This document shows, piece after piece, positions 1 to 64,000 of a DNA stretch of 64,000 nt. This DNA is from Novosphingobium sediminicola. Lineage in GTDB: Bacteria; Pseudomonadota; Alphaproteobacteria; Sphingomonadales; Sphingomonadaceae. Within the stretch, counting starts at the first letter, position 1, and every line of letters starts with the position of its first letter. The DNA lies in the NCBI RefSeq assembly GCF_014196525.1, contig NZ_JACIDX010000011.1:124001-188000 (forward strand). The letters are read 5' to 3'. The notes below the pieces were generated by a model, which did not search any database, was not told the origin of the DNA, and was given only the letters and a program-made list of their open reading frames with translations. Made by a program: the position numbers and the translations under genes.

Positions 1-547
1 GCTGACCGACGCCACCACCGGCGCCAAGGTGTTGCAGACCCTGATCCAGAACGCGGGCACCGCCAAGATCGATGGTATCGAAACCGAAACCACGTTGAAG
101 CCCACCCCGGATGACACGTTCTCGATCGCCGGCAACTACACCAATGCCCGCTACAGCAACTTCTCGCCCACCAATTCGTCGGGCCAGACGGTGAACTTTG
201 GCGGCAAGCAGCTGGACCACGCGCCCAAGTGGACCGCGACCGTGGGCTATACCCGCAACTTTGACGTGGCCAATGGCGCCCATGTCGAAGCCGGTGTGCG
301 CACCCAGCTCTCGTCTGAATATTACATCTCGGACCTGAACATGCTGTATCAGTTCCGCATGCCCAGCTATACCAAGACCGACGTGACAGTGACCTATAAG
401 GCGCCGCAGGATCGCTGGTACATCCAGGGCTATGCCAAGAATCTGGAAAACGTGATCACCGTGGCCAACGCCGTGGCGGGCAACACGCCCGCCGTGACGA
501 TGGAAGAACCGCGCACCTATGGCGTCCGCGCCGGTGTGAAGTTCTAA
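1..547 (+). CDS. TonB-dependent receptor, C-terminal part (5' end outside window)
   Basis: The reading frame is open from base 2 to the stop at 545-547 and gives 181 residues. It has alternating polar and aromatic beta-barrel strands and ends in Y-G-V-R-A-G-V-K-F, the terminal-aromatic signature of outer-membrane barrels. Phrases such as a repeated 'W-T-A-T-V-G-Y' strand and 'Y-I-Q-G-Y-A-K-N-L' fit the last strands of a sphingomonad TonB-dependent receptor. The family imports glycans, siderophores or other large ligands across the outer membrane using TonB energy. Exported glycoside hydrolases follow directly, so an oligosaccharide ligand is the natural inference. A strong terminator follows, so the hydrolases have their own promoter. 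Confidence 0.85.
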   Translation, partial: LTDATTGAKVLQTLIQNAGTAKIDGIETETTLKPTPDDTFSIAGNYTNARYSNFSPTNSSGQTVNFGGKQLDHAPKWTATVGYTRNFDVANGAHVEAGVRTQLSSEYYISDLNMLYQFRMPSYTKTDVTVTYKAPQDRWYIQGYAKNLENVITVANAVAGNTPAVTMEEPRTYGVRAGVKF

Positions 548-574
548 GTGGCCACAAACGAGCCATGAGGGAGG

Positions 575-609
575 GCGGGTGCGGTCTTTGGCCGCACCCG
601 CTTTTTTTT
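575..609 (+). terminator. Rho-independent terminator after the TonB receptor
   Basis: A perfect 10-bp stem (575-584 with 592-601, GCGGGTGCGG/CCGCACCCGC) closes a 7-nt loop and runs straight into eight T residues (602-609). It lies 27 nt after the receptor stop codon. Confidence 0.93.
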
Positions 610-658
610 ATGTTTGCCCCCGAATTATTGCCTATCTGAAGATACGAGGATGACAGTG

Positions 659-2875
659 ATGAGCACCCCCAAGGTCTGGACTTCTTTGAGCGTGATGGCA
701 GTGGCCATGGCTTCGCAGCCCGCCGCCGCGCAGGCCCCCAATGCACAGGATGTCGCAAAGGCCGACGCCCGCGCCGCCGCCACCGTCAAGGCGATGAAGA
801 CCGAAGAAAAGACCATCCTGACCCATGGCATCATGCCGATGGATCTGGGCATTGGCACGACGAAGATCCCCGCCGATGCGGTGCCGGGGGCTGGCTATGT
901 GGCGGGCATTGATCGCCTTGGCGTGCCTGCTCTCAAGGAATCGGACGCTTCGCTGGGCGTGTCCTATGTGATGGGTCTGCGCAAGGATGGGGCCACGGCC
1001 CTGCCCTCCGGCGTGCTTCAGGCGGCCACGTGGAACCCCGATGTGCTCTATCGCGGCGGCGCGATGATCGGCGGCGAGGCCCGCGCCAAGGGCTTTAACG
1101 TCCTGCTGGCGGGCGGCGTCAATCTGATGCGCGATCCGCGCAATGGCCGCACGTTTGAATATCTGTCCGAAGACCCGCTTCTGTCGGGCATGCTGGTGGG
1201 CGCGGCGATCCGCGGCATTCAGTCGAACCACATCATCTCCACGATCAAGCATTTCGCGCTCAACGGTCAGGAAACCGGCCGCAAATATGTCGACATCAAG
1301 ATCAGCGAGGCGGCGGCCAAGGAATCCGACCTGCTGGCCTTCAAGATCGGCATTGAACAGGGCCAGCCCCTCTCGGTGATGTGCGCCTATAATCGCGTGG
1401 GCGGCCAGAACGCCTGCTCGAACGATTTCCTGCTCAACAAGGTGCTGAAGAAGGACTGGGGCTGGAAGGGCTTTGTCATGTCCGACTGGGGCGCGGTGCC
1501 GGGCGTTGAGGCCGCGATCAATGGCCTTGACCAGCAATCGGGCGAACAGCTCGACAAGGGCGTGTTCTTCACCGACCAACTGGCCGCCAAGGCCAAGGCC
1601 GACCCCAAGTGGGCGGCGCGCGTCGATGACATGAACCGCCGCGTGCTGACCGCGATCTATGCGGCGGGCGTGGACAAGTTCCCCGCGCAAAAGGGCGGCA
1701 AGATCGATTTCGCCGCCAATGCCAAGGTGGCAGAGGACGCCGCCAAGCAGGGCATTGTCCTGCTCAAGAATGAAGGCGGGTTGCTGCCATTGATGAAGAC
1801 CGCCAAGTCGATCGCGGTGATCGGCGGCTTTGCCGATGGCGGCGTGCTGTCGGGCGGCGGATCGTCGCAGGTTCAGGGTGAAGGCGGCCCGGCTGTCACG
1901 ATCCCGATCATGGGCGACGGCGTCTGGGCGGGCCTGATCGGCCAGAACTATCACCGCTCCAGCCCGTTGAAGGCGATCAAGGCGCAGGCGCCGGACGCCA
2001 AGGTGACCTTCCGCGACGGCCGCTACATCACCGATGCAGTGGAAAAGGCCAAGCAGTCCGAAGTCGCGGTGATCTTTGCCACGCAATACACCACCGAGGG
2101 TCTGGACGTGCCCGACCTGCATCTGCCCAATGGTCAGGATGAGCTGATCGCGGCGGTGGCGGCGGCCAATCCGAACACCGTGGTCGTGCTGGAAAATGGC
2201 GGGCCGGTGGCGATGCCCTGGCTGGGCAAGGTCAAGGCCGTGGTCGAGGCATGGTATCCCGGCGCGCGCGGCGGCGAAGCCATCGCCAGCGTGCTCTTTG
2301 GCGACACCAACCCCGGCGGCCGCCTGCCCATCACCTTCCCGGCCAGCACCGACCAACTCCCCCGCCCCAAGCTGGACGGCAGCGACTGGGTTGAGCCCAA
2401 CTTCGCCGGCGACCCCACCTCGGGCAGCGATCAGCTTCATGCCGATTATGACATCGAAGGTTCGGACGTCGGCTATCGCTGGTTTGCTCGCAAGGGTCAG
2501 AAGGCGCTGTTCCCCTTCGGTTATGGCCTGTCCTACACCACGTTCCAGACCGGCGGCCTTGCCCTCAAGGGCCTGACCGCGACGTTTACGGTCAAGAACA
2601 CCGGCGCGCGCGATGGCGATGAAGTGGCCCAGCTTTACCTTGCCACCCGCAATGGCGAAGTGAAGCAGCGCCTCGTCGGCTTTGCCCGCGTGTCGCTCAA
2701 GGCCGGGGAATCCAAGCCCGTCACGCTGACCATCGACCCGCGCCTGCTGGCCGACTGGAAGGATGGCCAGTGGGTCACGCCCAAGGGCGCCTATGGCTTT
2801 GCGCTGGGCCGGGATGCGGAACATCTGGGCGAGAAGGTGAACATCACCCTGCCCGCCAAGAGCTGGAAGGAGTAA
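659..2875 (+). CDS. Glycoside hydrolase family 3 (beta-xylosidase/beta-glucosidase type), exported
   Basis: Predicted exo-beta-glycosidase of about 738 residues. It starts with a signal peptide (hydrophobic core ending A-A-A-Q), followed by the GH3 TIM barrel with K-H-F-A-L-N-G-Q-E and the nucleophile motif V-M-S-D-W-G (Asp276 from this start). Then come the alpha/beta sandwich domain and a C-terminal fibronectin-III-like domain (P-F-G-Y-G-L-S-Y-T-T-F region). I chose ATG 659 because GAGG at 646-649 lies 9 nt upstream. The ATG at 650 overlaps that Shine-Dalgarno and is less likely. The next gene begins 5 nt after the stop, so they are co-transcribed. Whether it cleaves xylosyl, glucosyl or arabinosyl units cannot be told from motifs. 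The GH51 and GH30 neighbours favour arabinoxylan. Confidence 0.9.
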   Translation: MSTPKVWTSLSVMAVAMASQPAAAQAPNAQDVAKADARAAATVKAMKTEEKTILTHGIMPMDLGIGTTKIPADAVPGAGYVAGIDRLGVPALKESDASLGVSYVMGLRKDGATALPSGVLQAATWNPDVLYRGGAMIGGEARAKGFNVLLAGGVNLMRDPRNGRTFEYLSEDPLLSGMLVGAAIRGIQSNHIISTIKHFALNGQETGRKYVDIKISEAAAKESDLLAFKIGIEQGQPLSVMCAYNRVGGQNACSNDFLLNKVLKKDWGWKGFVMSDWGAVPGVEAAINGLDQQSGEQLDKGVFFTDQLAAKAKADPKWAARVDDMNRRVLTAIYAAGVDKFPAQKGGKIDFAANAKVAEDAAKQGIVLLKNEGGLLPLMKTAKSIAVIGGFADGGVLSGGGSSQVQGEGGPAVTIPIMGDGVWAGLIGQNYHRSSPLKAIKAQAPDAKVTFRDGRYITDAVEKAKQSEVAVIFATQYTTEGLDVPDLHLPNGQDELIAAVAAANPNTVVVLENGGPVAMPWLGKVKAVVEAWYPGARGGEAIASVLFGDTNPGGRLPITFPASTDQLPRPKLDGSDWVEPNFAGDPTSGSDQLHADYDIEGSDVGYRWFARKGQKALFPFGYGLSYTTFQTGGLALKGLTATFTVKNTGARDGDEVAQLYLATRNGEVKQRLVGFARVSLKAGESKPVTLTIDPRLLADWKDGQWVTPKGAYGFALGRDAEHLGEKVNITLPAKSWKE

Positions 2876-2880
2876 GCCCG

Positions 2881-4455
2881 ATGCGCTGGATCGCTTCGCT
2901 GATGGCCACCGCTGCGGTGGCCTTTGCCACCCCTGCCGCCGCGCAGGACGTCATTAACGGGGCGATCCGGGCCGACCAGCCCGGCCCGGTCATCTCGCGC
3001 CATATTCAGGGACAGTTTGCCGAGCATCTGGGCCGCGATATTTACGATGGCATCTGGGTCGGACCGGATAGCGCGATCCCGAACACGCGCGGCATCCGCC
3101 GCGATGTGGTCGATGCGCTGCGCGCCATCAAGGTGCCGGTGGTGCGCTGGCCGGGCGGGTGCTTTGCCGACATCTATAACTGGCGCGATGGCATTGGCCC
3201 GGCGGCCAAGCGTCCGGTGCGCAAAAATGACTGGTGGGGCGGATTGGAAACCAACGCCTTTGGCACCCACGAATTCTTCGACTTTGCCGAGCAGATCAAC
3301 ACCGACACCTATGTCGCCATCAACATGGCCACGGCCACGCCCGCCGTCATGCGCGAATGGATGGATTATCTCACCTCCAAGGGCGATGACACGCTGGCGC
3401 AGGAGCGCCGCGCCAATGGTCATGCTGCGCCTTTCAAGGTTGATTTCGTGGGCATCGGCAACGAGGCATGGGGATGCGGCGGCGCGCAGACTCCGGAATA
3501 TTTCGCAAATGAATATCGGAAATTTGCAACCTTCTTTCACAAGAACGGTTCAACCTTCCACATGCATAATGACAATTCGGCTCTCCGGGTCGCATCGGGT
3601 CCGAACAATGACGACACCAAATGGATGGAAGTCGTCCTGAAAAATGCAGGCGAGCAGATGGATGCGATCTCGCTGCATTACTACACCGTGTGGCATGGCG
3701 ACTGGGCGCAACGCGACACCGCCATGGCCACCGGTTTCCCCGCCGCTCATTGGAACGAGATCCTTTATCAGGCCTCGCGCATGGAAGAGATCCTGCGCGG
3801 GCATGAGGCGGTGATGGACAAGATGGACCCGAAAAAGCGGATCGGCCTGTTCGTCGATGAATGGGGCACATGGTATCGCACCGAGCCGGGCACTGAACCG
3901 GGGCATCTCTATCAGCAGAACACTCTGCGCGATGCGCTGGTGGCGGGGATCACGCTCAACATCTTCCACGCCCATGCCGACCGGGTGCGGATGGCGAATA
4001 TTGCCCAGGCGGTGAATGTGCTTCAGGCCATGCTGCTGACCGATGGCGATAAATTGGCCAAAACGCCGACCTATTACACCTTTGCCATGTACACGCCGTT
4101 TCAGGACGCGACCTTTATCCCGGTCAATGCGCCAGCCCCCATGCTCAAGGCCGAGAGCGGGTCTTTCCCTGCCTTTACCGTCAGCGCGGCCAAGGCCAAG
4201 GACGGCAAGACCTATGTGGCCGTGGCCAATGCCGACAAGGACAAGGGCTATAAGCTCTCGCTCGACCTTGGCGAGTTGAAGGGAACCAAGGTTTCCGGGC
4301 AGGTGCTGACGGCGGCCAAGCTGGATGCGCATAACACGCCGGGGCAGAAGGAAGAGATCGCACCCGCGCCTTTTAATGGCGGGCGGATCGGGGGCGGCAA
4401 ATTGCTGCTCGATATTCCGGCAAAATCGGTTGTCGTCGTAAAAATCGAAGGCTAA
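2881..4455 (+). CDS. GH51 alpha-L-arabinofuranosidase, exported
   Basis: 524 residues. The N-terminal signal peptide ends near A-T-P-A-A-A-Q. The catalytic TIM barrel carries the clan-A signatures: acid/base Glu195 in G-N-E-A-W-G and nucleophile Glu327 in V-D-E-W-G-T-W. A C-terminal beta-sandwich follows. The early motif W-P-G-G-C-F-A-D is typical of GH51. The enzyme should remove arabinofuranosyl side chains from arabinoxylan or arabinan in the periplasm. ATG 2881 has AAGGAG (2867-2872) 8 nt upstream, overlapping the end of the GH3 gene. Both catalytic residues are intact and the length is usual for bacterial GH51. Confidence 0.92.
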   Translation: MRWIASLMATAAVAFATPAAAQDVINGAIRADQPGPVISRHIQGQFAEHLGRDIYDGIWVGPDSAIPNTRGIRRDVVDALRAIKVPVVRWPGGCFADIYNWRDGIGPAAKRPVRKNDWWGGLETNAFGTHEFFDFAEQINTDTYVAINMATATPAVMREWMDYLTSKGDDTLAQERRANGHAAPFKVDFVGIGNEAWGCGGAQTPEYFANEYRKFATFFHKNGSTFHMHNDNSALRVASGPNNDDTKWMEVVLKNAGEQMDAISLHYYTVWHGDWAQRDTAMATGFPAAHWNEILYQASRMEEILRGHEAVMDKMDPKKRIGLFVDEWGTWYRTEPGTEPGHLYQQNTLRDALVAGITLNIFHAHADRVRMANIAQAVNVLQAMLLTDGDKLAKTPTYYTFAMYTPFQDATFIPVNAPAPMLKAESGSFPAFTVSAAKAKDGKTYVAVANADKDKGYKLSLDLGELKGTKVSGQVLTAAKLDAHNTPGQKEEIAPAPFNGGRIGGGKLLLDIPAKSVVVVKIEG

Positions 4456-4496
4456 TCGTAAGTAACCGTAATACACCCGAAGGCCGAAAGAGCCTT

Positions 4497-4524
4497 GGCC
4501 CCGCCCTTCATCAAGGGCGGGGCC
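4497..4524 (+). other. Perfect 12-bp hairpin without T-tract between GH51 and the DUF1593 gene
   Basis: GGCCCCGCCCTT (4497-4508), loop CATC, AAGGGCGGGGCC (4513-4524). No T-run follows. It lies 41 nt after the GH51 stop and ends 21 nt before the next start. This may be an mRNA-stabilising or processing stem, or an attenuator that sets the ratio of the two halves of the operon. Confidence 0.75.
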
Positions 4525-4545
4525 AGCAATAAACAGGAGAAAGCG

Positions 4546-6009
4546 ATGCCCCGTCTGCCCATGCTCTCGGCTGCCCTCTTGCTGGCCGCCGCGCCTGCGG
4601 TTCAGGCCGCCCCGGCAGAGCCCCATCCCCGCCTCTTCGTCCTGTCCGACATTGGCAATGAGCCGGACGACCAGATGTCGCTGGTGCGCCTGCTGCTCTA
4701 TTCGAACGAGATCGACATCGAGGGCCTTGGCGCCACCACCTCGGTCTGGCAGCGCGAAAAGGTCAGCCCCGAGATCATGCACAAGGTGATCGACGCCTAT
4801 GGCAAGGTGGCGGGCAATCTGCGCCTGCACGATCCGGCCTATCCCACCGGCGAGGCGATAGGCGCCCGGGTTTATGCTGGCCGCGCGGGCTATGGCATGG
4901 CGGCGGTGGATATGGACCATCCCTCGCCCGCCGCGCTGGCGCTGATCGAGGCGGCGCGGCGGCCTGATCCGCGCCCGCTGTGGGTGGGCCTGTGGGGCGG
5001 CGGCAATACGCTGGCCGAAGCTTTGGGCCATGCGCAAAAGACCCTGCCCGCAGGGGAATTCGACGCGCTGATCGCCCGCCTGCGCGTTTACGCCATCAGC
5101 GATCAGGACGATGCGGGCGCGCAGCTTCGTCGCACCTATCCGGGCCTGTTCTGGATCGGCACGCCGTCCTCCCCCGACAGCGGCGATTATGCCGCAGCGA
5201 CATGGACCGGCATTTCGGGCGACAAATATTACCGCAATGGCGCGGGGGCCAATTTCACGCCCGTTTCCAACGAATGGCTGGATAAAAACATCCGCTCGAA
5301 AGGCCCGCTGGGCGCCGCCTATCCGCGCCATATGTTCATCATGGAAGGCGACACGCCCTCCTTCCTCGGCCTCATCACCAACGGGCTGAACGCGCAGGAC
5401 AAGCCGAACTGGGGCGGCTGGGGCGGACGCTATCTGCTGCGCCAGCCTGCGGGCGAGAGCCACAAGATCTGGACGCAGGGTGGCGACGCCTTCATGCGCG
5501 TGACCAGCGCCGACACGGTGGGCGAGCATACCAGCGATCAGGCCACGATCTGGCGCTGGCGCGAGGCGTTTCAGAACGATTTCGCCGCGCGGATGGACTG
5601 GACCATCCAATCCCCCGCCAAGGCCAACCATGCGCCCGCCCCGGTGGTCAATGGCAACGCGGGCCTTGCGCCCATCGCGATCAAGGCAAAGGTCGGCCAG
5701 TCCATCACGCTGGACGCCGCCGCCAGCCGCGATCCTGACGGCAACAAGCTGACCTATCGCTGGTTCGCCTATGACGAGGCCGGGTTTGACGGCGCATCGC
5801 CCAATCCCGCGCTGGAAATCGCCAATGGCAGCACCGCCCGCGCCACGGTGAAGGTGGCCGCGCGCTGCGCCAAGAGCTGGCTGGATTTCCCGCAAATGAA
5901 ATGTCCGCCGGTGCGCACGGCCCATGTCATCCTTGCCGTCACCGACAATGGCGCCCCCGCCCTTACCCGCTATCGCCGCATTCTGATCGAGGTGTCCGAC
6001 CATGACTGA
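4546..6009 (+). CDS. Sde182-type protein: DUF1593 nucleoside-hydrolase-like domain plus Ig-like C-terminal domain, exported
   Basis: 487 residues with a signal peptide (ends A-V-Q-A-A-P). The N-terminal two thirds shows the nucleoside-hydrolase-like fold, with an early metal-site-like motif S-D-I-G-N-E-P-D-D-Q. This matches the 'cellulose-binding Sde182, nucleoside hydrolase-like' family (DUF1593). The C-terminal part (residues about 370-480) is a beta-rich PKD/Ig-like module with D-P-D-G-N-K-L-T-Y-R-W. The biochemical role of the family is poorly defined and is usually tied to plant cell-wall breakdown. ATG 4546 follows AGGAGA at 4535-4540. Its end overlaps the GH30 start by 8 nt, which indicates translational coupling. 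Confidence 0.8.
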   Translation: MPRLPMLSAALLLAAAPAVQAAPAEPHPRLFVLSDIGNEPDDQMSLVRLLLYSNEIDIEGLGATTSVWQREKVSPEIMHKVIDAYGKVAGNLRLHDPAYPTGEAIGARVYAGRAGYGMAAVDMDHPSPAALALIEAARRPDPRPLWVGLWGGGNTLAEALGHAQKTLPAGEFDALIARLRVYAISDQDDAGAQLRRTYPGLFWIGTPSSPDSGDYAAATWTGISGDKYYRNGAGANFTPVSNEWLDKNIRSKGPLGAAYPRHMFIMEGDTPSFLGLITNGLNAQDKPNWGGWGGRYLLRQPAGESHKIWTQGGDAFMRVTSADTVGEHTSDQATIWRWREAFQNDFAARMDWTIQSPAKANHAPAPVVNGNAGLAPIAIKAKVGQSITLDAAASRDPDGNKLTYRWFAYDEAGFDGASPNPALEIANGSTARATVKVAARCAKSWLDFPQMKCPPVRTAHVILAVTDNGAPALTRYRRILIEVSDHD

Positions 6010-7483
6010 TCTTTCCGTTTCCCGCCGCGTGGCGCTTGGCCTGATCGGGGCCACGGCTGTCGCGCCTGTGGCCGCCCGCGCGGTGGAAACGCCCGCCCTG
6101 CCCGGCGCGCTCTGGTTTTCCACGCAGGCCGATGCGCCATGGCAAAAGCAGAGCGTGCCCGCGCTGGCCGAAGTCAGCCGGGCCAGCCTGTTCGGCACCG
6201 ATGCGACGATCAATCTGGCCAATCCGCGCCAGACGATGGCGGGCTTTGGCGCCTGCTTTAACGAGCTTGGCTGGGTGGCGCTCTCGCATCTCTCGCCCGC
6301 CGATCGCCATGCTGCGCTGGGCGCGTTGTTTGCCCCCGATCAGGCCGCCTTTACCCTGTGCCGCACGCCGGTGGGGGCCAATGACTTTGCGCGGCGGTGG
6401 TATTCCTATGACGAAACGCCCGGCGATTTTGATCTCAAGAGCTTCTCCACCGCCAATGACCAGCAGACGCTGATCCCCTATATCAAGGCGGCGCAGGGCT
6501 TTAACCCCAACCTGAAACTCTGGGCCAGCCCGTGGAGCCCGCCAAGCTGGATGAAGAAGAACGGGTTTTATGCGTTGGCCAAGCCCTGGCCCGGCACGCC
6601 CGAAACCGGCATTCGCGACGATCAGACCGGCCGCGAAGGCGAGGATTCCTTCATTCAGGAAGACCGCTATTTCGACGCCTATGCGCGCTATTTCCGCCGC
6701 TATGTCGAGGATTACGCCAAGGCGGGCATCACCATCGGCACGGTGATGCCGCAAAACGAATTCAACTCGGCCCAGCCCTATGCCTCCTGCACATGGACGC
6801 CGCAGGGGATCGCGCGTTTCCTGCCGTTCCTTGGCCGAGAGATGGACAAGGTGGGCGCGCGCGTGTTCTTCGGTACGCTGGAGCGCGGCAAGGTCGAAAT
6901 GCTCGACGCTGTGCTGGCCGATCCCAAGGCGGCGGCGGTCATCAAGGGCGTGGGTGTGCAATGGGACGGCAAGCGCGCCCTGCCCCAGATCGCGCGGCAA
7001 TATCCTCAGATGGAAATCTGGGCCACCGAATGGGAATGCGGCACGTCCACCAATGACTGGCACTATGCCCGCTATGGCTGGGCCAATCTGCGCCGCTATA
7101 TCGAATTTGGCGCGAGCGCGTGGGATTACTGGAACGCAGCCCTGCCCACGGGCGGGCTGTCGCCTTGGGGATGGCCGCAGAACAGCCTGATCGTGGTCGA
7201 TCCGGTTACGAAATCATGGCGCCTGACGCCCGATTACTGGCTGATGCGCCACCTGTCCGCCTATGTGAAGCCGGGTGCACGCGCGCTTTCGGTCGACAGC
7301 TTCCTTGGCTTTGACGACAACATCGCCTTCCGCAATCCCGACGGCAGCGTGGTGCTGATCGCCAATAACGCGCTGGGGCAAAAGCAGAAGGTGCGTTATG
7401 CGCTGGGCGGCAAGGCGCTGACGCTGGAACTGGCGGCAGATTCGCTCAACACCATCGTGCTGCCCGCCAGCGCCCTAGGGTGA
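6002..7483 (+). CDS. Glycoside hydrolase family 30, exported by a possible Tat signal
   Basis: 493 residues. The N-terminus S-V-S-R-R-V-A-L-G followed by a hydrophobic stretch looks like a twin-arginine signal. The barrel shows F-G-A-C-F-N-E, S-P-W-S-P-P-S-W-M-K, acid/base Glu253 in M-P-Q-N-E-F and nucleophile Glu343 in A-T-E-W-E-C-G. These are the hallmarks of GH30 (glucosylceramidase, beta-xylosidase or beta-1,6-glucanase subfamilies). A C-terminal beta-sandwich completes the fold. It is the last gene of the four-gene hydrolase operon and overlaps the preceding stop. The precise subfamily specificity is not decidable here. Action on xylan or beta-glucan fits the context. Confidence 0.88.
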   Translation: MTDLSVSRRVALGLIGATAVAPVAARAVETPALPGALWFSTQADAPWQKQSVPALAEVSRASLFGTDATINLANPRQTMAGFGACFNELGWVALSHLSPADRHAALGALFAPDQAAFTLCRTPVGANDFARRWYSYDETPGDFDLKSFSTANDQQTLIPYIKAAQGFNPNLKLWASPWSPPSWMKKNGFYALAKPWPGTPETGIRDDQTGREGEDSFIQEDRYFDAYARYFRRYVEDYAKAGITIGTVMPQNEFNSAQPYASCTWTPQGIARFLPFLGREMDKVGARVFFGTLERGKVEMLDAVLADPKAAAVIKGVGVQWDGKRALPQIARQYPQMEIWATEWECGTSTNDWHYARYGWANLRRYIEFGASAWDYWNAALPTGGLSPWGWPQNSLIVVDPVTKSWRLTPDYWLMRHLSAYVKPGARALSVDSFLGFDDNIAFRNPDGSVVLIANNALGQKQKVRYALGGKALTLELAADSLNTIVLPASALG

Positions 7484-7498
7484 GACGCCATAAGCCCA

Positions 7499-7542
7499 TT
7501 GACCATGCGTGCGGGGCGATCCAAACCTGCACGCATGGTCAA
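7499..7542. repeat. 14-bp perfect inverted repeat at the 5' end of the alpha/beta hydrolase gene
   Basis: TTGACCATGCGTGC (7499-7512) and its exact reverse complement (7529-7542) flank a 16-nt spacer. Both candidate ATG codons of the hydrolase (7505 and 7535) lie inside the arms. It could be an operator or an mRNA hairpin that hides the start. Confidence 0.85.
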
Positions 7543-8431
7543 GCTGTCATCCTCTGATTCCATCCGGCCCCGGTCGAACTATTTCACCAGCCAGACCCTG
7601 CGCCTGCATTATCTGGAATGGGGCGATCCCAATGCTCCGGTGCTGGTGCTGCAACATGGCGGCTTTGATCATGCTCGCTCGATGGATTGGCTGGCGCGCG
7701 AATTGGCCGGGGAATGGCGGGTGATCGCGCCCGATCTGCGCGGACATGGCAACAGCGCATGGTCGCCTGACGCCGATTACACGATGGCCGCGCTCCTGAT
7801 GGATTTCGCCAATCTGGCCGATGCGCTGGGGCAGGAGAAGCTGACCATCTGCGCCCATTCGCTGGGCGCGATGGTGACGACGCGCTACGCCGGGATCTTC
7901 CCCGACCGGGTCGCGCGCTTCGTCAATATCGAGGGGCTGGCCCTGTCGAGCGGGCGCAATTCGCAGCGGATGATCCAGCCCTTTGCCGCGCGCGTCGCCA
8001 ACTGGATCCGCCTGCATCAGGAAGCGGCCAAGCGCCACCCCAAGCGCTATGCATCCGAGGAGGACGCCTTTGCCCGGATGCGGGAAAAGAACCCCTATCT
8101 CTCCGACGATCAGGTCCGCCATCTGACCCATCATGCGCTGCGCAGCAATGATGACGGCACCTATAGCTGGAAATTCGACCCCCGGCTCAACATCTGGCCG
8201 GTGCTGGATTTCCCGGAAGAGGAAGTAATCGCCATGTGGCAGGCCGTGACCTGTCCGGTGCTGTTCCTGCATGGCAGCAACACGTTCATGCCCAATCCGG
8301 GCAAGGACGGGCGGATCGAGCATTTCCGCAACGCGCGCCTGATCGAATATGACAATGCCAGCCACTGGCTCCACCATGACCGCTTTCCGACGGTGCTGGA
8401 GGATATTCGGGCGTTTCTGGCCGAGGGTTAA
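7535..8431 (+). CDS. Alpha/beta-fold hydrolase
   Basis: About 298 residues, cytoplasmic (no signal peptide). Motifs in order: oxyanion region Q-H-G-G-F-D-H, then P-D-L-R-G-H-G-N-S, nucleophile elbow A-H-S-L-G (Ser109 from ATG 7535), acid region near L-H-G-S-N, and catalytic His in N-A-S-H-W-L. This is the layout of haloalkane-dehalogenase/epoxide-hydrolase/esterase-like enzymes. An aromatic-ring fission hydrolase or lactonase is equally possible. The start is uncertain: ATG 7505 and ATG 7535 both lack a clear Shine-Dalgarno and both sit in the inverted repeat. It converges with, and overlaps by 4 nt, the TetR gene. Confidence 0.8.
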   Translation: MVKLSSSDSIRPRSNYFTSQTLRLHYLEWGDPNAPVLVLQHGGFDHARSMDWLARELAGEWRVIAPDLRGHGNSAWSPDADYTMAALLMDFANLADALGQEKLTICAHSLGAMVTTRYAGIFPDRVARFVNIEGLALSSGRNSQRMIQPFAARVANWIRLHQEAAKRHPKRYASEEDAFARMREKNPYLSDDQVRHLTHHALRSNDDGTYSWKFDPRLNIWPVLDFPEEEVIAMWQAVTCPVLFLHGSNTFMPNPGKDGRIEHFRNARLIEYDNASHWLHHDRFPTVLEDIRAFLAEG

Positions 8432-9033
8432 ACCTGTCTGGCGGCCATGTCCGGCCCCAGCGCATAGGCCGTGGTGCGGCGGAATTCCTGCCGCAACCTT
8501 GCCTCGTCCCAATGCTCGCGGTCGAACAGGGCCTGTATGGCGATGCCATAGAGCGCGTTGCTGATCGCCTGCGCCGCGCCTTGCGCCGCATCGCCCTCCA
8601 TGCCGATGGAGCGCAGATAGGCCGCCACTCGCTCGACCGTCTGATACAGGCCCACCGCATGTTCGGCGGCCAGCACCGGATCATGCAAAGCCGCGCTCCA
8701 GAAATGCAGCCATGCCGCCCAATTGTCGCGCTGGGCCGTGCTGATGGGCAGCAGTTCCTCGATGGCGCGCACCGCCGTATGCGCGCGATTCGACAACGCC
8801 GCATCGCGCATCGCGGCCGCCCGCGCATTCACATGGCGATAGGTTTCCAGCACCACCTCATCCTTGTTGCGGAAATGGTGGCTGATCACGGTGGTCGAAC
8901 AATCCATCCGCCGCGCCAGATTGCGAAAGGTGATTTCCCCCAGCCCCCCTTCGACCAGCAATTGCGCCGCGCAGGCAATCACTTCGGCGCGGCGCAGATC
9001 GGCGGCGGATTGGGGTGGGGCGATGTCGTTCAT
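8428..9033 (-). CDS. TetR-family transcriptional regulator, divergent from the P450 operon
   Basis: 201 residues from ATG 9033. The N-terminal helix-turn-helix contains I-T-F-R-N-L-A-R-R-M-D-C-S-T-T-V-I-S-H-H-F-R-N-K, the typical TetR DNA-binding element. The remainder is a helical ligand-binding domain. It is transcribed away from the P450 gene, and the 117-bp spacer holds two 18-bp direct repeats that are good operator candidates. The expected role is ligand-relieved repression of the P450 operon and probably of itself. Longer N-terminal versions would run through the operator region and are less likely. Confidence 0.88.
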   Translation of the reverse strand: MNDIAPPQSAADLRRAEVIACAAQLLVEGGLGEITFRNLARRMDCSTTVISHHFRNKDEVVLETYRHVNARAAAMRDAALSNRAHTAVRAIEELLPISTAQRDNWAAWLHFWSAALHDPVLAAEHAVGLYQTVERVAAYLRSIGMEGDAAQGAAQAISNALYGIAIQALFDREHWDEARLRQEFRRTTAYALGPDMAARQV

Positions 9034-9051
9034 GGCCCGGCATGACTGCGC

Positions 9052-9089
9052 GATAAAACAGGCGTTGTACAGATAAAACATCTGTTGTA
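9052..9089. promoter_or_regulatory. Tandem operator candidate between TetR and P450 genes
   Basis: GATAAAACAnnnGTTGTA occurs at 9052-9069 and again at 9072-9089, exactly 20 bp (about two helical turns) apart. Each copy contains AAC-N4-GTT dyad symmetry. The stretch is AT-rich in a GC-rich setting and lies between divergent starts (9033 and 9151). Confidence 0.75.
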
Positions 9090-9150
9090 TCTAGCACTCA
9101 GGTGCAGGATTCTATAGCCTGTCCAAAGAACAGAACACTGGAGGATTGCC

Positions 9151-10371
9151 ATGGCGAGTCAGCCTAAGGTTCCCGATCACGTCCCCGCGCACTGCGTGGG
9201 GGCCTTCAACCTGTACAAATCGCCCGAAATGCGCCCCACCCCCTTTGGCGACCCCTTTGCCGCGGTGGCCAAATTGCTCGATGGGCCTGCGGTGTTCTAC
9301 GCCCCCGAAACCACCCGCGACGGTCAAGGCGCATGGATCGTCACCACCGCCGAAGAACAGCGCAATGTCCTTCAGGACGGCGCGAGCTATTCCTCCTATC
9401 GCCGCATCTTCTCCTCGGCCATCGGCGAGGACTGGCCGGTAATCCCGCTCGAACTCGACCCGCCCGAACATGGCAAATATCGCTCGATGCTCAACCCGCT
9501 GCTCTCGCCAAAGCGGGTGGCGGCGCTCGAACCCTTCGTCACGGCCAAGGCGGTCGAACTGATCGAGGGGCTGAAGGCGCGCGGCACATCGGCCGAGGTG
9601 ATGACCGAATTCGCCTTCCCGCTGGCGGTCAGCGTGTTCCTCGCCTTCCTTGGCATTCCCGATGACCGGTTGATGGAATTTGTCGGCTGGGCCAATGAAC
9701 TGCTGCATATGGGGCCTGCCGAACGCACGGCGGCAGCGCATAAGGTGCTGAATTTCCTTGAAGGCATGATCGCCCAGCGCAAGGAAGAACCGGCCGACGA
9801 TTTCATGACCTTTCTGGTGCAGGCACAGGTCGAAGGCCGCCCCCTGACCGATCAGGAAATCCGCTCGATTGCCGTGCTGCTCTTCATCGGCGGGCTGGAT
9901 ACAGTGGCCACCGCCATCGGCCTCGACCTCTATTTCCTCGCCCGCAACCCCGATCGCCAACAGGAATTGCGCGACAATCCCGCGATTCTGCCCAGCGCTG
10001 TCGAGGAAATGCTGCGCGCCTTCCCCAGCGTCACCCCGATCCGCACCGCCACGCGCGACATGGATCTGGGCGGATGCCCAATCAAAAAGGGCGATCTGGT
10101 CTCCTGCCCCTCAATGGCCTCCAGCCGCGATCCGGCCGAATTTCCCGATCCCAACACCATCGATTTCAACCGCGAGGACAATCGCCACACCGCCTTCTCC
10201 TATGGCCCGCACCGCTGCCTTGGCTCGCATCTGGCCCGGCGCGAGATCATCATCGCGCTCAATGAATGGTTCGCCCGCATCCCGCCTTTCCGCATCAAGG
10301 AAGGCACAGCCCCCGTCACCTTCGGCGGCTTTGTCTTTGGCGTGGAAAATCTGGTGATCGACTGGAGTTAA
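9151..10371 (+). CDS. Cytochrome P450 (CYP101-like, class I)
   Basis: 406 residues, soluble bacterial P450. K-helix E-M-L-R (Glu286-Arg289), I-helix G-G-L-D-T (Asp250, Thr251) for oxygen activation, and heme loop F-S-Y-G-P-H-R-C-L-G with the proximal ligand Cys356. The segment D-P-P-E-H-G-K-Y-R supplies the C-helix H-x-x-x-R. These features resemble the CYP101/CYP111 terpenoid hydroxylases common in Novosphingobium, so a terpenoid or alicyclic substrate is plausible. GGAGG at 9140-9144 precedes ATG 9151. The gene leads an operon with two ferredoxins and a flavoprotein. The TetR gene and tandem repeats upstream suggest inducible expression. Confidence 0.93.
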   Translation: MASQPKVPDHVPAHCVGAFNLYKSPEMRPTPFGDPFAAVAKLLDGPAVFYAPETTRDGQGAWIVTTAEEQRNVLQDGASYSSYRRIFSSAIGEDWPVIPLELDPPEHGKYRSMLNPLLSPKRVAALEPFVTAKAVELIEGLKARGTSAEVMTEFAFPLAVSVFLAFLGIPDDRLMEFVGWANELLHMGPAERTAAAHKVLNFLEGMIAQRKEEPADDFMTFLVQAQVEGRPLTDQEIRSIAVLLFIGGLDTVATAIGLDLYFLARNPDRQQELRDNPAILPSAVEEMLRAFPSVTPIRTATRDMDLGGCPIKKGDLVSCPSMASSRDPAEFPDPNTIDFNREDNRHTAFSYGPHRCLGSHLARREIIIALNEWFARIPPFRIKEGTAPVTFGGFVFGVENLVIDWS

Positions 10372-10376
10372 GGACG

Positions 10377-10571
10377 ATGATTATCAAGGTAGACCGCGAG
10401 AAATGCGCTGGCCATGCGCGCTGCTGGGCGCTGGCGCCGGACTTGTTCGAGCTGGATGACGAAGGCTATGTCCTGCCCGGCGACATCACCGTGCCGCCGG
10501 GACAGGAAGCGCTGGCAGGCCGCGCCACCCGCGCCTGCCCCGAGCGGGCGCTGAGCATCGGAGAGGATTGA
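10377..10571 (+). CDS. Small [3Fe-4S]-type ferredoxin
   Basis: 64 residues. Ligand pattern C10-A-G-H13-A-R-C16 ... C54-P. The His in place of the second Cys is the hallmark of P450-associated single-cluster [3Fe-4S] ferredoxins of actinobacteria and sphingomonads. Expected role: electron donor to the upstream P450. AAGGA at 10370-10374 precedes ATG 10377, 5 nt after the P450 stop. The stop overlaps the next start (TGATG), so the two ferredoxins are translationally coupled. Confidence 0.92.
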   Translation: MIIKVDREKCAGHARCWALAPDLFELDDEGYVLPGDITVPPGQEALAGRATRACPERALSIGED

Positions 10572-10894
10572 TGGCGACAATCAACTATCGCCTTGCCGAT
10601 GGCACCGATCAGGTGGTCGATGTGCCACAGGGCTGGAGCCTGATGGAGGGCGCGGTCAAGAACGGGTTGCGCGGCATTCTGGCCGATTGCGGCGGGGCTT
10701 GCTCTTGCGCCACCTGTCAGGTGGTGATCCCCGATGACTGGATCGCCCGCCTGACGCCTGCCAGCGAGGAGGAGGAGGCGATGATGGAATTTGCCGCCGA
10801 TCCGCAGGCGGGCAGCCGCCTCTCGTGCCAGATCCCCGTGACCGAGGCGATGGATGGGATGGTCGTGCAACTGCCCAAAACCCAACTGATCTGA
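10571..10894 (+). CDS. [2Fe-2S] ferredoxin, putidaredoxin/adrenodoxin type
   Basis: 107 residues with C40-x5-C46-x2-C49 and C86, nearly the same spacing and numbering as putidaredoxin. One extra Cys (44) lies inside the loop. Family role: one-electron carrier between a flavoprotein reductase and a P450. Having it directly behind a [3Fe-4S] ferredoxin is unusual, because one carrier is normally enough. Either the two serve different reductases, or one serves another oxygenase in the cell. Confidence 0.93.
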   Translation: MATINYRLADGTDQVVDVPQGWSLMEGAVKNGLRGILADCGGACSCATCQVVIPDDWIARLTPASEEEEAMMEFAADPQAGSRLSCQIPVTEAMDGMVVQLPKTQLI

Positions 10895-10935
10895 GCCAAC
10901 CCGCGCCATAAGCGGGACGCAAGGGAGAGACACTC

Positions 10936-12891
10936 ATGAAACTGCTGCAACCGATCCGCCTCGGGCGGGTCGAGGTGAAGAATCGCGTCGTGCAGACGGC
11001 CCATTCGGCCTTTGTGGATTTCTGGCAGAAGGGCAATGATGGTGCGCGCTACATCGCCTATGTCGAGCGGCGAGCGCGCGGGGGCTGTGGCTTGCTGATC
11101 CTGACGGCGATGCATGTCCATGCCTCCAGCCAGAAAGAGATGCATTTCGTCTATGACGCGGAGGATATGGCGCCCAAATATCGCCAATTGGCGGATCGCG
11201 CCCATGCCCATGGCGCGCGGCTGGTGCAGCAATTGTTCCACTATGGTGCCACCGGCAAATCCGAGGCGCGCGATGATATGCACCCGCTCTGGGGCATGTC
11301 GGCGCTTACCTCGTCGCTGGGCGAAACCGCCCATGCGATGAGCGAGGCCGAGATCGAGGAGATCATCGAGAGCTTTGCGGCGGCGGCGCGCGTGGCCTGC
11401 GAGAATGGCATCGACGGCGTCGAACTGCATGGCACGCATGGCTATCTGATCCAGCAGAGTTTCAGCCCATGGGGCAACCAGCGCACTGACCGCTGGGGAG
11501 CGCCGCTGGCTTTCCTGACCGCTGTGATCCACCGCGTGCGCGCGGCCATCGGGCCGGACAAGATCCTTGGCCTGCGCATCTCCGCCGATGATTTCCTGTC
11601 GGGCGCGGGCGGTCTGGGGCCGGAGGGTTTGCGCGAGATTGCGGCGGGCGCGGTGGATACCGGGATGCTCGACTATCTCAACCATTCCGAAGGCGCAGGC
11701 GGCGCGCATTATGTCCGCGCCATCGGCAGCTATCGGTACAAAATGGGCGAATGGCTGCCCTATACGCGGGGGTTGAAAGAGGCCATCGGCGGCGCGATCC
11801 CCGTGATCGGCGTGGGCAAAATCCCCACCCATGACCTTGCCGAACAGGCGCTGGAGGCGGGCGATTGCGATCTGGTCGGCATGACCCGCGCCCAGATTTC
11901 CGACCCCGACATGGTGGCCAAATTGATGAGCGGACAGGCCAACCGCATCCGCCTGTGCACCGGGGCCAATCAGGGCTGTATCGACCGCACCGGCCTTTAC
12001 CCCATCACCTGCATCCACAATCCCGAAGTGGGCGAGGAGGAACGCTTTGCCGCGCTCGACGCCGCGCCGGTGGAGCATAAAAAGGTGCTGGTCGTGGGCG
12101 GCGGCCCGGCGGGGATTAAGGCCGCAGAGGTGGCCGCGAGGCGTGGTCATCAGGTCACGCTGGTCGAACAGGGCGCGCGCCTTGGCGGGCGTTTCGCGGC
12201 GGTGGAAAAGTTGGGCGATGCCAGCAACCTGCTCTCGGCGGTAGCTTGGGTGGAAAGCGAGTTGAGCCTGCTTAAGGTGGACATCAGGATGCAGACCGTG
12301 GCCGATACGGCGCTGGTCGATGCTCTGGCCCCCGATGCGGTGATTCTGGCCACGGGCGCCGCGCCCTCGACCACGCTCAAGACCATCAGCGACGGCTCGA
12401 TCCCGGTGATTTCCAGTGATGAGGGGGCGGAAGGGACGTTTGAGGGCGAGAAGCTGGATATGCGCGGGTTGCGCGTGCTGTTCGTCGATATTCGCGCCAA
12501 TTATGAAACCGCGCTTTCCATCGAAGCCATCGCCCGGCGCGGGGCCAAGGTCACGGTGGTCACGCCCTATATGTCCTATGGCGTCAACGTGGGCTTCACC
12601 CATCTGATCGACTATCTCAAAAGCTTCCCCACGCTGGGCGTCGAACTGGTGGCGCAATCCCTGCTGGCGCGGGTCGAAGATGGCGAGGCGGTGATCCGCC
12701 ATGCTTTCTCCGGCGCGGAAAGGCGCGAAGCATTCGACCTGATCGTCGCGGGCGTGGCGCCATCGCCCCGAACCGGGCTGATCGAGGCATTGGGCGGGCG
12801 ATACAAGGTGATGAGCGCGGGCGACATGGTGGCCCCGCGATCCGCGCTGGAGGCGTTTCGCGAGGGGGATCGCTGCGGGAGGACGATTTAA
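10936..12891 (+). CDS. OYE / 2,4-dienoyl-CoA reductase / trimethylamine-dehydrogenase-like flavoprotein with incomplete Fe-S motif
   Basis: 651 residues. Residues 1-330 form the FMN-binding OYE barrel (R-x-V-x-x-A-H-S start, L-H-G-T-H-G-Y-L-I-Q-Q-S-F-S-P, Q-R-T-D-x-W-G). Residues about 380-650 form a FAD/NAD(P) domain with V-V-G-G-G-P-A-G-I-K-A-A-E-V-A. Between them the cluster motif is Cys341-x2-Ala344-x3-Cys348-x10-Cys359, so the second cysteine of the usual C-x2-C-x3-C-x11-C is alanine. The family reduces enoyl-type C=C bonds or oxidises amines. Here it follows the ferredoxins by 41 nt with a good Shine-Dalgarno (GGGAGAG). It could reduce a P450 product or feed electrons to the chain. I cannot tell which. 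Confidence 0.88.
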   Translation: MKLLQPIRLGRVEVKNRVVQTAHSAFVDFWQKGNDGARYIAYVERRARGGCGLLILTAMHVHASSQKEMHFVYDAEDMAPKYRQLADRAHAHGARLVQQLFHYGATGKSEARDDMHPLWGMSALTSSLGETAHAMSEAEIEEIIESFAAAARVACENGIDGVELHGTHGYLIQQSFSPWGNQRTDRWGAPLAFLTAVIHRVRAAIGPDKILGLRISADDFLSGAGGLGPEGLREIAAGAVDTGMLDYLNHSEGAGGAHYVRAIGSYRYKMGEWLPYTRGLKEAIGGAIPVIGVGKIPTHDLAEQALEAGDCDLVGMTRAQISDPDMVAKLMSGQANRIRLCTGANQGCIDRTGLYPITCIHNPEVGEEERFAALDAAPVEHKKVLVVGGGPAGIKAAEVAARRGHQVTLVEQGARLGGRFAAVEKLGDASNLLSAVAWVESELSLLKVDIRMQTVADTALVDALAPDAVILATGAAPSTTLKTISDGSIPVISSDEGAEGTFEGEKLDMRGLRVLFVDIRANYETALSIEAIARRGAKVTVVTPYMSYGVNVGFTHLIDYLKSFPTLGVELVAQSLLARVEDGEAVIRHAFSGAERREAFDLIVAGVAPSPRTGLIEALGGRYKVMSAGDMVAPRSALEAFREGDRCGRTI

Positions 12892-12905
12892 GTCAATCGA
12901 CTTAA
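12888..12905 (+). other. 7-bp inverted repeat across the OYE stop codon
   Basis: TTAAGTC (12888-12894), 4-nt loop, GACTTAA (12899-12905), followed by an AT-rich tract. It may be a weak terminator or an operator for the sulfatase gene. Confidence 0.5.
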
Positions 12906-12941
12906 TTTATATTGACGTGCAGATTTTAACCGGCATATTCG

Positions 12942-12977
12942 CTCCCGAAACCGGCGCATCAGACCCCGGTTCGGGAG
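12942..12977 (+). promoter_or_regulatory. Leader hairpin that pairs the sulfatase Shine-Dalgarno
   Basis: CTCCCGAAACCGG (12942-12954) can pair with CCGGTTCGGGAG (12966-12977), leaving one bulged A and an 11-nt loop. The 3' arm contains the GGGAG ribosome-binding site for ATG 12985, so folding would mask initiation. Confidence 0.6.
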
Positions 12978-12984
12978 AATGCCG

Positions 12985-15264
12985 ATGCGCTTGCTACGCC
13001 TGAAATCCGCCCTGCTGGCCGTGTCGGCCCTGCTGCCCGCTGCCGCTCTGGCGCAAACCGGGATCTCGGCGGCGGAATCCTCAGCCCCCGTCTGGCCGCA
13101 ACCGGTCCGCGCAGCCAAATCCGCGCCCAACATCCTGCTGATCATGACCGATGACGTCGGCTTTGGCGCCTCGTCCGCCTTTGGCGGGCCGATCCCCACC
13201 GCCACGTTCGACGCCTTAGCGCGCGAAGGGCTGCGCTATAACCGCTTTCACACCACCGCCATCTGCTCGCCCACGCGCGCCTCGCTGCTGACCGGGCGCA
13301 ATCCGCAGGCGGTCGGCATGGGCTATGTCGCCAATTGGGCCACCGGCTATGAAGGCTATAACAGCGCCATTCCCAAGAGCGCCGCCGCCCTGCCCGCGCT
13401 GCTGCGCGCCGGGGGCTATTCCACCGCGATGTTCGGCAAATCGCATATCACCCCCGAATGGGAAATGAGCGCCTCCGGCCCCTTCGACCGCTGGCCCACG
13501 GGGCTGGGGTTTGACTATTTCTACGGCTTTCTGGGCGCGGATTCCTCCGCTTTTGAACCCTCGCTGGTGGAAAACACTCGCCCCGCCCATCCCGATGTCA
13601 ACCGCCCAGGATACCATCTGGAAAGCGATCTGGCCGATCACGCTATCGCCTGGATCGCCGAACAAAAGGCCAATACGCCCGACCGCCCCTTCTTCGCCTA
13701 TTACGCCACCGGCGCGGCCCATGCACCCAACCATGCGCCCGCCGCTTGGCTGGCCAAATTCAAGGGCCGGTTTGATAAGGGCTGGGACGCGCTGCGCGAT
13801 GAGATCTTCGCGCGCGAAAAGGCGCTGGGCACCATTCCCGCCGACACGCAGGCCCCGCCCCGCCCCGCGACCTTGCCTGCTTGGGACAGCCTGAAGCCCG
13901 ATCAGCAGCGCCTCTATGCCCGCTATATGGAGGCCTATGCCGCATCGCTCGCCTATGCCGACGATCAGGTGGGCCGCGTGATCCAGAGCCTGAAAGACAA
14001 TGGCACCTATGACAACACGCTGATCATCTATATTCAGGGCGACAATGGCGCCAGCGCCGAGGGCAGTTTCGACGGCAAACTATACGAACAATCGCCCTTG
14101 TCCGGGGTGAAGGAGGATCTGGCCCGCTCCATCGCGCATATTGGCGATATTGGCGGGCGCAACGCCTATAATCTCTATCCCGGCGGCTGGGGCTGGGCGC
14201 TCAATGCGCCGTTTCAGTGGTCAAAGCGCTATGGCTCGCATTTCGGCGGCCTGCGCAACGGGATGGTCGTGGCATGGCCGCATCATATTGCCGATGCGGG
14301 TGCGATCCGCTCGCAATTCCTGCATGTCAGCGACATCATGCCCACGCTGCTGGACGTGGCCGGGATCGTCGCGCCCGACGTGTTCAACGGCGTGCCGCAA
14401 CAATCGATCACCGGCATCAGCGCGCGCTACACTCTGGACCAGCCCGCCGCCCCTTCGCGCCGCACCACGCAGGTCTTTGCCATGGCGGAGAACCTGAGCC
14501 TCTATAAGGACGGCTGGGTCGCCGCAACCAAGCCGATGGTGACGCCTTGGGAGCGCACGCCCCCACCCCGCGTCGCGGTCGAAAACCGGCAATGGGAACT
14601 CTACAATATCGACAAGGATTTCAGCGAGGCCCATGATCTTGCCTCTGCCGAACCGGCGCGGCTGGAGCGGATGAAGGCGACATTCTGGGCCGAGGCCGCC
14701 AAGGCCAAGATCCTGCCGATCCACAGCCCCGATGGCGGGCAAAAGGGCAGGCCCGACCCCAGCGCGGGCCGCACCAGTTTCACCTATACGATGCCGATCA
14801 CCGACATTGCCGAAAGCGCCGCCCCGCCCACGGTCGGCCATTCCTTCACCATCAGCGCGGAGCTGACTACCGGGAATGGCGTGATTGCAGCCCAAGGCGG
14901 GCGCTTTGGCGGATACAGCTTCTATCTCGACCATGGCCGCCCGGTGTTTGCCTATAATCTGACCCCGGCCAATATGACCCGCATCGCCGCCACCAAGACC
15001 ATCGGCGCAGGCGCGCATCGGCTGGAAATGCGTTTTACCCTCGACAAGGAAGCGGCGACCAGCGGCGGCAATGTCACGCTGCTCCTCGATGGCGCGCCGG
15101 TGGGCGGCGGGCGCATCCCCCGCACCTTCGCACAGGTCATCTCGCATACCGAAGGTTTCGACATAGGACAGGACACGATCTCGCCGGTCGATCCGTCCTA
15201 TAGTGTGGCCAGCAGCCGCTTTACCGGCACCCTGCGCGCGGTGACGGTGAAGATCGGGGGTTAG
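12985..15264 (+). CDS. Arylsulfatase (type I, formylglycine), exported
   Basis: 759 residues. The signal peptide runs L-L-R-L-K-S-A-L-L-A-V then A-A-A-L-A-Q. The sulfatase core begins N-I-L-L-I-M-T-D-D-V-G-F-G (metal-binding Asp pair). It carries the modification motif C-S-P-T-R with Cys94 as the formylglycine precursor, followed by G-R-N-P-Q. The family hydrolyses sulfate esters in the periplasm. The C-terminal 150 residues look like a beta-sandwich (concanavalin-like). I chose ATG 12985 because GGGAG (12973-12977) is 7 nt away, whereas ATG 12979 is too close. Its end overlaps the convergent TetR gene by 4 nt. Substrate unknown; sulfated steroid or glycan are both plausible. Confidence 0.9.
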   Translation: MRLLRLKSALLAVSALLPAAALAQTGISAAESSAPVWPQPVRAAKSAPNILLIMTDDVGFGASSAFGGPIPTATFDALAREGLRYNRFHTTAICSPTRASLLTGRNPQAVGMGYVANWATGYEGYNSAIPKSAAALPALLRAGGYSTAMFGKSHITPEWEMSASGPFDRWPTGLGFDYFYGFLGADSSAFEPSLVENTRPAHPDVNRPGYHLESDLADHAIAWIAEQKANTPDRPFFAYYATGAAHAPNHAPAAWLAKFKGRFDKGWDALRDEIFAREKALGTIPADTQAPPRPATLPAWDSLKPDQQRLYARYMEAYAASLAYADDQVGRVIQSLKDNGTYDNTLIIYIQGDNGASAEGSFDGKLYEQSPLSGVKEDLARSIAHIGDIGGRNAYNLYPGGWGWALNAPFQWSKRYGSHFGGLRNGMVVAWPHHIADAGAIRSQFLHVSDIMPTLLDVAGIVAPDVFNGVPQQSITGISARYTLDQPAAPSRRTTQVFAMAENLSLYKDGWVAATKPMVTPWERTPPPRVAVENRQWELYNIDKDFSEAHDLASAEPARLERMKATFWAEAAKAKILPIHSPDGGQKGRPDPSAGRTSFTYTMPITDIAESAAPPTVGHSFTISAELTTGNGVIAAQGGRFGGYSFYLDHGRPVFAYNLTPANMTRIAATKTIGAGAHRLEMRFTLDKEAATSGGNVTLLLDGAPVGGGRIPRTFAQVISHTEGFDIGQDTISPVDPSYSVASSRFTGTLRAVTVKIGG

Positions 15265-15929
15265 AGCGCCAGCATATCGGCAAACAGCAAAGGCGCACGC
15301 CCTGTGGCCCCCTGACACAGGGCGGCATGGGCGCTGCGCAATGCATCCTCCAGCAGGGCCGCGCCGCCCAATTGCCGATCGACATGATCGTGGCGCAGCA
15401 GCGCGTTAAGGAAAAGCATCAGAGCCAGCATACTGCGTGAGCGGATGAAAGCCGGCGACAGATCGCCCAAAGTCGCCGCGATCAATTCGACCACCCGCCT
15501 TTGCGCCGGGGCCACGCCGCCCGCCCCCACGGCGGCTTGCGGGTCGGGCGCGCGCCAGTGGCGCATCACATAATGCACCAGAAACCCGGCATAGGGATGG
15601 CTGCCATCCTCACCTTTGAGCGCCAGATGCGGCAGGCACAGGATTTGCAGCAAGGTCAGCGAGTCGCCCAGCAGCCCCTCCGCCCCGGCCCGCGCCAACA
15701 TCGCCTCGCGCATCGTCTCCATATCGCCCACGCGGCAGACATGGATCGCCGCCATCACCCCCTCACGCGATCCGAAGTGATATTGCACGGCATTGTTGTT
15801 GCGCGATCCGGCCGCCTGCGCAATCTCGCGCAGCGACACGCCCTCGCATCCGCGCTGGGCGAACAGGCGCTCGGCGGTCAGCAGCAGGTGGCGTTTGGCC
15901 GCATTGAATGGTGGGGCGGGGTCGGCCAT
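15261..15929 (-). CDS. TetR-family transcriptional regulator, divergent from aldehyde dehydrogenase
   Basis: 222 residues. The helix-turn-helix reads V-S-L-R-E-I-A-Q-A-A-G-S-R-N-N-N-A-V-Q-Y, then H-F-G-S-R-E. The recognition-helix pattern (N-N/H-x-A-V-x-Y-H-F-G-S) is closely matched by the regulator at 44466-45182, so the two may bind related operators. The C-terminal domain is all-helical. GAGGA lies just upstream of ATG 15929. It is divergent from the aldehyde dehydrogenase with a 131-bp spacer and is its likely regulator. Confidence 0.88.
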   Translation of the reverse strand: MADPAPPFNAAKRHLLLTAERLFAQRGCEGVSLREIAQAAGSRNNNAVQYHFGSREGVMAAIHVCRVGDMETMREAMLARAGAEGLLGDSLTLLQILCLPHLALKGEDGSHPYAGFLVHYVMRHWRAPDPQAAVGAGGVAPAQRRVVELIAATLGDLSPAFIRSRSMLALMLFLNALLRHDHVDRQLGGAALLEDALRSAHAALCQGATGRAPLLFADMLAL

Positions 15930-16009
15930 GGTTCCTCTCTTTTCCTATCCCGCCATGCCATAGGGCGCGGCAGGGCGCAAACCGCCTACCACGTTTTATT
16001 ATTGACCTC

Positions 16010-16026
16010 ATGTGCAGAAATGTGCC
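16010..16026. promoter_or_regulatory. Operator-like repeat upstream of aldehyde dehydrogenase
   Basis: ATGTGC at 16010-16015 and 16020-16025 repeat with a 10-bp period. Read another way, TGCAG-N4-GTGCC (16013-16026) is a degenerate version of the TGCAC-N4-GTRCA element found at 22932, 23827 and 32840. Confidence 0.45.
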
Positions 16027-16060
16027 TATGATCCGCAAAAGATCCAAGAGGATGCCAGAC

Positions 16061-17554
16061 ATGACCGACTATAGCAGCATCAGCGCTTTCCGCCCCGCGT
16101 GGCTGGGCGATGGACGCAAAAAACTGCTGATCAATGGCGAGGCGGTAGACGCGCTTTCGGGCGAGACGTTCAACAGCATCAGCGCCTCTACCGGCGAGTT
16201 GGTGGCGCAATTGGCGCTGGCCGGAGGGGACGATGTGGACCGCGCGGTCAAAGCCGCCAGAGCCGCCTTTGAAGGTCCATGGAGCCGCTTCAAACCGGCC
16301 GAAAGGCAGACGGTGATCCTCAAGCTGGCCGAACTGGTCGATGCCGAATGCGATGATCTGGCCATGCTCGATACGCTGGAGATGGGCCGCCCGATCACCG
16401 CATCGCGCGGGCTGCGCGGGATGTTGAAACGTTCGCTGCACCATTTCGCGGGGGCGGCCACGGCGATCTATGGCCAGACTATGGGCAATTCCTTCCCGGT
16501 CGACCTGCTCTCCTATACGTTGCGCGAACCCATCGGCGTGGTGGGCGCGATCATCCCGTGGAACGGGCCGCTTTTCAGCGCGGCTTGGAAGATCGGGCCG
16601 GTGCTGGCCACGGGCTGCACCATCGTGCTGAAGCCTGCCGAGGATGCGGGCCTGTCCGCCCTGCGCTTTGCCGAACTCTGCCATGAGGCGGGCGTACCGC
16701 CGGGCGTGGTCAATGTGGTGACGGGCGCGGGGGCCACCGGGGCCGCGCTTTCGGCCCATCCCGATGTGGACAAGGTGGCCTTTACCGGATCAGGCCCCAC
16801 CGGCGCACGGATCGTCGAAGCTTCGGCGCGGACGTTCAAAAAGGTGACGATGGAACTGGGCGGCAAATCGCCCAATATCATCTTTGCCGACGCCAATCTG
16901 GACGCGGCCATCCCTGCCTCGGCCATGGGCGTGTTCAACAACAGCGGACAGGTCTGCGCGGCGGGCACGCGCATCTATGTCGAGCGCCCGGTCTATGAGG
17001 AATTCGTCGGCCGCTTTGCCGCCTTCGCCGATGGGCTGAAGGTCGGCCTCAGCCTCGATCCGGCCACGCAGATCGGCCCCATCGTGTCGGGCAAGCAATT
17101 CGATCGCGTCTCCGATTATCTTGCGTTGGGCGCGCAGCAGGGCGCAAGGCTGATTACCGGCGGCGGGCGCGTGACGGCGGGCGGGCTGGACAAGGGCTAT
17201 TGGGTGGCCCCCACGGTTTTTGCCGATGTGCGCGACGATATGCGGATTGCCTGCGAGGAAATCTTCGGCCCCGTCGCCTCGATCATGCCCTTTGACACGT
17301 TTGACGAGGTGATAGCGCGGGCCAATGCCACCCGTTTCGGCCTTGCGGGCGGGGTGTGGACCAAGGACATCGACAAGGCCATGTCGGCGGTCAAACGCAT
17401 CCGCGCCGGGTCGGTCTGGGTCAATCACTATTTCGCCATGGACCCGGCGGTGCCTTTTGGCGGCTATAAAATGAGCGGATTTGGCCGCGAGGGCGGCCAT
17501 GAGCATATTGACGCCTATCTGCAAACCAAGGGCGTCTGGATCAAGACGAACTGA
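16061..17554 (+). CDS. NAD(P)-dependent aldehyde dehydrogenase (betaine/phenylacetaldehyde dehydrogenase type)
   Basis: 497 residues of the ALDH superfamily. Catalytic Glu265 sits in M-E-L-G-G-K-S-P-N, and the catalytic nucleophile Cys299 in G-Q-V-C-A-A-G-T-R. The cofactor-binding region shows I-P-W-N-G-P and F-T-G-S-G-P-T-G. It oxidises an aldehyde to the acid, for example the product of P450 or PQQ alcohol oxidation. ATG 16061 has AAGAGG (16046-16051) 9 nt upstream. The upstream ATG at 16052 abuts the Shine-Dalgarno. Its end is 4 nt from the convergent lyase gene. Confidence 0.93.
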   Translation: MTDYSSISAFRPAWLGDGRKKLLINGEAVDALSGETFNSISASTGELVAQLALAGGDDVDRAVKAARAAFEGPWSRFKPAERQTVILKLAELVDAECDDLAMLDTLEMGRPITASRGLRGMLKRSLHHFAGAATAIYGQTMGNSFPVDLLSYTLREPIGVVGAIIPWNGPLFSAAWKIGPVLATGCTIVLKPAEDAGLSALRFAELCHEAGVPPGVVNVVTGAGATGAALSAHPDVDKVAFTGSGPTGARIVEASARTFKKVTMELGGKSPNIIFADANLDAAIPASAMGVFNNSGQVCAAGTRIYVERPVYEEFVGRFAAFADGLKVGLSLDPATQIGPIVSGKQFDRVSDYLALGAQQGARLITGGGRVTAGGLDKGYWVAPTVFADVRDDMRIACEEIFGPVASIMPFDTFDEVIARANATRFGLAGGVWTKDIDKAMSAVKRIRAGSVWVNHYFAMDPAVPFGGYKMSGFGREGGHEHIDAYLQTKGVWIKTN

Positions 17555-17558
17555 TCCA

Positions 17559-18389
17559 TTACTGGCGGGCCAGAGCCTTTCTGGCCCGCTCCGCCACGGG
17601 CAGGTCGATCATCCGGCCGTCGAGCGACACCACCGACAGGCCCTGCGCCCGCGCCTCCTCCCAAGCGGCCCAGATGCGCTCTGCCTCCTCGCGTGCGGCG
17701 GGGGACAGGCCGAAAACTTCATTGGCCACCGCCACCTGCTTGGGGTGGATACAGATCGCGCCATTGACGCCATAAGCCGCCGCCTCGCCCGCGATGGCGC
17801 GATAGGCTTCTTCTTCGCGGAAACGCGCGATGGAAAAAGGCAGCGCCAGCGCCATCAGCCCCCGCCCCGCCGCCGCCAAAGCCAATTGCCGCGCAGGCAG
17901 GTCGAGCACGGCGGGGGACGGCTCCACCCCCATAGCAAGGCTGAAATCCTCGGTGCCCAGCGCCAGACCGGCCACACAGGGCACATCCGCAATCGCCTGC
18001 GCCCGCGCCACGCCCAATGGGCTTTCAATCAACGCGATCAGCGGTAAGGCCGCCCCGCGCAATTCGGCCACCATCGCCGCGATCACGCACAGGTCATGCG
18101 GGCATTCCACTTTTGGCACCATGATCGCATCGGCCCCCGCGCTCACCGCCGCGCGCAGATCCTCGACCGCCATCATCCACGCACCGTTGATCCGAACCGT
18201 CGCCGCCACGCCCTGCGCCCGGACATCCGCCACCACCCCGGCCAGAGCAGCTCGCGCCGTAGGTTTCGCGCCGGGGGCCACCGCATCCTCAAGGTCGAGG
18301 ATCACCGCATCGACCCCCGCCCGCGCCGCCTTGGCGCAGCGCCCCGCATTGTCGGCAGGGGCAAACAGCATCGAACGCCAGCGCAGCAT
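17559..18389 (-). CDS. CitE-like CoA-ester lyase (HpcH/HpaI aldolase / citrate lyase beta family)
   Basis: 276 residues. Diagnostic segments: R-S-M-L-F-A-P-A, D-A-V-I-L-D-L-E-D-A-V (metal-binding Asp/Glu), M-V-P-K-V-E, L-I-E-S-P-L-G and G-T-E-D-F. Family members cleave malyl-CoA, beta-methylmalyl-CoA or citramalyl-CoA. A stand-alone CitE-like protein of this length is typical for CLYBL/RipC-like citramalyl-CoA lyases and for malyl-CoA lyases. Mesaconyl-CoA-type genes elsewhere in the window make citramalyl-CoA to acetyl-CoA plus pyruvate an attractive guess. It stands alone between a convergent gene and the TonB receptor terminator. Confidence 0.85.
   Translation of the reverse strand: MLRWRSMLFAPADNAGRCAKAARAGVDAVILDLEDAVAPGAKPTARAALAGVVADVRAQGVAATVRINGAWMMAVEDLRAAVSAGADAIMVPKVECPHDLCVIAAMVAELRGAALPLIALIESPLGVARAQAIADVPCVAGLALGTEDFSLAMGVEPSPAVLDLPARQLALAAAGRGLMALALPFSIARFREEEAYRAIAGEAAAYGVNGAICIHPKQVAVANEVFGLSPAAREEAERIWAAWEEARAQGLSVVSLDGRMIDLPVAERARKALARQ
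17565..17589. other. 10-bp hairpin between convergent genes, inside the lyase 3' end
   Basis: GCGGGCCAGA (17565-17574), 5-nt loop, TCTGGCCCGC (17580-17589). There is no T-run. It may limit read-through from the aldehyde dehydrogenase, but it is coding on the other strand. Confidence 0.4.
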
Positions 18390-18405
18390 CTTTCACCCTT
18401 CTTTT

Positions 18406-18443
18406 AAAAAAATGGCCGCGCCATCGGGAGATGAGCGCGGCCA
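18406..18443 (-). terminator. Rho-independent terminator of the TonB receptor gene
   Basis: On the minus strand, a 9-bp stem TGGCCGCGC/GCGCGGCCA (18435-18443 with 18413-18421) with a 13-nt loop is followed by seven T residues (A-run 18406-18412 on the plus strand). It sits 31 nt after the receptor stop. Confidence 0.9.
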
Positions 18444-18473
18444 GCCTGTGCCCCCCGGTAAGGGGCAGGTTCG

Positions 18474-21374
18474 TCAGAACTTGAAGCGGACACCCGCCGT
18501 AAAGGCGCGGCCGATCATGTCATAGGTCGAGATATTGGTGGCCAGATTGACGCCCGGCGTGATGCCCGGAATGATCGGCGGATCGGTGTCGAACAGATTG
18601 TTGACCGTGCCGAACACTTCGAAATAGCCGCCATTGCCATGAGGAATGCGCGCCCGCACCGAAAGGTCGGTATAGACATAGGCGGGCACCGAACCACCGA
18701 CAAAGTTCGACAGATTAGGCGCCGAAGCATTGAGGAAGCGGTTCATCGAGCCGATATATTGTTCGGCAATATTGATGCCGATCGGCCCGATCGTGTAATC
18801 GACCGAGAGCGACCCGCGCCAGCGCGGATAGGACACAGGGTTCGAACCCACCACGTTGGCCCCGGCATAATGCACCACCGGCTGTCCGGCATAGAGCTGG
18901 GTGTCGAACTGGCCCAGATAGTTGGCATAGAGGCGGATGCCCAGCGCGCCCTTGCCGACCTGACGGCGATAGCTGGCGTCAATATCGACGCCCTGCGTTT
19001 TCAGGAACGAGATGTTCGATTCCGTGATCCGCACCATCGAGGGGAACGAGGACGATGTGGGCCGCGAAATCAGCGCGCATTCAGGTGCCGTGCCGGCCGT
19101 GCCGCAGATATTGAGGATCTGCTGTGCCGTCAGCGCGTCGATGGCGCCGGTCATGTCGATCTTGTAAAAATCGACCGACATGCTGAAGCCCGGCAGGAAG
19201 CTGGGCGTGAACACGCCGCCGATGGTCAGCGTCTTGGCCACTTCGGGCTTCAGCTTGGGGTTGCCGCCCGATACGGTCGACGCGTTCTGGTTCAGCCCCG
19301 TGACCGGGTCCAGCACGATGCCGATGCCGCTGGTGTCGCCGCGATAGAGTTCATAGAGGTTGGGCGCGCGAATATCGCGCGAATAGGTGGCGCGCAGCAG
19401 GAAGTCGCTGACCGGCTTCCAGGTGCCGCCCGCTTTCCACGTCGTCACCGTGCCCGAGGTCGAATAATCGGTCACGCGCACCGCGCCGTTCAGGCTGAGC
19501 TGTTGCGCCAGCGGGGCGTCTTTCAACAGCGGCACCGCGATTTCGCCAAAGGCTTCCTTGACATCCATCGAACCATTGGCCGTGCCGACATTGGTCAGCC
19601 AGTAATAGAGCGAGGCCGATTGCACCCCGCGCAAGCCTGCGAAATAGGCCGCCTTCTTGGCCGCCGTGTCCAGATTGGCCGGGTCGGCATTGCTGGTCAG
19701 GCCCATCGACTGTTTGCGATATTCACCGCCCACGACGATATCGACCGGGCCTGCGGGCAGGCTGAAGGGGCTGCCGCTGATGCTGGCGGTGAACGAGTCA
19801 TGCTTGAAGCGTGCGCGATATTGCGATGTGCCCGTGGCATAGGCATAGCCCGCCGGACTGGTGGTGGCCGGATTGCCCGCGAACAGGTTGATCGGTTGGC
19901 ACCCGGCATATTGCGCGGCCACCGTCGGATCGGTCAGCACGCGGCAGGTTGGCGTGCCGCCCACCGATACGACATCGACCGCGGCAAAGAACTTCTTCCA
20001 GTCCCACAGGCCCGACTGGGCCATGTTATGGGTCGATTCCGAATGGGTGTAATCGGCCTTGACCTTCCACCCGCCAATCTTGCCCTCGATGCCCGAGGTC
20101 GATTGGATGAAATCGGTGGTTTCGCGCACATTGGTCCGATTGTCGGAATAATAGGCCGCAATGCCCACCGAACCATTGGTCGCCACCGTCGAGGCCAGCG
20201 AGGCGGGGATATAGGGATTGCCCGCGAAGATCGTCGCGGTCGGGCTGCCCTGAACCAGCGTGTTGGCCATCGCGTCATAGCCGATTTCGGTGCGCGAATA
20301 GATCATCTGCGTATAAGCGCTGAAATTGTCGCTGAAATCAAAGCTGAGGCGGCCGAAGTTCTGATAGGTCTTGGAGGGGGCAATCGCGGTGGTATGCGCC
20401 GGGATCGTATAGCCGTCGCCACCGATCTGGATGCCCGCGCTGCCCGTGGCAGTGCCGGTGTTGAAGGCCGAGACGGTGCCATCGGCATTCAGCTTGGTGC
20501 CAAGAGCGGCGGCGCCATTATACAGCTTGCCATAGGTCGAGGCCGAAGAGATCAGCACATTGCTGGACAGCTTATACGGGTTGAGCGAGCCGCCCGGCGA
20601 GCAGGCGGTGGCATCAGACGTGGTATTGACGCAGCCCGGCGTCGATCCGACCCAGGCATAGCCATTCTGGCCCGCCTTGCGTGCATCGCGATACATGCCG
20701 CCATTGTTGTAATATTCGGCCGAGAGCAGCAGATGACCACGGTCGCCCGCGAACTTGGTGCCAAAGGCCAGACCGATGCGCTGGTTGTTATTGTCGCCGC
20801 GCTGCGATGTGCCCGCCTGAAGATTGCCCTTCAGACCCACGAACTTCTTGTCGAGCACGAAGTTGACCACGCCCGCCACCGCGTCCGAGCCCCATGCCGC
20901 CGAAGCGCCGCCCGTCACCACGTCCACGCGCTGAACCAGCAGGTTGGGGATGACGTTGGTGTCGATGGTGCCGATATATTCGGTGGGCGCCACGCGCACC
21001 CCGTCAACCATGATCAACGTGCGCAGCGGCCCCTTGGGGTTGGCCGTGGGCGTGCCCAGACCGCGCAGGTTCAGGATGTTGCCATGGATCGGAATGGCCG
21101 AAAAATTGTTCGCCGACTTGCCCGGCCCCAGCGAGTTCTGGAAATTGGGCAGCTTGTTGAGCGCATCGGGAATATTGGTCGGCGTCGACTTGGCCAGTTC
21201 TTCGGCCGAGGCGACGGTTACCGGCGTCGGCGCGGTATAGCCATCGCGCACGATGCGCGTGGCGGTGACGATGATGTCGGCGGCTTTGGGTTCATCGGCG
21301 GCGCTGGCGGCCCCCGGAAACGCGGCGGCCAGCGCCGTCCCTGCCAACAATACGGACATGGTATGAATTCGCAT
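18474..21374 (-). CDS. TonB-dependent outer-membrane receptor
   Basis: 966 residues. Signal peptide (T-M-S-V-L-L-A-G-T-A-L-A-A-A then A-S-A-A-D). A TonB-box-like D-I-I-V-T-A-T-R comes next, then the plug domain (residues about 40-165, with L-I-M-V-D-G-V-R-V and G-G-A-S-A-A-W-G-S-D-A-V-A-G-V-V-N-F). A 22-strand-type barrel follows and ends G-V-R-F-K-F. It resembles the large sphingomonad receptors for hydrophobic or aromatic substrates rather than iron receptors. GGGAGG precedes ATG 21374 by about 6 nt. A perfect AT-rich palindrome lies 90 bp upstream. The MFS and enoyl-CoA genes next to it suggest uptake of the island's substrate. Confidence 0.92.
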   Translation of the reverse strand: MRIHTMSVLLAGTALAAAFPGAASAADEPKAADIIVTATRIVRDGYTAPTPVTVASAEELAKSTPTNIPDALNKLPNFQNSLGPGKSANNFSAIPIHGNILNLRGLGTPTANPKGPLRTLIMVDGVRVAPTEYIGTIDTNVIPNLLVQRVDVVTGGASAAWGSDAVAGVVNFVLDKKFVGLKGNLQAGTSQRGDNNNQRIGLAFGTKFAGDRGHLLLSAEYYNNGGMYRDARKAGQNGYAWVGSTPGCVNTTSDATACSPGGSLNPYKLSSNVLISSASTYGKLYNGAAALGTKLNADGTVSAFNTGTATGSAGIQIGGDGYTIPAHTTAIAPSKTYQNFGRLSFDFSDNFSAYTQMIYSRTEIGYDAMANTLVQGSPTATIFAGNPYIPASLASTVATNGSVGIAAYYSDNRTNVRETTDFIQSTSGIEGKIGGWKVKADYTHSESTHNMAQSGLWDWKKFFAAVDVVSVGGTPTCRVLTDPTVAAQYAGCQPINLFAGNPATTSPAGYAYATGTSQYRARFKHDSFTASISGSPFSLPAGPVDIVVGGEYRKQSMGLTSNADPANLDTAAKKAAYFAGLRGVQSASLYYWLTNVGTANGSMDVKEAFGEIAVPLLKDAPLAQQLSLNGAVRVTDYSTSGTVTTWKAGGTWKPVSDFLLRATYSRDIRAPNLYELYRGDTSGIGIVLDPVTGLNQNASTVSGGNPKLKPEVAKTLTIGGVFTPSFLPGFSMSVDFYKIDMTGAIDALTAQQILNICGTAGTAPECALISRPTSSSFPSMVRITESNISFLKTQGVDIDASYRRQVGKGALGIRLYANYLGQFDTQLYAGQPVVHYAGANVVGSNPVSYPRWRGSLSVDYTIGPIGINIAEQYIGSMNRFLNASAPNLSNFVGGSVPAYVYTDLSVRARIPHGNGGYFEVFGTVNNLFDTDPPIIPGITPGVNLATNISTYDMIGRAFTAGVRFKF

Positions 21375-21463
21375 CCCAACCTCCCATAAAAGCCCGCGAA
21401 GTCCAACGCCTCGCTTTTTGCCCTATGTTGCAGAATTTGTAGGCCGGAGAATTTTGCCAGTCA

Positions 21464-21487
21464 ATGCAAATTTGCATCCCTATGCAT
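21464..21487. promoter_or_regulatory. Perfect 14-bp palindrome upstream of the TonB receptor
   Basis: ATGCAAATTTGCAT (21464-21477) is fully self-complementary and is followed by ATGCAT at 21482-21487. It lies in the 192-bp spacer between the MFS gene and the receptor start, a likely regulator site for the receptor. Apart from a CGGGAG/CTCCCG hairpin near 21540-21565, I see nothing else in the spacer. Confidence 0.7.
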
Positions 21488-21566
21488 AATCATCAAGGCT
21501 GACGGATAAATATCACAACCCGCGCCAGCCCCATGAAATCGGGAGATTTTTACGCCACCTCCCGGT

Positions 21567-22892
21567 TTACTCCGCCCGCGCGGCCAGCAAACGGCGCACA
21601 CCCGCGCAGCCATGGGCAAAAAATCCCGCCGCGAGAATCAGCCCTGCCACCACCAGAGCCACCATCGAAAGCCCGACTTTGGCCGGATCGCCCAATACTT
21701 TATCGGTCACAAAGCCGACAAGGAACGTGCCCAGCGCCATGCCGATCAGGCCGGTCATCAGCACAAAGATCGCCGTGACCCGCCCGCGCAGCGCCGTTGG
21801 CGTGACCAATTGCACCGAGGCAGGCCCCATCGAGGAGGTCGAATGGATGCAGGTCATATAAAGGCCGAACAGCACGACCGTGGCATAGGGATTGCTGACC
21901 AGATAGGCCGCGACCGCCAGCGGCCCGGCCAGCACCAGCGTGATCAGGCACCAGCGCAGATGCGCATCGCGATAGCCGGCATTATACAGCCGATCCACCA
22001 CCCAGCCATGCACCGGCAGGCTGAGCGCGGCCAGCAATTGCGCCATGCCCATCGCCAGCCCGATCTGGCCCGGTTTCCAACCATGGACGCGGGTCAGGAA
22101 GGTCGGGCTCCAGATTTGCAGCGCGATGGTGACGGTATAGACAAAGCCGATGCCGAAGATGATGCCGCTGAAACAGCGCGGATAAGTCATAATGAAGCGC
22201 CACGCCTCGCGATAACCTTCGAGCGCGGAGACGGCGGCCTGTTGGCGGCGACGCGGTTCGGGGAACAAGAAGACGAGGAAGGCGAAGGCCATGCCCGGAA
22301 TGCCGGTGATGACGAAGGCCTGCTGCCAGGGAGCGAAATGGCCCATCATCGGCCAATGGGAAATGCCGCCCTCCAGCACGAAGCCCACCAACGGCCCGCC
22401 CAGCAAAAAGACGATGCCCGCCCCCATCACCCCGCCCATGACGAAGACCGCCATGGCCAGCGACAGGCGCGAGGGCGGGAAACTGTCGCCGATGATCGAA
22501 TAGGCGCCGGTTGTATAGCCCGCCTCGCCTGCGCCGACGAGCGCGCGCGAGGCCATCAGCATGCCAAAGGCCCCCGCAAAGCCGCAAGCCCCAGCCCCCG
22601 CGCTCCACAGCAGGATGCAGAAGAACAGCACCCAGCGGCGGCTGTAGCGATCCAGCATAAGCCCGACCGGCATGGCGCAGAGGCAGTAGAACACCGCAAA
22701 GGCCGGGCCTTGCAACAGGCTGAATTGCGTGTCGGTCAGGTGCAGGCCCTGTTTGATCGGTTCGACCATCAGCGCCATCAGATAACGGTCAGCCAGCGAG
22801 CGGATGTACAGAATAAAAAGGATCGCCACCGTCAGCCATGCCATGGGCGCGCGCGGATAGATCGGGCCTTGGGCCACATTTGCATCAGACAC
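21567..22892 (-). CDS. MFS transporter (spinster-like)
   Basis: 441 residues with about 12 hydrophobic helices. The loop after TM2-3, M-L-D-R-Y-S-R-R-W-V, is the MFS signature A motif. I chose the GTG start at 22892 because GGGAG lies 7-8 nt upstream on the coding strand. The longer ATG version would include the promoter palindrome at 22932. It is clearly similar to the MFS protein at 48339-49655 (shared I-K-x-x-L-x-L-(T/S)-D-x-Q and D-R-Y-S-R-R-W). Expected role: inner-membrane passage of the substrate taken up by the TonB receptor next door. Confidence 0.88.
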   Translation of the reverse strand: MSDANVAQGPIYPRAPMAWLTVAILFILYIRSLADRYLMALMVEPIKQGLHLTDTQFSLLQGPAFAVFYCLCAMPVGLMLDRYSRRWVLFFCILLWSAGAGACGFAGAFGMLMASRALVGAGEAGYTTGAYSIIGDSFPPSRLSLAMAVFVMGGVMGAGIVFLLGGPLVGFVLEGGISHWPMMGHFAPWQQAFVITGIPGMAFAFLVFLFPEPRRRQQAAVSALEGYREAWRFIMTYPRCFSGIIFGIGFVYTVTIALQIWSPTFLTRVHGWKPGQIGLAMGMAQLLAALSLPVHGWVVDRLYNAGYRDAHLRWCLITLVLAGPLAVAAYLVSNPYATVVLFGLYMTCIHSTSSMGPASVQLVTPTALRGRVTAIFVLMTGLIGMALGTFLVGFVTDKVLGDPAKVGLSMVALVVAGLILAAGFFAHGCAGVRRLLAARAE

Positions 22893-22931
22893 GAAAACTC
22901 TCCCATGTGGCCTTATTGACGGCGCAATAAA

Positions 22932-22945
22932 TGCACCTTCGTGCA
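22932..22945. promoter_or_regulatory. TGCAC-N4-GTGCA operator candidate
   Basis: TGCAC (22932-22936), CTTC, GTGCA (22941-22945), a perfect 5-bp dyad. It lies 40 bp upstream of the MFS start, between it and the enoyl-CoA gene. The same architecture recurs at 23827 and 32840. Confidence 0.65.
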
Positions 22946-22976
22946 ATTTTTACATCAGGTCAACGTTTAACGCAGA

Positions 22977-23771
22977 TCAAAGGCCGCGAAACTGCGGGCG
23001 GCGTTTTTGGCGAAAGGCGCTGACTCCCTCGCGGTAATCGTGGGTATGGCCGAGGCGGCGCTGGCCATCGCGCTCAATGTCGAGCTGGGCGTCGAAATCG
23101 CGCGACCAGCTTTGCCGAATCGCGTTGCGCGCGGCCATGATCCCTTGCGTGGGCGCGGCGGCCAGCAAGGAGACCAGCGCCTCGACATGCTCGATGAAAT
23201 CATCGTCGGGCGCGCATTGCCAGATCAAGCCCCATTCCTGCGCGCGGGCGGCGCTGATGCGCTCGCCCGTCATCGCCATGCCCAGCGCGCGCGGCTGGCC
23301 GATCAGACGGGGCAACAGCCAGCTGATCCCGCAATCGGGCATCAGGCCGATCTTGGCGAAGGACAGGATGAAACTGGCCGATTGCGCGGCGATCACCATA
23401 TCGCCCATCAGCGCCAGCGCCGCCCCCGCCCCCGCCGCCACGCCATTGACCGCGCAGACCAGCGGCACCGGCAGCCGCGCCAGACGCCGGATCAGCGGAT
23501 TATAGCGCAGCTCAATACTCTCCCCCAGATCGAGCGGCCCCTCCTGCTCCACCGGTCTTTCGCCCAGATCCTGCCCCGCGCAAAAGCCGCGCCCCGCCCC
23601 GGTCAGCAGAACCACACGAAGGTCCGCGCTGGCCTCGATCTCGTCGAGGATGTCGCTCAACCTTTGATGCATGCCCACGGTGATCGCGTTCAACTGATCC
23701 GGGCGGTTGAGAACGATGCGCGCCACGCCATCCTCAAGAGCAAACAGCACGCAGGTTTGGGAATCGCTCAT
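22977..23771 (-). CDS. Enoyl-CoA hydratase/isomerase, PaaG-like
   Basis: 264 residues, crotonase fold. Motifs: oxyanion G-R-G-F-C-A-G-Q-D-L and A-V-N-G-V-A-A-G-A-G. The active-site loop reads G-L-M-P-D-C-G-I-S-W-L-L-P-R. The Asp in 'M-P-D' and lack of the two hydratase glutamates match the PaaG group (ring 1,2-epoxyphenylacetyl-CoA isomerase and related delta3-delta2-enoyl-CoA isomerases) more than classical hydratases. AGAGG lies 8 nt before ATG 23771. Both flanks carry TGCAC-N4-GTRCA elements, so it is probably transcribed from its own regulated promoter. Confidence 0.88.
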   Translation of the reverse strand: MSDSQTCVLFALEDGVARIVLNRPDQLNAITVGMHQRLSDILDEIEASADLRVVLLTGAGRGFCAGQDLGERPVEQEGPLDLGESIELRYNPLIRRLARLPVPLVCAVNGVAAGAGAALALMGDMVIAAQSASFILSFAKIGLMPDCGISWLLPRLIGQPRALGMAMTGERISAARAQEWGLIWQCAPDDDFIEHVEALVSLLAAAPTQGIMAARNAIRQSWSRDFDAQLDIERDGQRRLGHTHDYREGVSAFRQKRRPQFRGL

Positions 23772-24121
23772 GAGGGCCGCCTCTTGGAAATCGGTAGGGC
23801 GCCATCATGGTGCGCCACATCAAAATTGCACCACGGTACAGTTACGTCAATTCTATAAGCTGTCAATCGGCGGGATGCAGCCTTCACACATATCTCTTAA
23901 TTTCAGATATATAATTAATTTAAGGTCTGCCTACTCCGTCCCTAAACCTTACCAAAAGCGCAGATTTCGCACCGATACATCATAAAAATTTTACCTCAAT
24001 TCTGCCCCATGATGCAAAATATCGCTAGCCTAGCGCCTCCGCATCGCTTACAGATCACCATCGAAGCAGAGCCAGCCACGACTGGCCCCGAAAAGAGACT
24101 CAACAACAAAAACCGGGCGGG
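23772..24121. promoter_or_regulatory. 350-bp AT-rich divergent promoter region
   Basis: No gene seen. Contains TGCAC-N4-GTACA (23827-23840) near the enoyl-CoA gene, a very AT-rich tract around 23890-23925, TGCAAAATATC at 24013-24023 and a 13-bp dyad CGCTAGCCTAGCG (24023-24035). It should carry back-to-back promoters for the minus-strand enoyl-CoA gene and the plus-strand acyl-CoA operon starting at 24122. Confidence 0.65.
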
Positions 24122-25291
24122 ATGATGGAAGACCAGCAATTCAGACAGGAGGTCCGCGATTGGCTATCCGCCAACTTCCCGCCGGCGCTGACAGGCGTGA
24201 ACGGGCTGATCTTTCAGGGTGACGCCCATGCCGCCGCCGCCAACGCCGATTTTCAGGTCTGGCGCAAGGCGATGGCCGACAAGGGCTGGGGCACACCGAC
24301 ATGGGACAAAGCCTATGGCGGAGCCGGACTTTCCGCCGCGCAGGCCAAGATCATAGCGCAGGAATTATCCGCCATCGGCGCGTTCAACCCGATCCGTTCC
24401 TATGGCACGATGATGCTTGGCCCCACGCTGCTGGAATTCGGCACGGAAGAGCAGCGACTGCAACATCTGCCCCGCATTTCCACCCATGAACTGCGCTGGT
24501 GTCAGGGCTTTTCCGAGCCGGGCGCGGGGTCCGACCTTGCCTCGCTGCAAATGAAATGCGTCGATGCGGGCGATCACTGGGTGGTGTCAGGCCAAAAGAT
24601 CTGGACATCCGGCGCCGATCAGGCCGACTGGTGCTTTGCCCTTGTGCGCACCGACACCAGCGTCAAACATGGCGGCATCAGCTTCCTGTTGATCGACATG
24701 ACATCGCCCGGCGTCGAGGCGCGCCCGATTGTCCTCATCAGCGGATCGACCCATTTCTGCGAAGTCTTCTTCAACGATGTGAAAGTGCCCAAGGGCAATC
24801 TGGTCGGCGCGGTCAATCAGGGCTGGAACATCGCCAAGCGCCTGCTGCAATTTGAACGCTCCAGCCTGTCGGAGGTCAAGACCGACGTCACCCCGCTGGC
24901 CCCCATCGCCCATGCGATGCTGGGCACGGATGCGGAAGGAAGGATTGCCGATGCGGATGCGCGCGCGCGCATTGTCCATAATGCAATGCGCCACGCGGCC
25001 TATCTGCAAACCGTGCGCAGGTTTAACGAGGAGGCGCGCAATGGCGGCCCCGGCAATGGCGTCTCGACGCTGAAAAACCTGTGGTCGAACATTGTCCAGC
25101 GCCGCGCCGAATTGCTGGTCGAGGTGCTGGGCGCCGATGGGCTGGGCTGGTCGGGCGATGCCTATCCGGCCGACGCGCGCGAGGCGACCCGCGCGCTGCT
25201 GCACTCAAAAGCCTTCTCGATCTATGGCGGCAGCTACGAAATCCAGAACAACATCACGGCCAAGCGCTCGCTCGGCCTGCCGGATCGCTGA
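24122..25291 (+). CDS. Acyl-CoA dehydrogenase (first of an adjacent pair)
   Basis: 389 residues, FAD-dependent acyl-CoA dehydrogenase fold. Motifs: G-F-S-E-P-G-A-G-S-D-L-A-S-L and W-T-S-G-A-D-Q-A-D-W near the flavin, ending in Y-G-G-S-Y-E-I-Q-N-N-I. The usual catalytic 'Y-E-G-T' Glu is replaced by Gly here. The Glu of 'Y-E-I-Q' is typical of FadE-type subunits found in alpha2-beta2 steroid side-chain dehydrogenases. The next gene, 13 nt on, is a second and more divergent family member, so a heteromeric enzyme is likely. ATG 24125 is an alternative start. First gene of a seven-gene operon. Confidence 0.9.
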   Translation: MMEDQQFRQEVRDWLSANFPPALTGVNGLIFQGDAHAAAANADFQVWRKAMADKGWGTPTWDKAYGGAGLSAAQAKIIAQELSAIGAFNPIRSYGTMMLGPTLLEFGTEEQRLQHLPRISTHELRWCQGFSEPGAGSDLASLQMKCVDAGDHWVVSGQKIWTSGADQADWCFALVRTDTSVKHGGISFLLIDMTSPGVEARPIVLISGSTHFCEVFFNDVKVPKGNLVGAVNQGWNIAKRLLQFERSSLSEVKTDVTPLAPIAHAMLGTDAEGRIADADARARIVHNAMRHAAYLQTVRRFNEEARNGGPGNGVSTLKNLWSNIVQRRAELLVEVLGADGLGWSGDAYPADAREATRALLHSKAFSIYGGSYEIQNNITAKRSLGLPDR

Positions 25292-25304
25292 AGGGAGACG
25301 CGCG

Positions 25305-26432
25305 ATGGCCGTGTTGAACGAAGAACAGACCATGCTCAAAGACATGGTGTCGCAATGGGTCCGCGACCGGATGCCGGTGGGCGTGGCGCGCGGATTGTAT
25401 GACCACAGCGGCGGCGGGCGCAAGGACGCCACCACCGGCTTTGACGCCGATGCCTATGCCGAAGTCGCCGCCATGGGCTGGAGCGGCATCCTCGTCCCCG
25501 AAGCCCATGGCGGCAGCGATTTCGGCGCTTTCAGCCTCGGCTTCGTGCTGGAGGAACTGGCGCGCGCACTCTCGCCTTTGCCCTTGCTGAGCAGCGCGAT
25601 GGTTGCGGTCAGCGCCTTGCGGCTTGGCGGAAATGCTGCGCAGCAAAGTGCGTGGCTGCCTGGTCTGGCCGATGGCTCGATCATCGGCGCGCTGGCGGTG
25701 GACGAAGGCGCGCATCACCTGCCCGATATACTTGCACTGACGGCCACGCGGGCCGAAAATGGCTGGCGTCTGGATGGGATCAAGCGCCCGGTGGCCGATG
25801 GCATGGGCGCGGGCCTGTTCATCGTGGCCGCGCGCGGGGATGATGGCACGGCGCTGTTCCTTGTCCCCGCCGATGCTGCGGGGCTGACGCGCGAACCGCT
25901 CGACCAGATCGACGCGCGCCGCCCGGCCTTGTTGCGCTTCGATGGCGTGGTGCTGGGCGATGATGCCATGCTGGGCCAGGGCGATGCCCTGCTTTCCGCC
26001 ATCCTCGACCGCGCCTATGTGGGGCAAGCCGCCGAATTGCTCGGCCTTGCCACGCAGGCGTTTGAAACCACGCTGGAATATCTCAAAACCCGCGTCCAGT
26101 TCGGGCAGTTGATCGGATCGTTTCAGGCGCTGCAACATCGCGCCTCGGAGATGTTCGGCGAACTGCAGCTCACCCGCTCGGCGGTGGAGGCAGCGCTGGT
26201 AGCGATTGACGCCGATGACCCGCAATTGCCCTCGCTCGCCTCGCTGGCCAAGGCGATTGCCAATGAAACCGCCCATCGCATCACCTGCGAGATGGTGCAG
26301 CTGCACGGCGGCATCGGCATGACGCATGAACATGACGCCGGGCTATACCTCAAACGGTCCCGCGTGGCCGAACAGGCCTATGGTTCCTCCTCTTTCCACC
26401 GCGAACGCTGGGCGCGCCTCAACGGATATTGA
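25305..26432 (+). CDS. Acyl-CoA dehydrogenase (second of the pair, non-canonical active site)
   Basis: 375 residues. Shows the family core (W-S-G-I-L-V-P-E-A-H-G-G, R-V-Q-F-G-Q-L-I-G-S-F-Q-A-L-Q-H, Q-L-H-G-G-I-G-M-T-H-E-H-D-A-G). It lacks the 'Y-E-G-T' or 'G-G-S-x-E-I-Q' catalytic loop, ending instead in L-Y-L-K-R-S-R. Subunits of this look (FadE27/FadE29/ChsE-like) act only as partners in heterotetrameric dehydrogenases. AAGGGA at 25291-25296 precedes ATG 25305. It probably pairs with the upstream gene product. Confidence 0.88.
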   Translation: MAVLNEEQTMLKDMVSQWVRDRMPVGVARGLYDHSGGGRKDATTGFDADAYAEVAAMGWSGILVPEAHGGSDFGAFSLGFVLEELARALSPLPLLSSAMVAVSALRLGGNAAQQSAWLPGLADGSIIGALAVDEGAHHLPDILALTATRAENGWRLDGIKRPVADGMGAGLFIVAARGDDGTALFLVPADAAGLTREPLDQIDARRPALLRFDGVVLGDDAMLGQGDALLSAILDRAYVGQAAELLGLATQAFETTLEYLKTRVQFGQLIGSFQALQHRASEMFGELQLTRSAVEAALVAIDADDPQLPSLASLAKAIANETAHRITCEMVQLHGGIGMTHEHDAGLYLKRSRVAEQAYGSSSFHRERWARLNGY

Positions 26433-26435
26433 ACG

Positions 26436-27464
26436 ATGCAATCGCGAGAGATTCACCTCATCCGCCGACCCGTTGGAGCGCCGGTGGCTCAGGATTTTGC
26501 GCTCATCACGCGCGATGTGCCGCCCCCCGCCCCCGGCGAGGTGCAGGTGCGCAACCTGTTCATGGCGGTCGATCCGGCCATGCGCGGGCGGATGAGCGAT
26601 GCGCCAAGCTACGTCCCACCCTTTGCGTTGAACGCGCCGATGGAGGGGCCCGCGATTGGCGAGGTGACGGCCTCGAACCATCCCGATTTCAAACCCGGCG
26701 ATCTGGTCTTCTCCCGCCTTGGCTGGCGCGAAATATTCAACGCCCCCGCCGCCGCGCTGGAGCATCGTGACCGCGATGCCCTGCCGCCTTCCGCCTATCT
26801 GGGCTTTGCCGGATCGACGGGTCTGACCGCCTATGCCGGGCTGATCCGCATTGCGGGTCTGCGTGAGGACGACGTCGTTTTCGTCTCGGCGGCCTCGGGC
26901 GCGGTCGGCTCCATCGCCTGCCAGATCGCGCGAATCAAGGGCTGCAAGGTGATCGGCGCGGCGGGCGGGGCGCGCAAGAAGGCCTTCCTGCTCGACACGG
27001 TGGGCGTCGATGCGGCGATTGATTACAAGGCCGAACCCAACCTGACCAAGGCTCTCGCCCGCGAGGTCAAAGCCTTGGGGGTCAAGGGCATAGACGTCAA
27101 TTTCGAGAATGTCGGCGGCGATCACTTGCAGGCCGCGCTGGCTCTGGCCAACAAGCACGCGCGTTTCGCCATCTGCGGCATGATCTCGCAATATAACGTC
27201 ACCGATGCGCCGACCGTCCCCAAAAACCTGACCATGCTGATGACCAAAAGCATCCGCATGGAGGGCTTCATCGTGCTGGACCACAAGGATCTGGAACCGC
27301 AATTCATGGCCGACATGATCGCATGGCACAAGGCGGGCCTGATCCGTCAGGCCGAGACGGTGCATGAAGGCATCGAAAACGCGCTGACCGCCTTCAACGG
27401 CCTGTTCAGCGGCGACAATCTGGGCCGCACCTTGGTCAAGCTGGGGGAACCGGTCCATGTATGA
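26436..27464 (+). CDS. NADP-dependent MDR oxidoreductase (leukotriene B4 dehydrogenase / CurA-like)
   Basis: 342 residues of zinc-independent medium-chain reductases. The Rossmann fold shows V-S-A-A-S-G-A-V-G-S-I-A-C-Q-I-A, with substrate-side G-F-A-G-S-T-G-L-T-A-Y, and E-N-V-G-G-D in the cofactor domain. Members reduce the C=C bond of alpha,beta-unsaturated ketones or enoyl thioesters. It begins 3 nt after the acyl-CoA dehydrogenase stop and overlaps the next start by 8 nt (ATGTATGA), so it is part of the same coupled operon. Substrate unknown; a double-bond reduction in the same acyl chain is the simplest reading. Confidence 0.87.
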   Translation: MQSREIHLIRRPVGAPVAQDFALITRDVPPPAPGEVQVRNLFMAVDPAMRGRMSDAPSYVPPFALNAPMEGPAIGEVTASNHPDFKPGDLVFSRLGWREIFNAPAAALEHRDRDALPPSAYLGFAGSTGLTAYAGLIRIAGLREDDVVFVSAASGAVGSIACQIARIKGCKVIGAAGGARKKAFLLDTVGVDAAIDYKAEPNLTKALAREVKALGVKGIDVNFENVGGDHLQAALALANKHARFAICGMISQYNVTDAPTVPKNLTMLMTKSIRMEGFIVLDHKDLEPQFMADMIAWHKAGLIRQAETVHEGIENALTAFNGLFSGDNLGRTLVKLGEPVHV

Positions 27465-28665
27465 CCTGCTGAACGGACTGCGCGTGGTTGAGGGCGCGGC
27501 CTTTATCGCCGGCCCCTCCGCCGGGCTGCATATGGCGCAGATGGGCGCGGAGGTGATCCGTTTCGACGCCATTGGCGGCGGGCCGGACTATCGCCGCTGG
27601 CCGCTCGCCCCCGATGGCTCCAGCCTCTATTGGGAGGGGCTCAACAAGGGCAAGAAGAGCATCGCCATCGACCTTGGCCGCCCGGAGGGGCGCGAACTGG
27701 CTGTGGCGCTGGCCACCGCGCCGGGGGATCAGGGCGGCGTGTTCCTGACCAATTATCCGGTGAAGGGTTTCCTGAGTCACGAGGCGCTGAAGGCCCGGCG
27801 CGAGGATATTATCACCGTGCGCGTGATGGGCTGGGCCGATGGCTCGCCTGCGGTGGATTACACGATCAACGCCGCCGTGGGCGTACCGCAGATGACCGGG
27901 CCTGCCGATGATCCGCGCCCGGTCAACCATGTCCTGCCCGCATGGGATCTGCTGGGCGGGGCCTATGCGGCCTTTGCGGCGGCCTCGGCCTTGCTGCGGC
28001 GGCGAGCCTCGGGCGTGGGCGCGGAAATCCGCGTGCCTTTGTCCGACCTTGCCGCCAGCAGCCTCTCGCATCTGGGGCAAGTGGCCGAAGTGCTGACCGG
28101 CGGCGACCGCCCCCGGATGGGCAATGACCTGTTCGGCGCCTTTGGCCGCGATTTCGTGACTGCTGATGGCCAGCGCCTGATCGTGGTGGCCATCACCCCA
28201 CGCCAGTGGACGGGTCTGCTCAAAGTGCTGGACCTGTCCGAGGCGGTGGGCGCCATTGAGGCCGCGCTGGGCGTCAGCTTCGCCCGCGACGAGGGCGCGC
28301 GTTTCACCCATCGCGCCGCGCTCTTTCCCCTGTTCGAGGCAGCCTTTGCCAAGCGCGATGCTGAAGCTCTGATACCCGCCTTTGACGCGGGCGGTGTGAC
28401 ATGGGGGCAATATCAAAGCCTGCATCAGGCCGTAACGCATGACCCGCGCCTGTTCACCGCCAATCCGCTGTTTCAATCGCTGACCCACCCCAGCGGACTG
28501 ACCTATCCCGCCTCCGGCCCCGCCGCCACTTTGGCTGATGAAGCGCGCATGGCCCTCACCCCCGCCCCCCGCCTTGGCCAGCATACCGATGAGGTTTTGG
28601 CGCAGGTTCTGGGGCTGGATGGCGGAGCCATCGGGCGGCTGCATGATGAAGGACTGGTGGCATGA
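27457..28665 (+). CDS. CaiB/BaiF family CoA-transferase (2-methylfumaryl-CoA isomerase-like)
   Basis: 402 residues, class III CoA-transferase fold. The catalytic Asp lies in P-A-W-D-L-L-G-G-A-Y. The N-terminal G-L-R-V-V-E-G-A-A-F-I-A-G-P and Y-W-E-G-L-N-K-G-K-K-S-I-A-I-D-L resemble the Mct (mesaconyl-C1 to C4 CoA isomerase) branch. The next gene is a mesaconyl-C4-CoA-hydratase-like protein, which strengthens that reading without proving it. General alternative: transfer of CoA between two free acids. Overlaps both neighbours (8 nt and 4 nt). Confidence 0.83.
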   Translation: MYDLLNGLRVVEGAAFIAGPSAGLHMAQMGAEVIRFDAIGGGPDYRRWPLAPDGSSLYWEGLNKGKKSIAIDLGRPEGRELAVALATAPGDQGGVFLTNYPVKGFLSHEALKARREDIITVRVMGWADGSPAVDYTINAAVGVPQMTGPADDPRPVNHVLPAWDLLGGAYAAFAAASALLRRRASGVGAEIRVPLSDLAASSLSHLGQVAEVLTGGDRPRMGNDLFGAFGRDFVTADGQRLIVVAITPRQWTGLLKVLDLSEAVGAIEAALGVSFARDEGARFTHRAALFPLFEAAFAKRDAEALIPAFDAGGVTWGQYQSLHQAVTHDPRLFTANPLFQSLTHPSGLTYPASGPAATLADEARMALTPAPRLGQHTDEVLAQVLGLDGGAIGRLHDEGLVA

Positions 28666-29486
28666 GCATTCCCGAAACTGATCTGGCCCTTTGGCGCACA
28701 TGGGTCGGGCGCGAGGAAGTCCGCCACGAGGTGCTGGACGGCGAGGCGCTGCGCCGCTTTGCCGCCGCGATTGGCGAGAGCCTTGATGTCGAGGCCCATC
28801 AGCCCTCGCTGGCGCATTGGGCCTTCTTCCTGCCCATCGCAGCGACCGATCAGATCGGCCCGGATGGTCACCCCAAGCGCGGGGGCTTTATGCCGCCGAT
28901 TTCCCTGCCCCGGCGCATGTTCGCAGCGGGCCGCATGGAATTTGGCTCAGCGCTGACCTTGGGCCAGCCCGCCACCCGCCGCTCGACCATTCGCGACTTG
29001 CAATACAAATCCGGGCGCAGCGGCGATCTGATCCTGCTGGAGGTCGAGCACATCATCGACCAGGCGGGCGAGGTCCGCGTCACCGAGCGGCAAACCATCG
29101 TCTATCGCGATGCGGGCGCGGCCACGCCTGCGGTGATCCCGGCCGATGTGACCCCCGCCGCCGAGGATGCGATCTGGAACCCCACCAGCGTCGATCTCTT
29201 CCGTTTTTCCGCCGTCACCTTCAACAGCCACCGCATCCATTACGACCTGCCCTATGCGCAGGGCGAGGAAGGTTATCCCGGCCTCGTCGTGCATGGGCCT
29301 TTCACCGCCACACGCCTGTTTGCCCATGCCTGCCGCCATGGCCCCCGCCCGCTGTCTTATGCCTTCCGCGCGGTGGCGCCGATGTTCTGCGGCGCGCCCA
29401 TCATCCTGCGCGAGGCCGTGCCGGGGCAACTGGCCGCAATCCGCGCGGACGGGGCCGACGCGATGCTGGCCAGCGTCGAATATTGA
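28662..29486 (+). CDS. MaoC/HTD2-like acyl-CoA hydratase (mesaconyl-C4-CoA / itaconyl-CoA hydratase type)
   Basis: 274 residues with two hot-dog repeats. The C-terminal motif reads F-S-A-V-T-F-N-S-H-R-I-H-Y-D, then G-Y-P-G-L-V-V-H-G-P, which is the diagnostic hydratase site of the FAS1-like dehydratase/HTD2 family (catalytic Asp/His region). Characterised members hydrate mesaconyl-C4-CoA to citramalyl-CoA or act in fatty-acid and itaconate breakdown. ATGA overlap with the CoA-transferase upstream suggests the two work in sequence. Confidence 0.85.
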   Translation: MSIPETDLALWRTWVGREEVRHEVLDGEALRRFAAAIGESLDVEAHQPSLAHWAFFLPIAATDQIGPDGHPKRGGFMPPISLPRRMFAAGRMEFGSALTLGQPATRRSTIRDLQYKSGRSGDLILLEVEHIIDQAGEVRVTERQTIVYRDAGAATPAVIPADVTPAAEDAIWNPTSVDLFRFSAVTFNSHRIHYDLPYAQGEEGYPGLVVHGPFTATRLFAHACRHGPRPLSYAFRAVAPMFCGAPIILREAVPGQLAAIRADGADAMLASVEY

Positions 29487-29518
29487 GCTTCCCTTTCAAC
29501 CCATGAGGAGTTTCACCC

Positions 29519-30670
29519 GTGGACGCAGAAACCTTTGAAATGCTGCGCGACACCGTCCGCCGCTTTGTCGACGAACGGCTGATCCCGGCCGAAGACACGG
29601 TGGAAGAGGCCGATGCCGTTCCCGCCGAAATCATCGACCAGATGCGCGAAATGGGCCTTTTCGGCATTTCCGTGCCCGAGGAGTTCGGCGGCCTTGGTTG
29701 CACCATGGCCGAGGAAGCGGGCCTCATCCGCGAGCTGACCCGCGCCTCGATCGTGTTTCGCAGCGTGATCGGCACGACCGTGGGCATCGGCAGCCAGGGC
29801 ATCGTGATGGACGGCACGCCCGAGCAAAAGGCGCAATGGCTGCCCAAATTCGCCACCGGCGAGGCGATGGCCAGCTTTGGCCTGACCGAGCCGGAGGCCG
29901 GATCGGATGCCGCCTCCTTGCGCACCATCGCCATCCGCGAGGGCGACAATTATCGCATCAACGGCACCAAGCGCTATATCACCAACGCCCCGCGCGCCTC
30001 GGTTTTCACCCTGATGGCGCGCACCGACCCGGACAATAAGGGCGCGGGCGGCATTTCAGCCTTCATCCTGCCTGCCAACACGCCGGGCCTTTCGCTGGGC
30101 AAGCCTGACAAGAAGATGGGCCAGAAGGGCGCGGTCACCACCGATGTCATCCTTGAAGATGTGATCGTGCCCGCCAGCGCCATCATCGGCGGCGTACCCG
30201 GCATGGGCTTTAAAACCGCGATGAAGGTGCTGGACCGGGGCCGCATCCATATTGCGGCGGTGGCGCTGGGCATGTGTGATCGGCTGATCGGCATGGCCTT
30301 GCAATATGCGATGGAGCGCAAGCAATTTGGCCAACGCATCGCCAATTTCCAGCTCATGCAGGCGCTGCTGGCCGATATGAAGGTCGATATGCTGACCACC
30401 GAGGCGCTGATGAACTCGGTCGCGGCGCGGTTCGATGCGGGCGAGAAGGTCAGCCTTGAATGCTCCGCTCTCAAGTATCACGCCAGCGAAGCGGTGGGCC
30501 GGGTGGCCGACCGCGCAGTGCAGATCTTTGGCGGCGCGGGCTATATGGCCGAGTACAAGGTCGAACGCTTTTACCGCGATGTGCGCCTGCTGCGCATTTA
30601 CGAAGGCACCAGCCAGATCCAGCAAACCATCATTGCCAAAGCGATGATCCGTCAGGCCGAGCAGGCCTGA
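29519..30670 (+). CDS. Acyl-CoA dehydrogenase (canonical active site)
   Basis: 383 residues from GTG 29519 (GAGGAG at 29505-29510). All canonical features are present: F-G-L-T-E-P-E-A-G-S-D-A-A, R-Y-I-T-N-A, the central R-x-x-F-G-Q, and catalytic Glu362 in I-Y-E-G-T-S-Q-I-Q-Q. It should act as a stand-alone homotetramer, unlike the paired dehydrogenases at the head of this operon. It lies 32 nt after the hydratase and 20 nt before the thiolase. Confidence 0.92.
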   Translation: MDAETFEMLRDTVRRFVDERLIPAEDTVEEADAVPAEIIDQMREMGLFGISVPEEFGGLGCTMAEEAGLIRELTRASIVFRSVIGTTVGIGSQGIVMDGTPEQKAQWLPKFATGEAMASFGLTEPEAGSDAASLRTIAIREGDNYRINGTKRYITNAPRASVFTLMARTDPDNKGAGGISAFILPANTPGLSLGKPDKKMGQKGAVTTDVILEDVIVPASAIIGGVPGMGFKTAMKVLDRGRIHIAAVALGMCDRLIGMALQYAMERKQFGQRIANFQLMQALLADMKVDMLTTEALMNSVAARFDAGEKVSLECSALKYHASEAVGRVADRAVQIFGGAGYMAEYKVERFYRDVRLLRIYEGTSQIQQTIIAKAMIRQAEQA

Positions 30671-30690
30671 GCGGGAGGGAGAGAAATACC

Positions 30691-31899
30691 ATGCGCAGAG
30701 CCGCGATTGTCGCCCCCATCCGCACCGCCGTTGGCAAATATGGCGGGTCGTTGAAATCCATCTCGGCGGGCGATCTGGGCGCCATTGTCATCAAGGCGTT
30801 GATGGAGCGCACCAAACTCGATCCCGAACGCATCGACGATGTGGTCTTTTCCCAAGGCTACGGCAATGGCGAGGCACCCTGTATCGGGCGCTGGTCGGCG
30901 CTGGCGGCGGGATTGCCGGAAAGCATTCCGGGGGTACAACTGGATCGCCGCTGCGGTTCTGGCCTTCAGGCCGTGATTGACGCGGCCATGCGCATCCAGA
31001 CGGGCGCGGCCGATGTGGTGATCGCGGGCGGCGTGGAAAGCATGTCCAACGTCGAATATTACTCGATGGACCACCGCTGGGGCGCGCGTTCGGGCTCGAC
31101 CACCATGCATGACCGCCTGACGCGCGGGCGCGTGATGTCGCAGCCGATTGCCCGCTATGGCGTGATTTCCGGCATGATCGAGACGGCTAACAATCTGGCC
31201 CGCGATTATGGCATCACCCGTCAGGAATGCGACGCCTATGCCGCGCTCAGCCACCAGCGCGCCACGGCCGCGTGGGCGGCGGGCAAGTTCGACGATGAGC
31301 TGGTGCCCGTGGCCGTGCCGCAGCGCCGGGGCGATCCCGTCATATTTGCCCGCGACGAAGGCATCCGCGAGGACGCCACGGCGGAATCGCTCGCCAAACT
31401 GCCGCTGATCGAAAGGGACGGCGTGGTCACGGCGGGCAATGCCAGCCAGCAGAACGATGCGGGCGCGGCCTGTCTGGTCGTGGCCGAGGACAAGCTGGAG
31501 GAACTGGGGCTGGAACCCATCGGTTATTTCCATAGCTGGGCGGCGGCAGGCTGCGATCCTTCGCGCATGGGCATCGGGCCGGTGCCGGCGGTGGAGAAAC
31601 TGTTTGCCCGCAATGGCATGGGCTGGGACGACATTGATCTGGTCGAGCTGAACGAGGCCTTTGCCCCGCAGGTTCTGGCCTGCCTCAAAGGCTGGGGCTG
31701 GAGCGCGGATGACAGCCGCAACGAGATGCTCAACGTCAACGGTTCGGGCATTTCGCTGGGCCACCCCATCGGCGCGACGGGGGGCCGCATTCTGGCCAAT
31801 CTGATGCGCGAACTGCATCGGCGCAATGGCCGCTATGGCATCGAAACCATGTGCATCGGCGGCGGTCAGGGTCTTGCCGCCATCTTCGAGCGCGCCTGA
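30691..31899 (+). CDS. Thiolase (acetyl-CoA acyltransferase)
   Basis: 402 residues. Nucleophile Cys88 in D-R-R-C-G-S-G, catalytic His358 in G-H-P-I-G-A-T-G and base Cys388 in C-I-G-G-G-Q-G are all present, with N-E-A-F-A-P-Q before them. It cleaves 3-ketoacyl-CoA with CoA. It is the last gene of the operon that begins at 24122 and is followed by a strong terminator. AGGGAGAG precedes ATG 30691. Confidence 0.94.
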   Translation: MRRAAIVAPIRTAVGKYGGSLKSISAGDLGAIVIKALMERTKLDPERIDDVVFSQGYGNGEAPCIGRWSALAAGLPESIPGVQLDRRCGSGLQAVIDAAMRIQTGAADVVIAGGVESMSNVEYYSMDHRWGARSGSTTMHDRLTRGRVMSQPIARYGVISGMIETANNLARDYGITRQECDAYAALSHQRATAAWAAGKFDDELVPVAVPQRRGDPVIFARDEGIREDATAESLAKLPLIERDGVVTAGNASQQNDAGAACLVVAEDKLEELGLEPIGYFHSWAAAGCDPSRMGIGPVPAVEKLFARNGMGWDDIDLVELNEAFAPQVLACLKGWGWSADDSRNEMLNVNGSGISLGHPIGATGGRILANLMRELHRRNGRYGIETMCIGGGQGLAAIFERA

Positions 31900-31916
31900 A
31901 CAACGCGCTATTGAAG

Positions 31917-31949
31917 ACCGGCCATCACGCTCTCCCCGTGATGGCCGGT
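31917..31949. terminator. Bidirectional terminator between thiolase and EamA genes
   Basis: A perfect 13-bp stem ACCGGCCATCACG (31917-31929)/CGTGATGGCCGGT (31937-31949) with a 7-nt loop, followed by TTCATTT. It separates two convergent genes. Confidence 0.88.
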
Positions 31950-31950
31950 T

Positions 31951-32817
31951 TCATTTAACCTTGGCGATGATCGCCACACCCACCAGCGTAATCCCCCCGC
32001 CCAGCGCCATCATCGCCGTGATCGGCGAATGGAAATAGAGCGCGGAAAAACAGGTCGCCAGCACCGGCGCGGCCAGCATCAACGGCATCACCGCATTGAT
32101 CGGATGGCGTTGCAGCAGCCATGCCAGCGCCCCCTGCCCCAGCACGGTCGAACCAAGGCTGGTAAAGGCGAACCAACCCAGCGCCGGGGCGGGCATGGCG
32201 AAAAGGCGGTCGAATTTATCCGCCTCAAACATCGCGGCAAAGGGCGCCAGCATGACCAGCCCCATCAGCCCGTTCCACGCCTGAATGGTCATCACCCCGA
32301 TCCCGCCCAGCCGCCGCTGGATCAAGGCCGCGCCGCCCCAGACCATCGCCGCCCCCGCCATCACCAGCACGGCGGGCAATTCCCCGGCAATGCGCGGATC
32401 AAAGCCCAGCACCAGCACGCCGATAATCGCCAGCGCCACGCCAACCCCGCGCGCGGGCGAGAGCCGTTCCTTGAGCACAATCGCGCCCAGCAGGAGCGAG
32501 AAAGGCACGCTGAGTTGCCCCACAATCGCCAGAGCCCCGACATTGGTGGCCAGATGCAGCGCAAGGTTCATCAGCAGCAAGAACAGCCCGCCGTTGAGCA
32601 CCCCATAGGCCGCGATGACCCGCACCCGCCCGCGCGGAAGCCGAAACCACGGCGCGCAGACCAGCGCCACCACACCCATGCGCGCCGCAATCGACCACAG
32701 CGGCGAGGTGGCATCGACCACCACCTTCATCGCGATCACATTGGCCGCAAACAGCACATTGACCAGCAGCGCCACCGCCAATCCCGATGCGCCCATATGC
32801 GGGTGCTGCTGTTCCAT
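31951..32817 (-). CDS. EamA/DMT-family transporter
   Basis: 288 residues with about ten hydrophobic helices in two repeated halves, the drug/metabolite transporter (EamA) layout. Typical phrases are L-L-V-N-V-L-F-A-A-N-V-I-A-M-K near the start and G-A-L-A-W-L-L-Q-R near the end. Members export metabolites such as amino acids or drugs; the substrate is not predictable. It is convergent with the thiolase operon and divergent from the CoA-transferase operon, with the regulatory region 32818-33036 in between. Confidence 0.88.
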   Translation of the reverse strand: MEQQHPHMGASGLAVALLVNVLFAANVIAMKVVVDATSPLWSIAARMGVVALVCAPWFRLPRGRVRVIAAYGVLNGGLFLLLMNLALHLATNVGALAIVGQLSVPFSLLLGAIVLKERLSPARGVGVALAIIGVLVLGFDPRIAGELPAVLVMAGAAMVWGGAALIQRRLGGIGVMTIQAWNGLMGLVMLAPFAAMFEADKFDRLFAMPAPALGWFAFTSLGSTVLGQGALAWLLQRHPINAVMPLMLAAPVLATCFSALYFHSPITAMMALGGGITLVGVAIIAKVK

Positions 32818-32839
32818 GATCCCATCCCTTTATGATATT

Positions 32840-32853
32840 TGCACAAGAGTACA
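32840..32853. promoter_or_regulatory. TGCAC-N4-GTACA operator candidate
   Basis: TGCAC (32840-32844), AAGA, GTACA (32849-32853), identical in half-sites to 23827-23840. It lies 22 bp upstream of the EamA start and within the divergent spacer to the CoA-transferase operon. Confidence 0.6.
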
Positions 32854-32948
32854 GGAATCTTGCCCATAAGGAAGGCGGAATTCCAGCATTTTCATCGCAA
32901 ATCCTATCGCCCAATCGCCCATCGCGCAAAATCAAAAGTAACCCTTGG

Positions 32949-32959
32949 TGCAAAATATC
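32949..32959 (+). promoter_or_regulatory. TGCAAAATATC promoter element
   Basis: The same 11-mer occurs at 24013-24023, upstream of the other acyl-CoA operon, at a similar distance from the first start codon (about 110-125 bp). It may be a shared activator/repressor site or include a -10 box. Confidence 0.5.
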
Positions 32960-33036
32960 TTGCCCTCGCCCGCGCCAGAGTCTATCGCAGGAACAACAAG
33001 TCCACAGATCAGAATCAGGACGGGAGAGACAGGCGC

Positions 33037-33075
33037 GTGCCAACCACAACCAAGTTTTGCGAGAAACCGGCATGA
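33037..33075 (+). CDS. Possible 12-residue leader peptide, coupled to the CoA-transferase
   Basis: GTG 33037 has a good Shine-Dalgarno (GGGAGA, 33022-33027, 9 nt away) and reads 12 codons (M-P-T-T-T-K-F-C-E-K-P-A) to a TGA at 33073-33075. That stop overlaps the CoA-transferase ATG as ATGA. The CoA-transferase itself lacks a clear ribosome-binding site, so its translation may depend on this mini-ORF. No similarity is claimed. Confidence 0.5.
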   Translation: MPTTTKFCEKPA

Positions 33076-34304
33076 GTGCGCGCGCGCTGGATGGTGTGCG
33101 GGTGCTGGACCTGTCGCGCGTGCTGGCCGGGCCGTGGTCGACGCAGATTCTGGCCGATTTCGGCGCCGATGTGATCAAGATCGAATTGCCCGGCAATGGC
33201 GACGATACGCGCGCATGGGGACCGCCCAATCTGATCGGCGCGGATGGCGCGCCTGAACTGGGCGAGAGCGCCTATTACCTGTGCGCCAATCGCAACAAGC
33301 GCTCGGCCGCGATCAATCTGGCGCATCCCGACGGCGCGGCGCTGATCCGCGATCTGGCGGCGCAGGCCGATATTATCGTCGAAAATTTCAAGGTCGGCGG
33401 GCTGAAGAAATACGGGCTGGATTATGACAGCCTGAAAGCGATCAACCCGCGCGCGGTCTATTGCTCGATCACCGGCTTTGGCCAGACCGGGCCTTATACG
33501 CGGCGCGGCGGCTATGATTTCGTGGCGCAGGGCATGGGCGGCTTCATGTCGATCACCGGCGAGGAAGATGGCGGCCCGCTGCGCGCGGGCGTGGCCATGG
33601 CGGACCTTTCCACCGGCATGTACGCCACCGTCTCGATCCTAGCCGCGCTGCGCCATGCCGAACGCACCGGCGAGGGACAGCAGATCGACATTTCCCTGCT
33701 CGACACGCAAATCGCCATGCTGGCCAATCAGGGTTCGAACTGGCTGGTGGGCGGGGTCGTGCCGGGGCGGCTCGGCAATCGCCATCCCACGGTTGTGCCT
33801 TACAAGACCTTTGAAGTGGCCGATGGCATCATGATTATCGCGGTGGGCAATGACCGACAGTTCCGCGCGCTCTGCGTCGAAATGGACGCGGCGCATCTGG
33901 CCGATGATCCGCGTTTTGCCACCAGCCGCGCGCGCCTGATCAACCGTGACGAGATCGAGGCCATCGTGCAGGATCTGGTCCGGCCCCACACGCGCAATAG
34001 CCTGATCGACCGGTTCGAGGCCTGCGGCGTGCCCTCCGGCCCGGTCAACACGATCAAGGACGTGTTCGAAGACCCCTTTATCGAGGCGCGCGGCACCGTC
34101 CACCGCTTCACGCGCGAGGATGGGGTGGAAATCCCCACCGTCGCCTATCCGGGCAAGCTGTCGGCCACGCCCGCCGATTACCGCCGCCAGCCTCCCCGTG
34201 TGGGCGAGCATACCAACGAGATCCTGCGGGACTGGCTGCCTATGACGGACGAGGCGCTCGATGCGCTGTCCGCCGATGGCGTCATTGCCCAGCGCAAGGC
34301 TTGA
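33072..34304 (+). CDS. CaiB/BaiF family acyl-CoA transferase
   Basis: 410 residues. N-terminal V-L-D-L-S-R-V-L-A-G-P-W and I-K-I-E signature, catalytic Asp in A-D-L-S-T-G-M, and the G-E-G-Q-Q-I-D-I-S-L-L-D segment of class III CoA-transferases. It activates a carboxylic acid by CoA transfer. First structural gene of an operon that continues with SDR, enoyl-CoA hydratase and acyl-CoA dehydrogenase. ATG 33072 overlaps the stop of the small upstream frame and has no own Shine-Dalgarno. Confidence 0.92.
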   Translation: MSARALDGVRVLDLSRVLAGPWSTQILADFGADVIKIELPGNGDDTRAWGPPNLIGADGAPELGESAYYLCANRNKRSAAINLAHPDGAALIRDLAAQADIIVENFKVGGLKKYGLDYDSLKAINPRAVYCSITGFGQTGPYTRRGGYDFVAQGMGGFMSITGEEDGGPLRAGVAMADLSTGMYATVSILAALRHAERTGEGQQIDISLLDTQIAMLANQGSNWLVGGVVPGRLGNRHPTVVPYKTFEVADGIMIIAVGNDRQFRALCVEMDAAHLADDPRFATSRARLINRDEIEAIVQDLVRPHTRNSLIDRFEACGVPSGPVNTIKDVFEDPFIEARGTVHRFTREDGVEIPTVAYPGKLSATPADYRRQPPRVGEHTNEILRDWLPMTDEALDALSADGVIAQRKA

Positions 34305-34315
34305 GGAGAGAATTG

Positions 34316-35098
34316 ATGCAACTCGACACCAGCGTTTCGGCCATTGTCACCGGCGGCGCGTCAGGCCTTGGCGAGGCCACGGCGCGCGCTCTGGCGGCCA
34401 AGGGGATCAAGGTCGCCCTGTTCGATTTCAACGAGGAGACCGGCAATCGCGTCGCCTCCGAAATCGGCGGCATTTTCTGCAAGGTGGACGTGACCGACGA
34501 GACCAGCGTGGACGCAGGCTTTGCGCAGGCGCGCGCGGCCCATGGGCAGGAGCGCATCCTTGTGAACTGCGCTGGCACCGGCAATGTCATCAAGACCGCA
34601 TCGCGCGACAGGGCGACCGGCGAAACCAAAGCCTTCCCCACCGACCAGTTCGAGCGGATCATCCAGATCAACCTGATCGGCACGTTCCGCTGCTGCGCCA
34701 AATCGGCGCGAGGGATGCTGGATCTCTCGCCGCTGGAGGATGGCGCGCGCGGCGTCATCATCAACACCGGCAGCGTGGCCGCCGAGGATGGCCAGATCGG
34801 TCAGGCCGCCTATGCCGCATCCAAGGGCGGCATCGTCAGCCTGACATTGCCCATGGCGCGCGATCTGATGAATGACGGCATCCGGGTGAACTGCATCCTG
34901 CCGGGCATTTTCGATACGCCCTTGATGGCGCGCGCGGCCGATGCGGTGAAGGCCTCGCTGGCCGCCAGCGTGCCCTTCCCCAAGCGTTTTGGCCGTCCGC
35001 CCGAATTTGCCGCCATGGCGCTGGCTATGATCGAGAACGATTATTGGAACGGCGAGGATGTCCGGCTTGACGGCGGCATCCGCATGGCGCCGCGTTGA
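34316..35098 (+). CDS. SDR-family 3-hydroxyacyl-CoA dehydrogenase (HSD10-like)
   Basis: 260 residues, classical short-chain dehydrogenase. Cofactor motif T-G-G-A-S-G-L-G, D-V-T-D after beta-3, N-T-G-S with the catalytic Ser region, and Y-A-A-S-K-G-G catalytic Tyr/Lys. The long insert before the catalytic Ser and the final D-G-G-I-R-M-A-P resemble HSD10/type-2 3-hydroxyacyl-CoA dehydrogenases. It probably oxidises a 3-hydroxyacyl-CoA intermediate of this operon. GAGGAG at 34303-34308 precedes ATG 34316. Confidence 0.88.
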   Translation: MQLDTSVSAIVTGGASGLGEATARALAAKGIKVALFDFNEETGNRVASEIGGIFCKVDVTDETSVDAGFAQARAAHGQERILVNCAGTGNVIKTASRDRATGETKAFPTDQFERIIQINLIGTFRCCAKSARGMLDLSPLEDGARGVIINTGSVAAEDGQIGQAAYAASKGGIVSLTLPMARDLMNDGIRVNCILPGIFDTPLMARAADAVKASLAASVPFPKRFGRPPEFAAMALAMIENDYWNGEDVRLDGGIRMAPR

Positions 35099-35111
35099 GG
35101 GGATAGAGCCG

Positions 35112-35975
35112 ATGAGCGAGGAACCCGAATTCGTCACCTATAACGTCACCGATGGCGTGGCATGGGTGATGCTGAACCGCCCGCAATATTCCAATGCGCA
35201 GAACTATCGCCTGCTGGGCCAATTGGACAATGCGTTCAAACGCGCGGTCAATGATGATGATGTCAAGGTCATCGTGCTGGGCGGCGAGGGCAAGCATTTT
35301 TCCGCTGGCCACGACATTGGCACACCCGAAAAGGACAGCCATATGCCGCGCAACCGCGTGGGGCTTTGGTGGGACCACACCAACAAAGGCGGGGCCGAGC
35401 GGCAATATGTGCTGGAGCAGGACGGCTATCTGGGCCTGTGCCGCCGCTGGCAGGAGATCCCCAAGCCGATGATCGCCATGGTGCAGGGCGCCTGTATTGC
35501 GGGCGGGCTGATGCTGGCGTGGGTGTGCGATCTGATCATCGCCTCGGAAGATGCGTTTTTTCAGGACCCGGTGTTGCGCATGGCGCAGCCGGGCGTCGAA
35601 TATTTCGCCCATGCGTTTGAATTGCCGCCCCGCGTGGCGCGCGAATTGCTCTTGCTGGGGCGCCGGATGCCTGCGGCGCGCGCCTATCAGTTCGGCATGG
35701 TCAACGAAATCCACCCGCGCGAAACCTTGCGCGAAGAGGTCGCCAAGATCGCCGCCGAACTGGTCGAGCGCGACCGTTTCGGCATGGCGCTGACCAAGCA
35801 GGCGTTCAATTTCGTCGAGGACCTGCGCGGCAAGCGTCAGGCGATGGATGGCGTGTTCCACATGCACCATCTGGCCCATGCGCATAATCAGTTGATGACG
35901 GGCCACCTTGTCGGCGGGCTGGACTCCAAGGCGATGGCGGCGGCCAACAAGAAGCAGGCGGGGGATAAGGAATGA
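35112..35975 (+). CDS. Enoyl-CoA hydratase
   Basis: 287 residues, crotonase superfamily. Oxyanion-hole segments G-K-H-F-S-A-G-H-D-I and G-A-C-I-A-G-G-L-M are clear. The C-terminal part is longer than usual, with H-M-H-H-L-A-H-A-H. This subgroup is common in sphingomonad and mycobacterial beta-oxidation clusters. The second hydratase glutamate is not obvious in the D-P-V-L-R-M-A-Q-P-G segment, so hydratase versus isomerase activity is open. Overlaps the next start (ATGA). Confidence 0.87.
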   Translation: MSEEPEFVTYNVTDGVAWVMLNRPQYSNAQNYRLLGQLDNAFKRAVNDDDVKVIVLGGEGKHFSAGHDIGTPEKDSHMPRNRVGLWWDHTNKGGAERQYVLEQDGYLGLCRRWQEIPKPMIAMVQGACIAGGLMLAWVCDLIIASEDAFFQDPVLRMAQPGVEYFAHAFELPPRVARELLLLGRRMPAARAYQFGMVNEIHPRETLREEVAKIAAELVERDRFGMALTKQAFNFVEDLRGKRQAMDGVFHMHHLAHAHNQLMTGHLVGGLDSKAMAAANKKQAGDKE

Positions 35976-37627
35976 CGCTTATTCTGCCGGGGCTGACCGC
36001 CCTGCTGTCCGGGGCAGCGGATGCGGCGGCGGCTTTTGTCGCCCATGCCCAGCCGCAGGTGAAGGCCCGCATCGCCGCCCCCGATGGCAAAGTGGACCGT
36101 GTGGCCGCCGATGTAGAGCAGCATATCGTCCATGGCTTTGGCTGGTATGCCTCCTATGCCGAATTGCTGCGCGAGGTGGCGACATGGGCCGCCGCGCTGG
36201 AGCAGGATGGGGAATTTACCGAAGTCGAGGCCCTGCTCGCGCAATTGCTGTTTGCCGAATATGGCGCGCAGATGCGCGGCGGCATCGCGATGAATCAGGG
36301 CGAGGTGATCCGCCCCGCCGATCTTTGCGATGATGCCGATGCGCTCGACGCCCCCGCCCTGACCCGCCTGATCCGCGAGGGCGGGACGCAGGAGGTGAAA
36401 ACCGCCATCGCGCGCCATCTGATCGATGCTCGCGGGCGGGTGACGCTGGAAAATTGCGGGCTGGATGAAACGCTCACCCTGATCCGCGATCAGTTCTTTG
36501 CCCTGTCGAATGACAAGGTCGCGCCCCATGCCCACGAATGGCATCTAAAGGACGAATTGATCCCCATCGAACTGGTCGACGAACTGGGCGAGATGGGCGT
36601 GTTCGCCATGACCATCCCGGAGGAATTCGGCGGGCTGGGCATGGGCAAGACCGCTATGTGCGTGGTGTCCGAGGAATTGTCGCGCGGGTGGATCGGGGTC
36701 GGCTCGCTGGCCACGCGGTCCGAAATCGCGGCCGAACTGATACTGACCGGCGGCACGCTGGAGCAAAAGCAGCACTGGCTGCCCCAGATCGCCAGCGCCG
36801 CGATCCTGCCCACCGCCGTGTTTACCGAGCCTGATACGGGATCCGACCTTGGATCCTTGCGCACCCGCGCCACGCGAACGGGCGAGGAATACAGCATCAG
36901 TGGCAACAAGACATGGATCACCCATGCCGCCCGCGCCGATGTGATGACGCTGCTGGTGCGCACCAACCCGGAAACCCGCAACCACAGCGGTCTGTCCATG
37001 CTGATCGCGCCCAAAATGCGCGGCGACGAGGCCAACCCCTTCCCCAGCCCCGGCATGAGCGGGGGCGAGATCGGCGTGATCGGCTATCGGGGCATGAAGG
37101 AATACGAAATCGGCTTTGACGATTTCCGCGTTCCCGCCGCCAACCTGTTGGGCGGGGTCGAGGGGCAAGGCTTCAAGCAATTGATGGCCACCTTTGAAAG
37201 CGCGCGCATCCAGACCGCCGCCCGCGCCATCGGCGTAGCGCAGGCCTCGCTCGACGTGGGCCTCGCCTATGCGATAGATCGCAAGCAATTTGGGCGGGCC
37301 ATCATTGAGTTCCCCCGCGTGGCCAACAAGCTGGCCATGATGGCGGCGGAAATCATGGGCGCGCGCCAGCTCACCTACTTCGCCGCCCGCCGCAAGGACG
37401 AGGGCAAGCGATGCGATCTGGAAGCCGGCATGGCCAAGCTGATCGGCGCCCGCGTGGCATGGGCGGCGGCGGACAATGCCTTGCAGATCCACGGCGGCAA
37501 TGGGTTTGCGATGGAATATGCCGTCAGCCGCCTGCTGGCTGATGCTCGGATTCTGAACATATTCGAGGGTGCGGGCGAGATTCAGGCGCAGGTGATTGCG
37601 CGGCGGTTGCTGGATGGAGGGAATTAA
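35972..37627 (+). CDS. mcd: Methylsuccinyl-CoA dehydrogenase-like acyl-CoA dehydrogenase
   Basis: 551 residues. It has an N-terminal extension of about 165 residues before the acyl-CoA dehydrogenase fold, the size and layout of (2S)-methylsuccinyl-CoA dehydrogenase of the ethylmalonyl-CoA pathway. The core carries F-T-E-P-D-T-G-S-D-L and R-K-Q-F-G-R-A-I. The loop I-F-E-G-A-G-E-I-Q-A-Q holds catalytic Glu532. The family converts methylsuccinyl-CoA to mesaconyl-C1-CoA. No crotonyl-CoA carboxylase/reductase or mutase is in the window, so either those lie elsewhere or the enzyme serves a different branched dicarboxyl-CoA. Confidence 0.8.
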   Translation: MTLILPGLTALLSGAADAAAAFVAHAQPQVKARIAAPDGKVDRVAADVEQHIVHGFGWYASYAELLREVATWAAALEQDGEFTEVEALLAQLLFAEYGAQMRGGIAMNQGEVIRPADLCDDADALDAPALTRLIREGGTQEVKTAIARHLIDARGRVTLENCGLDETLTLIRDQFFALSNDKVAPHAHEWHLKDELIPIELVDELGEMGVFAMTIPEEFGGLGMGKTAMCVVSEELSRGWIGVGSLATRSEIAAELILTGGTLEQKQHWLPQIASAAILPTAVFTEPDTGSDLGSLRTRATRTGEEYSISGNKTWITHAARADVMTLLVRTNPETRNHSGLSMLIAPKMRGDEANPFPSPGMSGGEIGVIGYRGMKEYEIGFDDFRVPAANLLGGVEGQGFKQLMATFESARIQTAARAIGVAQASLDVGLAYAIDRKQFGRAIIEFPRVANKLAMMAAEIMGARQLTYFAARRKDEGKRCDLEAGMAKLIGARVAWAAADNALQIHGGNGFAMEYAVSRLLADARILNIFEGAGEIQAQVIARRLLDGGN

Positions 37628-37871
37628 AAGGGAGTTTTAGGTGCGAGGGTCTAGACCCTCGCGCTCCCGTTACTGTCTGCGTTGCGTGTCGGGTTCGACC
37701 TTTTGTGTCGGACGCGATGTTGAAATGATAAAGCCTGCGGCGCATTAAGAGATTACCTTACCGCGCCGCAGGCTTTCATAACTGCCCCCAACATGGCGAT
37801 CTTGCCACCACCCCATTAATGGGATTGCAAAGGGGCCAAGCCCCTTTGCCCGCCGGAGGCAAACTCCCTTT
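37627..37871. repeat. Structured intergenic element bounded by 11-bp inverted repeats
   Basis: AAAGGGAGTTT (37627-37637) and AAACTCCCTTT (37861-37871) bracket the whole spacer between two convergent genes. Inside are a 20-bp perfect palindrome (37643-37662), a 14-bp stem with 19-nt loop (37730-37743 with 37763-37776), the 12-bp palindrome CCCATTAATGGG (37812-37823) and a 10-bp stem with 3-nt loop (37827-37849). It may act as a double terminator or be a REP/MITE-like repeat. Confidence 0.7.
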
Positions 37872-37872
37872 C

Positions 37873-39045
37873 TTACAACCTCTCCACAATCGTCACATTG
37901 GCCATCCCGCCCGCCTCACACATGGTCTGCAAACCATAACGCCCCCCGGTCGAATGCAGCGCGCTGACCAAAGTCGCCATCAGCTTTGCGCCAGACCCGC
38001 CCAAAGGATGCCCCAGCGCGATCGCCCCGCCATGCACATTCATCCGCGCCGCATCGGCACCCAGCGCCTGCGCCCAAGCCAAAGGCACCGGGGCAAAGGC
38101 CTCGTTGACTTCATAGAGGTCGATATCGCCGATCCCCATGCCCGCCTTGGCCAGAGCGCGCTGGGTGGCGGGAATGGGCGCTTCCAGCATGATGACGGGA
38201 TCGTGGCCAAGAACGGTCATCTGATGGATGCGCGCCAAAGGTTTCAGGCCCAAAGCCTTCAGCCCCCGCTCGTTGACCACCAGCACCGCCGCCGCGCCGT
38301 CGCAGATCTGGCTGGCATTGGCCGCGCTGATCACCCCGCCCTCGGTCAGCAATTTGACGCTGCTGATCTTTTCGAGGCTGGCGTCGGCGCGGATGCCTTC
38401 GTCGGTCTTGTGGATCACCGCCTCGCCCTCAGGCGTGACCACCTCCAGCGGGATGATTTCGGCGTCGAACTTGCCCGCTGCCGTAGCGGCGGCGGCGCGG
38501 CGGTGGCTTTCCAGCGCATAGGCGTCCAGCACATCGCGCGTCAGGCCATATTTCTTCGCCAGCATCTCGGCCCCGCCAAACTGGCTGAAGGGCGTGTCGG
38601 GATAGCGCGCCTCGATGCCGGGGCTGCGATAGGTGCCGAACCCATGCTTGGCCGCCAGCGTCCAGGGCAGGCCCATCGGCACGCGGGTCATGCTCTCGAC
38701 GCCTGCCGCGATCACCACATCCATCACGCCCGCCATCACCGTGGCGGCGGCAAAGTGGACGGCCTGCTGGCTCGATCCGCATTGGCGGTCGACATGGGTG
38801 CCGGACACCGATTCGGGCAATCCGCCCGCCAGCACGGCGTTGCGAGCGATATTGGCGCCCTGCTCGCCGCCGGGACAGGCACAGCCCATGATGACATCCT
38901 CGACCAGCGCGGGATCAATCCCCGCCCGGTCGATCAATCCGGCCAGCACCCGCCCGGCCAGATCCGCCGGATGCACCCCGGCCAGCCGCCCGCCGCGCTT
39001 GCCCCCGGCCGAACGCGCCACGGCCACGATATAGGCTTCCGCCAT
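37873..39045 (-). CDS. Thiolase (acetyl-CoA acetyltransferase family)
   Basis: 390 residues. Nucleophile in D-R-Q-C-G-S-S-Q-Q, then N-E-A-F-A-P-V and G-H-P-L-G-G-S-G with catalytic His. The C-terminal base motif is C-E-A-G-G-M-A-N in place of the more common C-I-G-G-G-Q-G. This variant is frequent in steroid/terpenoid degradation thiolases. ATG 39045 follows a purine-rich AAGGGATGAGG. It has its own promoter region with a TGCAAAAT element, 75 nt downstream of the F420 operon end. Confidence 0.92.
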   Translation of the reverse strand: MAEAYIVAVARSAGGKRGGRLAGVHPADLAGRVLAGLIDRAGIDPALVEDVIMGCACPGGEQGANIARNAVLAGGLPESVSGTHVDRQCGSSQQAVHFAAATVMAGVMDVVIAAGVESMTRVPMGLPWTLAAKHGFGTYRSPGIEARYPDTPFSQFGGAEMLAKKYGLTRDVLDAYALESHRRAAAATAAGKFDAEIIPLEVVTPEGEAVIHKTDEGIRADASLEKISSVKLLTEGGVISAANASQICDGAAAVLVVNERGLKALGLKPLARIHQMTVLGHDPVIMLEAPIPATQRALAKAGMGIGDIDLYEVNEAFAPVPLAWAQALGADAARMNVHGGAIALGHPLGGSGAKLMATLVSALHSTGGRYGLQTMCEAGGMANVTIVERL

Positions 39046-39078
39046 GCCTCATCCCTTCTTTATGAATCTATACTGTAA

Positions 39079-39086
39079 TGCAAAAT
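39079..39086. promoter_or_regulatory. TGCAAAAT element upstream of the thiolase
   Basis: Exact TGCAAAAT on the plus strand, 34 bp before the minus-strand thiolase start, in the AT-rich spacer after cofC. The same 8-mer is at 24013, 32949 and 45186. Confidence 0.4.
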
Positions 39087-39119
39087 TATAGGCATCCCCG
39101 GCCCTTCGGCACAAGCCAA

Positions 39120-39704
39120 TTATGCCCTTGAGAGCAAAATAGGCAGATCCTCCGGCACATCCAGATCACGCGCCAGCCCCTCGCGCCGGATCACCCGGCA
39201 ACCCAGCCCGGCGCGCGCAGCCTCGCGCTCATGCGCGGCGCGGCTGCCCGGCCCAAAACGCAGGGCGAGGATCGCGGGATGGGCCAGATAGAGCGCATTC
39301 GTCCCCTGCCCCGCCGTGTCCGCGGCGATCATCACCGAGACCCCCATGGGCGGGGCCAGCATCGCCCGCAAATCCTGCGCGTTCAGCAACGGCAAATCGG
39401 AACTGACGATCAGCACCGGCGCGCGGGCCATCCGGTCCAGCTTCAGCAAGGCCTGCGCCAGCGCCGGATTATGCCCCGCGCATGTCTCACGCAGCGCCAT
39501 CGCGCCCGCCGCGCGCGCCTGTGCCAATGCATCCTCATCGCGGCTGACCACCAGCACATCGGCAACCTGCTTGGCCTGCGCCAAAACATGAGCAAACAAC
39601 CGCCGCGCCAAATCCTCGCGCGCGGCCTCATCCATCACGCCCGCCAGCCGCGACTTACCCTGCGCGAAAGGCTTTACCGGGATCAGGATGACCGGCCGCG
39701 CCAT
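39120..39704 (-). CDS. cofC: CofC/FbiD guanylyltransferase of coenzyme F420 biosynthesis
   Basis: 194 residues from ATG 39704. Nucleotidyltransferase-A fold with I-P-V-K-P-F-A-Q-G-K-S-R-L at the N-terminus (nucleotide loop), V-S-S-D-L-P-L (metal-binding Asp) and T-N-A-L, then F-G-P-G-S. The enzyme joins GTP to 2-phospholactate, phosphoenolpyruvate or 3-phosphoglycerate to make the unstable dinucleotide used by CofD. Which of these is used cannot be read from motifs alone. It starts 4 nt after the cofD stop and ends the F420 operon. Confidence 0.9.
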   Translation of the reverse strand: MARPVILIPVKPFAQGKSRLAGVMDEAAREDLARRLFAHVLAQAKQVADVLVVSRDEDALAQARAAGAMALRETCAGHNPALAQALLKLDRMARAPVLIVSSDLPLLNAQDLRAMLAPPMGVSVMIAADTAGQGTNALYLAHPAILALRFGPGSRAAHEREAARAGLGCRVIRREGLARDLDVPEDLPILLSRA

Positions 39705-39708
39705 CGCC

Positions 39709-40638
39709 TCAATCCGCCAGCTTGCGGGCAAAGCCCAGTACTTCACGCGCCAGCCTTGCCTGATCCGCCGGGTCGCGCATCAACGTGTCGGTGGCGCAGA
39801 CCAACACACCATCCAGCGCCCCGGCATCCGCGCGATCCACCATCAACCCATCGATCAGCCCGGCATATTGATCCGCGACCGCGCCGGGCGTCGTCCCCAA
39901 TCCCAGTTCGCCCATGATTTTGGCCGCCGGTCCTTTGATCGCCTGTCCGGCAATAAAGGGCGAGAGCGCGACCGCTGGCACCCGGCGCCGCATCAAGGCA
40001 TCGCGCACCCCCGGCACCGAAAGGATCGGCGCAATCGAAAGGATCGGATTGGACGGGCAAAAGACAATCGCCTCCAGCCCCGGATCGCCCAGCGCGGCGG
40101 CAAAGCCCGCCGCCATCTGCGCCCGCTCGGCCCCGTCGAACCGGATCGCGCGGAACACAGGCGCGCATTGCCGCCGCACGAAATAGTCCTGAAACGCCAG
40201 ATCGCCCTCGTCGGTCGAGACAATCGTGCGCACCGGGTCATCGCTCATCGGCACGAGCCTTTGGCCGATGCCCAGCGCCGCCGTCATCCGCGCTACCACC
40301 GCCGAAAGGCTTTGCCCCCCACGCAGCGCCTGTGTGCGCAGCACATGCGTGGCCAGATCGCGGTCGCCCAGCGCGAACCATGTCTCGCCGCCCAGCTTGC
40401 CCGCCATGTCCATAAAGGCCCATGTCTCGCCCGCCACGCCCCAGCCCTTTTCGCGGTTGTTCATCCCCGCCAGGGCATAGGTGACCGAATCGATGTCGGG
40501 GCAGATGGTCAGGCCCATATGTTCGAAATCATCGCCGGTGTTGACTGCGATGGTCAATTCGCCCGCAGGTAAGACCGCAGCCAGCCCCGCCGCCAGTTTG
40601 GCACCGCCGACCCCGCCCGCTATTGCCAATATGCTCAT
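39709..40638 (-). CDS. cofD: CofD/FbiA 2-phospho-L-lactate transferase
   Basis: 309 residues. N-terminal I-A-G-G-V-G-G-A-K-L is the signature of CofD. N-T-G-D-D-F-E-H-M-G-L and C-P-D-I-D-S-V-T-Y-A-L-A-G line the deazaflavin (Fo) and metal site. C-P-S-N-P-I-L-S-I follows. It transfers the phosphoacyl group onto Fo to give F420-0 or its dehydro form. The ATGA overlap with cofE shows coupling. Confidence 0.95.
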   Translation of the reverse strand: MSILAIAGGVGGAKLAAGLAAVLPAGELTIAVNTGDDFEHMGLTICPDIDSVTYALAGMNNREKGWGVAGETWAFMDMAGKLGGETWFALGDRDLATHVLRTQALRGGQSLSAVVARMTAALGIGQRLVPMSDDPVRTIVSTDEGDLAFQDYFVRRQCAPVFRAIRFDGAERAQMAAGFAAALGDPGLEAIVFCPSNPILSIAPILSVPGVRDALMRRRVPAVALSPFIAGQAIKGPAAKIMGELGLGTTPGAVADQYAGLIDGLMVDRADAGALDGVLVCATDTLMRDPADQARLAREVLGFARKLAD

Positions 40639-41402
40639 GGGAACAGATCCATTTCCAGCGGGCGGATCAGTTCCGCCGCCTTGCCTTCACGCCGACCATA
40701 GGCCACCCCGCGCAGCAGCACGATGGGCGCCCCTTCCGCCGCCTGCCCCATGGCAAGCGACGCCGCCGCCGCCACCTCATCGGCAAGGCCCAGCTCGCTG
40801 GTGGCCAATTCGCGGCCATAGAGATCGGGCGTGCCGCGCAGGTCGAGCAGACCCGCCATGCCAGCGCAACCAATCGCCACGCCGCATGTGCCATTGCGCC
40901 ATGCGCGGCCAAAACTGTCGATGATGACCACCGCCACATCGGCCCCGCTGGCCTTGACCAAGGCGTCGCGGATCGCCGCCGCGCTGGCGTCGGGGTCCAG
41001 CGGGAGCAGCAGCGCCACAGGCTCCCCGCCGTGATCGACATTGGATTGGTCGATCCCGGCATTGGCCAGCACAAAGCCCAGCCGATGCCGCACGATCAGC
41101 ACCCCACGCCGCACCCGCATCACCCGGTCGGTTTCCGACAGGATCAGCTCGACCAGCCGCGCATCCTTGTCGCAGCGCGTGGCCAGATCCTGCGCCGCAA
41201 ACGAGGGACGCACACCCGAAAGCGGCACGGCGCGCCCCTCCGCCTTGGACACGATCTTTTGCGCCAGCACGATAATGTCACCATCGCGCAAGACCAGCCC
41301 GCCCGCGCCCAGCGCAGCAAGGATCACCGGCCCCAGATCGTCGCCCGGCGCGATCAGCGGCACGCCGGGCAAGGCATGGATCGAGAGAGTAGGTTCGCCC
41401 AT
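40635..41402 (-). CDS. cofE: CofE F420-0:gamma-glutamyl ligase (single-domain)
   Basis: 255 residues. Diagnostic V-L-A-Q-K-I-V-S-K-A-E-G, the metal site D-S-F-G-R-A-W-R-N-G-T and A-I-G-C-A-G. It adds the poly-gamma-glutamate tail to F420-0 using GTP. The length equals archaeal CofE. The C-terminal nitroreductase-like domain of actinobacterial FbiB, which reduces dehydro-F420-0, is absent, and no separate copy is seen in the window. It lies 6 nt after npdG. Confidence 0.94.
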   Translation of the reverse strand: MGEPTLSIHALPGVPLIAPGDDLGPVILAALGAGGLVLRDGDIIVLAQKIVSKAEGRAVPLSGVRPSFAAQDLATRCDKDARLVELILSETDRVMRVRRGVLIVRHRLGFVLANAGIDQSNVDHGGEPVALLLPLDPDASAAAIRDALVKASGADVAVVIIDSFGRAWRNGTCGVAIGCAGMAGLLDLRGTPDLYGRELATSELGLADEVAAAASLAMGQAAEGAPIVLLRGVAYGRREGKAAELIRPLEMDLFP

Positions 41403-41408
41403 GGGATC

Positions 41409-42068
41409 TTATACGCCCGTAATCCGAATGCCCGCGCCCGGCACCTTATACCGCCGGTTGAGCGCGATCAGCACCGAGGTCAGCCCCTCGGCCACAATCG
41501 AATTGCACAGGGGGCCAGCATACCATGCGCGAAGGCCAATTTCCTGCGCCAGCGCCACCACCTCATCGCCCGCCGCGCCATCATCGGCACAGACCAGCAC
41601 ATCGCATTCGATCTCTTCATCCAGCTTGGTCAGGTGATGGGCCGAAATGTTCTGGAAGGCCGAAACCACCCGGACGCCCTCGCCCAGCATCTTCTGCACC
41701 GCCTCGACCGCCGAACCGCCCTCGGGAATATGCACCCGGCTGACCTTGGGCGGGACCAGCGGTACGGTCACGTCGATCAGGATCTTGCCCGCAAGGCCTG
41801 AGGCCACCTCCTGTACCGTGGATTGCTGCGCGGCATAGGGCACGGCCAGCACGACAATATCGGCCGCCGCGGCGGCATCGACATTGGCCATGCCCACCAC
41901 ATTGTCGTCGCCCAGCGTGGCATTCATCGCCGCTGCGCTTTCGCCCGCGCGCTCGGCGCTGCGCCCGCCGATGATGACGCGGTGGCCCTTGTGCGCCCAG
42001 CGCAGCGCCAGCCCGCCGCCTTCCTTGCCCGTGCCGCCCAGAACGGCGATGGTTGCCTTATCCTGCAT
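41409..42068 (-). CDS. npdG: F420H2:NADP oxidoreductase (NpdG/Fno)
   Basis: 219 residues from ATG 42068. N-terminal NADP site V-L-G-G-T-G-K-E-G-G-G-L-A and the G-G-R-S-A-E-R-A segment that reads the 2'-phosphate. V-P-Y-A-A-Q and A-F-Q-N-I-S-A-H follow, typical of Fno. It moves hydride between NADPH and F420 and so supplies F420H2. Its presence shows the cofactor is meant for redox work, not just made. The start overlaps the fbiC end by 11 nt. Confidence 0.92.
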   Translation of the reverse strand: MQDKATIAVLGGTGKEGGGLALRWAHKGHRVIIGGRSAERAGESAAAMNATLGDDNVVGMANVDAAAAADIVVLAVPYAAQQSTVQEVASGLAGKILIDVTVPLVPPKVSRVHIPEGGSAVEAVQKMLGEGVRVVSAFQNISAHHLTKLDEEIECDVLVCADDGAAGDEVVALAQEIGLRAWYAGPLCNSIVAEGLTSVLIALNRRYKVPGAGIRITGV

Positions 42069-44448
42069 GTTCAAACCTCTCTGTTTTATCATTGGCCCCT
42101 TCGCGCTTTTTGCGCGGCGGGGTCTGGATCATTGGGGTCAGCGCCTCGGCATTCAGCCCGCGCTGGTGAGTTTCCTGTGTCACCGCGCCATAGGCGGTGC
42201 TGCGCTGCACCGGCATTCGGCCGATGCTGCGGATCAAGGCTTCCATCGCCTCGGGCGGCATTTCCTGCCCATGGGCGGCGCCCGCCGCGCGGCTGATGCT
42301 TTCATTCATCAAGGTCCCGCCCAGATCGTTCGCGCCGGAATTGAGGCAGGCCTTCACCCCCTCCTCGCCCAGTTTCACCCAACTGGTCTGGATCGAATCG
42401 ATGCGGCCGTTGAAAACCAGCCGCGCCACGGCATGCATCAGGCGCACCTCGCGGAAGGTGGGGCCATGGCGGGCCTGTCCCTTGATCGCCATCGGCGCCT
42501 CCATATGGATGAAGGGCAGAGGTACGAATTCGGTAAAGCCCCCGGTACGCTCCTGAAGATCGCGGATGCGGATCAGGTGGCGCGCCCAATGGCGGGGCGT
42601 TTCGACATGGCCGAACATGATCGTCGCGGTGGTCTTGAAGCCCACGCGATGCGCCGTCTCGATCACCTCCAACCATTCATCGGTGGTCAGCTTGTCGGGG
42701 CAAATGACATCGCGCACCTCATCGTCGAGGATCTCCGCCGCCGTGCCGGGCAGCGTATCGAGGCCAGCTTCTTTCAGCGCGCGTAGATAATTCTCCAGCG
42801 AGAGATTCGACGCCTTGGCCCCCTGCGACACCTCCAGTGGGGAAAAGGCATGGATATGCATTTCCGGCACCGCCGCGCGGACCGCCTTGGCCAGATTGAT
42901 ATAGGTCTCGCCGGTGTAATGCGGGTGGATGCCGCCTTGCAGGCAGACCTCGGTGGCCCCGCGCGCCCATGCCTCGGCGGTGCGGCGGATCACCTCGTCC
43001 ATCGACAGGTCATAGGGCCGCCCGCGCAGAGCCTCGGCCATATCACCCTTGGAAAAGGCGCAGAAGCCGCATTTGAAGGTGCAGATATTGGTGTAATTGA
43101 TGTTGCGGTTGACGACATAGGTGATCGCCTCACCCTTCTTCTCCCGCCGCAGAGTATCCGCCGCCGCGCAGACATGTTCGAGATCGGCATCGCGCGCGGA
43201 GAACAGCGTGACGATGGCCTCCTCGTCCAGAGCATCGCCCGCCAGCGCCGATTGCACCGCATCGGCAATTTCCGGGGAAACCGAAAGCGCCGAGGCCGCC
43301 GCCGCCCGTTTCGGCAGCGCCACGCCGGGCGACCACATATCATCGCGCGCGTATCCAAGCGCGTCACTGGCCGCCATAATCGCACGGCGCATCGCGGGCG
43401 CCTGCCAATCGGCGCTCAGCCATGCCGGATAGGCGGGCAGGCGCGCGACAAGACTGCGCCCGGCCTGCTCGGTCCCGGCGCGCAGGCGGGTGACTTCGGG
43501 CCATGGCGCTTCGGGGTTCACATGGTCGATGGTGACGGGCGAAACCCCGCCCCAATCATTGATCCCCGCCGCGATCAGGCGCGGAAAATCCGCCGCCGAC
43601 AGGTTGGGAGGGGCCTGAATGTTCATATCCGACCCCAGAATCAGCCGCGCCGCCGCGATGGTCCAGAGCAGATCGTCGAGATCCGGCTCGGGCGCATCGG
43701 CCATGGGGGTGCGGGCCTTGGCGCGGAAATTCTGGACAATGACTTCCTGCACATGGCCATGGGCGCGATGGGCGGCGGCAATGGCCTCCAGCGCCTCGAT
43801 GCGTTCGGCCCGCGTTTCGCCAATGCCGATCAGGATGCCGGTGGTGAAAGGCACGCGCAATTCGCCCGCCTGACGCAGCATGGCCAGCCGCGCCTCCGGC
43901 TCTTTGTCAGGCGAGCGGTAATGCGGCCCGCCCTTCGCACACAGACGCGGGCTGAGCGATTCGAGCATCAGCCCCTGCGAGGCGGACACCTCACGCAGGC
44001 GCGCCATATCCTCGCGGCTCATCACGCCCGCGTTCACATGGGGCAGCAGGCCGGTTTCATCGCGCACCGCCGCGCACATGGCGATCAGGTAATCAATCGT
44101 GCTGGCATAGCCCATCTTGGCCAGCGCCTCACGCGCCGCGCTGTAACGCAGCTCCGGCTTGTCGCCCAGCGTGAACAGGGCCTCGGTGCAACCCGCCGCC
44201 GCCCCCGCGCGCGCCACGGCCAGCACATCCTCGCGGCTCATATAGGGCGATTCGCCCGGCTGGGGCGGCTGGGCAAAGGTGCAGTAATGGCACCGGTCGC
44301 GGCACAATTGCGTGAGCGGAATGAACACTTTGCGCGACCATGTCTGCACCCGCCCGTGCCCCGCATCGCGCAGGGTGCAGGCCGCCGCCATCATGGCATC
44401 AAGCGGCATATCCGCGTTAAAGGCGCCAGTTTTGGTCGCGCTTTCCAC
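42058..44448 (-). CDS. fbiC: FbiC (CofG-CofH fusion), Fo synthase
   Basis: 796 residues with two radical-SAM domains. The CofG half has C49-R-D-R-C53-H-Y-C56 and the CofH half has C456-T-F-K-C460-G-F-C463. Both retain the three cluster cysteines. Together they make the 7,8-didemethyl-8-hydroxy-5-deazariboflavin chromophore (Fo) from tyrosine and the riboflavin precursor. Fusion is the form found in actinobacteria and other aerobic bacteria, whereas methanogens keep two genes. GTG start at 44448 with GGGAGAG upstream, 17 nt after the TetR stop, so it is the second gene of the operon. Confidence 0.95.
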   Translation of the reverse strand: MESATKTGAFNADMPLDAMMAAACTLRDAGHGRVQTWSRKVFIPLTQLCRDRCHYCTFAQPPQPGESPYMSREDVLAVARAGAAAGCTEALFTLGDKPELRYSAAREALAKMGYASTIDYLIAMCAAVRDETGLLPHVNAGVMSREDMARLREVSASQGLMLESLSPRLCAKGGPHYRSPDKEPEARLAMLRQAGELRVPFTTGILIGIGETRAERIEALEAIAAAHRAHGHVQEVIVQNFRAKARTPMADAPEPDLDDLLWTIAAARLILGSDMNIQAPPNLSAADFPRLIAAGINDWGGVSPVTIDHVNPEAPWPEVTRLRAGTEQAGRSLVARLPAYPAWLSADWQAPAMRRAIMAASDALGYARDDMWSPGVALPKRAAAASALSVSPEIADAVQSALAGDALDEEAIVTLFSARDADLEHVCAAADTLRREKKGEAITYVVNRNINYTNICTFKCGFCAFSKGDMAEALRGRPYDLSMDEVIRRTAEAWARGATEVCLQGGIHPHYTGETYINLAKAVRAAVPEMHIHAFSPLEVSQGAKASNLSLENYLRALKEAGLDTLPGTAAEILDDEVRDVICPDKLTTDEWLEVIETAHRVGFKTTATIMFGHVETPRHWARHLIRIRDLQERTGGFTEFVPLPFIHMEAPMAIKGQARHGPTFREVRLMHAVARLVFNGRIDSIQTSWVKLGEEGVKACLNSGANDLGGTLMNESISRAAGAAHGQEMPPEAMEALIRSIGRMPVQRSTAYGAVTQETHQRGLNAEALTPMIQTPPRKKREGANDKTERFEHAG

Positions 44449-44465
44449 TGTCTCTCTCCCGTATT

Positions 44466-45182
44466 CTATCCGACGGGGCCAAGCGGCCCATGATCGGCAA
44501 GCCTTTTCGAATCAGCCATTTGTACGTCACTATCCGGCAAATCGACCGGGGCCGCCAGCATCGCGGTCATCACCTGCGCGAAATGTTCCAGGCCAATGTC
44601 GCCCGCCCACATCGCATGGGTCCGCGTGGGATCGGCCAAGGCCCGCGCCCGCGCCGACAGCACCGCGCTGAGCAGCGCGCCCATGAAAACGAAGCGCTGG
44701 TTGCGCATCTGGGCGCTCATCACCGGCATCAGGCGGCGCAGATGCGCCAGACACCGGCCATAGGCATGGTTCCATTCCGGCTCGATCGCCTCGATCATAA
44801 AATCGCGGTGAGTCATGCCGAACAGCGTGATGAAGCGCACATAATCGTCATCCGACAGCGCCGTGACCGAGCCGATCAGCACATCGACCACATCGCGCAA
44901 ATGACGCGGGCCACCGTCCGCCTCCATCGCATCGAGCGCCGCGTTGCGCAGCCGGTCCAGCTCCACCGCGCCATCCTTGATGATCGCGCGCACCAGCGTT
45001 TCCTTGGACCCGAAATGATAGCCCACGGCGCCGTGATTCTTCTGTCCGGCGGCCGCCGCAATCTCGCGCACGGTCACGCCATCAACCCCGCGTTCGGCAA
45101 ACAGGCGCAGCGCGATCCGCTGCAATTGCTCAGCGCCGCCTGCGGTGTTTTCCTCTGCCCGTGGTTTTTGAAGTCTGACCAT
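44466..45182 (-). CDS. TetR-family regulator heading the F420 operon
   Basis: 238 residues. The helix-turn-helix V-T-V-R-E-I-A-A-A-A-G-Q-K-N-H-G-A-V-G-Y then H-F-G-S-K-E is closely similar to that of the regulator at 15261-15929. It is transcribed with fbiC (17-nt gap) and is divergent from the kinase/ACAD operon at 45269. The 86-bp shared spacer holds TGCAAAAT and two TGCATTA repeats. It likely controls both transcription units and itself in response to an acyl-CoA or similar ligand. Confidence 0.88.
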   Translation of the reverse strand: MVRLQKPRAEENTAGGAEQLQRIALRLFAERGVDGVTVREIAAAAGQKNHGAVGYHFGSKETLVRAIIKDGAVELDRLRNAALDAMEADGGPRHLRDVVDVLIGSVTALSDDDYVRFITLFGMTHRDFMIEAIEPEWNHAYGRCLAHLRRLMPVMSAQMRNQRFVFMGALLSAVLSARARALADPTRTHAMWAGDIGLEHFAQVMTAMLAAPVDLPDSDVQMADSKRLADHGPLGPVG

Positions 45183-45185
45183 GAG

Positions 45186-45238
45186 TGCAAAATCTCATTG
45201 CCAAGCCCGTCCGTCAAGTGCATTATCCATTTGCATTA
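45186..45238. promoter_or_regulatory. Divergent promoter/operator region of the F420 and lva-like operons
   Basis: Holds TGCAAAAT (45186-45193), TGCATTA at 45219-45225 and again at 45232-45238 (13-bp period), all in an AT-rich stretch between the TetR start (45182) and the kinase start. Confidence 0.55.
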
Positions 45239-45268
45239 GACGATGATGACACATCGCATAAGTTGAGG

Positions 45269-46300
45269 ATGTCTCTTGTGAATTTGGGCGTAAACACCGA
45301 TTCGCTGGGCGCATGGATGCGTGTTCAAGGGCTGGGCGGCGGCGTGATCGAGGATGTCACCACGCTGGCGGGCGGCACACAGAATATCCTGTTGCGCTTT
45401 GCCATGAACGGACGGACCTTCGTGTTTCGCCGCCCCCCTTTGCATCCGCGCGCCAATTCGAACGAGACGATGCGCCGCGAGGCCCGCGTGCTGCGCGCAT
45501 TGGCGGGCAGCGAGGTGCCGCATCCGGCGCTGATCGCGGCCTGTGATGATGAGGAAGTGCTGGGCTGCGCCTTTTATCTGATGGAGCCGGTCGATGGCTT
45601 CAACCCCATCGGCCAATTGCCCGAGCCTCATGCCTCCTCGCCCGAAATGCGGCATGCGATGGGGCTGGCGCTGGTCGATGGCATTGCCGCGCTGGGGCGG
45701 GTCAATTACCGCGCCGTGGGGCTTGAAGGTTTCGGGCGGCCAGAAGGCTTCCTTGACCGGCAAGTGTCGCGCTGGCGGGATCAACTGGCCTCCTATTCCG
45801 ATTTTGCCGCATGGCCCGGTGCCAGCGCGCTGCCCGATGTGGGGGCGGTGGGCGCCTGGCTCGATGCGCATCGCCCCGGCTCTTTCATCGCGGGCATCAT
45901 GCATGGCGACTATCATCTGGCCAATGTCATGTACCGCCGCGACAGCGCCGATCTGGTCGCGATTGTCGATTGGGAACTGGCCACGATTGGCGACCCGCTG
46001 CTCGATCTGGGCTGGGTGCTGGCCACATGGCCCGATGGAGACGGCGCCAGCACGGTGTCGGTCACGCCATGGGACGGCTTCCCCACGCCTGCGGAACTGA
46101 TCGCGCGCTATCGCGCCGGATCGGCCCGCGATCTGTCGGCCATCGACTGGTATCACGTTCTGGCCTGTTACAAGCTGGGCATCCTGCTTGAGGGCACCTT
46201 TGCCCGCGCCTGCGCCGGAAAGGCGCCGCGCGATGTCGGCGACCGGCTGCACGGCCGCGCCATCCACCTGTTCGAGCGCGCCGCGCGCCTCATCCGTTAA
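45269..46300 (+). CDS. APH-family acyl-CoA kinase (LvaA / ACAD10-11 kinase-domain-like)
   Basis: 343 residues, aminoglycoside-phosphotransferase fold. L-A-G-G-T-Q-N-I-L-L (ATP loop), catalytic H-G-D-Y-H-L-A-N-V and metal-binding V-D-W-E-L-A-T-I-G-D-P-L-L-D-L-G-W. These are typical of the kinase domain of human ACAD10/ACAD11 and of Pseudomonas LvaA, which phosphorylates 4-hydroxyacyl-CoA. The following SDR and ACAD11-like dehydrogenase support that role over drug resistance. The start may be ATG 45269 or GTG 45278; the latter has GAGG (45265-45268) at better spacing. Confidence 0.88.
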   Translation: MSLVNLGVNTDSLGAWMRVQGLGGGVIEDVTTLAGGTQNILLRFAMNGRTFVFRRPPLHPRANSNETMRREARVLRALAGSEVPHPALIAACDDEEVLGCAFYLMEPVDGFNPIGQLPEPHASSPEMRHAMGLALVDGIAALGRVNYRAVGLEGFGRPEGFLDRQVSRWRDQLASYSDFAAWPGASALPDVGAVGAWLDAHRPGSFIAGIMHGDYHLANVMYRRDSADLVAIVDWELATIGDPLLDLGWVLATWPDGDGASTVSVTPWDGFPTPAELIARYRAGSARDLSAIDWYHVLACYKLGILLEGTFARACAGKAPRDVGDRLHGRAIHLFERAARLIR

Positions 46301-46314
46301 AAAGGTATCGCCCG

Positions 46315-47049
46315 ATGAACCCACTCGATTTCACCGGCAAAAACGCGCTGGTCATTGGCGGATCCAGCGGGATCGGCAATGGCATTGCCCGCGCGCTGTT
46401 TGACGCGGGCGCCCATGTCCATGTCTGGGGCACGCGCGCCACGGCGGCCAATTATGCGGGCGAGGAAGGGTCGGACCTCTCGGGCCTGTCCTATACTCAG
46501 GTCGATGTCAGCGATCCTGCCGCGATTGCCGCCGCCCCCGCGCCCTTTGAAACCATCGACATCCTGATCCATTCGCAGGGCGCCGTTCTCTACCGCCGTC
46601 AGGAATTCACCCCCGAAGGCTGGGACAAGGTGATGGCGGTCAATCTGGGCAGCGTGATGCATATTTCGCAGCGCTTTCACGCCGAACTGGCCGCCGCAAA
46701 GGGCAGCGTCATCGTCGTCAGCTCGATCGGCGCCTTTCGCGCGACGATGGGCAACCCGGCCTATGCCGCGTCCAAGGCGGGCGCGGTCAATCTGGTGCGC
46801 ACGCTGGCCCAAGCCTGGGCGGGCGACGGCATTCGCGTCAACGGCATCGCGCCCAGTCTGGTCGATACCAAGATGACCAAGGTGACGATGGACAATGACG
46901 AGCGCCGCGAGCGAGCCTTGGCGAAAATCCCCCTGCGCCGCTTCGGCACGGTCGAGGAAATGGCGGGTGTCGCCCTGTTCCTCGCCTCGCCGCTGGCGGG
47001 CTACATCTGCGGGCAAACCATCATCGTCGATGGCGGCCTCACTCTGTAA
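46315..47049 (+). CDS. SDR-family oxidoreductase
   Basis: 244 residues. I-G-G-S-S-G-I-G cofactor loop, V-V-S-S catalytic Ser region and Y-A-A-S-K-A-G catalytic Tyr/Lys, ending I-V-D-G-G-L-T-L. In the lva pathway an SDR (LvaD) reduces levulinyl-CoA to 4-hydroxyvaleryl-CoA. Position between kinase and dehydrogenase here suggests the analogous 4-oxo to 4-hydroxy step, though any 3-oxoacyl reduction is possible. Starts 14 nt after the kinase stop. Confidence 0.87.
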
Positions 47050-47077
47050 ATCCTCATTTCGCAAAGGGTTCACCCCG

Positions 47078-48307
47078 ATGGATTTCGAATATTCCGACAA
47101 GGTGAAGGCGCTGTCCGCGCAATTGACCGAATTCATGGACGCCTATGTCTACCCCATCGAAAAGGAGCGCGACCGCTTTCACGCCGACCCCGCCAATGCG
47201 TGGAAACGCTGGCACGGCACCGAAGGCATCAAGGCCAAGGCCAAGGATGCGGGATTGTGGAACCTGTTCCTGCCGCATGAATATGGCGCCTTCAGCCCGG
47301 GCCTGACCAATCTGGAATATGCGCCTCTGGCCGAGATCATGGGGCGTGTCATCGGCGCTTCGGAATATTTCAACTGCGCCGCGCCGGATTCAGGCAATAT
47401 GGAAGTGCTGGCCCGTTACGGCACGCCCGAGCAGCAGGAGCAATGGCTGACGCCCCTGATGGCGGGCGAGATCCGCTCGTCCTATGTGATGACCGAACCG
47501 GCGGTGGCATCCTCGGACGCCACCAATATCGAAACCTCGATTGTCCGCGATGGCGACGAATATGTCATCAATGGCCGCAAGTGGTGGATTTCGAGCGCCT
47601 GCGATCCCAACACCAAGCTGTTCATCGTGCTGGGCCGCACACCCGATGACAGCCGCAGCAAGCATCAGCAGCATTCGATGATCCTTGTACCGCGCGACAC
47701 GCCCGGCATCGAGATCGTGCGCCCTCTGGACGTGCTGGGCACCTATCATTCGCCCACCGGCCATGCCGAGGTCAGCTTCACGAACGTGCGTGTGCCTGCC
47801 GCCAACATGGTCCTTGGCGAAGGGCGCGGGTTTGAGATCGCGCAGGGCCGCCTCGGGCCGGGCCGCATCCACCACTGTATGCGCGTGATCGGTCAAGCCC
47901 AGCGGGCGCTGGAATATATGGCGCGCCGGGTCAATGAACGCGTCGCCTTTGGCCGCAAACTGGCCGATCAGGGCAGCATCCGTCAGGAAGTCGCTCTGTC
48001 CTTCTGCGAGGTTGAACAGGCGCGCCTGCTCACGCTGAAAGCTGCCGATGCGATGGACCGCTATGGCAACAAGGCGGCCAAGGATCTGATCGCGGCGATC
48101 AAGGTGGTGGCCCCGCGCATGGCGCAAACCGTCACCGACCGCGCGATACAGGTCCATGGCGGCATCGGCCTGTCCAAGGACTTCCCGGTGGCCAGCGCCT
48201 TTATCAACGCGCGCTATGTCCGCCTGACCGATGGCCCGGACGAAGTGCATCTGGCCCAACTGGGCAAATTGAAGATCGCCCAATTGTCCGCCCTTCCTGT
48301 CCGATAA
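47078..48307 (+). CDS. ACAD10/11-like acyl-CoA dehydrogenase (LvaC-like)
   Basis: 409 residues. Family core [14 protein letters not shown] and [16 protein letters not shown]. The C-terminal [10 protein letters not shown] is the motif of the ACAD10/ACAD11 branch in place of Y-E-G-T. In that branch the enzyme acts with a kinase partner to remove the 4-phosphate from 4-phosphoacyl-CoA. The kinase is encoded two genes upstream as a separate protein. ATG 47078 has AAAGGG upstream. Confidence 0.9.
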
Positions 48308-48338
48308 GCCCCCCCACACAAAACAGGAGCACGCCGCG

Positions 48339-49655
48339 ATGGAAAACCAATCCCAAAAACTGGGCCGCAGCTGGTGGATGGTCGCGGTGCTGTTCCTGCT
48401 CTATGTGCAAAGCTGGGTGGACCGGCTGATCCTCTCCATGCTGGTCAGCCCGATCAAGGCCCATCTGGCGCTCTCCGATGTTCAGGTCAGCATGGTGACC
48501 TCCACCTCCTTTGCGATCTTCTATGCGGTGTTTGGCCTGCCGCTGGGCTGGACTTCGGACCGCTATTCGCGGCGGTGGATCATTTGCGGCGGGGTGATGG
48601 TCTGGGCCTGCGCCACCATCGCCTGCGGCTATGCGCAGAGCTATGAAGGCCTGCTGGCCGCGCGCATTCTGGTGGGCGCGGGCGAGGCGGCGCTGCTGCC
48701 CGCGGCCTATTCGCTGATTGCCGATGCTTTCCCGCCCCATCTGCTGACGCGGGCCACATCGACGTTTCAGATGGCGGGCAAGGTCGGCTCGGCCGCGGCC
48801 TTCGGCCTTGGCGGCGTCGCGATTGCCTGGGCCACCGCGCATAAGGGCATGACCCTGCCCTTTCACGCGGCCAGCCAGCCGTGGCAATTGGTGATGATGA
48901 TGGTGGGCCTGCCCGGACTCTTGCTAGGCCTGCTGGTCTTCACCTTTCCCGATCCCCCGCGCCGCCGTCTGGCCGGGGAAAGCGACAAGGCCAATGTCCG
49001 CGCCGTCACAATGGACTTTGTGCGCGGCAACTGGCGCCTGCTGGGGCTGATGCTGGTGGGAACATCGGCGCTGGCGATCTGCGGCTATTCGATGACCAAT
49101 TGGGTGCCCACCTATATCGAACGCCATTTCGGGTGGAAGCCGGTGCAATATGGCCCCGCGCTGTCGATCATGAACATCATCTCGGCGGTCAGCCTGGTGC
49201 TGAACGGCTGGATCGTGGACAAATTGTTCGCGCGCGGCATGAAGGATGCGCATCTGCGCTTCTATGGCTGGCTGATCATCGGCTTGTTTCCGGTCATCGC
49301 CTATATGTTCTTTGCCACCAATGTCTGGGTGTTCCTTGCCTGTTATTGCGTGGCGCAATTCATCACCGTGCCTTTCATGGTCTATGTCTCCTCGGTCATG
49401 GCGATGATCGCCCCGGCGCAGGTGCGCGCGCGGCTGCTGGCTTTCTTTCTCTTTGTTTTCACCCTGCTCGGGCTGGGCGCGGGTCCGGCGATTGTCGCCG
49501 CGCTCACGCAATATGTGTTCGGTTCCGAAGCAGCCCTTGGTTCCTCGCTGGCGGTGGTCGTGATTGGCGGCACGGTGCTGGCATGGGCCGCTTTCCGACG
49601 GGCGCTGCGCTATCTCGCGCCCGCCATTGCCGCGCGTGAAACGCCACATGGCTAA
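48339..49655 (+). CDS. MFS transporter (spinster-like)
   Basis: 438 residues, about 12 transmembrane helices. MFS motif A appears as S-D-R-Y-S-R-R-W, and S-W-V-D-R-L-I-L at the first helix end. It is a paralogue of 21567-22892. AGGAG (48324-48328) precedes ATG 48339. Within the operon it most likely imports the acid that the acyl-CoA synthetase downstream activates. Confidence 0.9.
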   Translation: MENQSQKLGRSWWMVAVLFLLYVQSWVDRLILSMLVSPIKAHLALSDVQVSMVTSTSFAIFYAVFGLPLGWTSDRYSRRWIICGGVMVWACATIACGYAQSYEGLLAARILVGAGEAALLPAAYSLIADAFPPHLLTRATSTFQMAGKVGSAAAFGLGGVAIAWATAHKGMTLPFHAASQPWQLVMMMVGLPGLLLGLLVFTFPDPPRRRLAGESDKANVRAVTMDFVRGNWRLLGLMLVGTSALAICGYSMTNWVPTYIERHFGWKPVQYGPALSIMNIISAVSLVLNGWIVDKLFARGMKDAHLRFYGWLIIGLFPVIAYMFFATNVWVFLACYCVAQFITVPFMVYVSSVMAMIAPAQVRARLLAFFLFVFTLLGLGAGPAIVAALTQYVFGSEAALGSSLAVVVIGGTVLAWAAFRRALRYLAPAIAARETPHG

Positions 49656-49691
49656 GGCGCGCGCTGCTCATCTTTTCCGAAAGGACGCTTC

Positions 49692-51230
49692 ATGTCGCTG
49701 ACCCTTGCCGCCATCGCGGCGGACAAACGCGAAACACTCGCGCTGGCCGATGAACGTGTGGCCTATAGCTGGAATGCGCTTGACCCTGTTTTGAACCATG
49801 CGGCCAATGCGCTTGATGGTCTGCCCTTTACCGGCGAACGCCGCGTGGCGGTCTTTGCCCAGAACGCCGCCGAAGTGGTGATCGCCTATGTCGCCTGTAT
49901 TGAGGCGGGCATTTCCAGCGTGCCTGTCAGCTTTCACCTGACGGCGGCAGAAGCGGCCTATATCCTCAAGGACTCCGGTGCAATCGCGGTGCTGGTCGGC
50001 CCCGAAACATGCGAGGCCGGGATGGCGGCGGCGGCCGAGGCCGGGATCGACACCGTGATCGGATGGCGCTGCACCCCGTGCCCCGGATTGATCGCATGGG
50101 AGGACTGGATCGCCGCCGCCCCCGGCACCGAGCCGGACGCCAGCCGCGCCCCCATGCCCCATCTGCATTACACATCGGGCACCACGGGCCGCCCCAAGGC
50201 CACCGAGACCCCGCCGCAATATTTCCCCCGCGTGGCCACACTTCAGGCTCTGGCCGAGACTCTGCGTGCGCGGGTCACGCCCTCGCCGGGGTTGGTGGTG
50301 GGGCCGCTTTATCACACCGGGCCTTTGGGCATGGCGCGCAATGTCTTTGCCGGGGGCAGCGTGATCGTCATGGGTCATTTCGACGCCGAGCGCGCCTTGG
50401 CGCTGATCGAGCAGCACCGCATCGCCGGTTCGGTGATGGTGCCCACCCATTTCCAGCGGATGCTGGCCCTGCCAGCCGAGACCCGCGCGCGCTATGATGT
50501 GTCGAGCATGAAGCGTCTGGCCCACACGGGTGCTGCCTGTCCGCGCGATGTGAAGAAGGCGATGATCGACTGGTTCGGCCCCGTGCTGGTCGAAGCCTAT
50601 GGCGGGACCGAGGCCGGATCGACCACCTTCATCACCTCGCCCGAATGGCTGGCCCGCCCCGGATCGGTGGGCCGCGCTTTGGCCCCGTTTGAAACATTGA
50701 TCGTGGATGACAATGGCGCCCCTCTCCCCCCGCGTGAGGTGGGACAGGTCTATTTCCGCGACACATCGGGCCATGGCATCATCTATCGCGGCGACGCGGA
50801 AAAGACCGCCGCAGCCCATATCGCGCCGGGCGTCTTCACGCTGGGCGAGATGGGCTATGTCGATGAGGAAGGCTATCTTTTTATCACCGATCGGGTTTCG
50901 GACATGATCGTCTCGGGCGGCGTCAACATCTACCCCGCCGAGGCCGAACATGTCCTCCTCACCCACCCCAAGGTGGGCGATGTGGCGGTCGTTTCAGCCC
51001 CCAACACCGAAATGGGCGAGGAAGCGCGCGCGCTGGTCATCCCCGCCGATCCCGCCGATCCGCCGACGGCCGAGGAACTCAACGCCTTCTGCCGCGCCTC
51101 TTTGGCCGGATACAAATGCCCGCGCGGATACGAGATGGTCGATGACATCGGCCGCACCGCCATGGGCAAGGTCAACAAGAAAGCCCTGCGCGCCCGTTTC
51201 TGGCCCACAGACCGCACCATCGGAGGCTGA
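49692..51230 (+). CDS. AMP-binding acyl-CoA synthetase
   Basis: 512 residues, ANL superfamily. P-loop-like Y-T-S-G-T-T-G-R-P-K, A5 motif E-A-Y-G-G-T-E, A7 L-G-E-M-G-Y-V-D, A8 D-R-V-S-D-M-I-V-S-G-G-V-N-I-Y-P-A-E, and catalytic Lys in G-K-V-N-K-K near the C-terminus. It makes the acyl-CoA from acid, ATP and CoA. As in lva clusters (LvaE), it would feed the SDR/kinase/dehydrogenase steps. Starts 36 nt after the MFS gene. Confidence 0.93.
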   Translation: MSLTLAAIAADKRETLALADERVAYSWNALDPVLNHAANALDGLPFTGERRVAVFAQNAAEVVIAYVACIEAGISSVPVSFHLTAAEAAYILKDSGAIAVLVGPETCEAGMAAAAEAGIDTVIGWRCTPCPGLIAWEDWIAAAPGTEPDASRAPMPHLHYTSGTTGRPKATETPPQYFPRVATLQALAETLRARVTPSPGLVVGPLYHTGPLGMARNVFAGGSVIVMGHFDAERALALIEQHRIAGSVMVPTHFQRMLALPAETRARYDVSSMKRLAHTGAACPRDVKKAMIDWFGPVLVEAYGGTEAGSTTFITSPEWLARPGSVGRALAPFETLIVDDNGAPLPPREVGQVYFRDTSGHGIIYRGDAEKTAAAHIAPGVFTLGEMGYVDEEGYLFITDRVSDMIVSGGVNIYPAEAEHVLLTHPKVGDVAVVSAPNTEMGEEARALVIPADPADPPTAEELNAFCRASLAGYKCPRGYEMVDDIGRTAMGKVNKKALRARFWPTDRTIGG

Positions 51231-51235
51231 TCCCC

Positions 51236-53293
51236 ATGCGTCGTTTTGCCGCTCTTGCGCCGCTCGCCCTGCTGGCCGCCACGCCGCCCGCGCCCGATGT
51301 GAACTGGGCCGGTTATGGCGGGCCGGATGAAAACCACTACAGCCCGCTGGCCCAGATCAACGCGGGCAATGTCAAACAGCTTGGCCTGGCATGGTACAAG
51401 GACATCAATGACGGGGGCAGCGCGCTGTCGGCCCCCATCGCCGTCGACGGCGTGGTCTATTACGCCTCGGGCCTCAGCCATATCCGCGCGGTGGATGCCG
51501 CAACGGGACGCGAGATCTGGCATTACGATGCGCAGACGTGGAAAGTGGCCGGACACAAGATGCGCGGCGCATGGGGCATTCGCGGGATCGCCTATGATAA
51601 GGGCCAGATCTTTTTCGGCACGATGGATGGCCGCCTGATCGCGCTGAACGCCAAGACCGGGCGTCCGGCATGGCAGAGCATGACCATCCAGCCCGATGAC
51701 GAACGCTATATCTCCGGCCCGCCATGGGTGTTCCGGGGCAAGGTGATCATCGGCCATGGCGGGGCCGATTTCGCCCCCATCCGCGGCTATGTGACGGCCT
51801 ATGACCAGAAGACCGGCAAGCAGCTCTGGCGTTTCTACACCGTGCCCGGCGACCCAGCGAAGGGCTTTGAAAACAAAGCCATGGCAATGGCGGCCAAGAC
51901 CTGGAACGGCGAATGGTGGCGCTATGGCGGCGGCGGCACGGTGTGGAACGCGATGGCCTATGATCCGCGTTACAACCGGATCTATATCGGCATCGGCAAT
52001 GGTTCCCCATGGAACCGCAAGATCCGCTCGCCCGGCGGCGGGGACAATCTGTTCCTCTGCTCCATCGTCGCGCTGGATGCCGATACGGGCGAATATGTCT
52101 GGCATTACCAAACCAATCCGGGCGAGACGTGGGATTTCAATTCCGCGATGGACATTGAACTGACCGACATGGTGGTGAACGGGCAGAAGCGCCCGGTTTT
52201 GATGCACGCCCCCAAGAACGGCTTCGTCTATGTGATCGACCGGGAAAGCGGCAAGCTGATCTCGGCCAAGAACATCGTGCCGGTCAATTGGGCCAAGGGC
52301 ATTGATGTGGCGACTGGCCGCCCCATTGAAAACCCCGAGGCGCGCTATCCCGATGGCAAGCCTGCGGTGGTCTATCCCTCCCCCTTTGGCGCGCATAATA
52401 TCGAGGCGATGAGCTATAACCCGGCCACCGGGCTGCTCTATATCCCGACGATGGATCAAGGGCGGGTTTACGTCGATCCTGAAAGCGGGCTGGCAGGCTG
52501 GCGGCATCTTGATGGCCAGCGCCTGTCCACCGGCACCGGCGCGCCGCCGCCCGGCGTGGCGCCCGATCGCGCCGCCACCAGCTTCCTGCTGGCATGGAAC
52601 CCGGCCACGCAGAGCGAGGCGTGGCGCGTCCCCATGCCCGGCCTGCGCGGCGGCGGCGGCACGGCCAGCACGGCAGGCGGATTGCTGTTTGCAGGCAATG
52701 CGGGCGGCACGTTCGACGCCTATGCCGCCGCGACCGGCCGCAAATTGTGGTCCTTCAACGCGCAAACGGCGGTGATGGCCCAACCGATCACCTATCGCGC
52801 CCATGGCCGCCAATATGTCAGCGTGATCGCAGGCGCGCGTTTTTCCAGCGCGGTGGGCCTGCCGCGCGAATGGAATTACCGGACGCAGCAATGGCGGCTG
52901 CTGACCTTTGCCCTTGGCGGCAAGGCGCGCCTGCCCCGCGCGGCGCAGGTAGAAACGCCGGTGCTCGACGATCCCGGTTTTGCGCCCGTGGCGTCGCGCG
53001 TTGCGGCGGGCAATGCCGCTTTTGCCCAGCGCTGCTCGATCTGTCACGGCGCAGCCACGGTCTCGGGCGGCACGGCCCCCGATCTGGCCCAATCACCGAT
53101 TGCCATGGACGCGGCATCCTTCCGCGCGGTGCTGCATGAAGGGCTGCTGCGCGAACGGGGCATGCCGCAATTTGAAGAATTGAGCGATGGCGAGATCGAG
53201 GATCTGCGCCACTACATCCGTCAACGCGCCCGCGAGCGGCTTTCCGCCAAGCCGGGCCAGCAAGTGAACAGAGGTTTGCATGAAGGTCAATGA
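51236..53293 (+). CDS. Quinohemoprotein (PQQ + cytochrome c) alcohol dehydrogenase
   Basis: 685 residues. Short signal peptide, then an eight-bladed PQQ propeller with repeated 'A-x-D-A-x-T-G-x-x-x-W' sheets (for example A-V-D-A-A-T-G-R-E-I-W and A-L-N-A-K-T-G-R-P-A-W). A C-terminal cytochrome c domain carries C600-S-I-C603-H604. It oxidises an alcohol in the periplasm and passes electrons to the respiratory chain. The vicinal Cys-Cys disulfide found in most quinoprotein alcohol dehydrogenases is not seen; the corresponding segment reads M-R-G-A-W-G. Stop overlaps the next gene by 14 nt. Confidence 0.9.
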   Translation: MRRFAALAPLALLAATPPAPDVNWAGYGGPDENHYSPLAQINAGNVKQLGLAWYKDINDGGSALSAPIAVDGVVYYASGLSHIRAVDAATGREIWHYDAQTWKVAGHKMRGAWGIRGIAYDKGQIFFGTMDGRLIALNAKTGRPAWQSMTIQPDDERYISGPPWVFRGKVIIGHGGADFAPIRGYVTAYDQKTGKQLWRFYTVPGDPAKGFENKAMAMAAKTWNGEWWRYGGGGTVWNAMAYDPRYNRIYIGIGNGSPWNRKIRSPGGGDNLFLCSIVALDADTGEYVWHYQTNPGETWDFNSAMDIELTDMVVNGQKRPVLMHAPKNGFVYVIDRESGKLISAKNIVPVNWAKGIDVATGRPIENPEARYPDGKPAVVYPSPFGAHNIEAMSYNPATGLLYIPTMDQGRVYVDPESGLAGWRHLDGQRLSTGTGAPPPGVAPDRAATSFLLAWNPATQSEAWRVPMPGLRGGGGTASTAGGLLFAGNAGGTFDAYAAATGRKLWSFNAQTAVMAQPITYRAHGRQYVSVIAGARFSSAVGLPREWNYRTQQWRLLTFALGGKARLPRAAQVETPVLDDPGFAPVASRVAAGNAAFAQRCSICHGAATVSGGTAPDLAQSPIAMDAASFRAVLHEGLLRERGMPQFEELSDGEIEDLRHYIRQRARERLSAKPGQQVNRGLHEGQ

Positions 53294-55352
53294 TGTCACG
53301 ACTTTGTCGGTCGAAGGGCGGATTGGGGTCATCACGGTCAACTCGCCGCCGGTCAATGCGCTGTCCAATGCGGTGCGCCAGGGCGTGGCCCATGCGTTTG
53401 AGGCCGCGATTGCCGATGATGCCGTGGGCGCGGTGCTGGTGATCTGCGAAGGGCGCACCTTCTTTGCCGGGGCCGACATTTCCGAATTCGGAAAGCCGCA
53501 ATGGGAGCCGTCGCTGCGCGATCTGCAAAAGCTGCTGGAGAACAGCCCGAAACCGGTGATCGCCGCAATCCACGGCACGGCGCTGGGCGGCGGGCTGGAG
53601 CTGGCGCTGGTGGCGCATTACCGGATCGCGGTGCCTTCGGCCAAATGCGGGCTGCCGGAGGTCAAGCTGGGCCTGCTGCCCGGCGCGGGCGGCACACAGC
53701 GGTTACCGCGCGTGGTGGGCGTGGCCAAGGCGCTGGAAATGGTGACGAGCGGCGAACCCGTTTCGGCCAAGGCGGCGCTGGCGATGGGACTGGTTGATGA
53801 ACTGGCGGCGGAAGGCAATCTGCGCGCCGATGCGCTGGCTTTTGCAACCCGCGTACTGGATGAAAATCGCCCCTTGGTGAAGGTGCGCGACAAAACGGAC
53901 AAGCTGGAAGAGGCCCGCGCCAATCCGGCCATCTTTGACGATTTCCGCCGCGCCAATGCCAAGAGATTCCGGGGTTTTCTGGCGCCCGAATATAACATCC
54001 GCTGCATCGAGGCGACCCTTTCGGATCTGCCCTTTGACGAGGCGCTGAAATACGAACGGTCGCTGTTTGACCAGTTAATGGCCGACAGCCAATCCGCCGC
54101 CCAGCGCCACGTCTTCTTTGCCGAGCGCCAGGCCGCCAAGGTCGATGTGCCGGCCGATACGGCGATCCTGCCGGTGTCGCGCGTGGGCGTGATCGGGGCG
54201 GGCACGATGGGCGGCGGCATTGCTATGAATTTCGCCAATGTCGGCATCCCCGTCACTTTGGTCGAAACCACGCAGGAGGCGCTGGACCGGGGCCTTGGCA
54301 TCATCCGCAAGAATTACGAGACCACCGCCGCCAAGGGCAAGATGAAGGCGGAGGACGTGGACACCCGCATGAGCCTGATCCACGGCACGCTGGCGCTGGA
54401 GGATCTGGCGCAGGTCGATCTGGTGATCGAGGCGGTATTTGAACAGTTGGACGTCAAGCAGGACATTTTCCGCCGACTGGATGCGATTGCCAAGCCCGGC
54501 GCGATGCTGGCCACCAACACGTCCTATCTGGATATTGACGACATTGCCGGTGTGACGGGGCGGCCCGAATATGTGCTGGGCCTGCATTTCTTCTCGCCCG
54601 CCAATGTCATGAAATTGCTGGAGGTGGTGCGCACCAAGGACACGCTGCCCGCCGTTTATGCGACAGCGATGAAGCTGGCCAAGACCATCGGCAAGATCGG
54701 CGTGCTGTGCGGCAATGGCTTTGGCTTTGTCGGCAATCGCATTCTGGCCGCGCGCAATGCGCAGGCCGACGCGCTGGCGCTGGAGGGCGCGACGCCTTGG
54801 GCCGTGGACAAGGTGCTGTATGACTTCGGCTTTGCCATGGGCCATTTTCAGATGCGCGATCTGGTGGGCCTCGACGTGGGCTGGAACCGGGCAGCGACCG
54901 CCTCGGCCAATGTGCGCGAGATCCTGAATGAAATGGGCCGTCATGGGCAGAAAACGCGCGGCGGCTATTACGATTATGACGAGAAGCGCAATGCCACGCC
55001 CTCGCCCATCGCCATGGAGGTGATCGAAGGTTTCGCGGCGAAACAGGGCATCACCCGCCGCGAGATTTCCGACGAGGAAATCCACGACCGCATCCTGTTC
55101 GCCATGGTCAATGAAGGCGCCAAGATCCTTGACGAGGGCATCGCCGCGCGGGCCAGCGATGTCGATATCGTGTGGATCACCGGCTATGGCTGGCCCAAAT
55201 ATCGCGGCGGGCCGATGTTCTGGGCCGATCTGCAAGGGCTGCCGGTGGTGCTGGAAAAACTGCGCGCACTGGCCGCCGCGCATGGGGCAGGTTTTGCGCC
55301 CTCGCCTTTGATCGAACGGCTGGTGGCCGCAGGAAAGGGGTTCAACGCATGA
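53280..55352 (+). CDS. FadB-like bifunctional enoyl-CoA hydratase / 3-hydroxyacyl-CoA dehydrogenase
   Basis: 690 residues. N-terminal crotonase domain with hydratase glutamates Glu107 (G-G-G-L-E-L-A) and Glu127 (L-P-E-V-K-L-G). The central Rossmann domain begins G-V-I-G-A-G-T-M-G-G-G-I-A (about residue 303) with H-F-F-S-P-A-N and N-G-F-G-F-V-G-N-R. A C-terminal dehydrogenase domain ends W-P-K-Y-R-G-G-P-M-F-W. It performs hydration and oxidation in one protein. Coupled to both neighbours by overlap (14 nt and 4 nt). Confidence 0.94.
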   Translation: MKVNDVTTLSVEGRIGVITVNSPPVNALSNAVRQGVAHAFEAAIADDAVGAVLVICEGRTFFAGADISEFGKPQWEPSLRDLQKLLENSPKPVIAAIHGTALGGGLELALVAHYRIAVPSAKCGLPEVKLGLLPGAGGTQRLPRVVGVAKALEMVTSGEPVSAKAALAMGLVDELAAEGNLRADALAFATRVLDENRPLVKVRDKTDKLEEARANPAIFDDFRRANAKRFRGFLAPEYNIRCIEATLSDLPFDEALKYERSLFDQLMADSQSAAQRHVFFAERQAAKVDVPADTAILPVSRVGVIGAGTMGGGIAMNFANVGIPVTLVETTQEALDRGLGIIRKNYETTAAKGKMKAEDVDTRMSLIHGTLALEDLAQVDLVIEAVFEQLDVKQDIFRRLDAIAKPGAMLATNTSYLDIDDIAGVTGRPEYVLGLHFFSPANVMKLLEVVRTKDTLPAVYATAMKLAKTIGKIGVLCGNGFGFVGNRILAARNAQADALALEGATPWAVDKVLYDFGFAMGHFQMRDLVGLDVGWNRAATASANVREILNEMGRHGQKTRGGYYDYDEKRNATPSPIAMEVIEGFAAKQGITRREISDEEIHDRILFAMVNEGAKILDEGIAARASDVDIVWITGYGWPKYRGGPMFWADLQGLPVVLEKLRALAAAHGAGFAPSPLIERLVAAGKGFNA

Positions 55353-56500
55353 TGCAATCCGGCAAAATCGCCATCACCGGCGTTGGCGAAACCCCGTTCC
55401 TGCGCAAGGGTGAGGAGCATGTCATGCAAATGATGACCCGCGCCAGCCTGGCCGCGATTGCGGACGCGGGGCTGCGGCCCACCGACATCGACGGCTATAT
55501 CATCAACAAATATGCGGGCCACCCTTCCGAAGAAATCGCCCATGCCATCGGCGCGGGGCAAAAGCTTTTCTCGGCCGTCACCGACAGCGCGGGCGGCACG
55601 GCCACCTCGGGCGATGCCTTGCGCCTCGCCCAACTCGCCATCGAAGCGGGCCTGTGCAAGCATGTGCTGGTGCCTTACGCCATCCGCTCGACCAAGCCGG
55701 GGGGCGTTTACGCTTTCCACGCGCGCGAGCCGCAAAAGGCGGGCCTTGAAATGCCCGCCGGTTTCTTTGGCCAGCCGACCTATTTCGCCAGCATGGCCAA
55801 CCGCTATGCCCACGAATATGGCATGACCGAGGAGGAACAGGCCGCCCTGCCCATGACCTATCGCGCATGGGCGGCGATCACCCCTTCGGCCCAGCGACGC
55901 GACCCGATGGACCTTGCCGCCTATCGCGCCAGCCCGATGATTTCGACGCCGCTGCGCGTGGCCGATTGCTGCCTGACCACCGATGGCGGCGGGGCCTATG
56001 TGGTGTCCTCTGTGGAATATGCCCGCGATCTGCCCCATCCCGTTGTAGCGGTGCAGGGGCTGGGGCTGGGCTATAACAATTATCCCCATGGCGTGCTGTT
56101 CAGCCAGAAGCCCTGCACCTTTGAATTTCCGGGGCGGGAATCGGCGGCCATGGCCTATGCGATGGCCGGGATCAGCCCCGCCGATCTCGACCTGGCGCAG
56201 GTCTATGATGGTTTCACCATCTCCGCTCTGGTCCAGACCGAAATGCTGGGCCTGTGCGATGTGGGCGAGGCGCCGCGCTTCTATGCTGCGGGCCATGCCT
56301 TGCCGGGGGGCAAAATGCCGATCAATACCAGCGGCGGCCATATGTCGGGCGGCTATGTGCCGGGCATGAACCTGTTGATCGAGGCGGTGCGGCAATTGCG
56401 CGGCGGCGAAGGTGCGCGACAGGTGCCCGATGCGCGGCTCTGCGCGATTGCGGGCCTTGGCGGCAACAACCATTCCACCACCATTTTGGCAAGGATGTAA
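55349..56500 (+). CDS. Thiolase-fold lipid-transfer/aldolase-like protein lacking the nucleophilic Cys
   Basis: 383 residues of the SCP-x/Ltp thiolase branch. I-T-G-V-G-E-T-P-F start, D-G-F-T-I and N-T-S-G-G-H-M-S-G-G at the C-terminal active site. The loop that holds the nucleophile in thiolases reads D-S-A-G-G-T-A-T-S-G-D-A, with no cysteine. Ltp2-type retro-aldolases of steroid side-chain degradation share this lack and need a DUF35 partner. The next gene is a DUF35 protein, 3 nt away. An aldol-cleaving role is therefore favoured over thiolysis. ATGA overlap with the FadB-like gene. Confidence 0.85.
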   Translation: MMQSGKIAITGVGETPFLRKGEEHVMQMMTRASLAAIADAGLRPTDIDGYIINKYAGHPSEEIAHAIGAGQKLFSAVTDSAGGTATSGDALRLAQLAIEAGLCKHVLVPYAIRSTKPGGVYAFHAREPQKAGLEMPAGFFGQPTYFASMANRYAHEYGMTEEEQAALPMTYRAWAAITPSAQRRDPMDLAAYRASPMISTPLRVADCCLTTDGGGAYVVSSVEYARDLPHPVVAVQGLGLGYNNYPHGVLFSQKPCTFEFPGRESAAMAYAMAGISPADLDLAQVYDGFTISALVQTEMLGLCDVGEAPRFYAAGHALPGGKMPINTSGGHMSGGYVPGMNLLIEAVRQLRGGEGARQVPDARLCAIAGLGGNNHSTTILARM

Positions 56501-56503
56501 GAC

Positions 56504-56917
56504 ATGGGGCTACCCAACTATCCCGTCCATCTCGAAGATCCCTTGTTTCAGGGCTTTTACGATGGGCTCGACGCGGGCGAATTGCGCGTGACGGTGGATG
56601 CGGAAACCGGCGAATTCCAATGGTATCCGCCCGAGGTGGTACCGGGTCGGCCCGATGCGCGGCTGGAATGGCGCGCCGTCTCGCCGCTGGGCCATGCCTA
56701 TACGTTCACCACCGTTGTGCGCAGCCTGCTGCCGGGCGATCACAAGGATGAGGTGCCTTATACCGTCATCCTGTTCGAGCCGGATGATGCGCCGGGCGTG
56801 CGGATCGCGGGCGTGCTGGTCGATGATAAGGGCGTGACGCCCGCCTGCGGGATGCGGCTGAAATTCCGCCCGGTTTCGGTGGGCGATCACAAGATCGCGG
56901 GTTTCGCTCCGGCCTAG
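56504..56917 (+). CDS. DUF35 OB-fold protein (partner of the thiolase-like protein)
   Basis: 137 residues. N-terminal helix (D-P-L-F-Q-G-F-Y-D-G-L) and a C-terminal OB-fold with P-Y-T-V-I-L-F-E and G-V-R-I-A-G-V. In most DUF35 proteins the segment after the helix is a four-Cys zinc ribbon. Here it is V-D-A-E-T-G-E-F-Q-W-Y-P-P-E and the only cysteine is near the C-terminus, so no zinc site is expected. Role: docking subunit of the Ltp-like enzyme. Overlaps the convergent esterase stop by 4 nt. Confidence 0.85.
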   Translation: MGLPNYPVHLEDPLFQGFYDGLDAGELRVTVDAETGEFQWYPPEVVPGRPDARLEWRAVSPLGHAYTFTTVVRSLLPGDHKDEVPYTVILFEPDDAPGVRIAGVLVDDKGVTPACGMRLKFRPVSVGDHKIAGFAPA

Positions 56918-58380
56918 GGCGCTGTGGTGGAGTCGCTCTCACGCAGCCAGCGGCTCCACCAGTAATCCAGCCTTTCACGCTGAAAATCGGGCTCGACCCG
57001 CGATGTGGTGTTGAAGACCATGGGCGCAGGATGGCCGGGGCGGACGGCGGGCCATGATGGACCGGGATTGCCGGTGGCGATGAAATTGTACCAGTAATCC
57101 TGCATCGCCTGCGACAGCCGGGCTTCCTCTGGATCGAGCGAGGCTTTCAGACCGAAGAGATAGGGCATATCCGCGCAATGCGGAGCGCCGGGGCTGGTGG
57201 CGCGCTCTGCCTGCGGCACAAAGGCGAAGTGATAGGACCACGTAGGCGCGGCGCGCGCGGCCAATCCGGCCATGCCCTGCGAGGCGCTGGTGAAGATGAA
57301 GTCGGTCTGGATCCGGCGCAGCAATTCAGCGTCAGCCAAAGGTCCATTGCGTTCGTACATCGGGCGCAAAACCGCCACATCAATCCCGAAACGATCACGC
57401 AAGACCCCCGCGTCAAAGCCCATCAGGCCGAACACACTGGCCTCATTGCTGGTCGATCCCACGATCAGCGGCACATGGGCCTGACGCCCCGCTGCAAAGA
57501 CGCGCGAAACGCCCATCGGCACCAATCGCCCATCCTCCATCGCGCCATAATCGGGCGGACCGGGATCGGCGGCCAGCACCTGCGCCGGGGAGAGTGCGCG
57601 CAATTGCGCCAACGTTTTGGCCCCCGCCCTTTGCGCAAAAGCCAGCCCCTGCGCCTCGGCCAGAGCCATGGGTCGACTGGCGTTGAAAAAGCCCCCGCCC
57701 GAATGGACCGAGGCGCGCGCGAACAGGCCCCTGGCCGCAGGCGCCGCCATCAGCGCATTGACCGATGACCCGCCCGCCGAGCAACCCAGCACTGTCACCT
57801 TCGCCGGATCGCCGCCAAAGCGCGCGATATTGTCGCGCACCCAGCGCAGCGCCGCGATCTGATCGGAAAGCCAGAAATTGCCCGTGGCGCGGCCGTTTTC
57901 GGCCCTCAGCGCCGAATGGGCAAAGAAGCCCATGCGCCCCACCCGGTAATTGGGCGAAACCAGCACCACCCCGCGCCGCACGATAGGCGAGAGATCATGA
58001 TCGGCAATATAGCGCCCCGAACCAAAGGCAAAGGCCCCGCCATGGACCGACACCAGCACCGGCAGGCCTTTTGCATGGCGATCCGGCGTCACGACATTGA
58101 GCGTCAGGCAATCTTCGCTCTGGGCCAATGCTTCGCCCCGCGCGGGCTGAATACAGGCCGCGCCAAAGGAACGCGCATCGCGAATGCCGCGCCATGGCCG
58201 CACGGGCCGCGCCTCACGCCAGCGCAGAGGCCCCACCGGGGGCGCGGCAAAGGGGATGCCCCGAAACGCCGCGCCCTGTTCGATGGCTTGGCCCCGCACC
58301 GCGCCATGGTCGGTCCGCACCACCGGATCGCCATTGCCCAACATCAGCGGCGCAGCGGCGATCAGGGGCCAGAAACGCAT
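56914..58380 (-). CDS. Type B carboxylesterase, exported
   Basis: 488 residues from ATG 58380. Signal peptide (M-R-F-W-P-L-I-A-A-A-P-L-M-L-G). Family start G-I-P-F-A-A-P-P-V-G-P-L-R, S-E-D-C-L-T-L-N-V and the nucleophile elbow G-C-S-A-G-G with Ser201. Type B esterases hydrolyse carboxylic esters, including those formed by Baeyer-Villiger-type oxidation. It follows the NTF2-like gene by 2 nt and ends the minus-strand operon beginning at 62468. Confidence 0.9.
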   Translation of the reverse strand: MRFWPLIAAAPLMLGNGDPVVRTDHGAVRGQAIEQGAAFRGIPFAAPPVGPLRWREARPVRPWRGIRDARSFGAACIQPARGEALAQSEDCLTLNVVTPDRHAKGLPVLVSVHGGAFAFGSGRYIADHDLSPIVRRGVVLVSPNYRVGRMGFFAHSALRAENGRATGNFWLSDQIAALRWVRDNIARFGGDPAKVTVLGCSAGGSSVNALMAAPAARGLFARASVHSGGGFFNASRPMALAEAQGLAFAQRAGAKTLAQLRALSPAQVLAADPGPPDYGAMEDGRLVPMGVSRVFAAGRQAHVPLIVGSTSNEASVFGLMGFDAGVLRDRFGIDVAVLRPMYERNGPLADAELLRRIQTDFIFTSASQGMAGLAARAAPTWSYHFAFVPQAERATSPGAPHCADMPYLFGLKASLDPEEARLSQAMQDYWYNFIATGNPGPSWPAVRPGHPAPMVFNTTSRVEPDFQRERLDYWWSRWLRESDSTTAP

Positions 58381-58382
58381 GG

Positions 58383-59024
58383 TCAACGCGCCCGGAACTC
58401 GGCCAGCATCTTGTAGTAATCGTCACTGGGCGCCTTCTCGCTATGCTGTCCGGCGGGCCATGAGGATTGCAGCGTTTCGGACGGGAATGCGGGCGAGGTG
58501 TAATCCGACAGACCCCGGCGACGGATGATCTTCCACTCACCATGGCGGCGCTCCAGATCGTCCAGATAGCGGCCCTGAAAGAACACGTCCTCCTCGCCGC
58601 TGCCATCCTTGCGGTCGCGGCGGTGCTGGGCAAAGTAGTAGCATTCGGAGAAGGCGTGATCGCCCTTCACCTCGACGCTGATATTGCTGATATGGTGGCA
58701 GGCATATTTGAGGGCCGAGACGATCTTGAAGGCAAAGCCGACGAAATCGCTCGATTTGCCCTCGAAACGCCCATGCTTATGCGTCGATTCGGGCCAGAAC
58801 AGGCTGCGCAGCAGCGCCTCGTCCGCGCGGTCATTGGCGCGGGCATAGGCGTTGAGCAGCGAGGCGATCGCCTCTTTCGATTCCAGCACGTCGATGCGTT
58901 CGGCAAGGCTCAATTTGGCTGCTGGCTTTGCGCTTGGCGCGGCCATGGCATTACCCGCCGCCGCCATCGCAAAGGGCGTGCCCAGCAAAGTGCCGAGCAT
59001 CCGCCGCCGGTTCTGTTCTTCCAT
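58383..59024 (-). CDS. NTF2/SnoaL-like protein with Tat signal
   Basis: 213 residues. The N-terminus E-Q-N-R-R-R-M-L-G-T-L-L-G plus a hydrophobic stretch ending A-G-N-A-M-A looks like a twin-arginine signal. The mature part is an NTF2-like fold with 'I-A-S-L-L-N-A-Y-A-R-A-N-D-R-A' and F-F-Q-G-R-Y-L-D-D-L-E-R, as in SnoaL-like cyclases/isomerases and dehydratases. Export of such a fold implies that a step acts in the periplasm or carries a cofactor. Function unknown. Confidence 0.82.
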   Translation of the reverse strand: MEEQNRRRMLGTLLGTPFAMAAAGNAMAAPSAKPAAKLSLAERIDVLESKEAIASLLNAYARANDRADEALLRSLFWPESTHKHGRFEGKSSDFVGFAFKIVSALKYACHHISNISVEVKGDHAFSECYYFAQHRRDRKDGSGEEDVFFQGRYLDDLERRHGEWKIIRRRGLSDYTSPAFPSETLQSSWPAGQHSEKAPSDDYYKMLAEFRAR

Positions 59025-59036
59025 CGCCGCCTCCCC

Positions 59037-60041
59037 TTAATCGCACATTTCGAGCAGGCCCGGCACCGCCTTCAACCGGGGCAGCACCGCGCTTTCAAAC
59101 AGGCGCAGGCTGCGCCACGAAACCTCTGGATCAAGCCCACCCAGCAGCGCATGGAACGTCACCGCCGTGCCGCGACCAAGGCCGACCAGATAGTCGAAGC
59201 ATTCATCGGGCGTGACCACCTTGATATTGGGCATGGCCTTCAGCCCCTCGACGGTTTGCGCCGGGCTGTAACGGGTCTGGCCCTCGCCGCGCTCCTTGGC
59301 CCATTCCGCATAGGCGTTGGTGGCATAGGCGACATGGGGCGCAACAATTGGCCAGTCGCGCTCGGGGTCTTCCGTCACATAGAGGAAGCTGGCGGCGGGC
59401 TGGCGATATTCCTCGGGCGCGGGGAAACCGGCCTTGGCACGCTCTTCCTTATACAGCACGAACAGGTCCGGGTGGCCGGGGAAGTACTGATAGCCCGCCT
59501 TGGCCGCACGGATGGCCGATTTGTCGGTCGATCCGCCCATATAGATCTTGGGACCGCCGGGGGTGGCCGGGGTGGGCGTGATACGCACCGTGCGGTCGCG
59601 AAAGGTAAACGGCTCGCCCGTCCATGCCGATTTCAGCGTCGCCATCGCCTCATTTTGCAGCGCAAGACGCTTGGTGATATCCTTGCCGAACATTTCGAAC
59701 TCATGCGGGCGATAGCCCATGCCCGCCGTCAGCCAGACCCGCCCCGGCCCGATATTGTCCAGCACCGCCAGATCCTCGGCCAGACGCAGCGGATCGTGCA
59801 TCGTCACCACCAACGCCGAAAGATGGGTGGCGATATTCTTGGTCGCCCCCAGGATCGAGGCCGCCTGCACCATGGACGAGGGGCAATAGCCGCCCTCGGC
59901 CCCGTGATGTTCGGCCAGGAACACCTGCGTGAAACCAAGCCCATCGGCCCAGACCGATTGCTCGATGGCGGCGCGATAGAGGGCGGGATGCGAAGCGCCG
60001 AATTCCGGGCGGTTCATGTCATAGCGTAGGTTGAGCTGCAC
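59037..60041 (-). CDS. Luciferase-like monooxygenase family (LLM) oxidoreductase, F420- or FMN-dependent
   Basis: 334 residues, TIM-barrel LLM fold. F-L-A-E-H-H-G-A, the R-V-W-L-T-A-G-M-G-Y-R-P-H-E-F-E-M-F-G segment and I-Y-M-G-G-S near the C-terminus. Family members use either FMNH2 (two-component monooxygenases, type II Baeyer-Villiger enzymes) or F420. F420 synthesis genes are 15 kb away, and a flavin reductase is encoded two genes upstream, so both options are live. GTG start at 60041 with GGAGA upstream. Neighbours: fused CoA-transferase upstream and NTF2-like protein downstream. Confidence 0.87.
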   Translation of the reverse strand: MQLNLRYDMNRPEFGASHPALYRAAIEQSVWADGLGFTQVFLAEHHGAEGGYCPSSMVQAASILGATKNIATHLSALVVTMHDPLRLAEDLAVLDNIGPGRVWLTAGMGYRPHEFEMFGKDITKRLALQNEAMATLKSAWTGEPFTFRDRTVRITPTPATPGGPKIYMGGSTDKSAIRAAKAGYQYFPGHPDLFVLYKEERAKAGFPAPEEYRQPAASFLYVTEDPERDWPIVAPHVAYATNAYAEWAKERGEGQTRYSPAQTVEGLKAMPNIKVVTPDECFDYLVGLGRGTAVTFHALLGGLDPEVSWRSLRLFESAVLPRLKAVPGLLEMCD

Positions 60042-60068
60042 GGCTCTTCTCTCCTGTTTATCTTGTTT

Positions 60069-62468
60069 TTACGCGGCGGACACGCGCGGCCCGCCGATGC
60101 GGCCCGTGATGCGCTCGGCCTGCATCGCCTTGCGCCCTGCGATCAATGCGTCGATTTCCGCCTCGGAATAGCCCACCTCGCCCAGAATCTGGCGCGTGTG
60201 ATGGCCAAGGCGCGGCGCGGTGCCACTGGCAAAGCCCGGCGTCTCGCTCAGATGGATGAAGCTGCCGAAGGTGCGGACATGGCCATACATCGAGTCCAGA
60301 TCCTCGACCACGCGGTTGCTGGCCTGCGCCCAATCCTCCATCAGCGCCTCGCGCACCCAGCTCTTTTCGCGCACGATTTCGCAAGGGGCGCCCGCCGCAT
60401 CCAGCGCGGCATAAGCATCCGCGCTGGACCGCGCGGCGAAGAAGGGGGTGAGCATGCTCTGCAATTGCCCATCATGGGCGCTGCGCGCGCGCGGATCGGC
60501 AAAGCGCGGATCATCCACCATTTCCGGCAGCCCCACGGCAAAGGCCAGCGCGGCAAAACGATCATCCGAGCGGCAGGAAATGCACAGCCAGCCATCGGCG
60601 GTGCGATAAATCCGGTCGAGCGCGTTGATCCCTGCCTGATCCTTGTCCAGCCGGAAGCCATAGACCACCTGCTTGTCGGCATTGAGGAAATGTTCCGAAG
60701 TGGTCCAGAGGCTGGAATGCAATTGCGGGCATTCCATATAATCGCCAACGCCCGACACAGCCCGCCGCTCCAGCGCCATCAGGATACCGGCAGCGGCCAG
60801 GAAGCCATTGTTGTAATCCTCATTGCCGAAGACCGAGCGGGTCGGCGGATTGCCCTCGCCCCCGCCCTCGCGCAGCAGGCCGGTCCAGCCCGACACCAGC
60901 GGGGCGAAGCTTTTGAGCAGCGATTTCGGCCCACGCGAGCCATAGCCGGGCATATAGGCATAGATCAGGCGCGGGTTGATGCTGAGCAGCTTTTCAAACC
61001 CGATGCCCAGCTTGTCCGCCTTGCCGGGGCGCAGATTGTGCGTGACCACATCGGCGGTGGCGACCAGCTTGTATGCCGCCTCCAAAGCCTCAGGCGTTTT
61101 GAGGTCGAGCACCATCGCCCGCTTGCCGCGCTGGGCTGCGTCGAAGCAATCGGGCAAGGGGCGCATCTGATCGCCGCCCGGCGTTTCCACCTTGATGACA
61201 TCGGCGCCCAGATCCGAGAGCAGACGCCCGCCGAAACCCACCGCAAAGAAGGAGGAGAAATCGACCACGCGGATGCCTTCGAGCGGGCGCTTGATCGGAC
61301 GCCCGCTGGCCGCGATTTTCGGCGCAGGGCGCGAGGCCAGCCCAGCCAGATCGCCATTATCCGCACCAATCGCGGGCGCAGGGGTCGGCGCGGCGCAAGG
61401 TGTCCCCCGGAAGATCACCGCAGGGGCGGCCTGATAGATCGTGCCGAAATCGGGATCGGGCAGGCTGATGCGCTGGCCCACAAATTCGACCTGATCGTCA
61501 AGCAGCACCTCGGCGGGATGCAGCACCGGCAGCGCCGCGCAATCCGCGGCATGCAGCAGGCGAATCCATTCATCGCGCGGCTTGGTCTTGAACACTTCGG
61601 GGACTTCGACGCGGGCGATCTTATATTCATCCTCGGTCAGAGGAACGCGCATTTCCGCGCCCCCGATGGTCTGCACCCGGTCGCCAAAGCCCAGCACATC
61701 CATCGCCGCCTTGAAGCCGCCCGGACCGCCGGTGTGGAATTGCAGGAATTGCCCATCGCCGCATTCGAACATGCCGGTGATCAGCCGGGTATTGCCAAAG
61801 CGGTCCATCGCCCCGGCATCGCCCTTCTTGATATAGCTGATGCCGTCTTCCTGCCACCAGTCGTTCATCGGCGATTGCGCGATCATCGCGTCGAGCAGAG
61901 ATGCCTCGACCCTTTGCCCATGGCCGATTTCGCGCCGGGCGCGCACCGCCGCCAGCGCGCCGATCGAGGCCAGAAACGCCTGACCGTAATGCAGCGCGGG
62001 ATGGCCCAGATAGACCGGGCCGGGGCGAAACGGGCTGGAGCGATCCACCATCGTGCCCAGCAAAGCGGCTGCCAGCGCCTCGCCATGGGGGCGTCCGGCA
62101 AAGGGCGTGTCGGCGCCGTAAGCCGTCATCGCCACCGAGACCAGCGCGGGAAAATCGCGCTTGAGGCTGGCCTCATCCAGCCCCAGCTTGACCGCCTCAT
62201 CCTCCTCCATCGCATGGATCAGAATGTCCGCACCCGTTAGCAGCCCGCGCAAAGCCTTGCGATCCGCCGCCAGTTCGATGTCCAGTTCCACGCTGCGCTT
62301 GGACCGGTCCCAGCTCTTGCGGGTCAGGTCATGGGCGAAGAAATTGCCGCCGCGCGGCTCGACCTTGACCACATCGGCGCCATGATCGCACAGCAACATG
62401 GCGGCAATCGCGGCGGGCATCGACTGCGCCAGTTCGACAACAACAAGATGATCCAGTGGCCCTGGCAT
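60069..62468 (-). CDS. Tandem-fused CaiB/BaiF CoA-transferase
   Basis: 799 residues, two class III CoA-transferase modules in one chain (about 1-380 and 400-790). The second half keeps the catalytic Asp (N-E-D-Y-N-N-G-F). The matching site in the first half is A-L-H-Y-G-Q-A-F, with His in place of Asp, so only the second half looks active. Class III enzymes are interlocked dimers, so the fusion probably mimics a pseudo-heterodimer. GAGGAG precedes ATG 62468. First gene of the LLM/NTF2/esterase operon, with an inverted repeat 145 bp upstream. Confidence 0.9.
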   Translation of the reverse strand: MPGPLDHLVVVELAQSMPAAIAAMLLCDHGADVVKVEPRGGNFFAHDLTRKSWDRSKRSVELDIELAADRKALRGLLTGADILIHAMEEDEAVKLGLDEASLKRDFPALVSVAMTAYGADTPFAGRPHGEALAAALLGTMVDRSSPFRPGPVYLGHPALHYGQAFLASIGALAAVRARREIGHGQRVEASLLDAMIAQSPMNDWWQEDGISYIKKGDAGAMDRFGNTRLITGMFECGDGQFLQFHTGGPGGFKAAMDVLGFGDRVQTIGGAEMRVPLTEDEYKIARVEVPEVFKTKPRDEWIRLLHAADCAALPVLHPAEVLLDDQVEFVGQRISLPDPDFGTIYQAAPAVIFRGTPCAAPTPAPAIGADNGDLAGLASRPAPKIAASGRPIKRPLEGIRVVDFSSFFAVGFGGRLLSDLGADVIKVETPGGDQMRPLPDCFDAAQRGKRAMVLDLKTPEALEAAYKLVATADVVTHNLRPGKADKLGIGFEKLLSINPRLIYAYMPGYGSRGPKSLLKSFAPLVSGWTGLLREGGGEGNPPTRSVFGNEDYNNGFLAAAGILMALERRAVSGVGDYMECPQLHSSLWTTSEHFLNADKQVVYGFRLDKDQAGINALDRIYRTADGWLCISCRSDDRFAALAFAVGLPEMVDDPRFADPRARSAHDGQLQSMLTPFFAARSSADAYAALDAAGAPCEIVREKSWVREALMEDWAQASNRVVEDLDSMYGHVRTFGSFIHLSETPGFASGTAPRLGHHTRQILGEVGYSEAEIDALIAGRKAMQAERITGRIGGPRVSAA

Positions 62469-62611
62469 CGCAATCTCCTCTCGCGGTCTTGCGCCCCGCT
62501 TATTCTTTTGGGCGTGTTTTCAGGCTGACAAGGCTAGGGAATCATCGCCGCCGCCTGCTCTGTCCGTTGGCGTGCAGAGTGACACCAGATCACCTGGCAA
62601 CGCAAGCAATA

Positions 62612-62628
62612 TTGCACCTGAGGTTCAA
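62612..62628. promoter_or_regulatory. Inverted repeat upstream of the fused CoA-transferase
   Basis: TTGCACC (62612-62618), TGA, GGTTCAA (62622-62628), one mismatch from a perfect 7-bp dyad. Half-sites resemble the TGCAC-N4-GTRCA element but with a 3-nt centre. The spacer 62469-62629 is otherwise featureless apart from being AT-rich around the site. Confidence 0.5.
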
Positions 62629-62629
62629 T

Positions 62630-63271
62630 TTAATCTGTCGGGTTCAGCCTGGTGGGATCAAAGGCCGGGCGGTCCAGTTGAAACGCATCGCTGTTGCGCA
62701 CATACCAGCCGCTGCCATGGGTGCGCCCGATCAACTTCATCGCGGGCGTGTCGAAATAGACCCTTTCGCGGTCGGTGATGAATTCATCGCGGATATGCGC
62801 CATCAGCACTTCCCCGATCACCACGGTCTGCTGGGTGCCGATGTCCAGCGCGGCCACCTTGCGGCACTCAAAGCTGACCGGGCTGGTGGCGATGCGCGGC
62901 GGGGCAACGACCACGCTGGGCGTGGTTTCGATGCCCGCATAGTCAATTTCCGACACATCAACCGGGGCATCGACCGAGCATTCGTTCATCTTCTGCGCAT
63001 CGCCCTCGCACACAAGGTTCACCACGAATTCACCATTGGCGATGATGTTGGTGGCGGTGTGCTTTAACGTCCGGCTGCGCGGCTCCTTCAGCAGGCCCAG
63101 CACCACCAAGGGCGGCTCCGTCCCCACCGCGTTGAAGAAGCTGTAGGGCGCGGCATTGACCACGCCATCGGGCGAGAGCGTGGTGATCCACGCGATGGGG
63201 CGCGGGGTGATCGTCGAATTAATGATCTTGTACCGCGTGACCATCGGCAGTTCGCGCATATCGAATTGCAT
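62630..63271 (-). CDS. Flavin reductase-like split-barrel protein
   Basis: 213 residues, FMN-binding split barrel of the flavin reductase/DIM6-NTAB group. R-P-I-A-W-I-T-T-L-S-P-D-G and N-A-A-P-Y-S-F-F-N-A-V, then F-V-V-N-L-V. Members supply FMNH2 to two-component oxygenases. The LLM protein two genes downstream is a natural partner. Starts 4 nt after the enoyl-CoA hydratase stop (63276). Confidence 0.87.
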   Translation of the reverse strand: MQFDMRELPMVTRYKIINSTITPRPIAWITTLSPDGVVNAAPYSFFNAVGTEPPLVVLGLLKEPRSRTLKHTATNIIANGEFVVNLVCEGDAQKMNECSVDAPVDVSEIDYAGIETTPSVVVAPPRIATSPVSFECRKVAALDIGTQQTVVIGEVLMAHIRDEFITDRERVYFDTPAMKLIGRTHGSGWYVRNSDAFQLDRPAFDPTRLNPTD

Positions 63272-63275
63272 CGGA

Positions 63276-64000
63276 TCAGGCCTCCTTCTGGGCCTTGCGC
63301 GCGGCGGCGCGGGCCTTGAATGCTTCGCGGGCGCGGGGCACTTCCTCGCCCGCCTGGCAGGTATGGCAATAGATCAGCTCAAGCGCCTGCGTGGCCGCCA
63401 GATCGCCCGTTTCGCCCATATGCAGCAACCGCTTGGTCAGTTCGACCGCATGGGGATTGCCCGCCCCAATCGCCGCGCCAAACTCCAGCGCCCCGGCCAC
63501 CACCGCGCCCGCAGGCAGAACCCGGCTGATCAGCCCCAGATTAAGCGCCTCCTCCACCGCCAGCGTCCGGCCCGAAAATAGGATCTCGGCCGCCCGCGCC
63601 CGGCCCAGCCGCTGCGTCAAAAACCAAGCCGCACCGCCATCGGGCACCAGCCCGTAATCGAGGAAAGGCGCGCCGAATTTGGCATTATCGGCGGCAAACA
63701 GCATGTCGCAACCCATGGCGATGCTCCACGCGATGCCATAGGCTCCGCCCTCCACCGCCGCGATAGTGGGGATCGGCAAAGCGCGCAGGCGGTTGATGAT
63801 CCGCTGCCCCATCTCCAGCCGCGCGGCCAGACGGATCGCGCCATCACCGCGCGCGGGGCCGTTTTTCACGTCGCCGCCGCTGGAAAAATAGTCCCCCGCC
63901 CCGCACAAAACCAGCGCGCGCGCAGGCGTGCCGTTCTCCAGCCCGTCAAGCGCGGCGGAAAATTGCTCCCACATGGCAAAGGATACGGTGTTGCGCGCAT
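63276..64000 (-). CDS. Enoyl-CoA hydratase/isomerase, partial (5' end outside window)
   Basis: The frame stays open to the window edge: codons upstream of Met 63974 read A-R-N-T-V-S-F-A, a normal crotonase start, so the gene extends past 64000. Oxyanion motif C-G-A-G-D-Y-F-S-S-G-G-D and A-V-E-G-G-A-Y-G-I-A. The active-site loop A-P-F-L-D-Y-G-L-V-P-D-G-G-A-A-W-F-L resembles the PaaG-like isomerase group with Asp. Likely the first part of a unit with the flavin reductase. Confidence 0.88.
   Translation of the reverse strand, partial: ARNTVSFAMWEQFSAALDGLENGTPARALVLCGAGDYFSSGGDVKNGPARGDGAIRLAARLEMGQRIINRLRALPIPTIAAVEGGAYGIAWSIAMGCDMLFAADNAKFGAPFLDYGLVPDGGAAWFLTQRLGRARAAEILFSGRTLAVEEALNLGLISRVLPAGAVVAGALEFGAAIGAGNPHAVELTKRLLHMGETGDLAATQALELIYCHTCQAGEEVPRAREAFKARAAARKAQKEA

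Follow-up and report, generated by a model that had tools for sequence, protein, structure and literature searches.

A predicted coenzyme F420 operon that probably serves a catabolic island in Novosphingobium sediminicola

INTRODUCTION

Why would a sphingomonad carry the genes for coenzyme F420, and would the cofactor serve a particular degradation pathway? The question is raised by a stretch of 64,000 nucleotides from Novosphingobium sediminicola (here called the window), in which F420 genes lie among acyl-CoA catabolic genes. A first-pass annotation of the sequence had proposed that F420 is made on demand for this degradation, and it described the cofactor as only scattered in Proteobacteria, which is right but already published (PMC8498797, in excerpts). 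The same excerpts of this 2021 review state that experiments are still needed on the role of F420 in the Alpha- and Betaproteobacteria that carry the genes, and that no F420-dependent reductase or F420-reducing dehydrogenase from bacteria outside Actinobacteria had yet been studied experimentally; since then, at least one structure of a Thermomicrobium glucose-6-phosphate dehydrogenase has come out. F420 biosynthesis is listed among the annotations of six Novosphingobium strains in an excerpt of another paper (PMC13318209). A search of open-licence papers on F420 in sphingomonads found no description of the island analyzed here.

RESULTS

As the first-pass annotation had claimed, six genes in the order TetR, fbiC, npdG, cofE, cofD, and cofC follow each other on the minus strand from 45182 to 39120, with short gaps or overlaps. 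The first gene of the F420 transcript encodes TetR44, a TetR-family regulator (44466 to 45182; Pfam TetR_N, 45.5 bits versus 24), which passed no NCBIfam cutoff and whose closest likeness, of PsrA type, was far under its cutoff. In a profile search, each of the five enzymes scored above a curated NCBIfam cutoff. FbiC, a bifunctional FO synthase (CofG plus CofH) with two radical-SAM domains (42058 to 44448; NF006687 [CofGH], 1129.5 bits versus 1018), has its CxxxCxxC motifs starting at residues 49 and 456, in agreement with the earlier reading, and its closest named relative is from Novosphingobium sp. SG707 (97%). The gene npdG, also called fno (41409 to 42092), encodes an NADPH-dependent F420 reductase (TIGR01915, 215.9 bits versus 149.8) and may start later than its longest open reading frame (ORF), at ATG 42068. 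CofE, the F420-0:glutamate ligase (40635 to 41402; TIGR01916, 261.1 bits versus 180.65), missed the cutoff of a second model, NF009809 (240.8 versus 274); it has 255 amino acids and PF01996 as its sole Pfam domain, the C-terminal reductase domain of the actinobacterial FbiB type being absent. CofD (39709 to 40638; TIGR01819, 298.8 bits versus 257.45) is followed by CofC (39120 to 39746; TIGR03552, 150.7 bits versus 105), which is the sole CofC match within the genome and probably starts later than the longest ORF, at ATG 39704. A thiolase gene, thiol37 (37873 to 39045, minus strand; NF005077, 680.8 bits versus 590), starts 74 bases past cofC. No terminator-like site was found between the two, and thiol37 probably closes the F420 transcript. 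An Rfam search of the window gave no match.

We then examined the region between the F420 operon and the catabolic operon that diverges from it (45183 to 45268), a putative promoter/operator common to both. It sets the divergent operon some 86 bases away from the start codon of TetR, provided that the first gene, APH45, begins at 45269. Among nine aligned loci, GTCAAG was present in all, CATTGC in eight, and the motif GTCAAGNGCATTATCC was exact in seven. The motif occurred in 7 of 262 loci scanned, six times at the same place and once in genome G201, where thiol37 has been relocated and the motif lies about 40 bases upstream of it. It was not found beside APH45 in the genomes of layout C (G084, G320, and G362). 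A promoter scan reported a promoter-like site on the plus strand (45198 to 45226) but not the minus-strand promoter that was read by eye. We discarded an operator of the long inverted-repeat type, as 45183 to 45268 contains no such repeat whose arms reach about 8; a short palindrome, CATTGCAATG, was seen in three of the nine loci.

The divergent operon on the plus strand begins with APH45, an APH-family phosphotransferase-like protein (45269 to 46300; PF01636, 127.8 bits versus 23.2), and continues with an SDR dehydrogenase (46315 to 47049; SDR families matched below their cutoffs; conserved in 11 of 14 places compared), an ORF conserved with the island that we take to encode an acyl-CoA dehydrogenase-like protein (46895 to 48307; start probably after 47049), an MFS transporter (48339 to 49655; PF07690, 137.2 bits), and a presumed acyl-CoA synthetase-like AMP-binding protein, also conserved with the island (49692 to 51230). 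Next come a PQQ alcohol dehydrogenase with a cytochrome c domain (51236 to 53293; PF01011, 252.5 bits; PF13442, 40.3 bits), a FadJ-like enoyl-CoA hydratase/3-hydroxyacyl-CoA dehydrogenase (53280 to 55352; PF02737, PF00378, and PF00725), a lipid-transfer-type thiolase/aldolase, thiol55 (55172 to 56500, start probably later; PF22691, 141.3 bits), and an OB-fold partner of thiol55 (56504 to 56917). The minus strand beyond it encodes a carboxylesterase (56914 to 58386; PF00135, 308 bits), a SnoaL_4 protein (58383 to 59024; PF13577, 73 bits), the luciferase-like protein (LLM) LLM59 (59037 to 60041; PF00296, 132.9 bits), the tandem CoA-transferase family III protein CaiB2 (60069 to 62468; PF02515, 480.2 bits in two stretches), a flavin reductase-like protein (62630 to 63271; PF01613, 87.2 bits; PDB 4z85 and 3bpk), and an enoyl-CoA hydratase/isomerase (63276 to 63974; PF00378, 122.5 bits). 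On the other side of the F420 genes, all on the plus strand, 32832 to 37627 holds an SDR and an acyl-CoA dehydrogenase, recognized by family searches, and two conserved ORFs that we take to be CaiB-like and enoyl-CoA hydratase-like. Family searches placed in 24122 to 31899 an acyl-CoA dehydrogenase pair, whose first gene is ACAD24, together with curcumin-reductase-like, CaiB-like, and hydratase-like proteins, an acyl-CoA dehydrogenase, and a thiolase. Further upstream (9151 to 10894) lie a P450cam/CYP101-like cytochrome P450 (PF00067; P450cam entries at about 1e-67) and a 2Fe-2S ferredoxin, the latter under its NCBIfam cutoff. We excluded from the island the glycosidases at 614 to 7483, for which the compared DNA showed no counterpart at 45% identity. 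A location of the island on a known plasmid was likewise rejected, as megablast of 45000 to 64000 gave no plasmid match that covered more than 3%.

Since the island combines the P450cam-like hydroxylase and its ferredoxin with the PQQ alcohol dehydrogenase, acyl-CoA ligase and transferases, the acyl-CoA dehydrogenase pair, and the lipid-transfer-type thiolase/aldolase, its substrate is probably a terpenoid-like or other branched alicyclic compound. A steroid or steroid-like substrate, with F420 serving a reductive step of ring or side-chain breakdown, seems unlikely to us, even though ACAD24 is nearest to PDB entries 4x28 (its best match) and 6wy8/6wy9, thiol55 has 4u4e and 6ok1 as its best matches, and the OB-fold partner resembles ChsH2 under the cutoff (PF01796 OB_ChsH2_C, 22.8 bits versus 27.1). 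We take 4x28, 6wy8, and 6ok1 to be steroid side-chain enzymes, but such modules are conceivable for other isoprenoids too, the P450 is CYP101-like, and the genome yielded just a partial and weak match to KshA_C of 3-ketosteroid 9-hydroxylase (25.1 bits, 45 of 207 positions).

The distribution of these genes was evaluated in 397 genomes of the same family, 278 other genomes of the class, and 60 controls. A strong FbiC match was present in just 57 of the 397 family genomes (54 above the cutoff), and for this reason we rule out a housekeeping operon common to most sphingomonads. The catabolic setting and the local regulator pointed out by the first-pass annotation are supported, and the island is conserved, whole or in part, in ten further sampled genomes. 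Where the sample has a close thiol55 ortholog (at least 56%), in 11 genomes, fbiC is present in all 11, as it is in 3 of the 22 with a distant homolog only, with the caveat that co-occurrence P values ignore shared ancestry. Thiol55 and fbiC are less than 20 kb apart in 7 of the 11; they lie on separate contigs of fragmented assemblies in three (G156, G206, and G308) and on separate large contigs in G011.

Evaluation of the genetic architecture revealed that the F420 genes occupy two different places in the island, with FbiC proteins from two clades. The first place is the slot adjoining APH45 (FbiC clade of 17 rows, SH-aLRT 100), and the second lies between CaiB2 and the P450 (another clade, of 51 rows, SH-aLRT 98). 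In G011, TetR44 is at the same place and the slot is devoid of F420 genes, which are on another contig; thiol37 follows directly, 45 bases past the TetR44 stop codon. Linkage is therefore not needed. In G201 and G212, the F420 genes continue into genes for an ALDH, a PQQ dehydrogenase, an F420-type LLM, and a SnoaL-like protein (for ALDH, PQQ, and SnoaL, the assignment was tested only in G212); the LLMs score 201 and 208 bits, respectively, against the TIGR03619 cutoff of 166.9.

These data bear on the proposal that the operon supplies F420 to unrelated enzymes of the cell in general and is linked to the island through hitch-hiking in a variable, gene-rich region. Of 68 fbiC loci examined in the family, most are outside the island, and the F420 genes of G011 lie on another contig than its island, so that F420 can act in further pathways as well. 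In addition, fbiC is found on plasmids, and a PNPOx_N protein of the genome (L200) that escaped classification might use F420. Against this proposal, which we judge quite improbable, stand the presence of fbiC in every genome with the close island, the two recruitment places with different FbiC proteins, and the family assignments of other proteins of the genome. The second PNPOx_N protein is PdxH. Ten of the 11 other LLMs were scanned at E 1e-30, and we rejected the nine that match FMN families best as F420 users: six exceed their cutoffs (five of the NtaA/DmoA type and one RutA), and three are nearest to SsuD, under its cutoff. The tenth (L192, 13149 to 13985) had no family match at that threshold. 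The eleventh (L196), presumably MsnO8-like, served as a control and is carried by 346 of the 397 genomes. A search for F420H2_quin_red (PF04075) gave no match, but the controls were silent as well.

Within the island, LLM59 appears to be the best candidate user of F420. LLM59-like proteins (E up to 1e-40) were found in 20 of the 397 family genomes, 19 of them with fbiC; the 20th (G346) has cofE, cofD, npdG, and cofC at a contig end. In the rest of the class, they were found in 9 of 278 genomes, all nine with CofD, which was present in 6 of 60 controls (2 of the 18 of 3.7 Mb or more). Altogether, LLM59-like proteins and F420 genes occurred together in 29 of the 29 genomes, our own included. LLM59 missed the cutoffs of both the F420 LLM family TIGR03619 (81.5 bits versus 166.9) and the FMN LLM family TIGR04027 (83.6 bits versus 412.9); TIGR03619 is its second-best NCBIfam match and the best for four of four relatives scanned.

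The same protein also invites a different reading, in which the degradation needs F420 but LLM59 and the island flavin reductase form an FMN two-component monooxygenase, as in the camphor pathway, with F420H2 being used by another, unrecognized enzyme of the island or genome. The predicted model of LLM59 is indeed closest to FMN monooxygenases (RslO1, Z 31.1; luciferase, 28.3; diketocamphane monooxygenase, 26.3), with Z values of at most 23.5 for F420 enzymes, a range in which the FMN enzymes SsuD and RutA score alike; a model built without an alignment was set aside (pLDDT 40.9). Moreover, the flavin reductase resembles nitrilotriacetate monooxygenase component B and is retained by 8 of 10 further family genomes in the comparison, and the island contains a P450cam-like P450. 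This reading is nevertheless rather doubtful, given the invariable company of F420 genes. No homolog of the flavin reductase was found in 20 LLM59-like neighborhoods outside the island, some of which end at contig ends, and G201 has the island and the flavin reductase but lacks LLM59, a point that also counts against LLM59 as the F420 user.

DISCUSSION

We propose that the six genes encode a functional F420 pathway, taken over by a catabolic island whose needs it now meets, and we consider this the probable explanation of the locus. The gene set and order, their conservation, the common intergenic region, and the co-occurrence of the genes are read from the sequences themselves. The tie between F420 genes and this degradation is conserved in other genera and arose at two island places. 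The part of the earlier proposal that has F420 serving this degradation is strongly supported by these observations together with the 11 of 11 genomes; production solely on demand is a conjecture, as the F420 genes of G011 lie off the island and most of the fbiC loci examined are elsewhere.

In the mechanism that we envisage, FbiC would produce FO, which CofC, CofD, and CofE would convert into F420 with its glutamate tail, and NpdG would transfer a hydride from NADPH onto F420. The operon would have entered the island next to its TetR regulator, with a beta-oxidation thiolase on the other side, so placing under one short divergent promoter region both the F420 genes and the operon for substrate uptake and CoA-dependent oxidation. 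An intermediate of the pathway, probably an acyl-CoA, would release TetR44 and turn on cofactor and pathway together, and LLM59 would most likely consume the reduced F420 for one hard redox step. F420 production, co-regulation, the effector, the substrate, and LLM59 as the user are what we infer from the genomic data. We also advance, tentatively and with more doubt than confidence, the joint hypothesis that LLM59 founds a class of F420-dependent enzymes with an FMN-monooxygenase fold and that sphingomonads repeatedly captured F420 biosynthesis genes, or just the fbiC-npdG pair to add a second dose at the committed step, as inducible equipment for islands that degrade terpenoid-type compounds.

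With the island, the role of F420 in Proteobacteria becomes testable on a specified regulator, promoter region, pathway, and candidate enzyme in named carrier strains; Novosphingobium sp. SG707 and Sphingobium scionense DSM 19371 both have the operon in this setting. Our results suggest that, in some bacteria, an entire cofactor pathway is acquired for the sake of one degradation route; if the same pathway did capture cofactor genes more than once, it would clearly illustrate how a cofactor can move together with its use.

The camphor pathway comprises P450cam, putidaredoxin, and diketocamphane monooxygenase. The island resembles it in its CYP101-like P450, ferredoxin, flavin reductase, and luciferase-like protein of similar predicted fold, and differs in having F420 genes, a tandem CoA-transferase, and a lipid-transfer-type thiolase. 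With the F420-dependent LLM oxidoreductases of TIGR03619, which cluster with fbiC in other loci, LLM59 is connected through relatives that have the family as their best NCBIfam match, whereas LLM59 itself is under the family cutoff and its full-length fold is nearest to FMN monooxygenases. Another point of reference is the npd gene cluster for picrate degradation in Rhodococcus and Nocardioides. According to excerpts of the review, degradation of picrate delivers F420H2 to luciferase-like enzymes (PMC8498797); it concerns another substrate class in another phylum, whereas here the island itself holds the cofactor biosynthesis genes. A parallel in gene content is offered by the F420 genes of Alpha- and Betaproteobacteria (Paracoccus, Oligotropha, and Paraburkholderia rhizoxinica), which, as excerpted from the same review (PMC8498797), share the FbiC fusion, CofC, CofD, CofE, and Fno (NpdG) as the predicted F420 reductase; in contrast to those, the genes described here belong to a conserved island for CoA-dependent catabolism and stand under its regulator.

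A complete F420 operon in a shared catabolic island

The first-pass annotation described a complete coenzyme F420 operon, and this operon is real: genes for a TetR regulator (TetR44), fbiC, npdG, cofE, cofD, and cofC lie in series on the minus strand (45182 to 39120), with gaps of at most 17 bases or overlaps, and the five enzymes each pass their curated NCBIfam cut-off. The radical-SAM motifs that it had placed at C49/C53/C56 and C456/C460/C463 of FbiC were found there. CofE has 255 residues and comprises the ligase domain only, unlike mycobacterial FbiB, which is a fused protein according to PMC8498797. The genome to which the window belongs yielded a single match each for CofC, CofD, and FbiC. 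The operon is an ordinary cofactor operon; its setting is extraordinary and well conserved.

Comparison of the window proteins with the surrounding DNA in ten Sphingomonadaceae genomes and four named records revealed a shared catabolic island that takes up much of the stretch between the P450 gene at 9151 and the window end; 7 to 80 kb of DNA was available per place, so absences carry little meaning. Members recovered elsewhere included the P450, acyl-CoA dehydrogenases, CoA transferases, thiolases, SDRs, an MFS transporter, an acyl-CoA ligase, a PQQ alcohol dehydrogenase, FadJ, an OB-fold protein, SnoaL, the luciferase-like protein LLM59 (59037 to 60041), the tandem CaiB (CaiB2, 60069 to 62468), and the flavin reductase (62630 to 63271). 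The glycosidases at 614 to 7483 and the OYE-type enzyme at 10936 had no counterpart in this compared DNA (7 to 80 kb per place). The former stretch, with GH3, alpha-L-arabinofuranosidase, Sde182-like, and GH30 genes and a TonB receptor fragment, reads as a plant-polymer or glycoside locus. At 10936 to 15264, the OYE-type flavoenzyme and a sulfatase adjoin the P450, and the sulfatase has a counterpart in two compared islands.

Layouts and phylogeny of the F420 genes

We distinguished four layouts of F420 genes relative to the island. In layout A, the full operon adjoins APH45, a phosphotransferase-like gene (45269 to 46300) opening the divergent catabolic operon (the window, Novosphingobium sp. 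SG707, S. scionense, Sphingomonas sp. 67-36, which lacks the TetR gene, and genome G201); the downstream gene is a thiolase in the window (thiol37, 37873 to 39045), SG707, and S. scionense and an ALDH gene in G201. Layout B has only fbiC and npdG in this slot (G133, G212, and one Sphingobium MAG), with CofD located elsewhere in the genomes of G133 and G212. Island fbiC-npdG pairs without cofCDE were seen at L141 (G133), L173 (G212), and L046, as though FO synthesis and F420 reduction were the bottlenecks for which additional capacity is needed; elsewhere in its genome, G133 carries a second F420 cluster that is complete. In layout C (G084, G320, and G362), a different fbiC and npdG, with cofE in two of the three, lie between CaiB2 and the P450, and the thiolase is immediately beside APH45; on a short contig of G206, CaiB2 likewise adjoins fbiC and npdG. 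Layout D is G011, with an empty slot, the thiolase 45 bases past the TetR44 stop codon, and F420 genes on another contig. The assemblies of G156 and G296 were too fragmented for assignment.

In a quick FbiC tree (126 rows, midpoint rooting), layouts A and B fell into one 17-row clade (SH-aLRT 100), layout C into a separate 51-row clade (SH-aLRT 98), which also includes the FbiC sequences of G172 and G288, two further species in the window's genus, and the unlinked FbiC of G011 into a third. On the simplest reading of these sequences, F420 genes would have arrived in the island at least twice, and the window's genus would hold two unrelated F420 clusters.

The divergent promoter region

TetR44 and APH45 are divergent, their start codons being 86 bases apart if APH45 starts at 45269. 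Across nine aligned promoter regions, including that of G011 without F420 genes, GTCAAG was present in all nine, GTCAAGNGCATTATCC was exact in seven, and CATTGC was present in eight. The 16-base motif occurs in 7 of 262 fetched loci (the window being an eighth place), six times at this promoter region; it was not found beside APH45 in layout C genomes. The seventh occurrence, in G201 (L226, 19604 to 19636), lies ∼40 bases before thiol37, itself ∼9 kb from the APH45 intergenic region, as if the relocated thiolase had taken its regulatory site along. At the divergent region, a promoter-like site that would serve the catabolic operon lies within the motif, and on the opposite strand there is an overlapping candidate promoter read by eye, TTGACG-17-GATTTT. 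The motif, which G011 has without F420 genes, thus looks like a site that regulates the catabolic genes in their own right and under whose control the F420 operon would have come. We infer that TetR44 co-regulates both operons.

Co-occurrence with F420 genes

FbiC passed the cut-off in 54 of 397 Sphingomonadaceae genomes and gave a strong match in 57 (judged from the match table, some being truncated at contig ends), and it was present in 3 of 10 sampled genomes of the window's genus. The nearest named relative among the best 80 loci was from SG707 (97% identity). CofD was found in 57 of 58 genomes checked (the 57 plus G346), the sole miss being G277, which is 83% complete.

Close orthologs of the lipid-transfer-type thiolase thiol55 (55172 to 56500; ≥56%) occurred in 11 of 397 genomes, all with fbiC; 22 others had only distant homologs (36 to 40%), 3 of them with fbiC, no excess over expectation. 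Close LLM59 orthologs (≥72%) were found in nine genomes, all with fbiC, and LLM59-like proteins (E up to 1e-40) in 20, 19 with fbiC. The exception, G346, has cofE, cofD, npdG, and cofC at a contig end; the contig (C69, L240) stops just upstream of cofE, and the absence of fbiC may be an assembly gap, the gene lying off the contig end. An independent draw of 279 alphaproteobacterial genomes gave nine LLM59-like genomes besides our own, all with CofD. Among 60 controls, chosen by running number out of 269 genomes without an LLM59-like match, CofD was found in 6 over the cut-off, in 7 at E 0.001, and, among the 18 that reach 3.7 Mb, in 2. A different kind of LLM, taken as a control, occurred in 346 of 397 genomes. 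P values, computed ignoring kinship, ranged from 1e-5 to 1e-16; by genus, all 13 LLM59-like genera fall among the 27 F420 genera of 96.

F420 or FMN as cofactor of LLM59

F420 is somewhat more likely than FMN as the cofactor of LLM59. It is favored by the co-occurrence profile, by the absence of an island flavin reductase homolog (30% identity over half length) beside any of the 20 LLM59-like genes elsewhere (neighborhoods of 9.6 to 20 kb, some of them truncated where a contig stops), by an LLM59-like gene that G320 and G362 carry ∼5 kb from cofD, and by TIGR03619 being the top NCBIfam match, below cut-off, of all four relatives scanned. Against F420 count the scores of LLM59 itself (83.6 bits for an FMN-type family versus 81.5 for TIGR03619), its best PDB sequence matches, which are luciferases, and its model (37 aligned sequences, pLDDT 92.4), which is nearest RslO1 (Z 31.1), followed by luciferase (28.3) and diketocamphane monooxygenase (26.3), whereas no F420 enzyme exceeds 23.5. 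The remaining FMN enzymes do not outscore the F420 enzymes (SsuD, 23.2; RutA, 22.1), and the modeled fold therefore argues for the luciferase branch rather than FMN as such.

In G201, which lacks LLM59, and in G212, the F420 genes run straight into genes for an ALDH, a protein with a PQQ domain, a TIGR03619 member above cut-off, and a SnoaL-like protein (the ALDH, PQQ, and SnoaL names come from scans in G212). The pairing of an LLM with SnoaL thus recurs for two types of LLM, and this supports the view that an LLM uses the F420.

Other LLM genes were also encountered. Single-linkage clustering grouped 26 loci, from 24 genomes or records, in which a luciferase-like gene lies close to fbiC (L119, L135, L142, L147, L151, L157, L159, and L179 among them); three members were scanned, the representative included, and all three are TIGR03619 over cut-off. 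The representative of another LLM, at seven loci, is nearest F420 families, below their cut-offs. Contig C3 of G000 (59 to 66, 314, and 344 to 362 kb) carries several NtaA/DmoA- and SsuD-like FMN monooxygenases and may thereby include a region for scavenging sulfur or chelates.

Possible substrates and relation to known systems

The best P450 matches are P450cam entries, CYP101J2 among them; the acyl-CoA dehydrogenase ACAD24 (of a pair within 24122 to 31899) is nearest PDB 4x28, and thiol55 is nearest 4u4e and 6ok1. We take these likenesses as pointing to side-chain chemistry of a terpenoid or steroid-like kind; KshA gave a partial, weak match. An fbiC at ∼60% identity is also found on large plasmids (AP027325, AP027331, AP027312, and others) from Sphingobium strains whose names begin with Tom, and from the names only we guess a tomato origin. 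PMC10653915, a paper on how Sphingobium from tomato roots degrades steroidal glycoalkaloids, mentions neither F420 nor fbiC.

Partial phylogenetic profiling as an argument for F420 use by LLMs is discussed in PMC5300114; the co-occurrence of LLM59 is the same argument and carries the same caveat, that a shared pathway could explain the pattern. What is new here is a variant of known F420-dependent degradation, offering a testable candidate enzyme.
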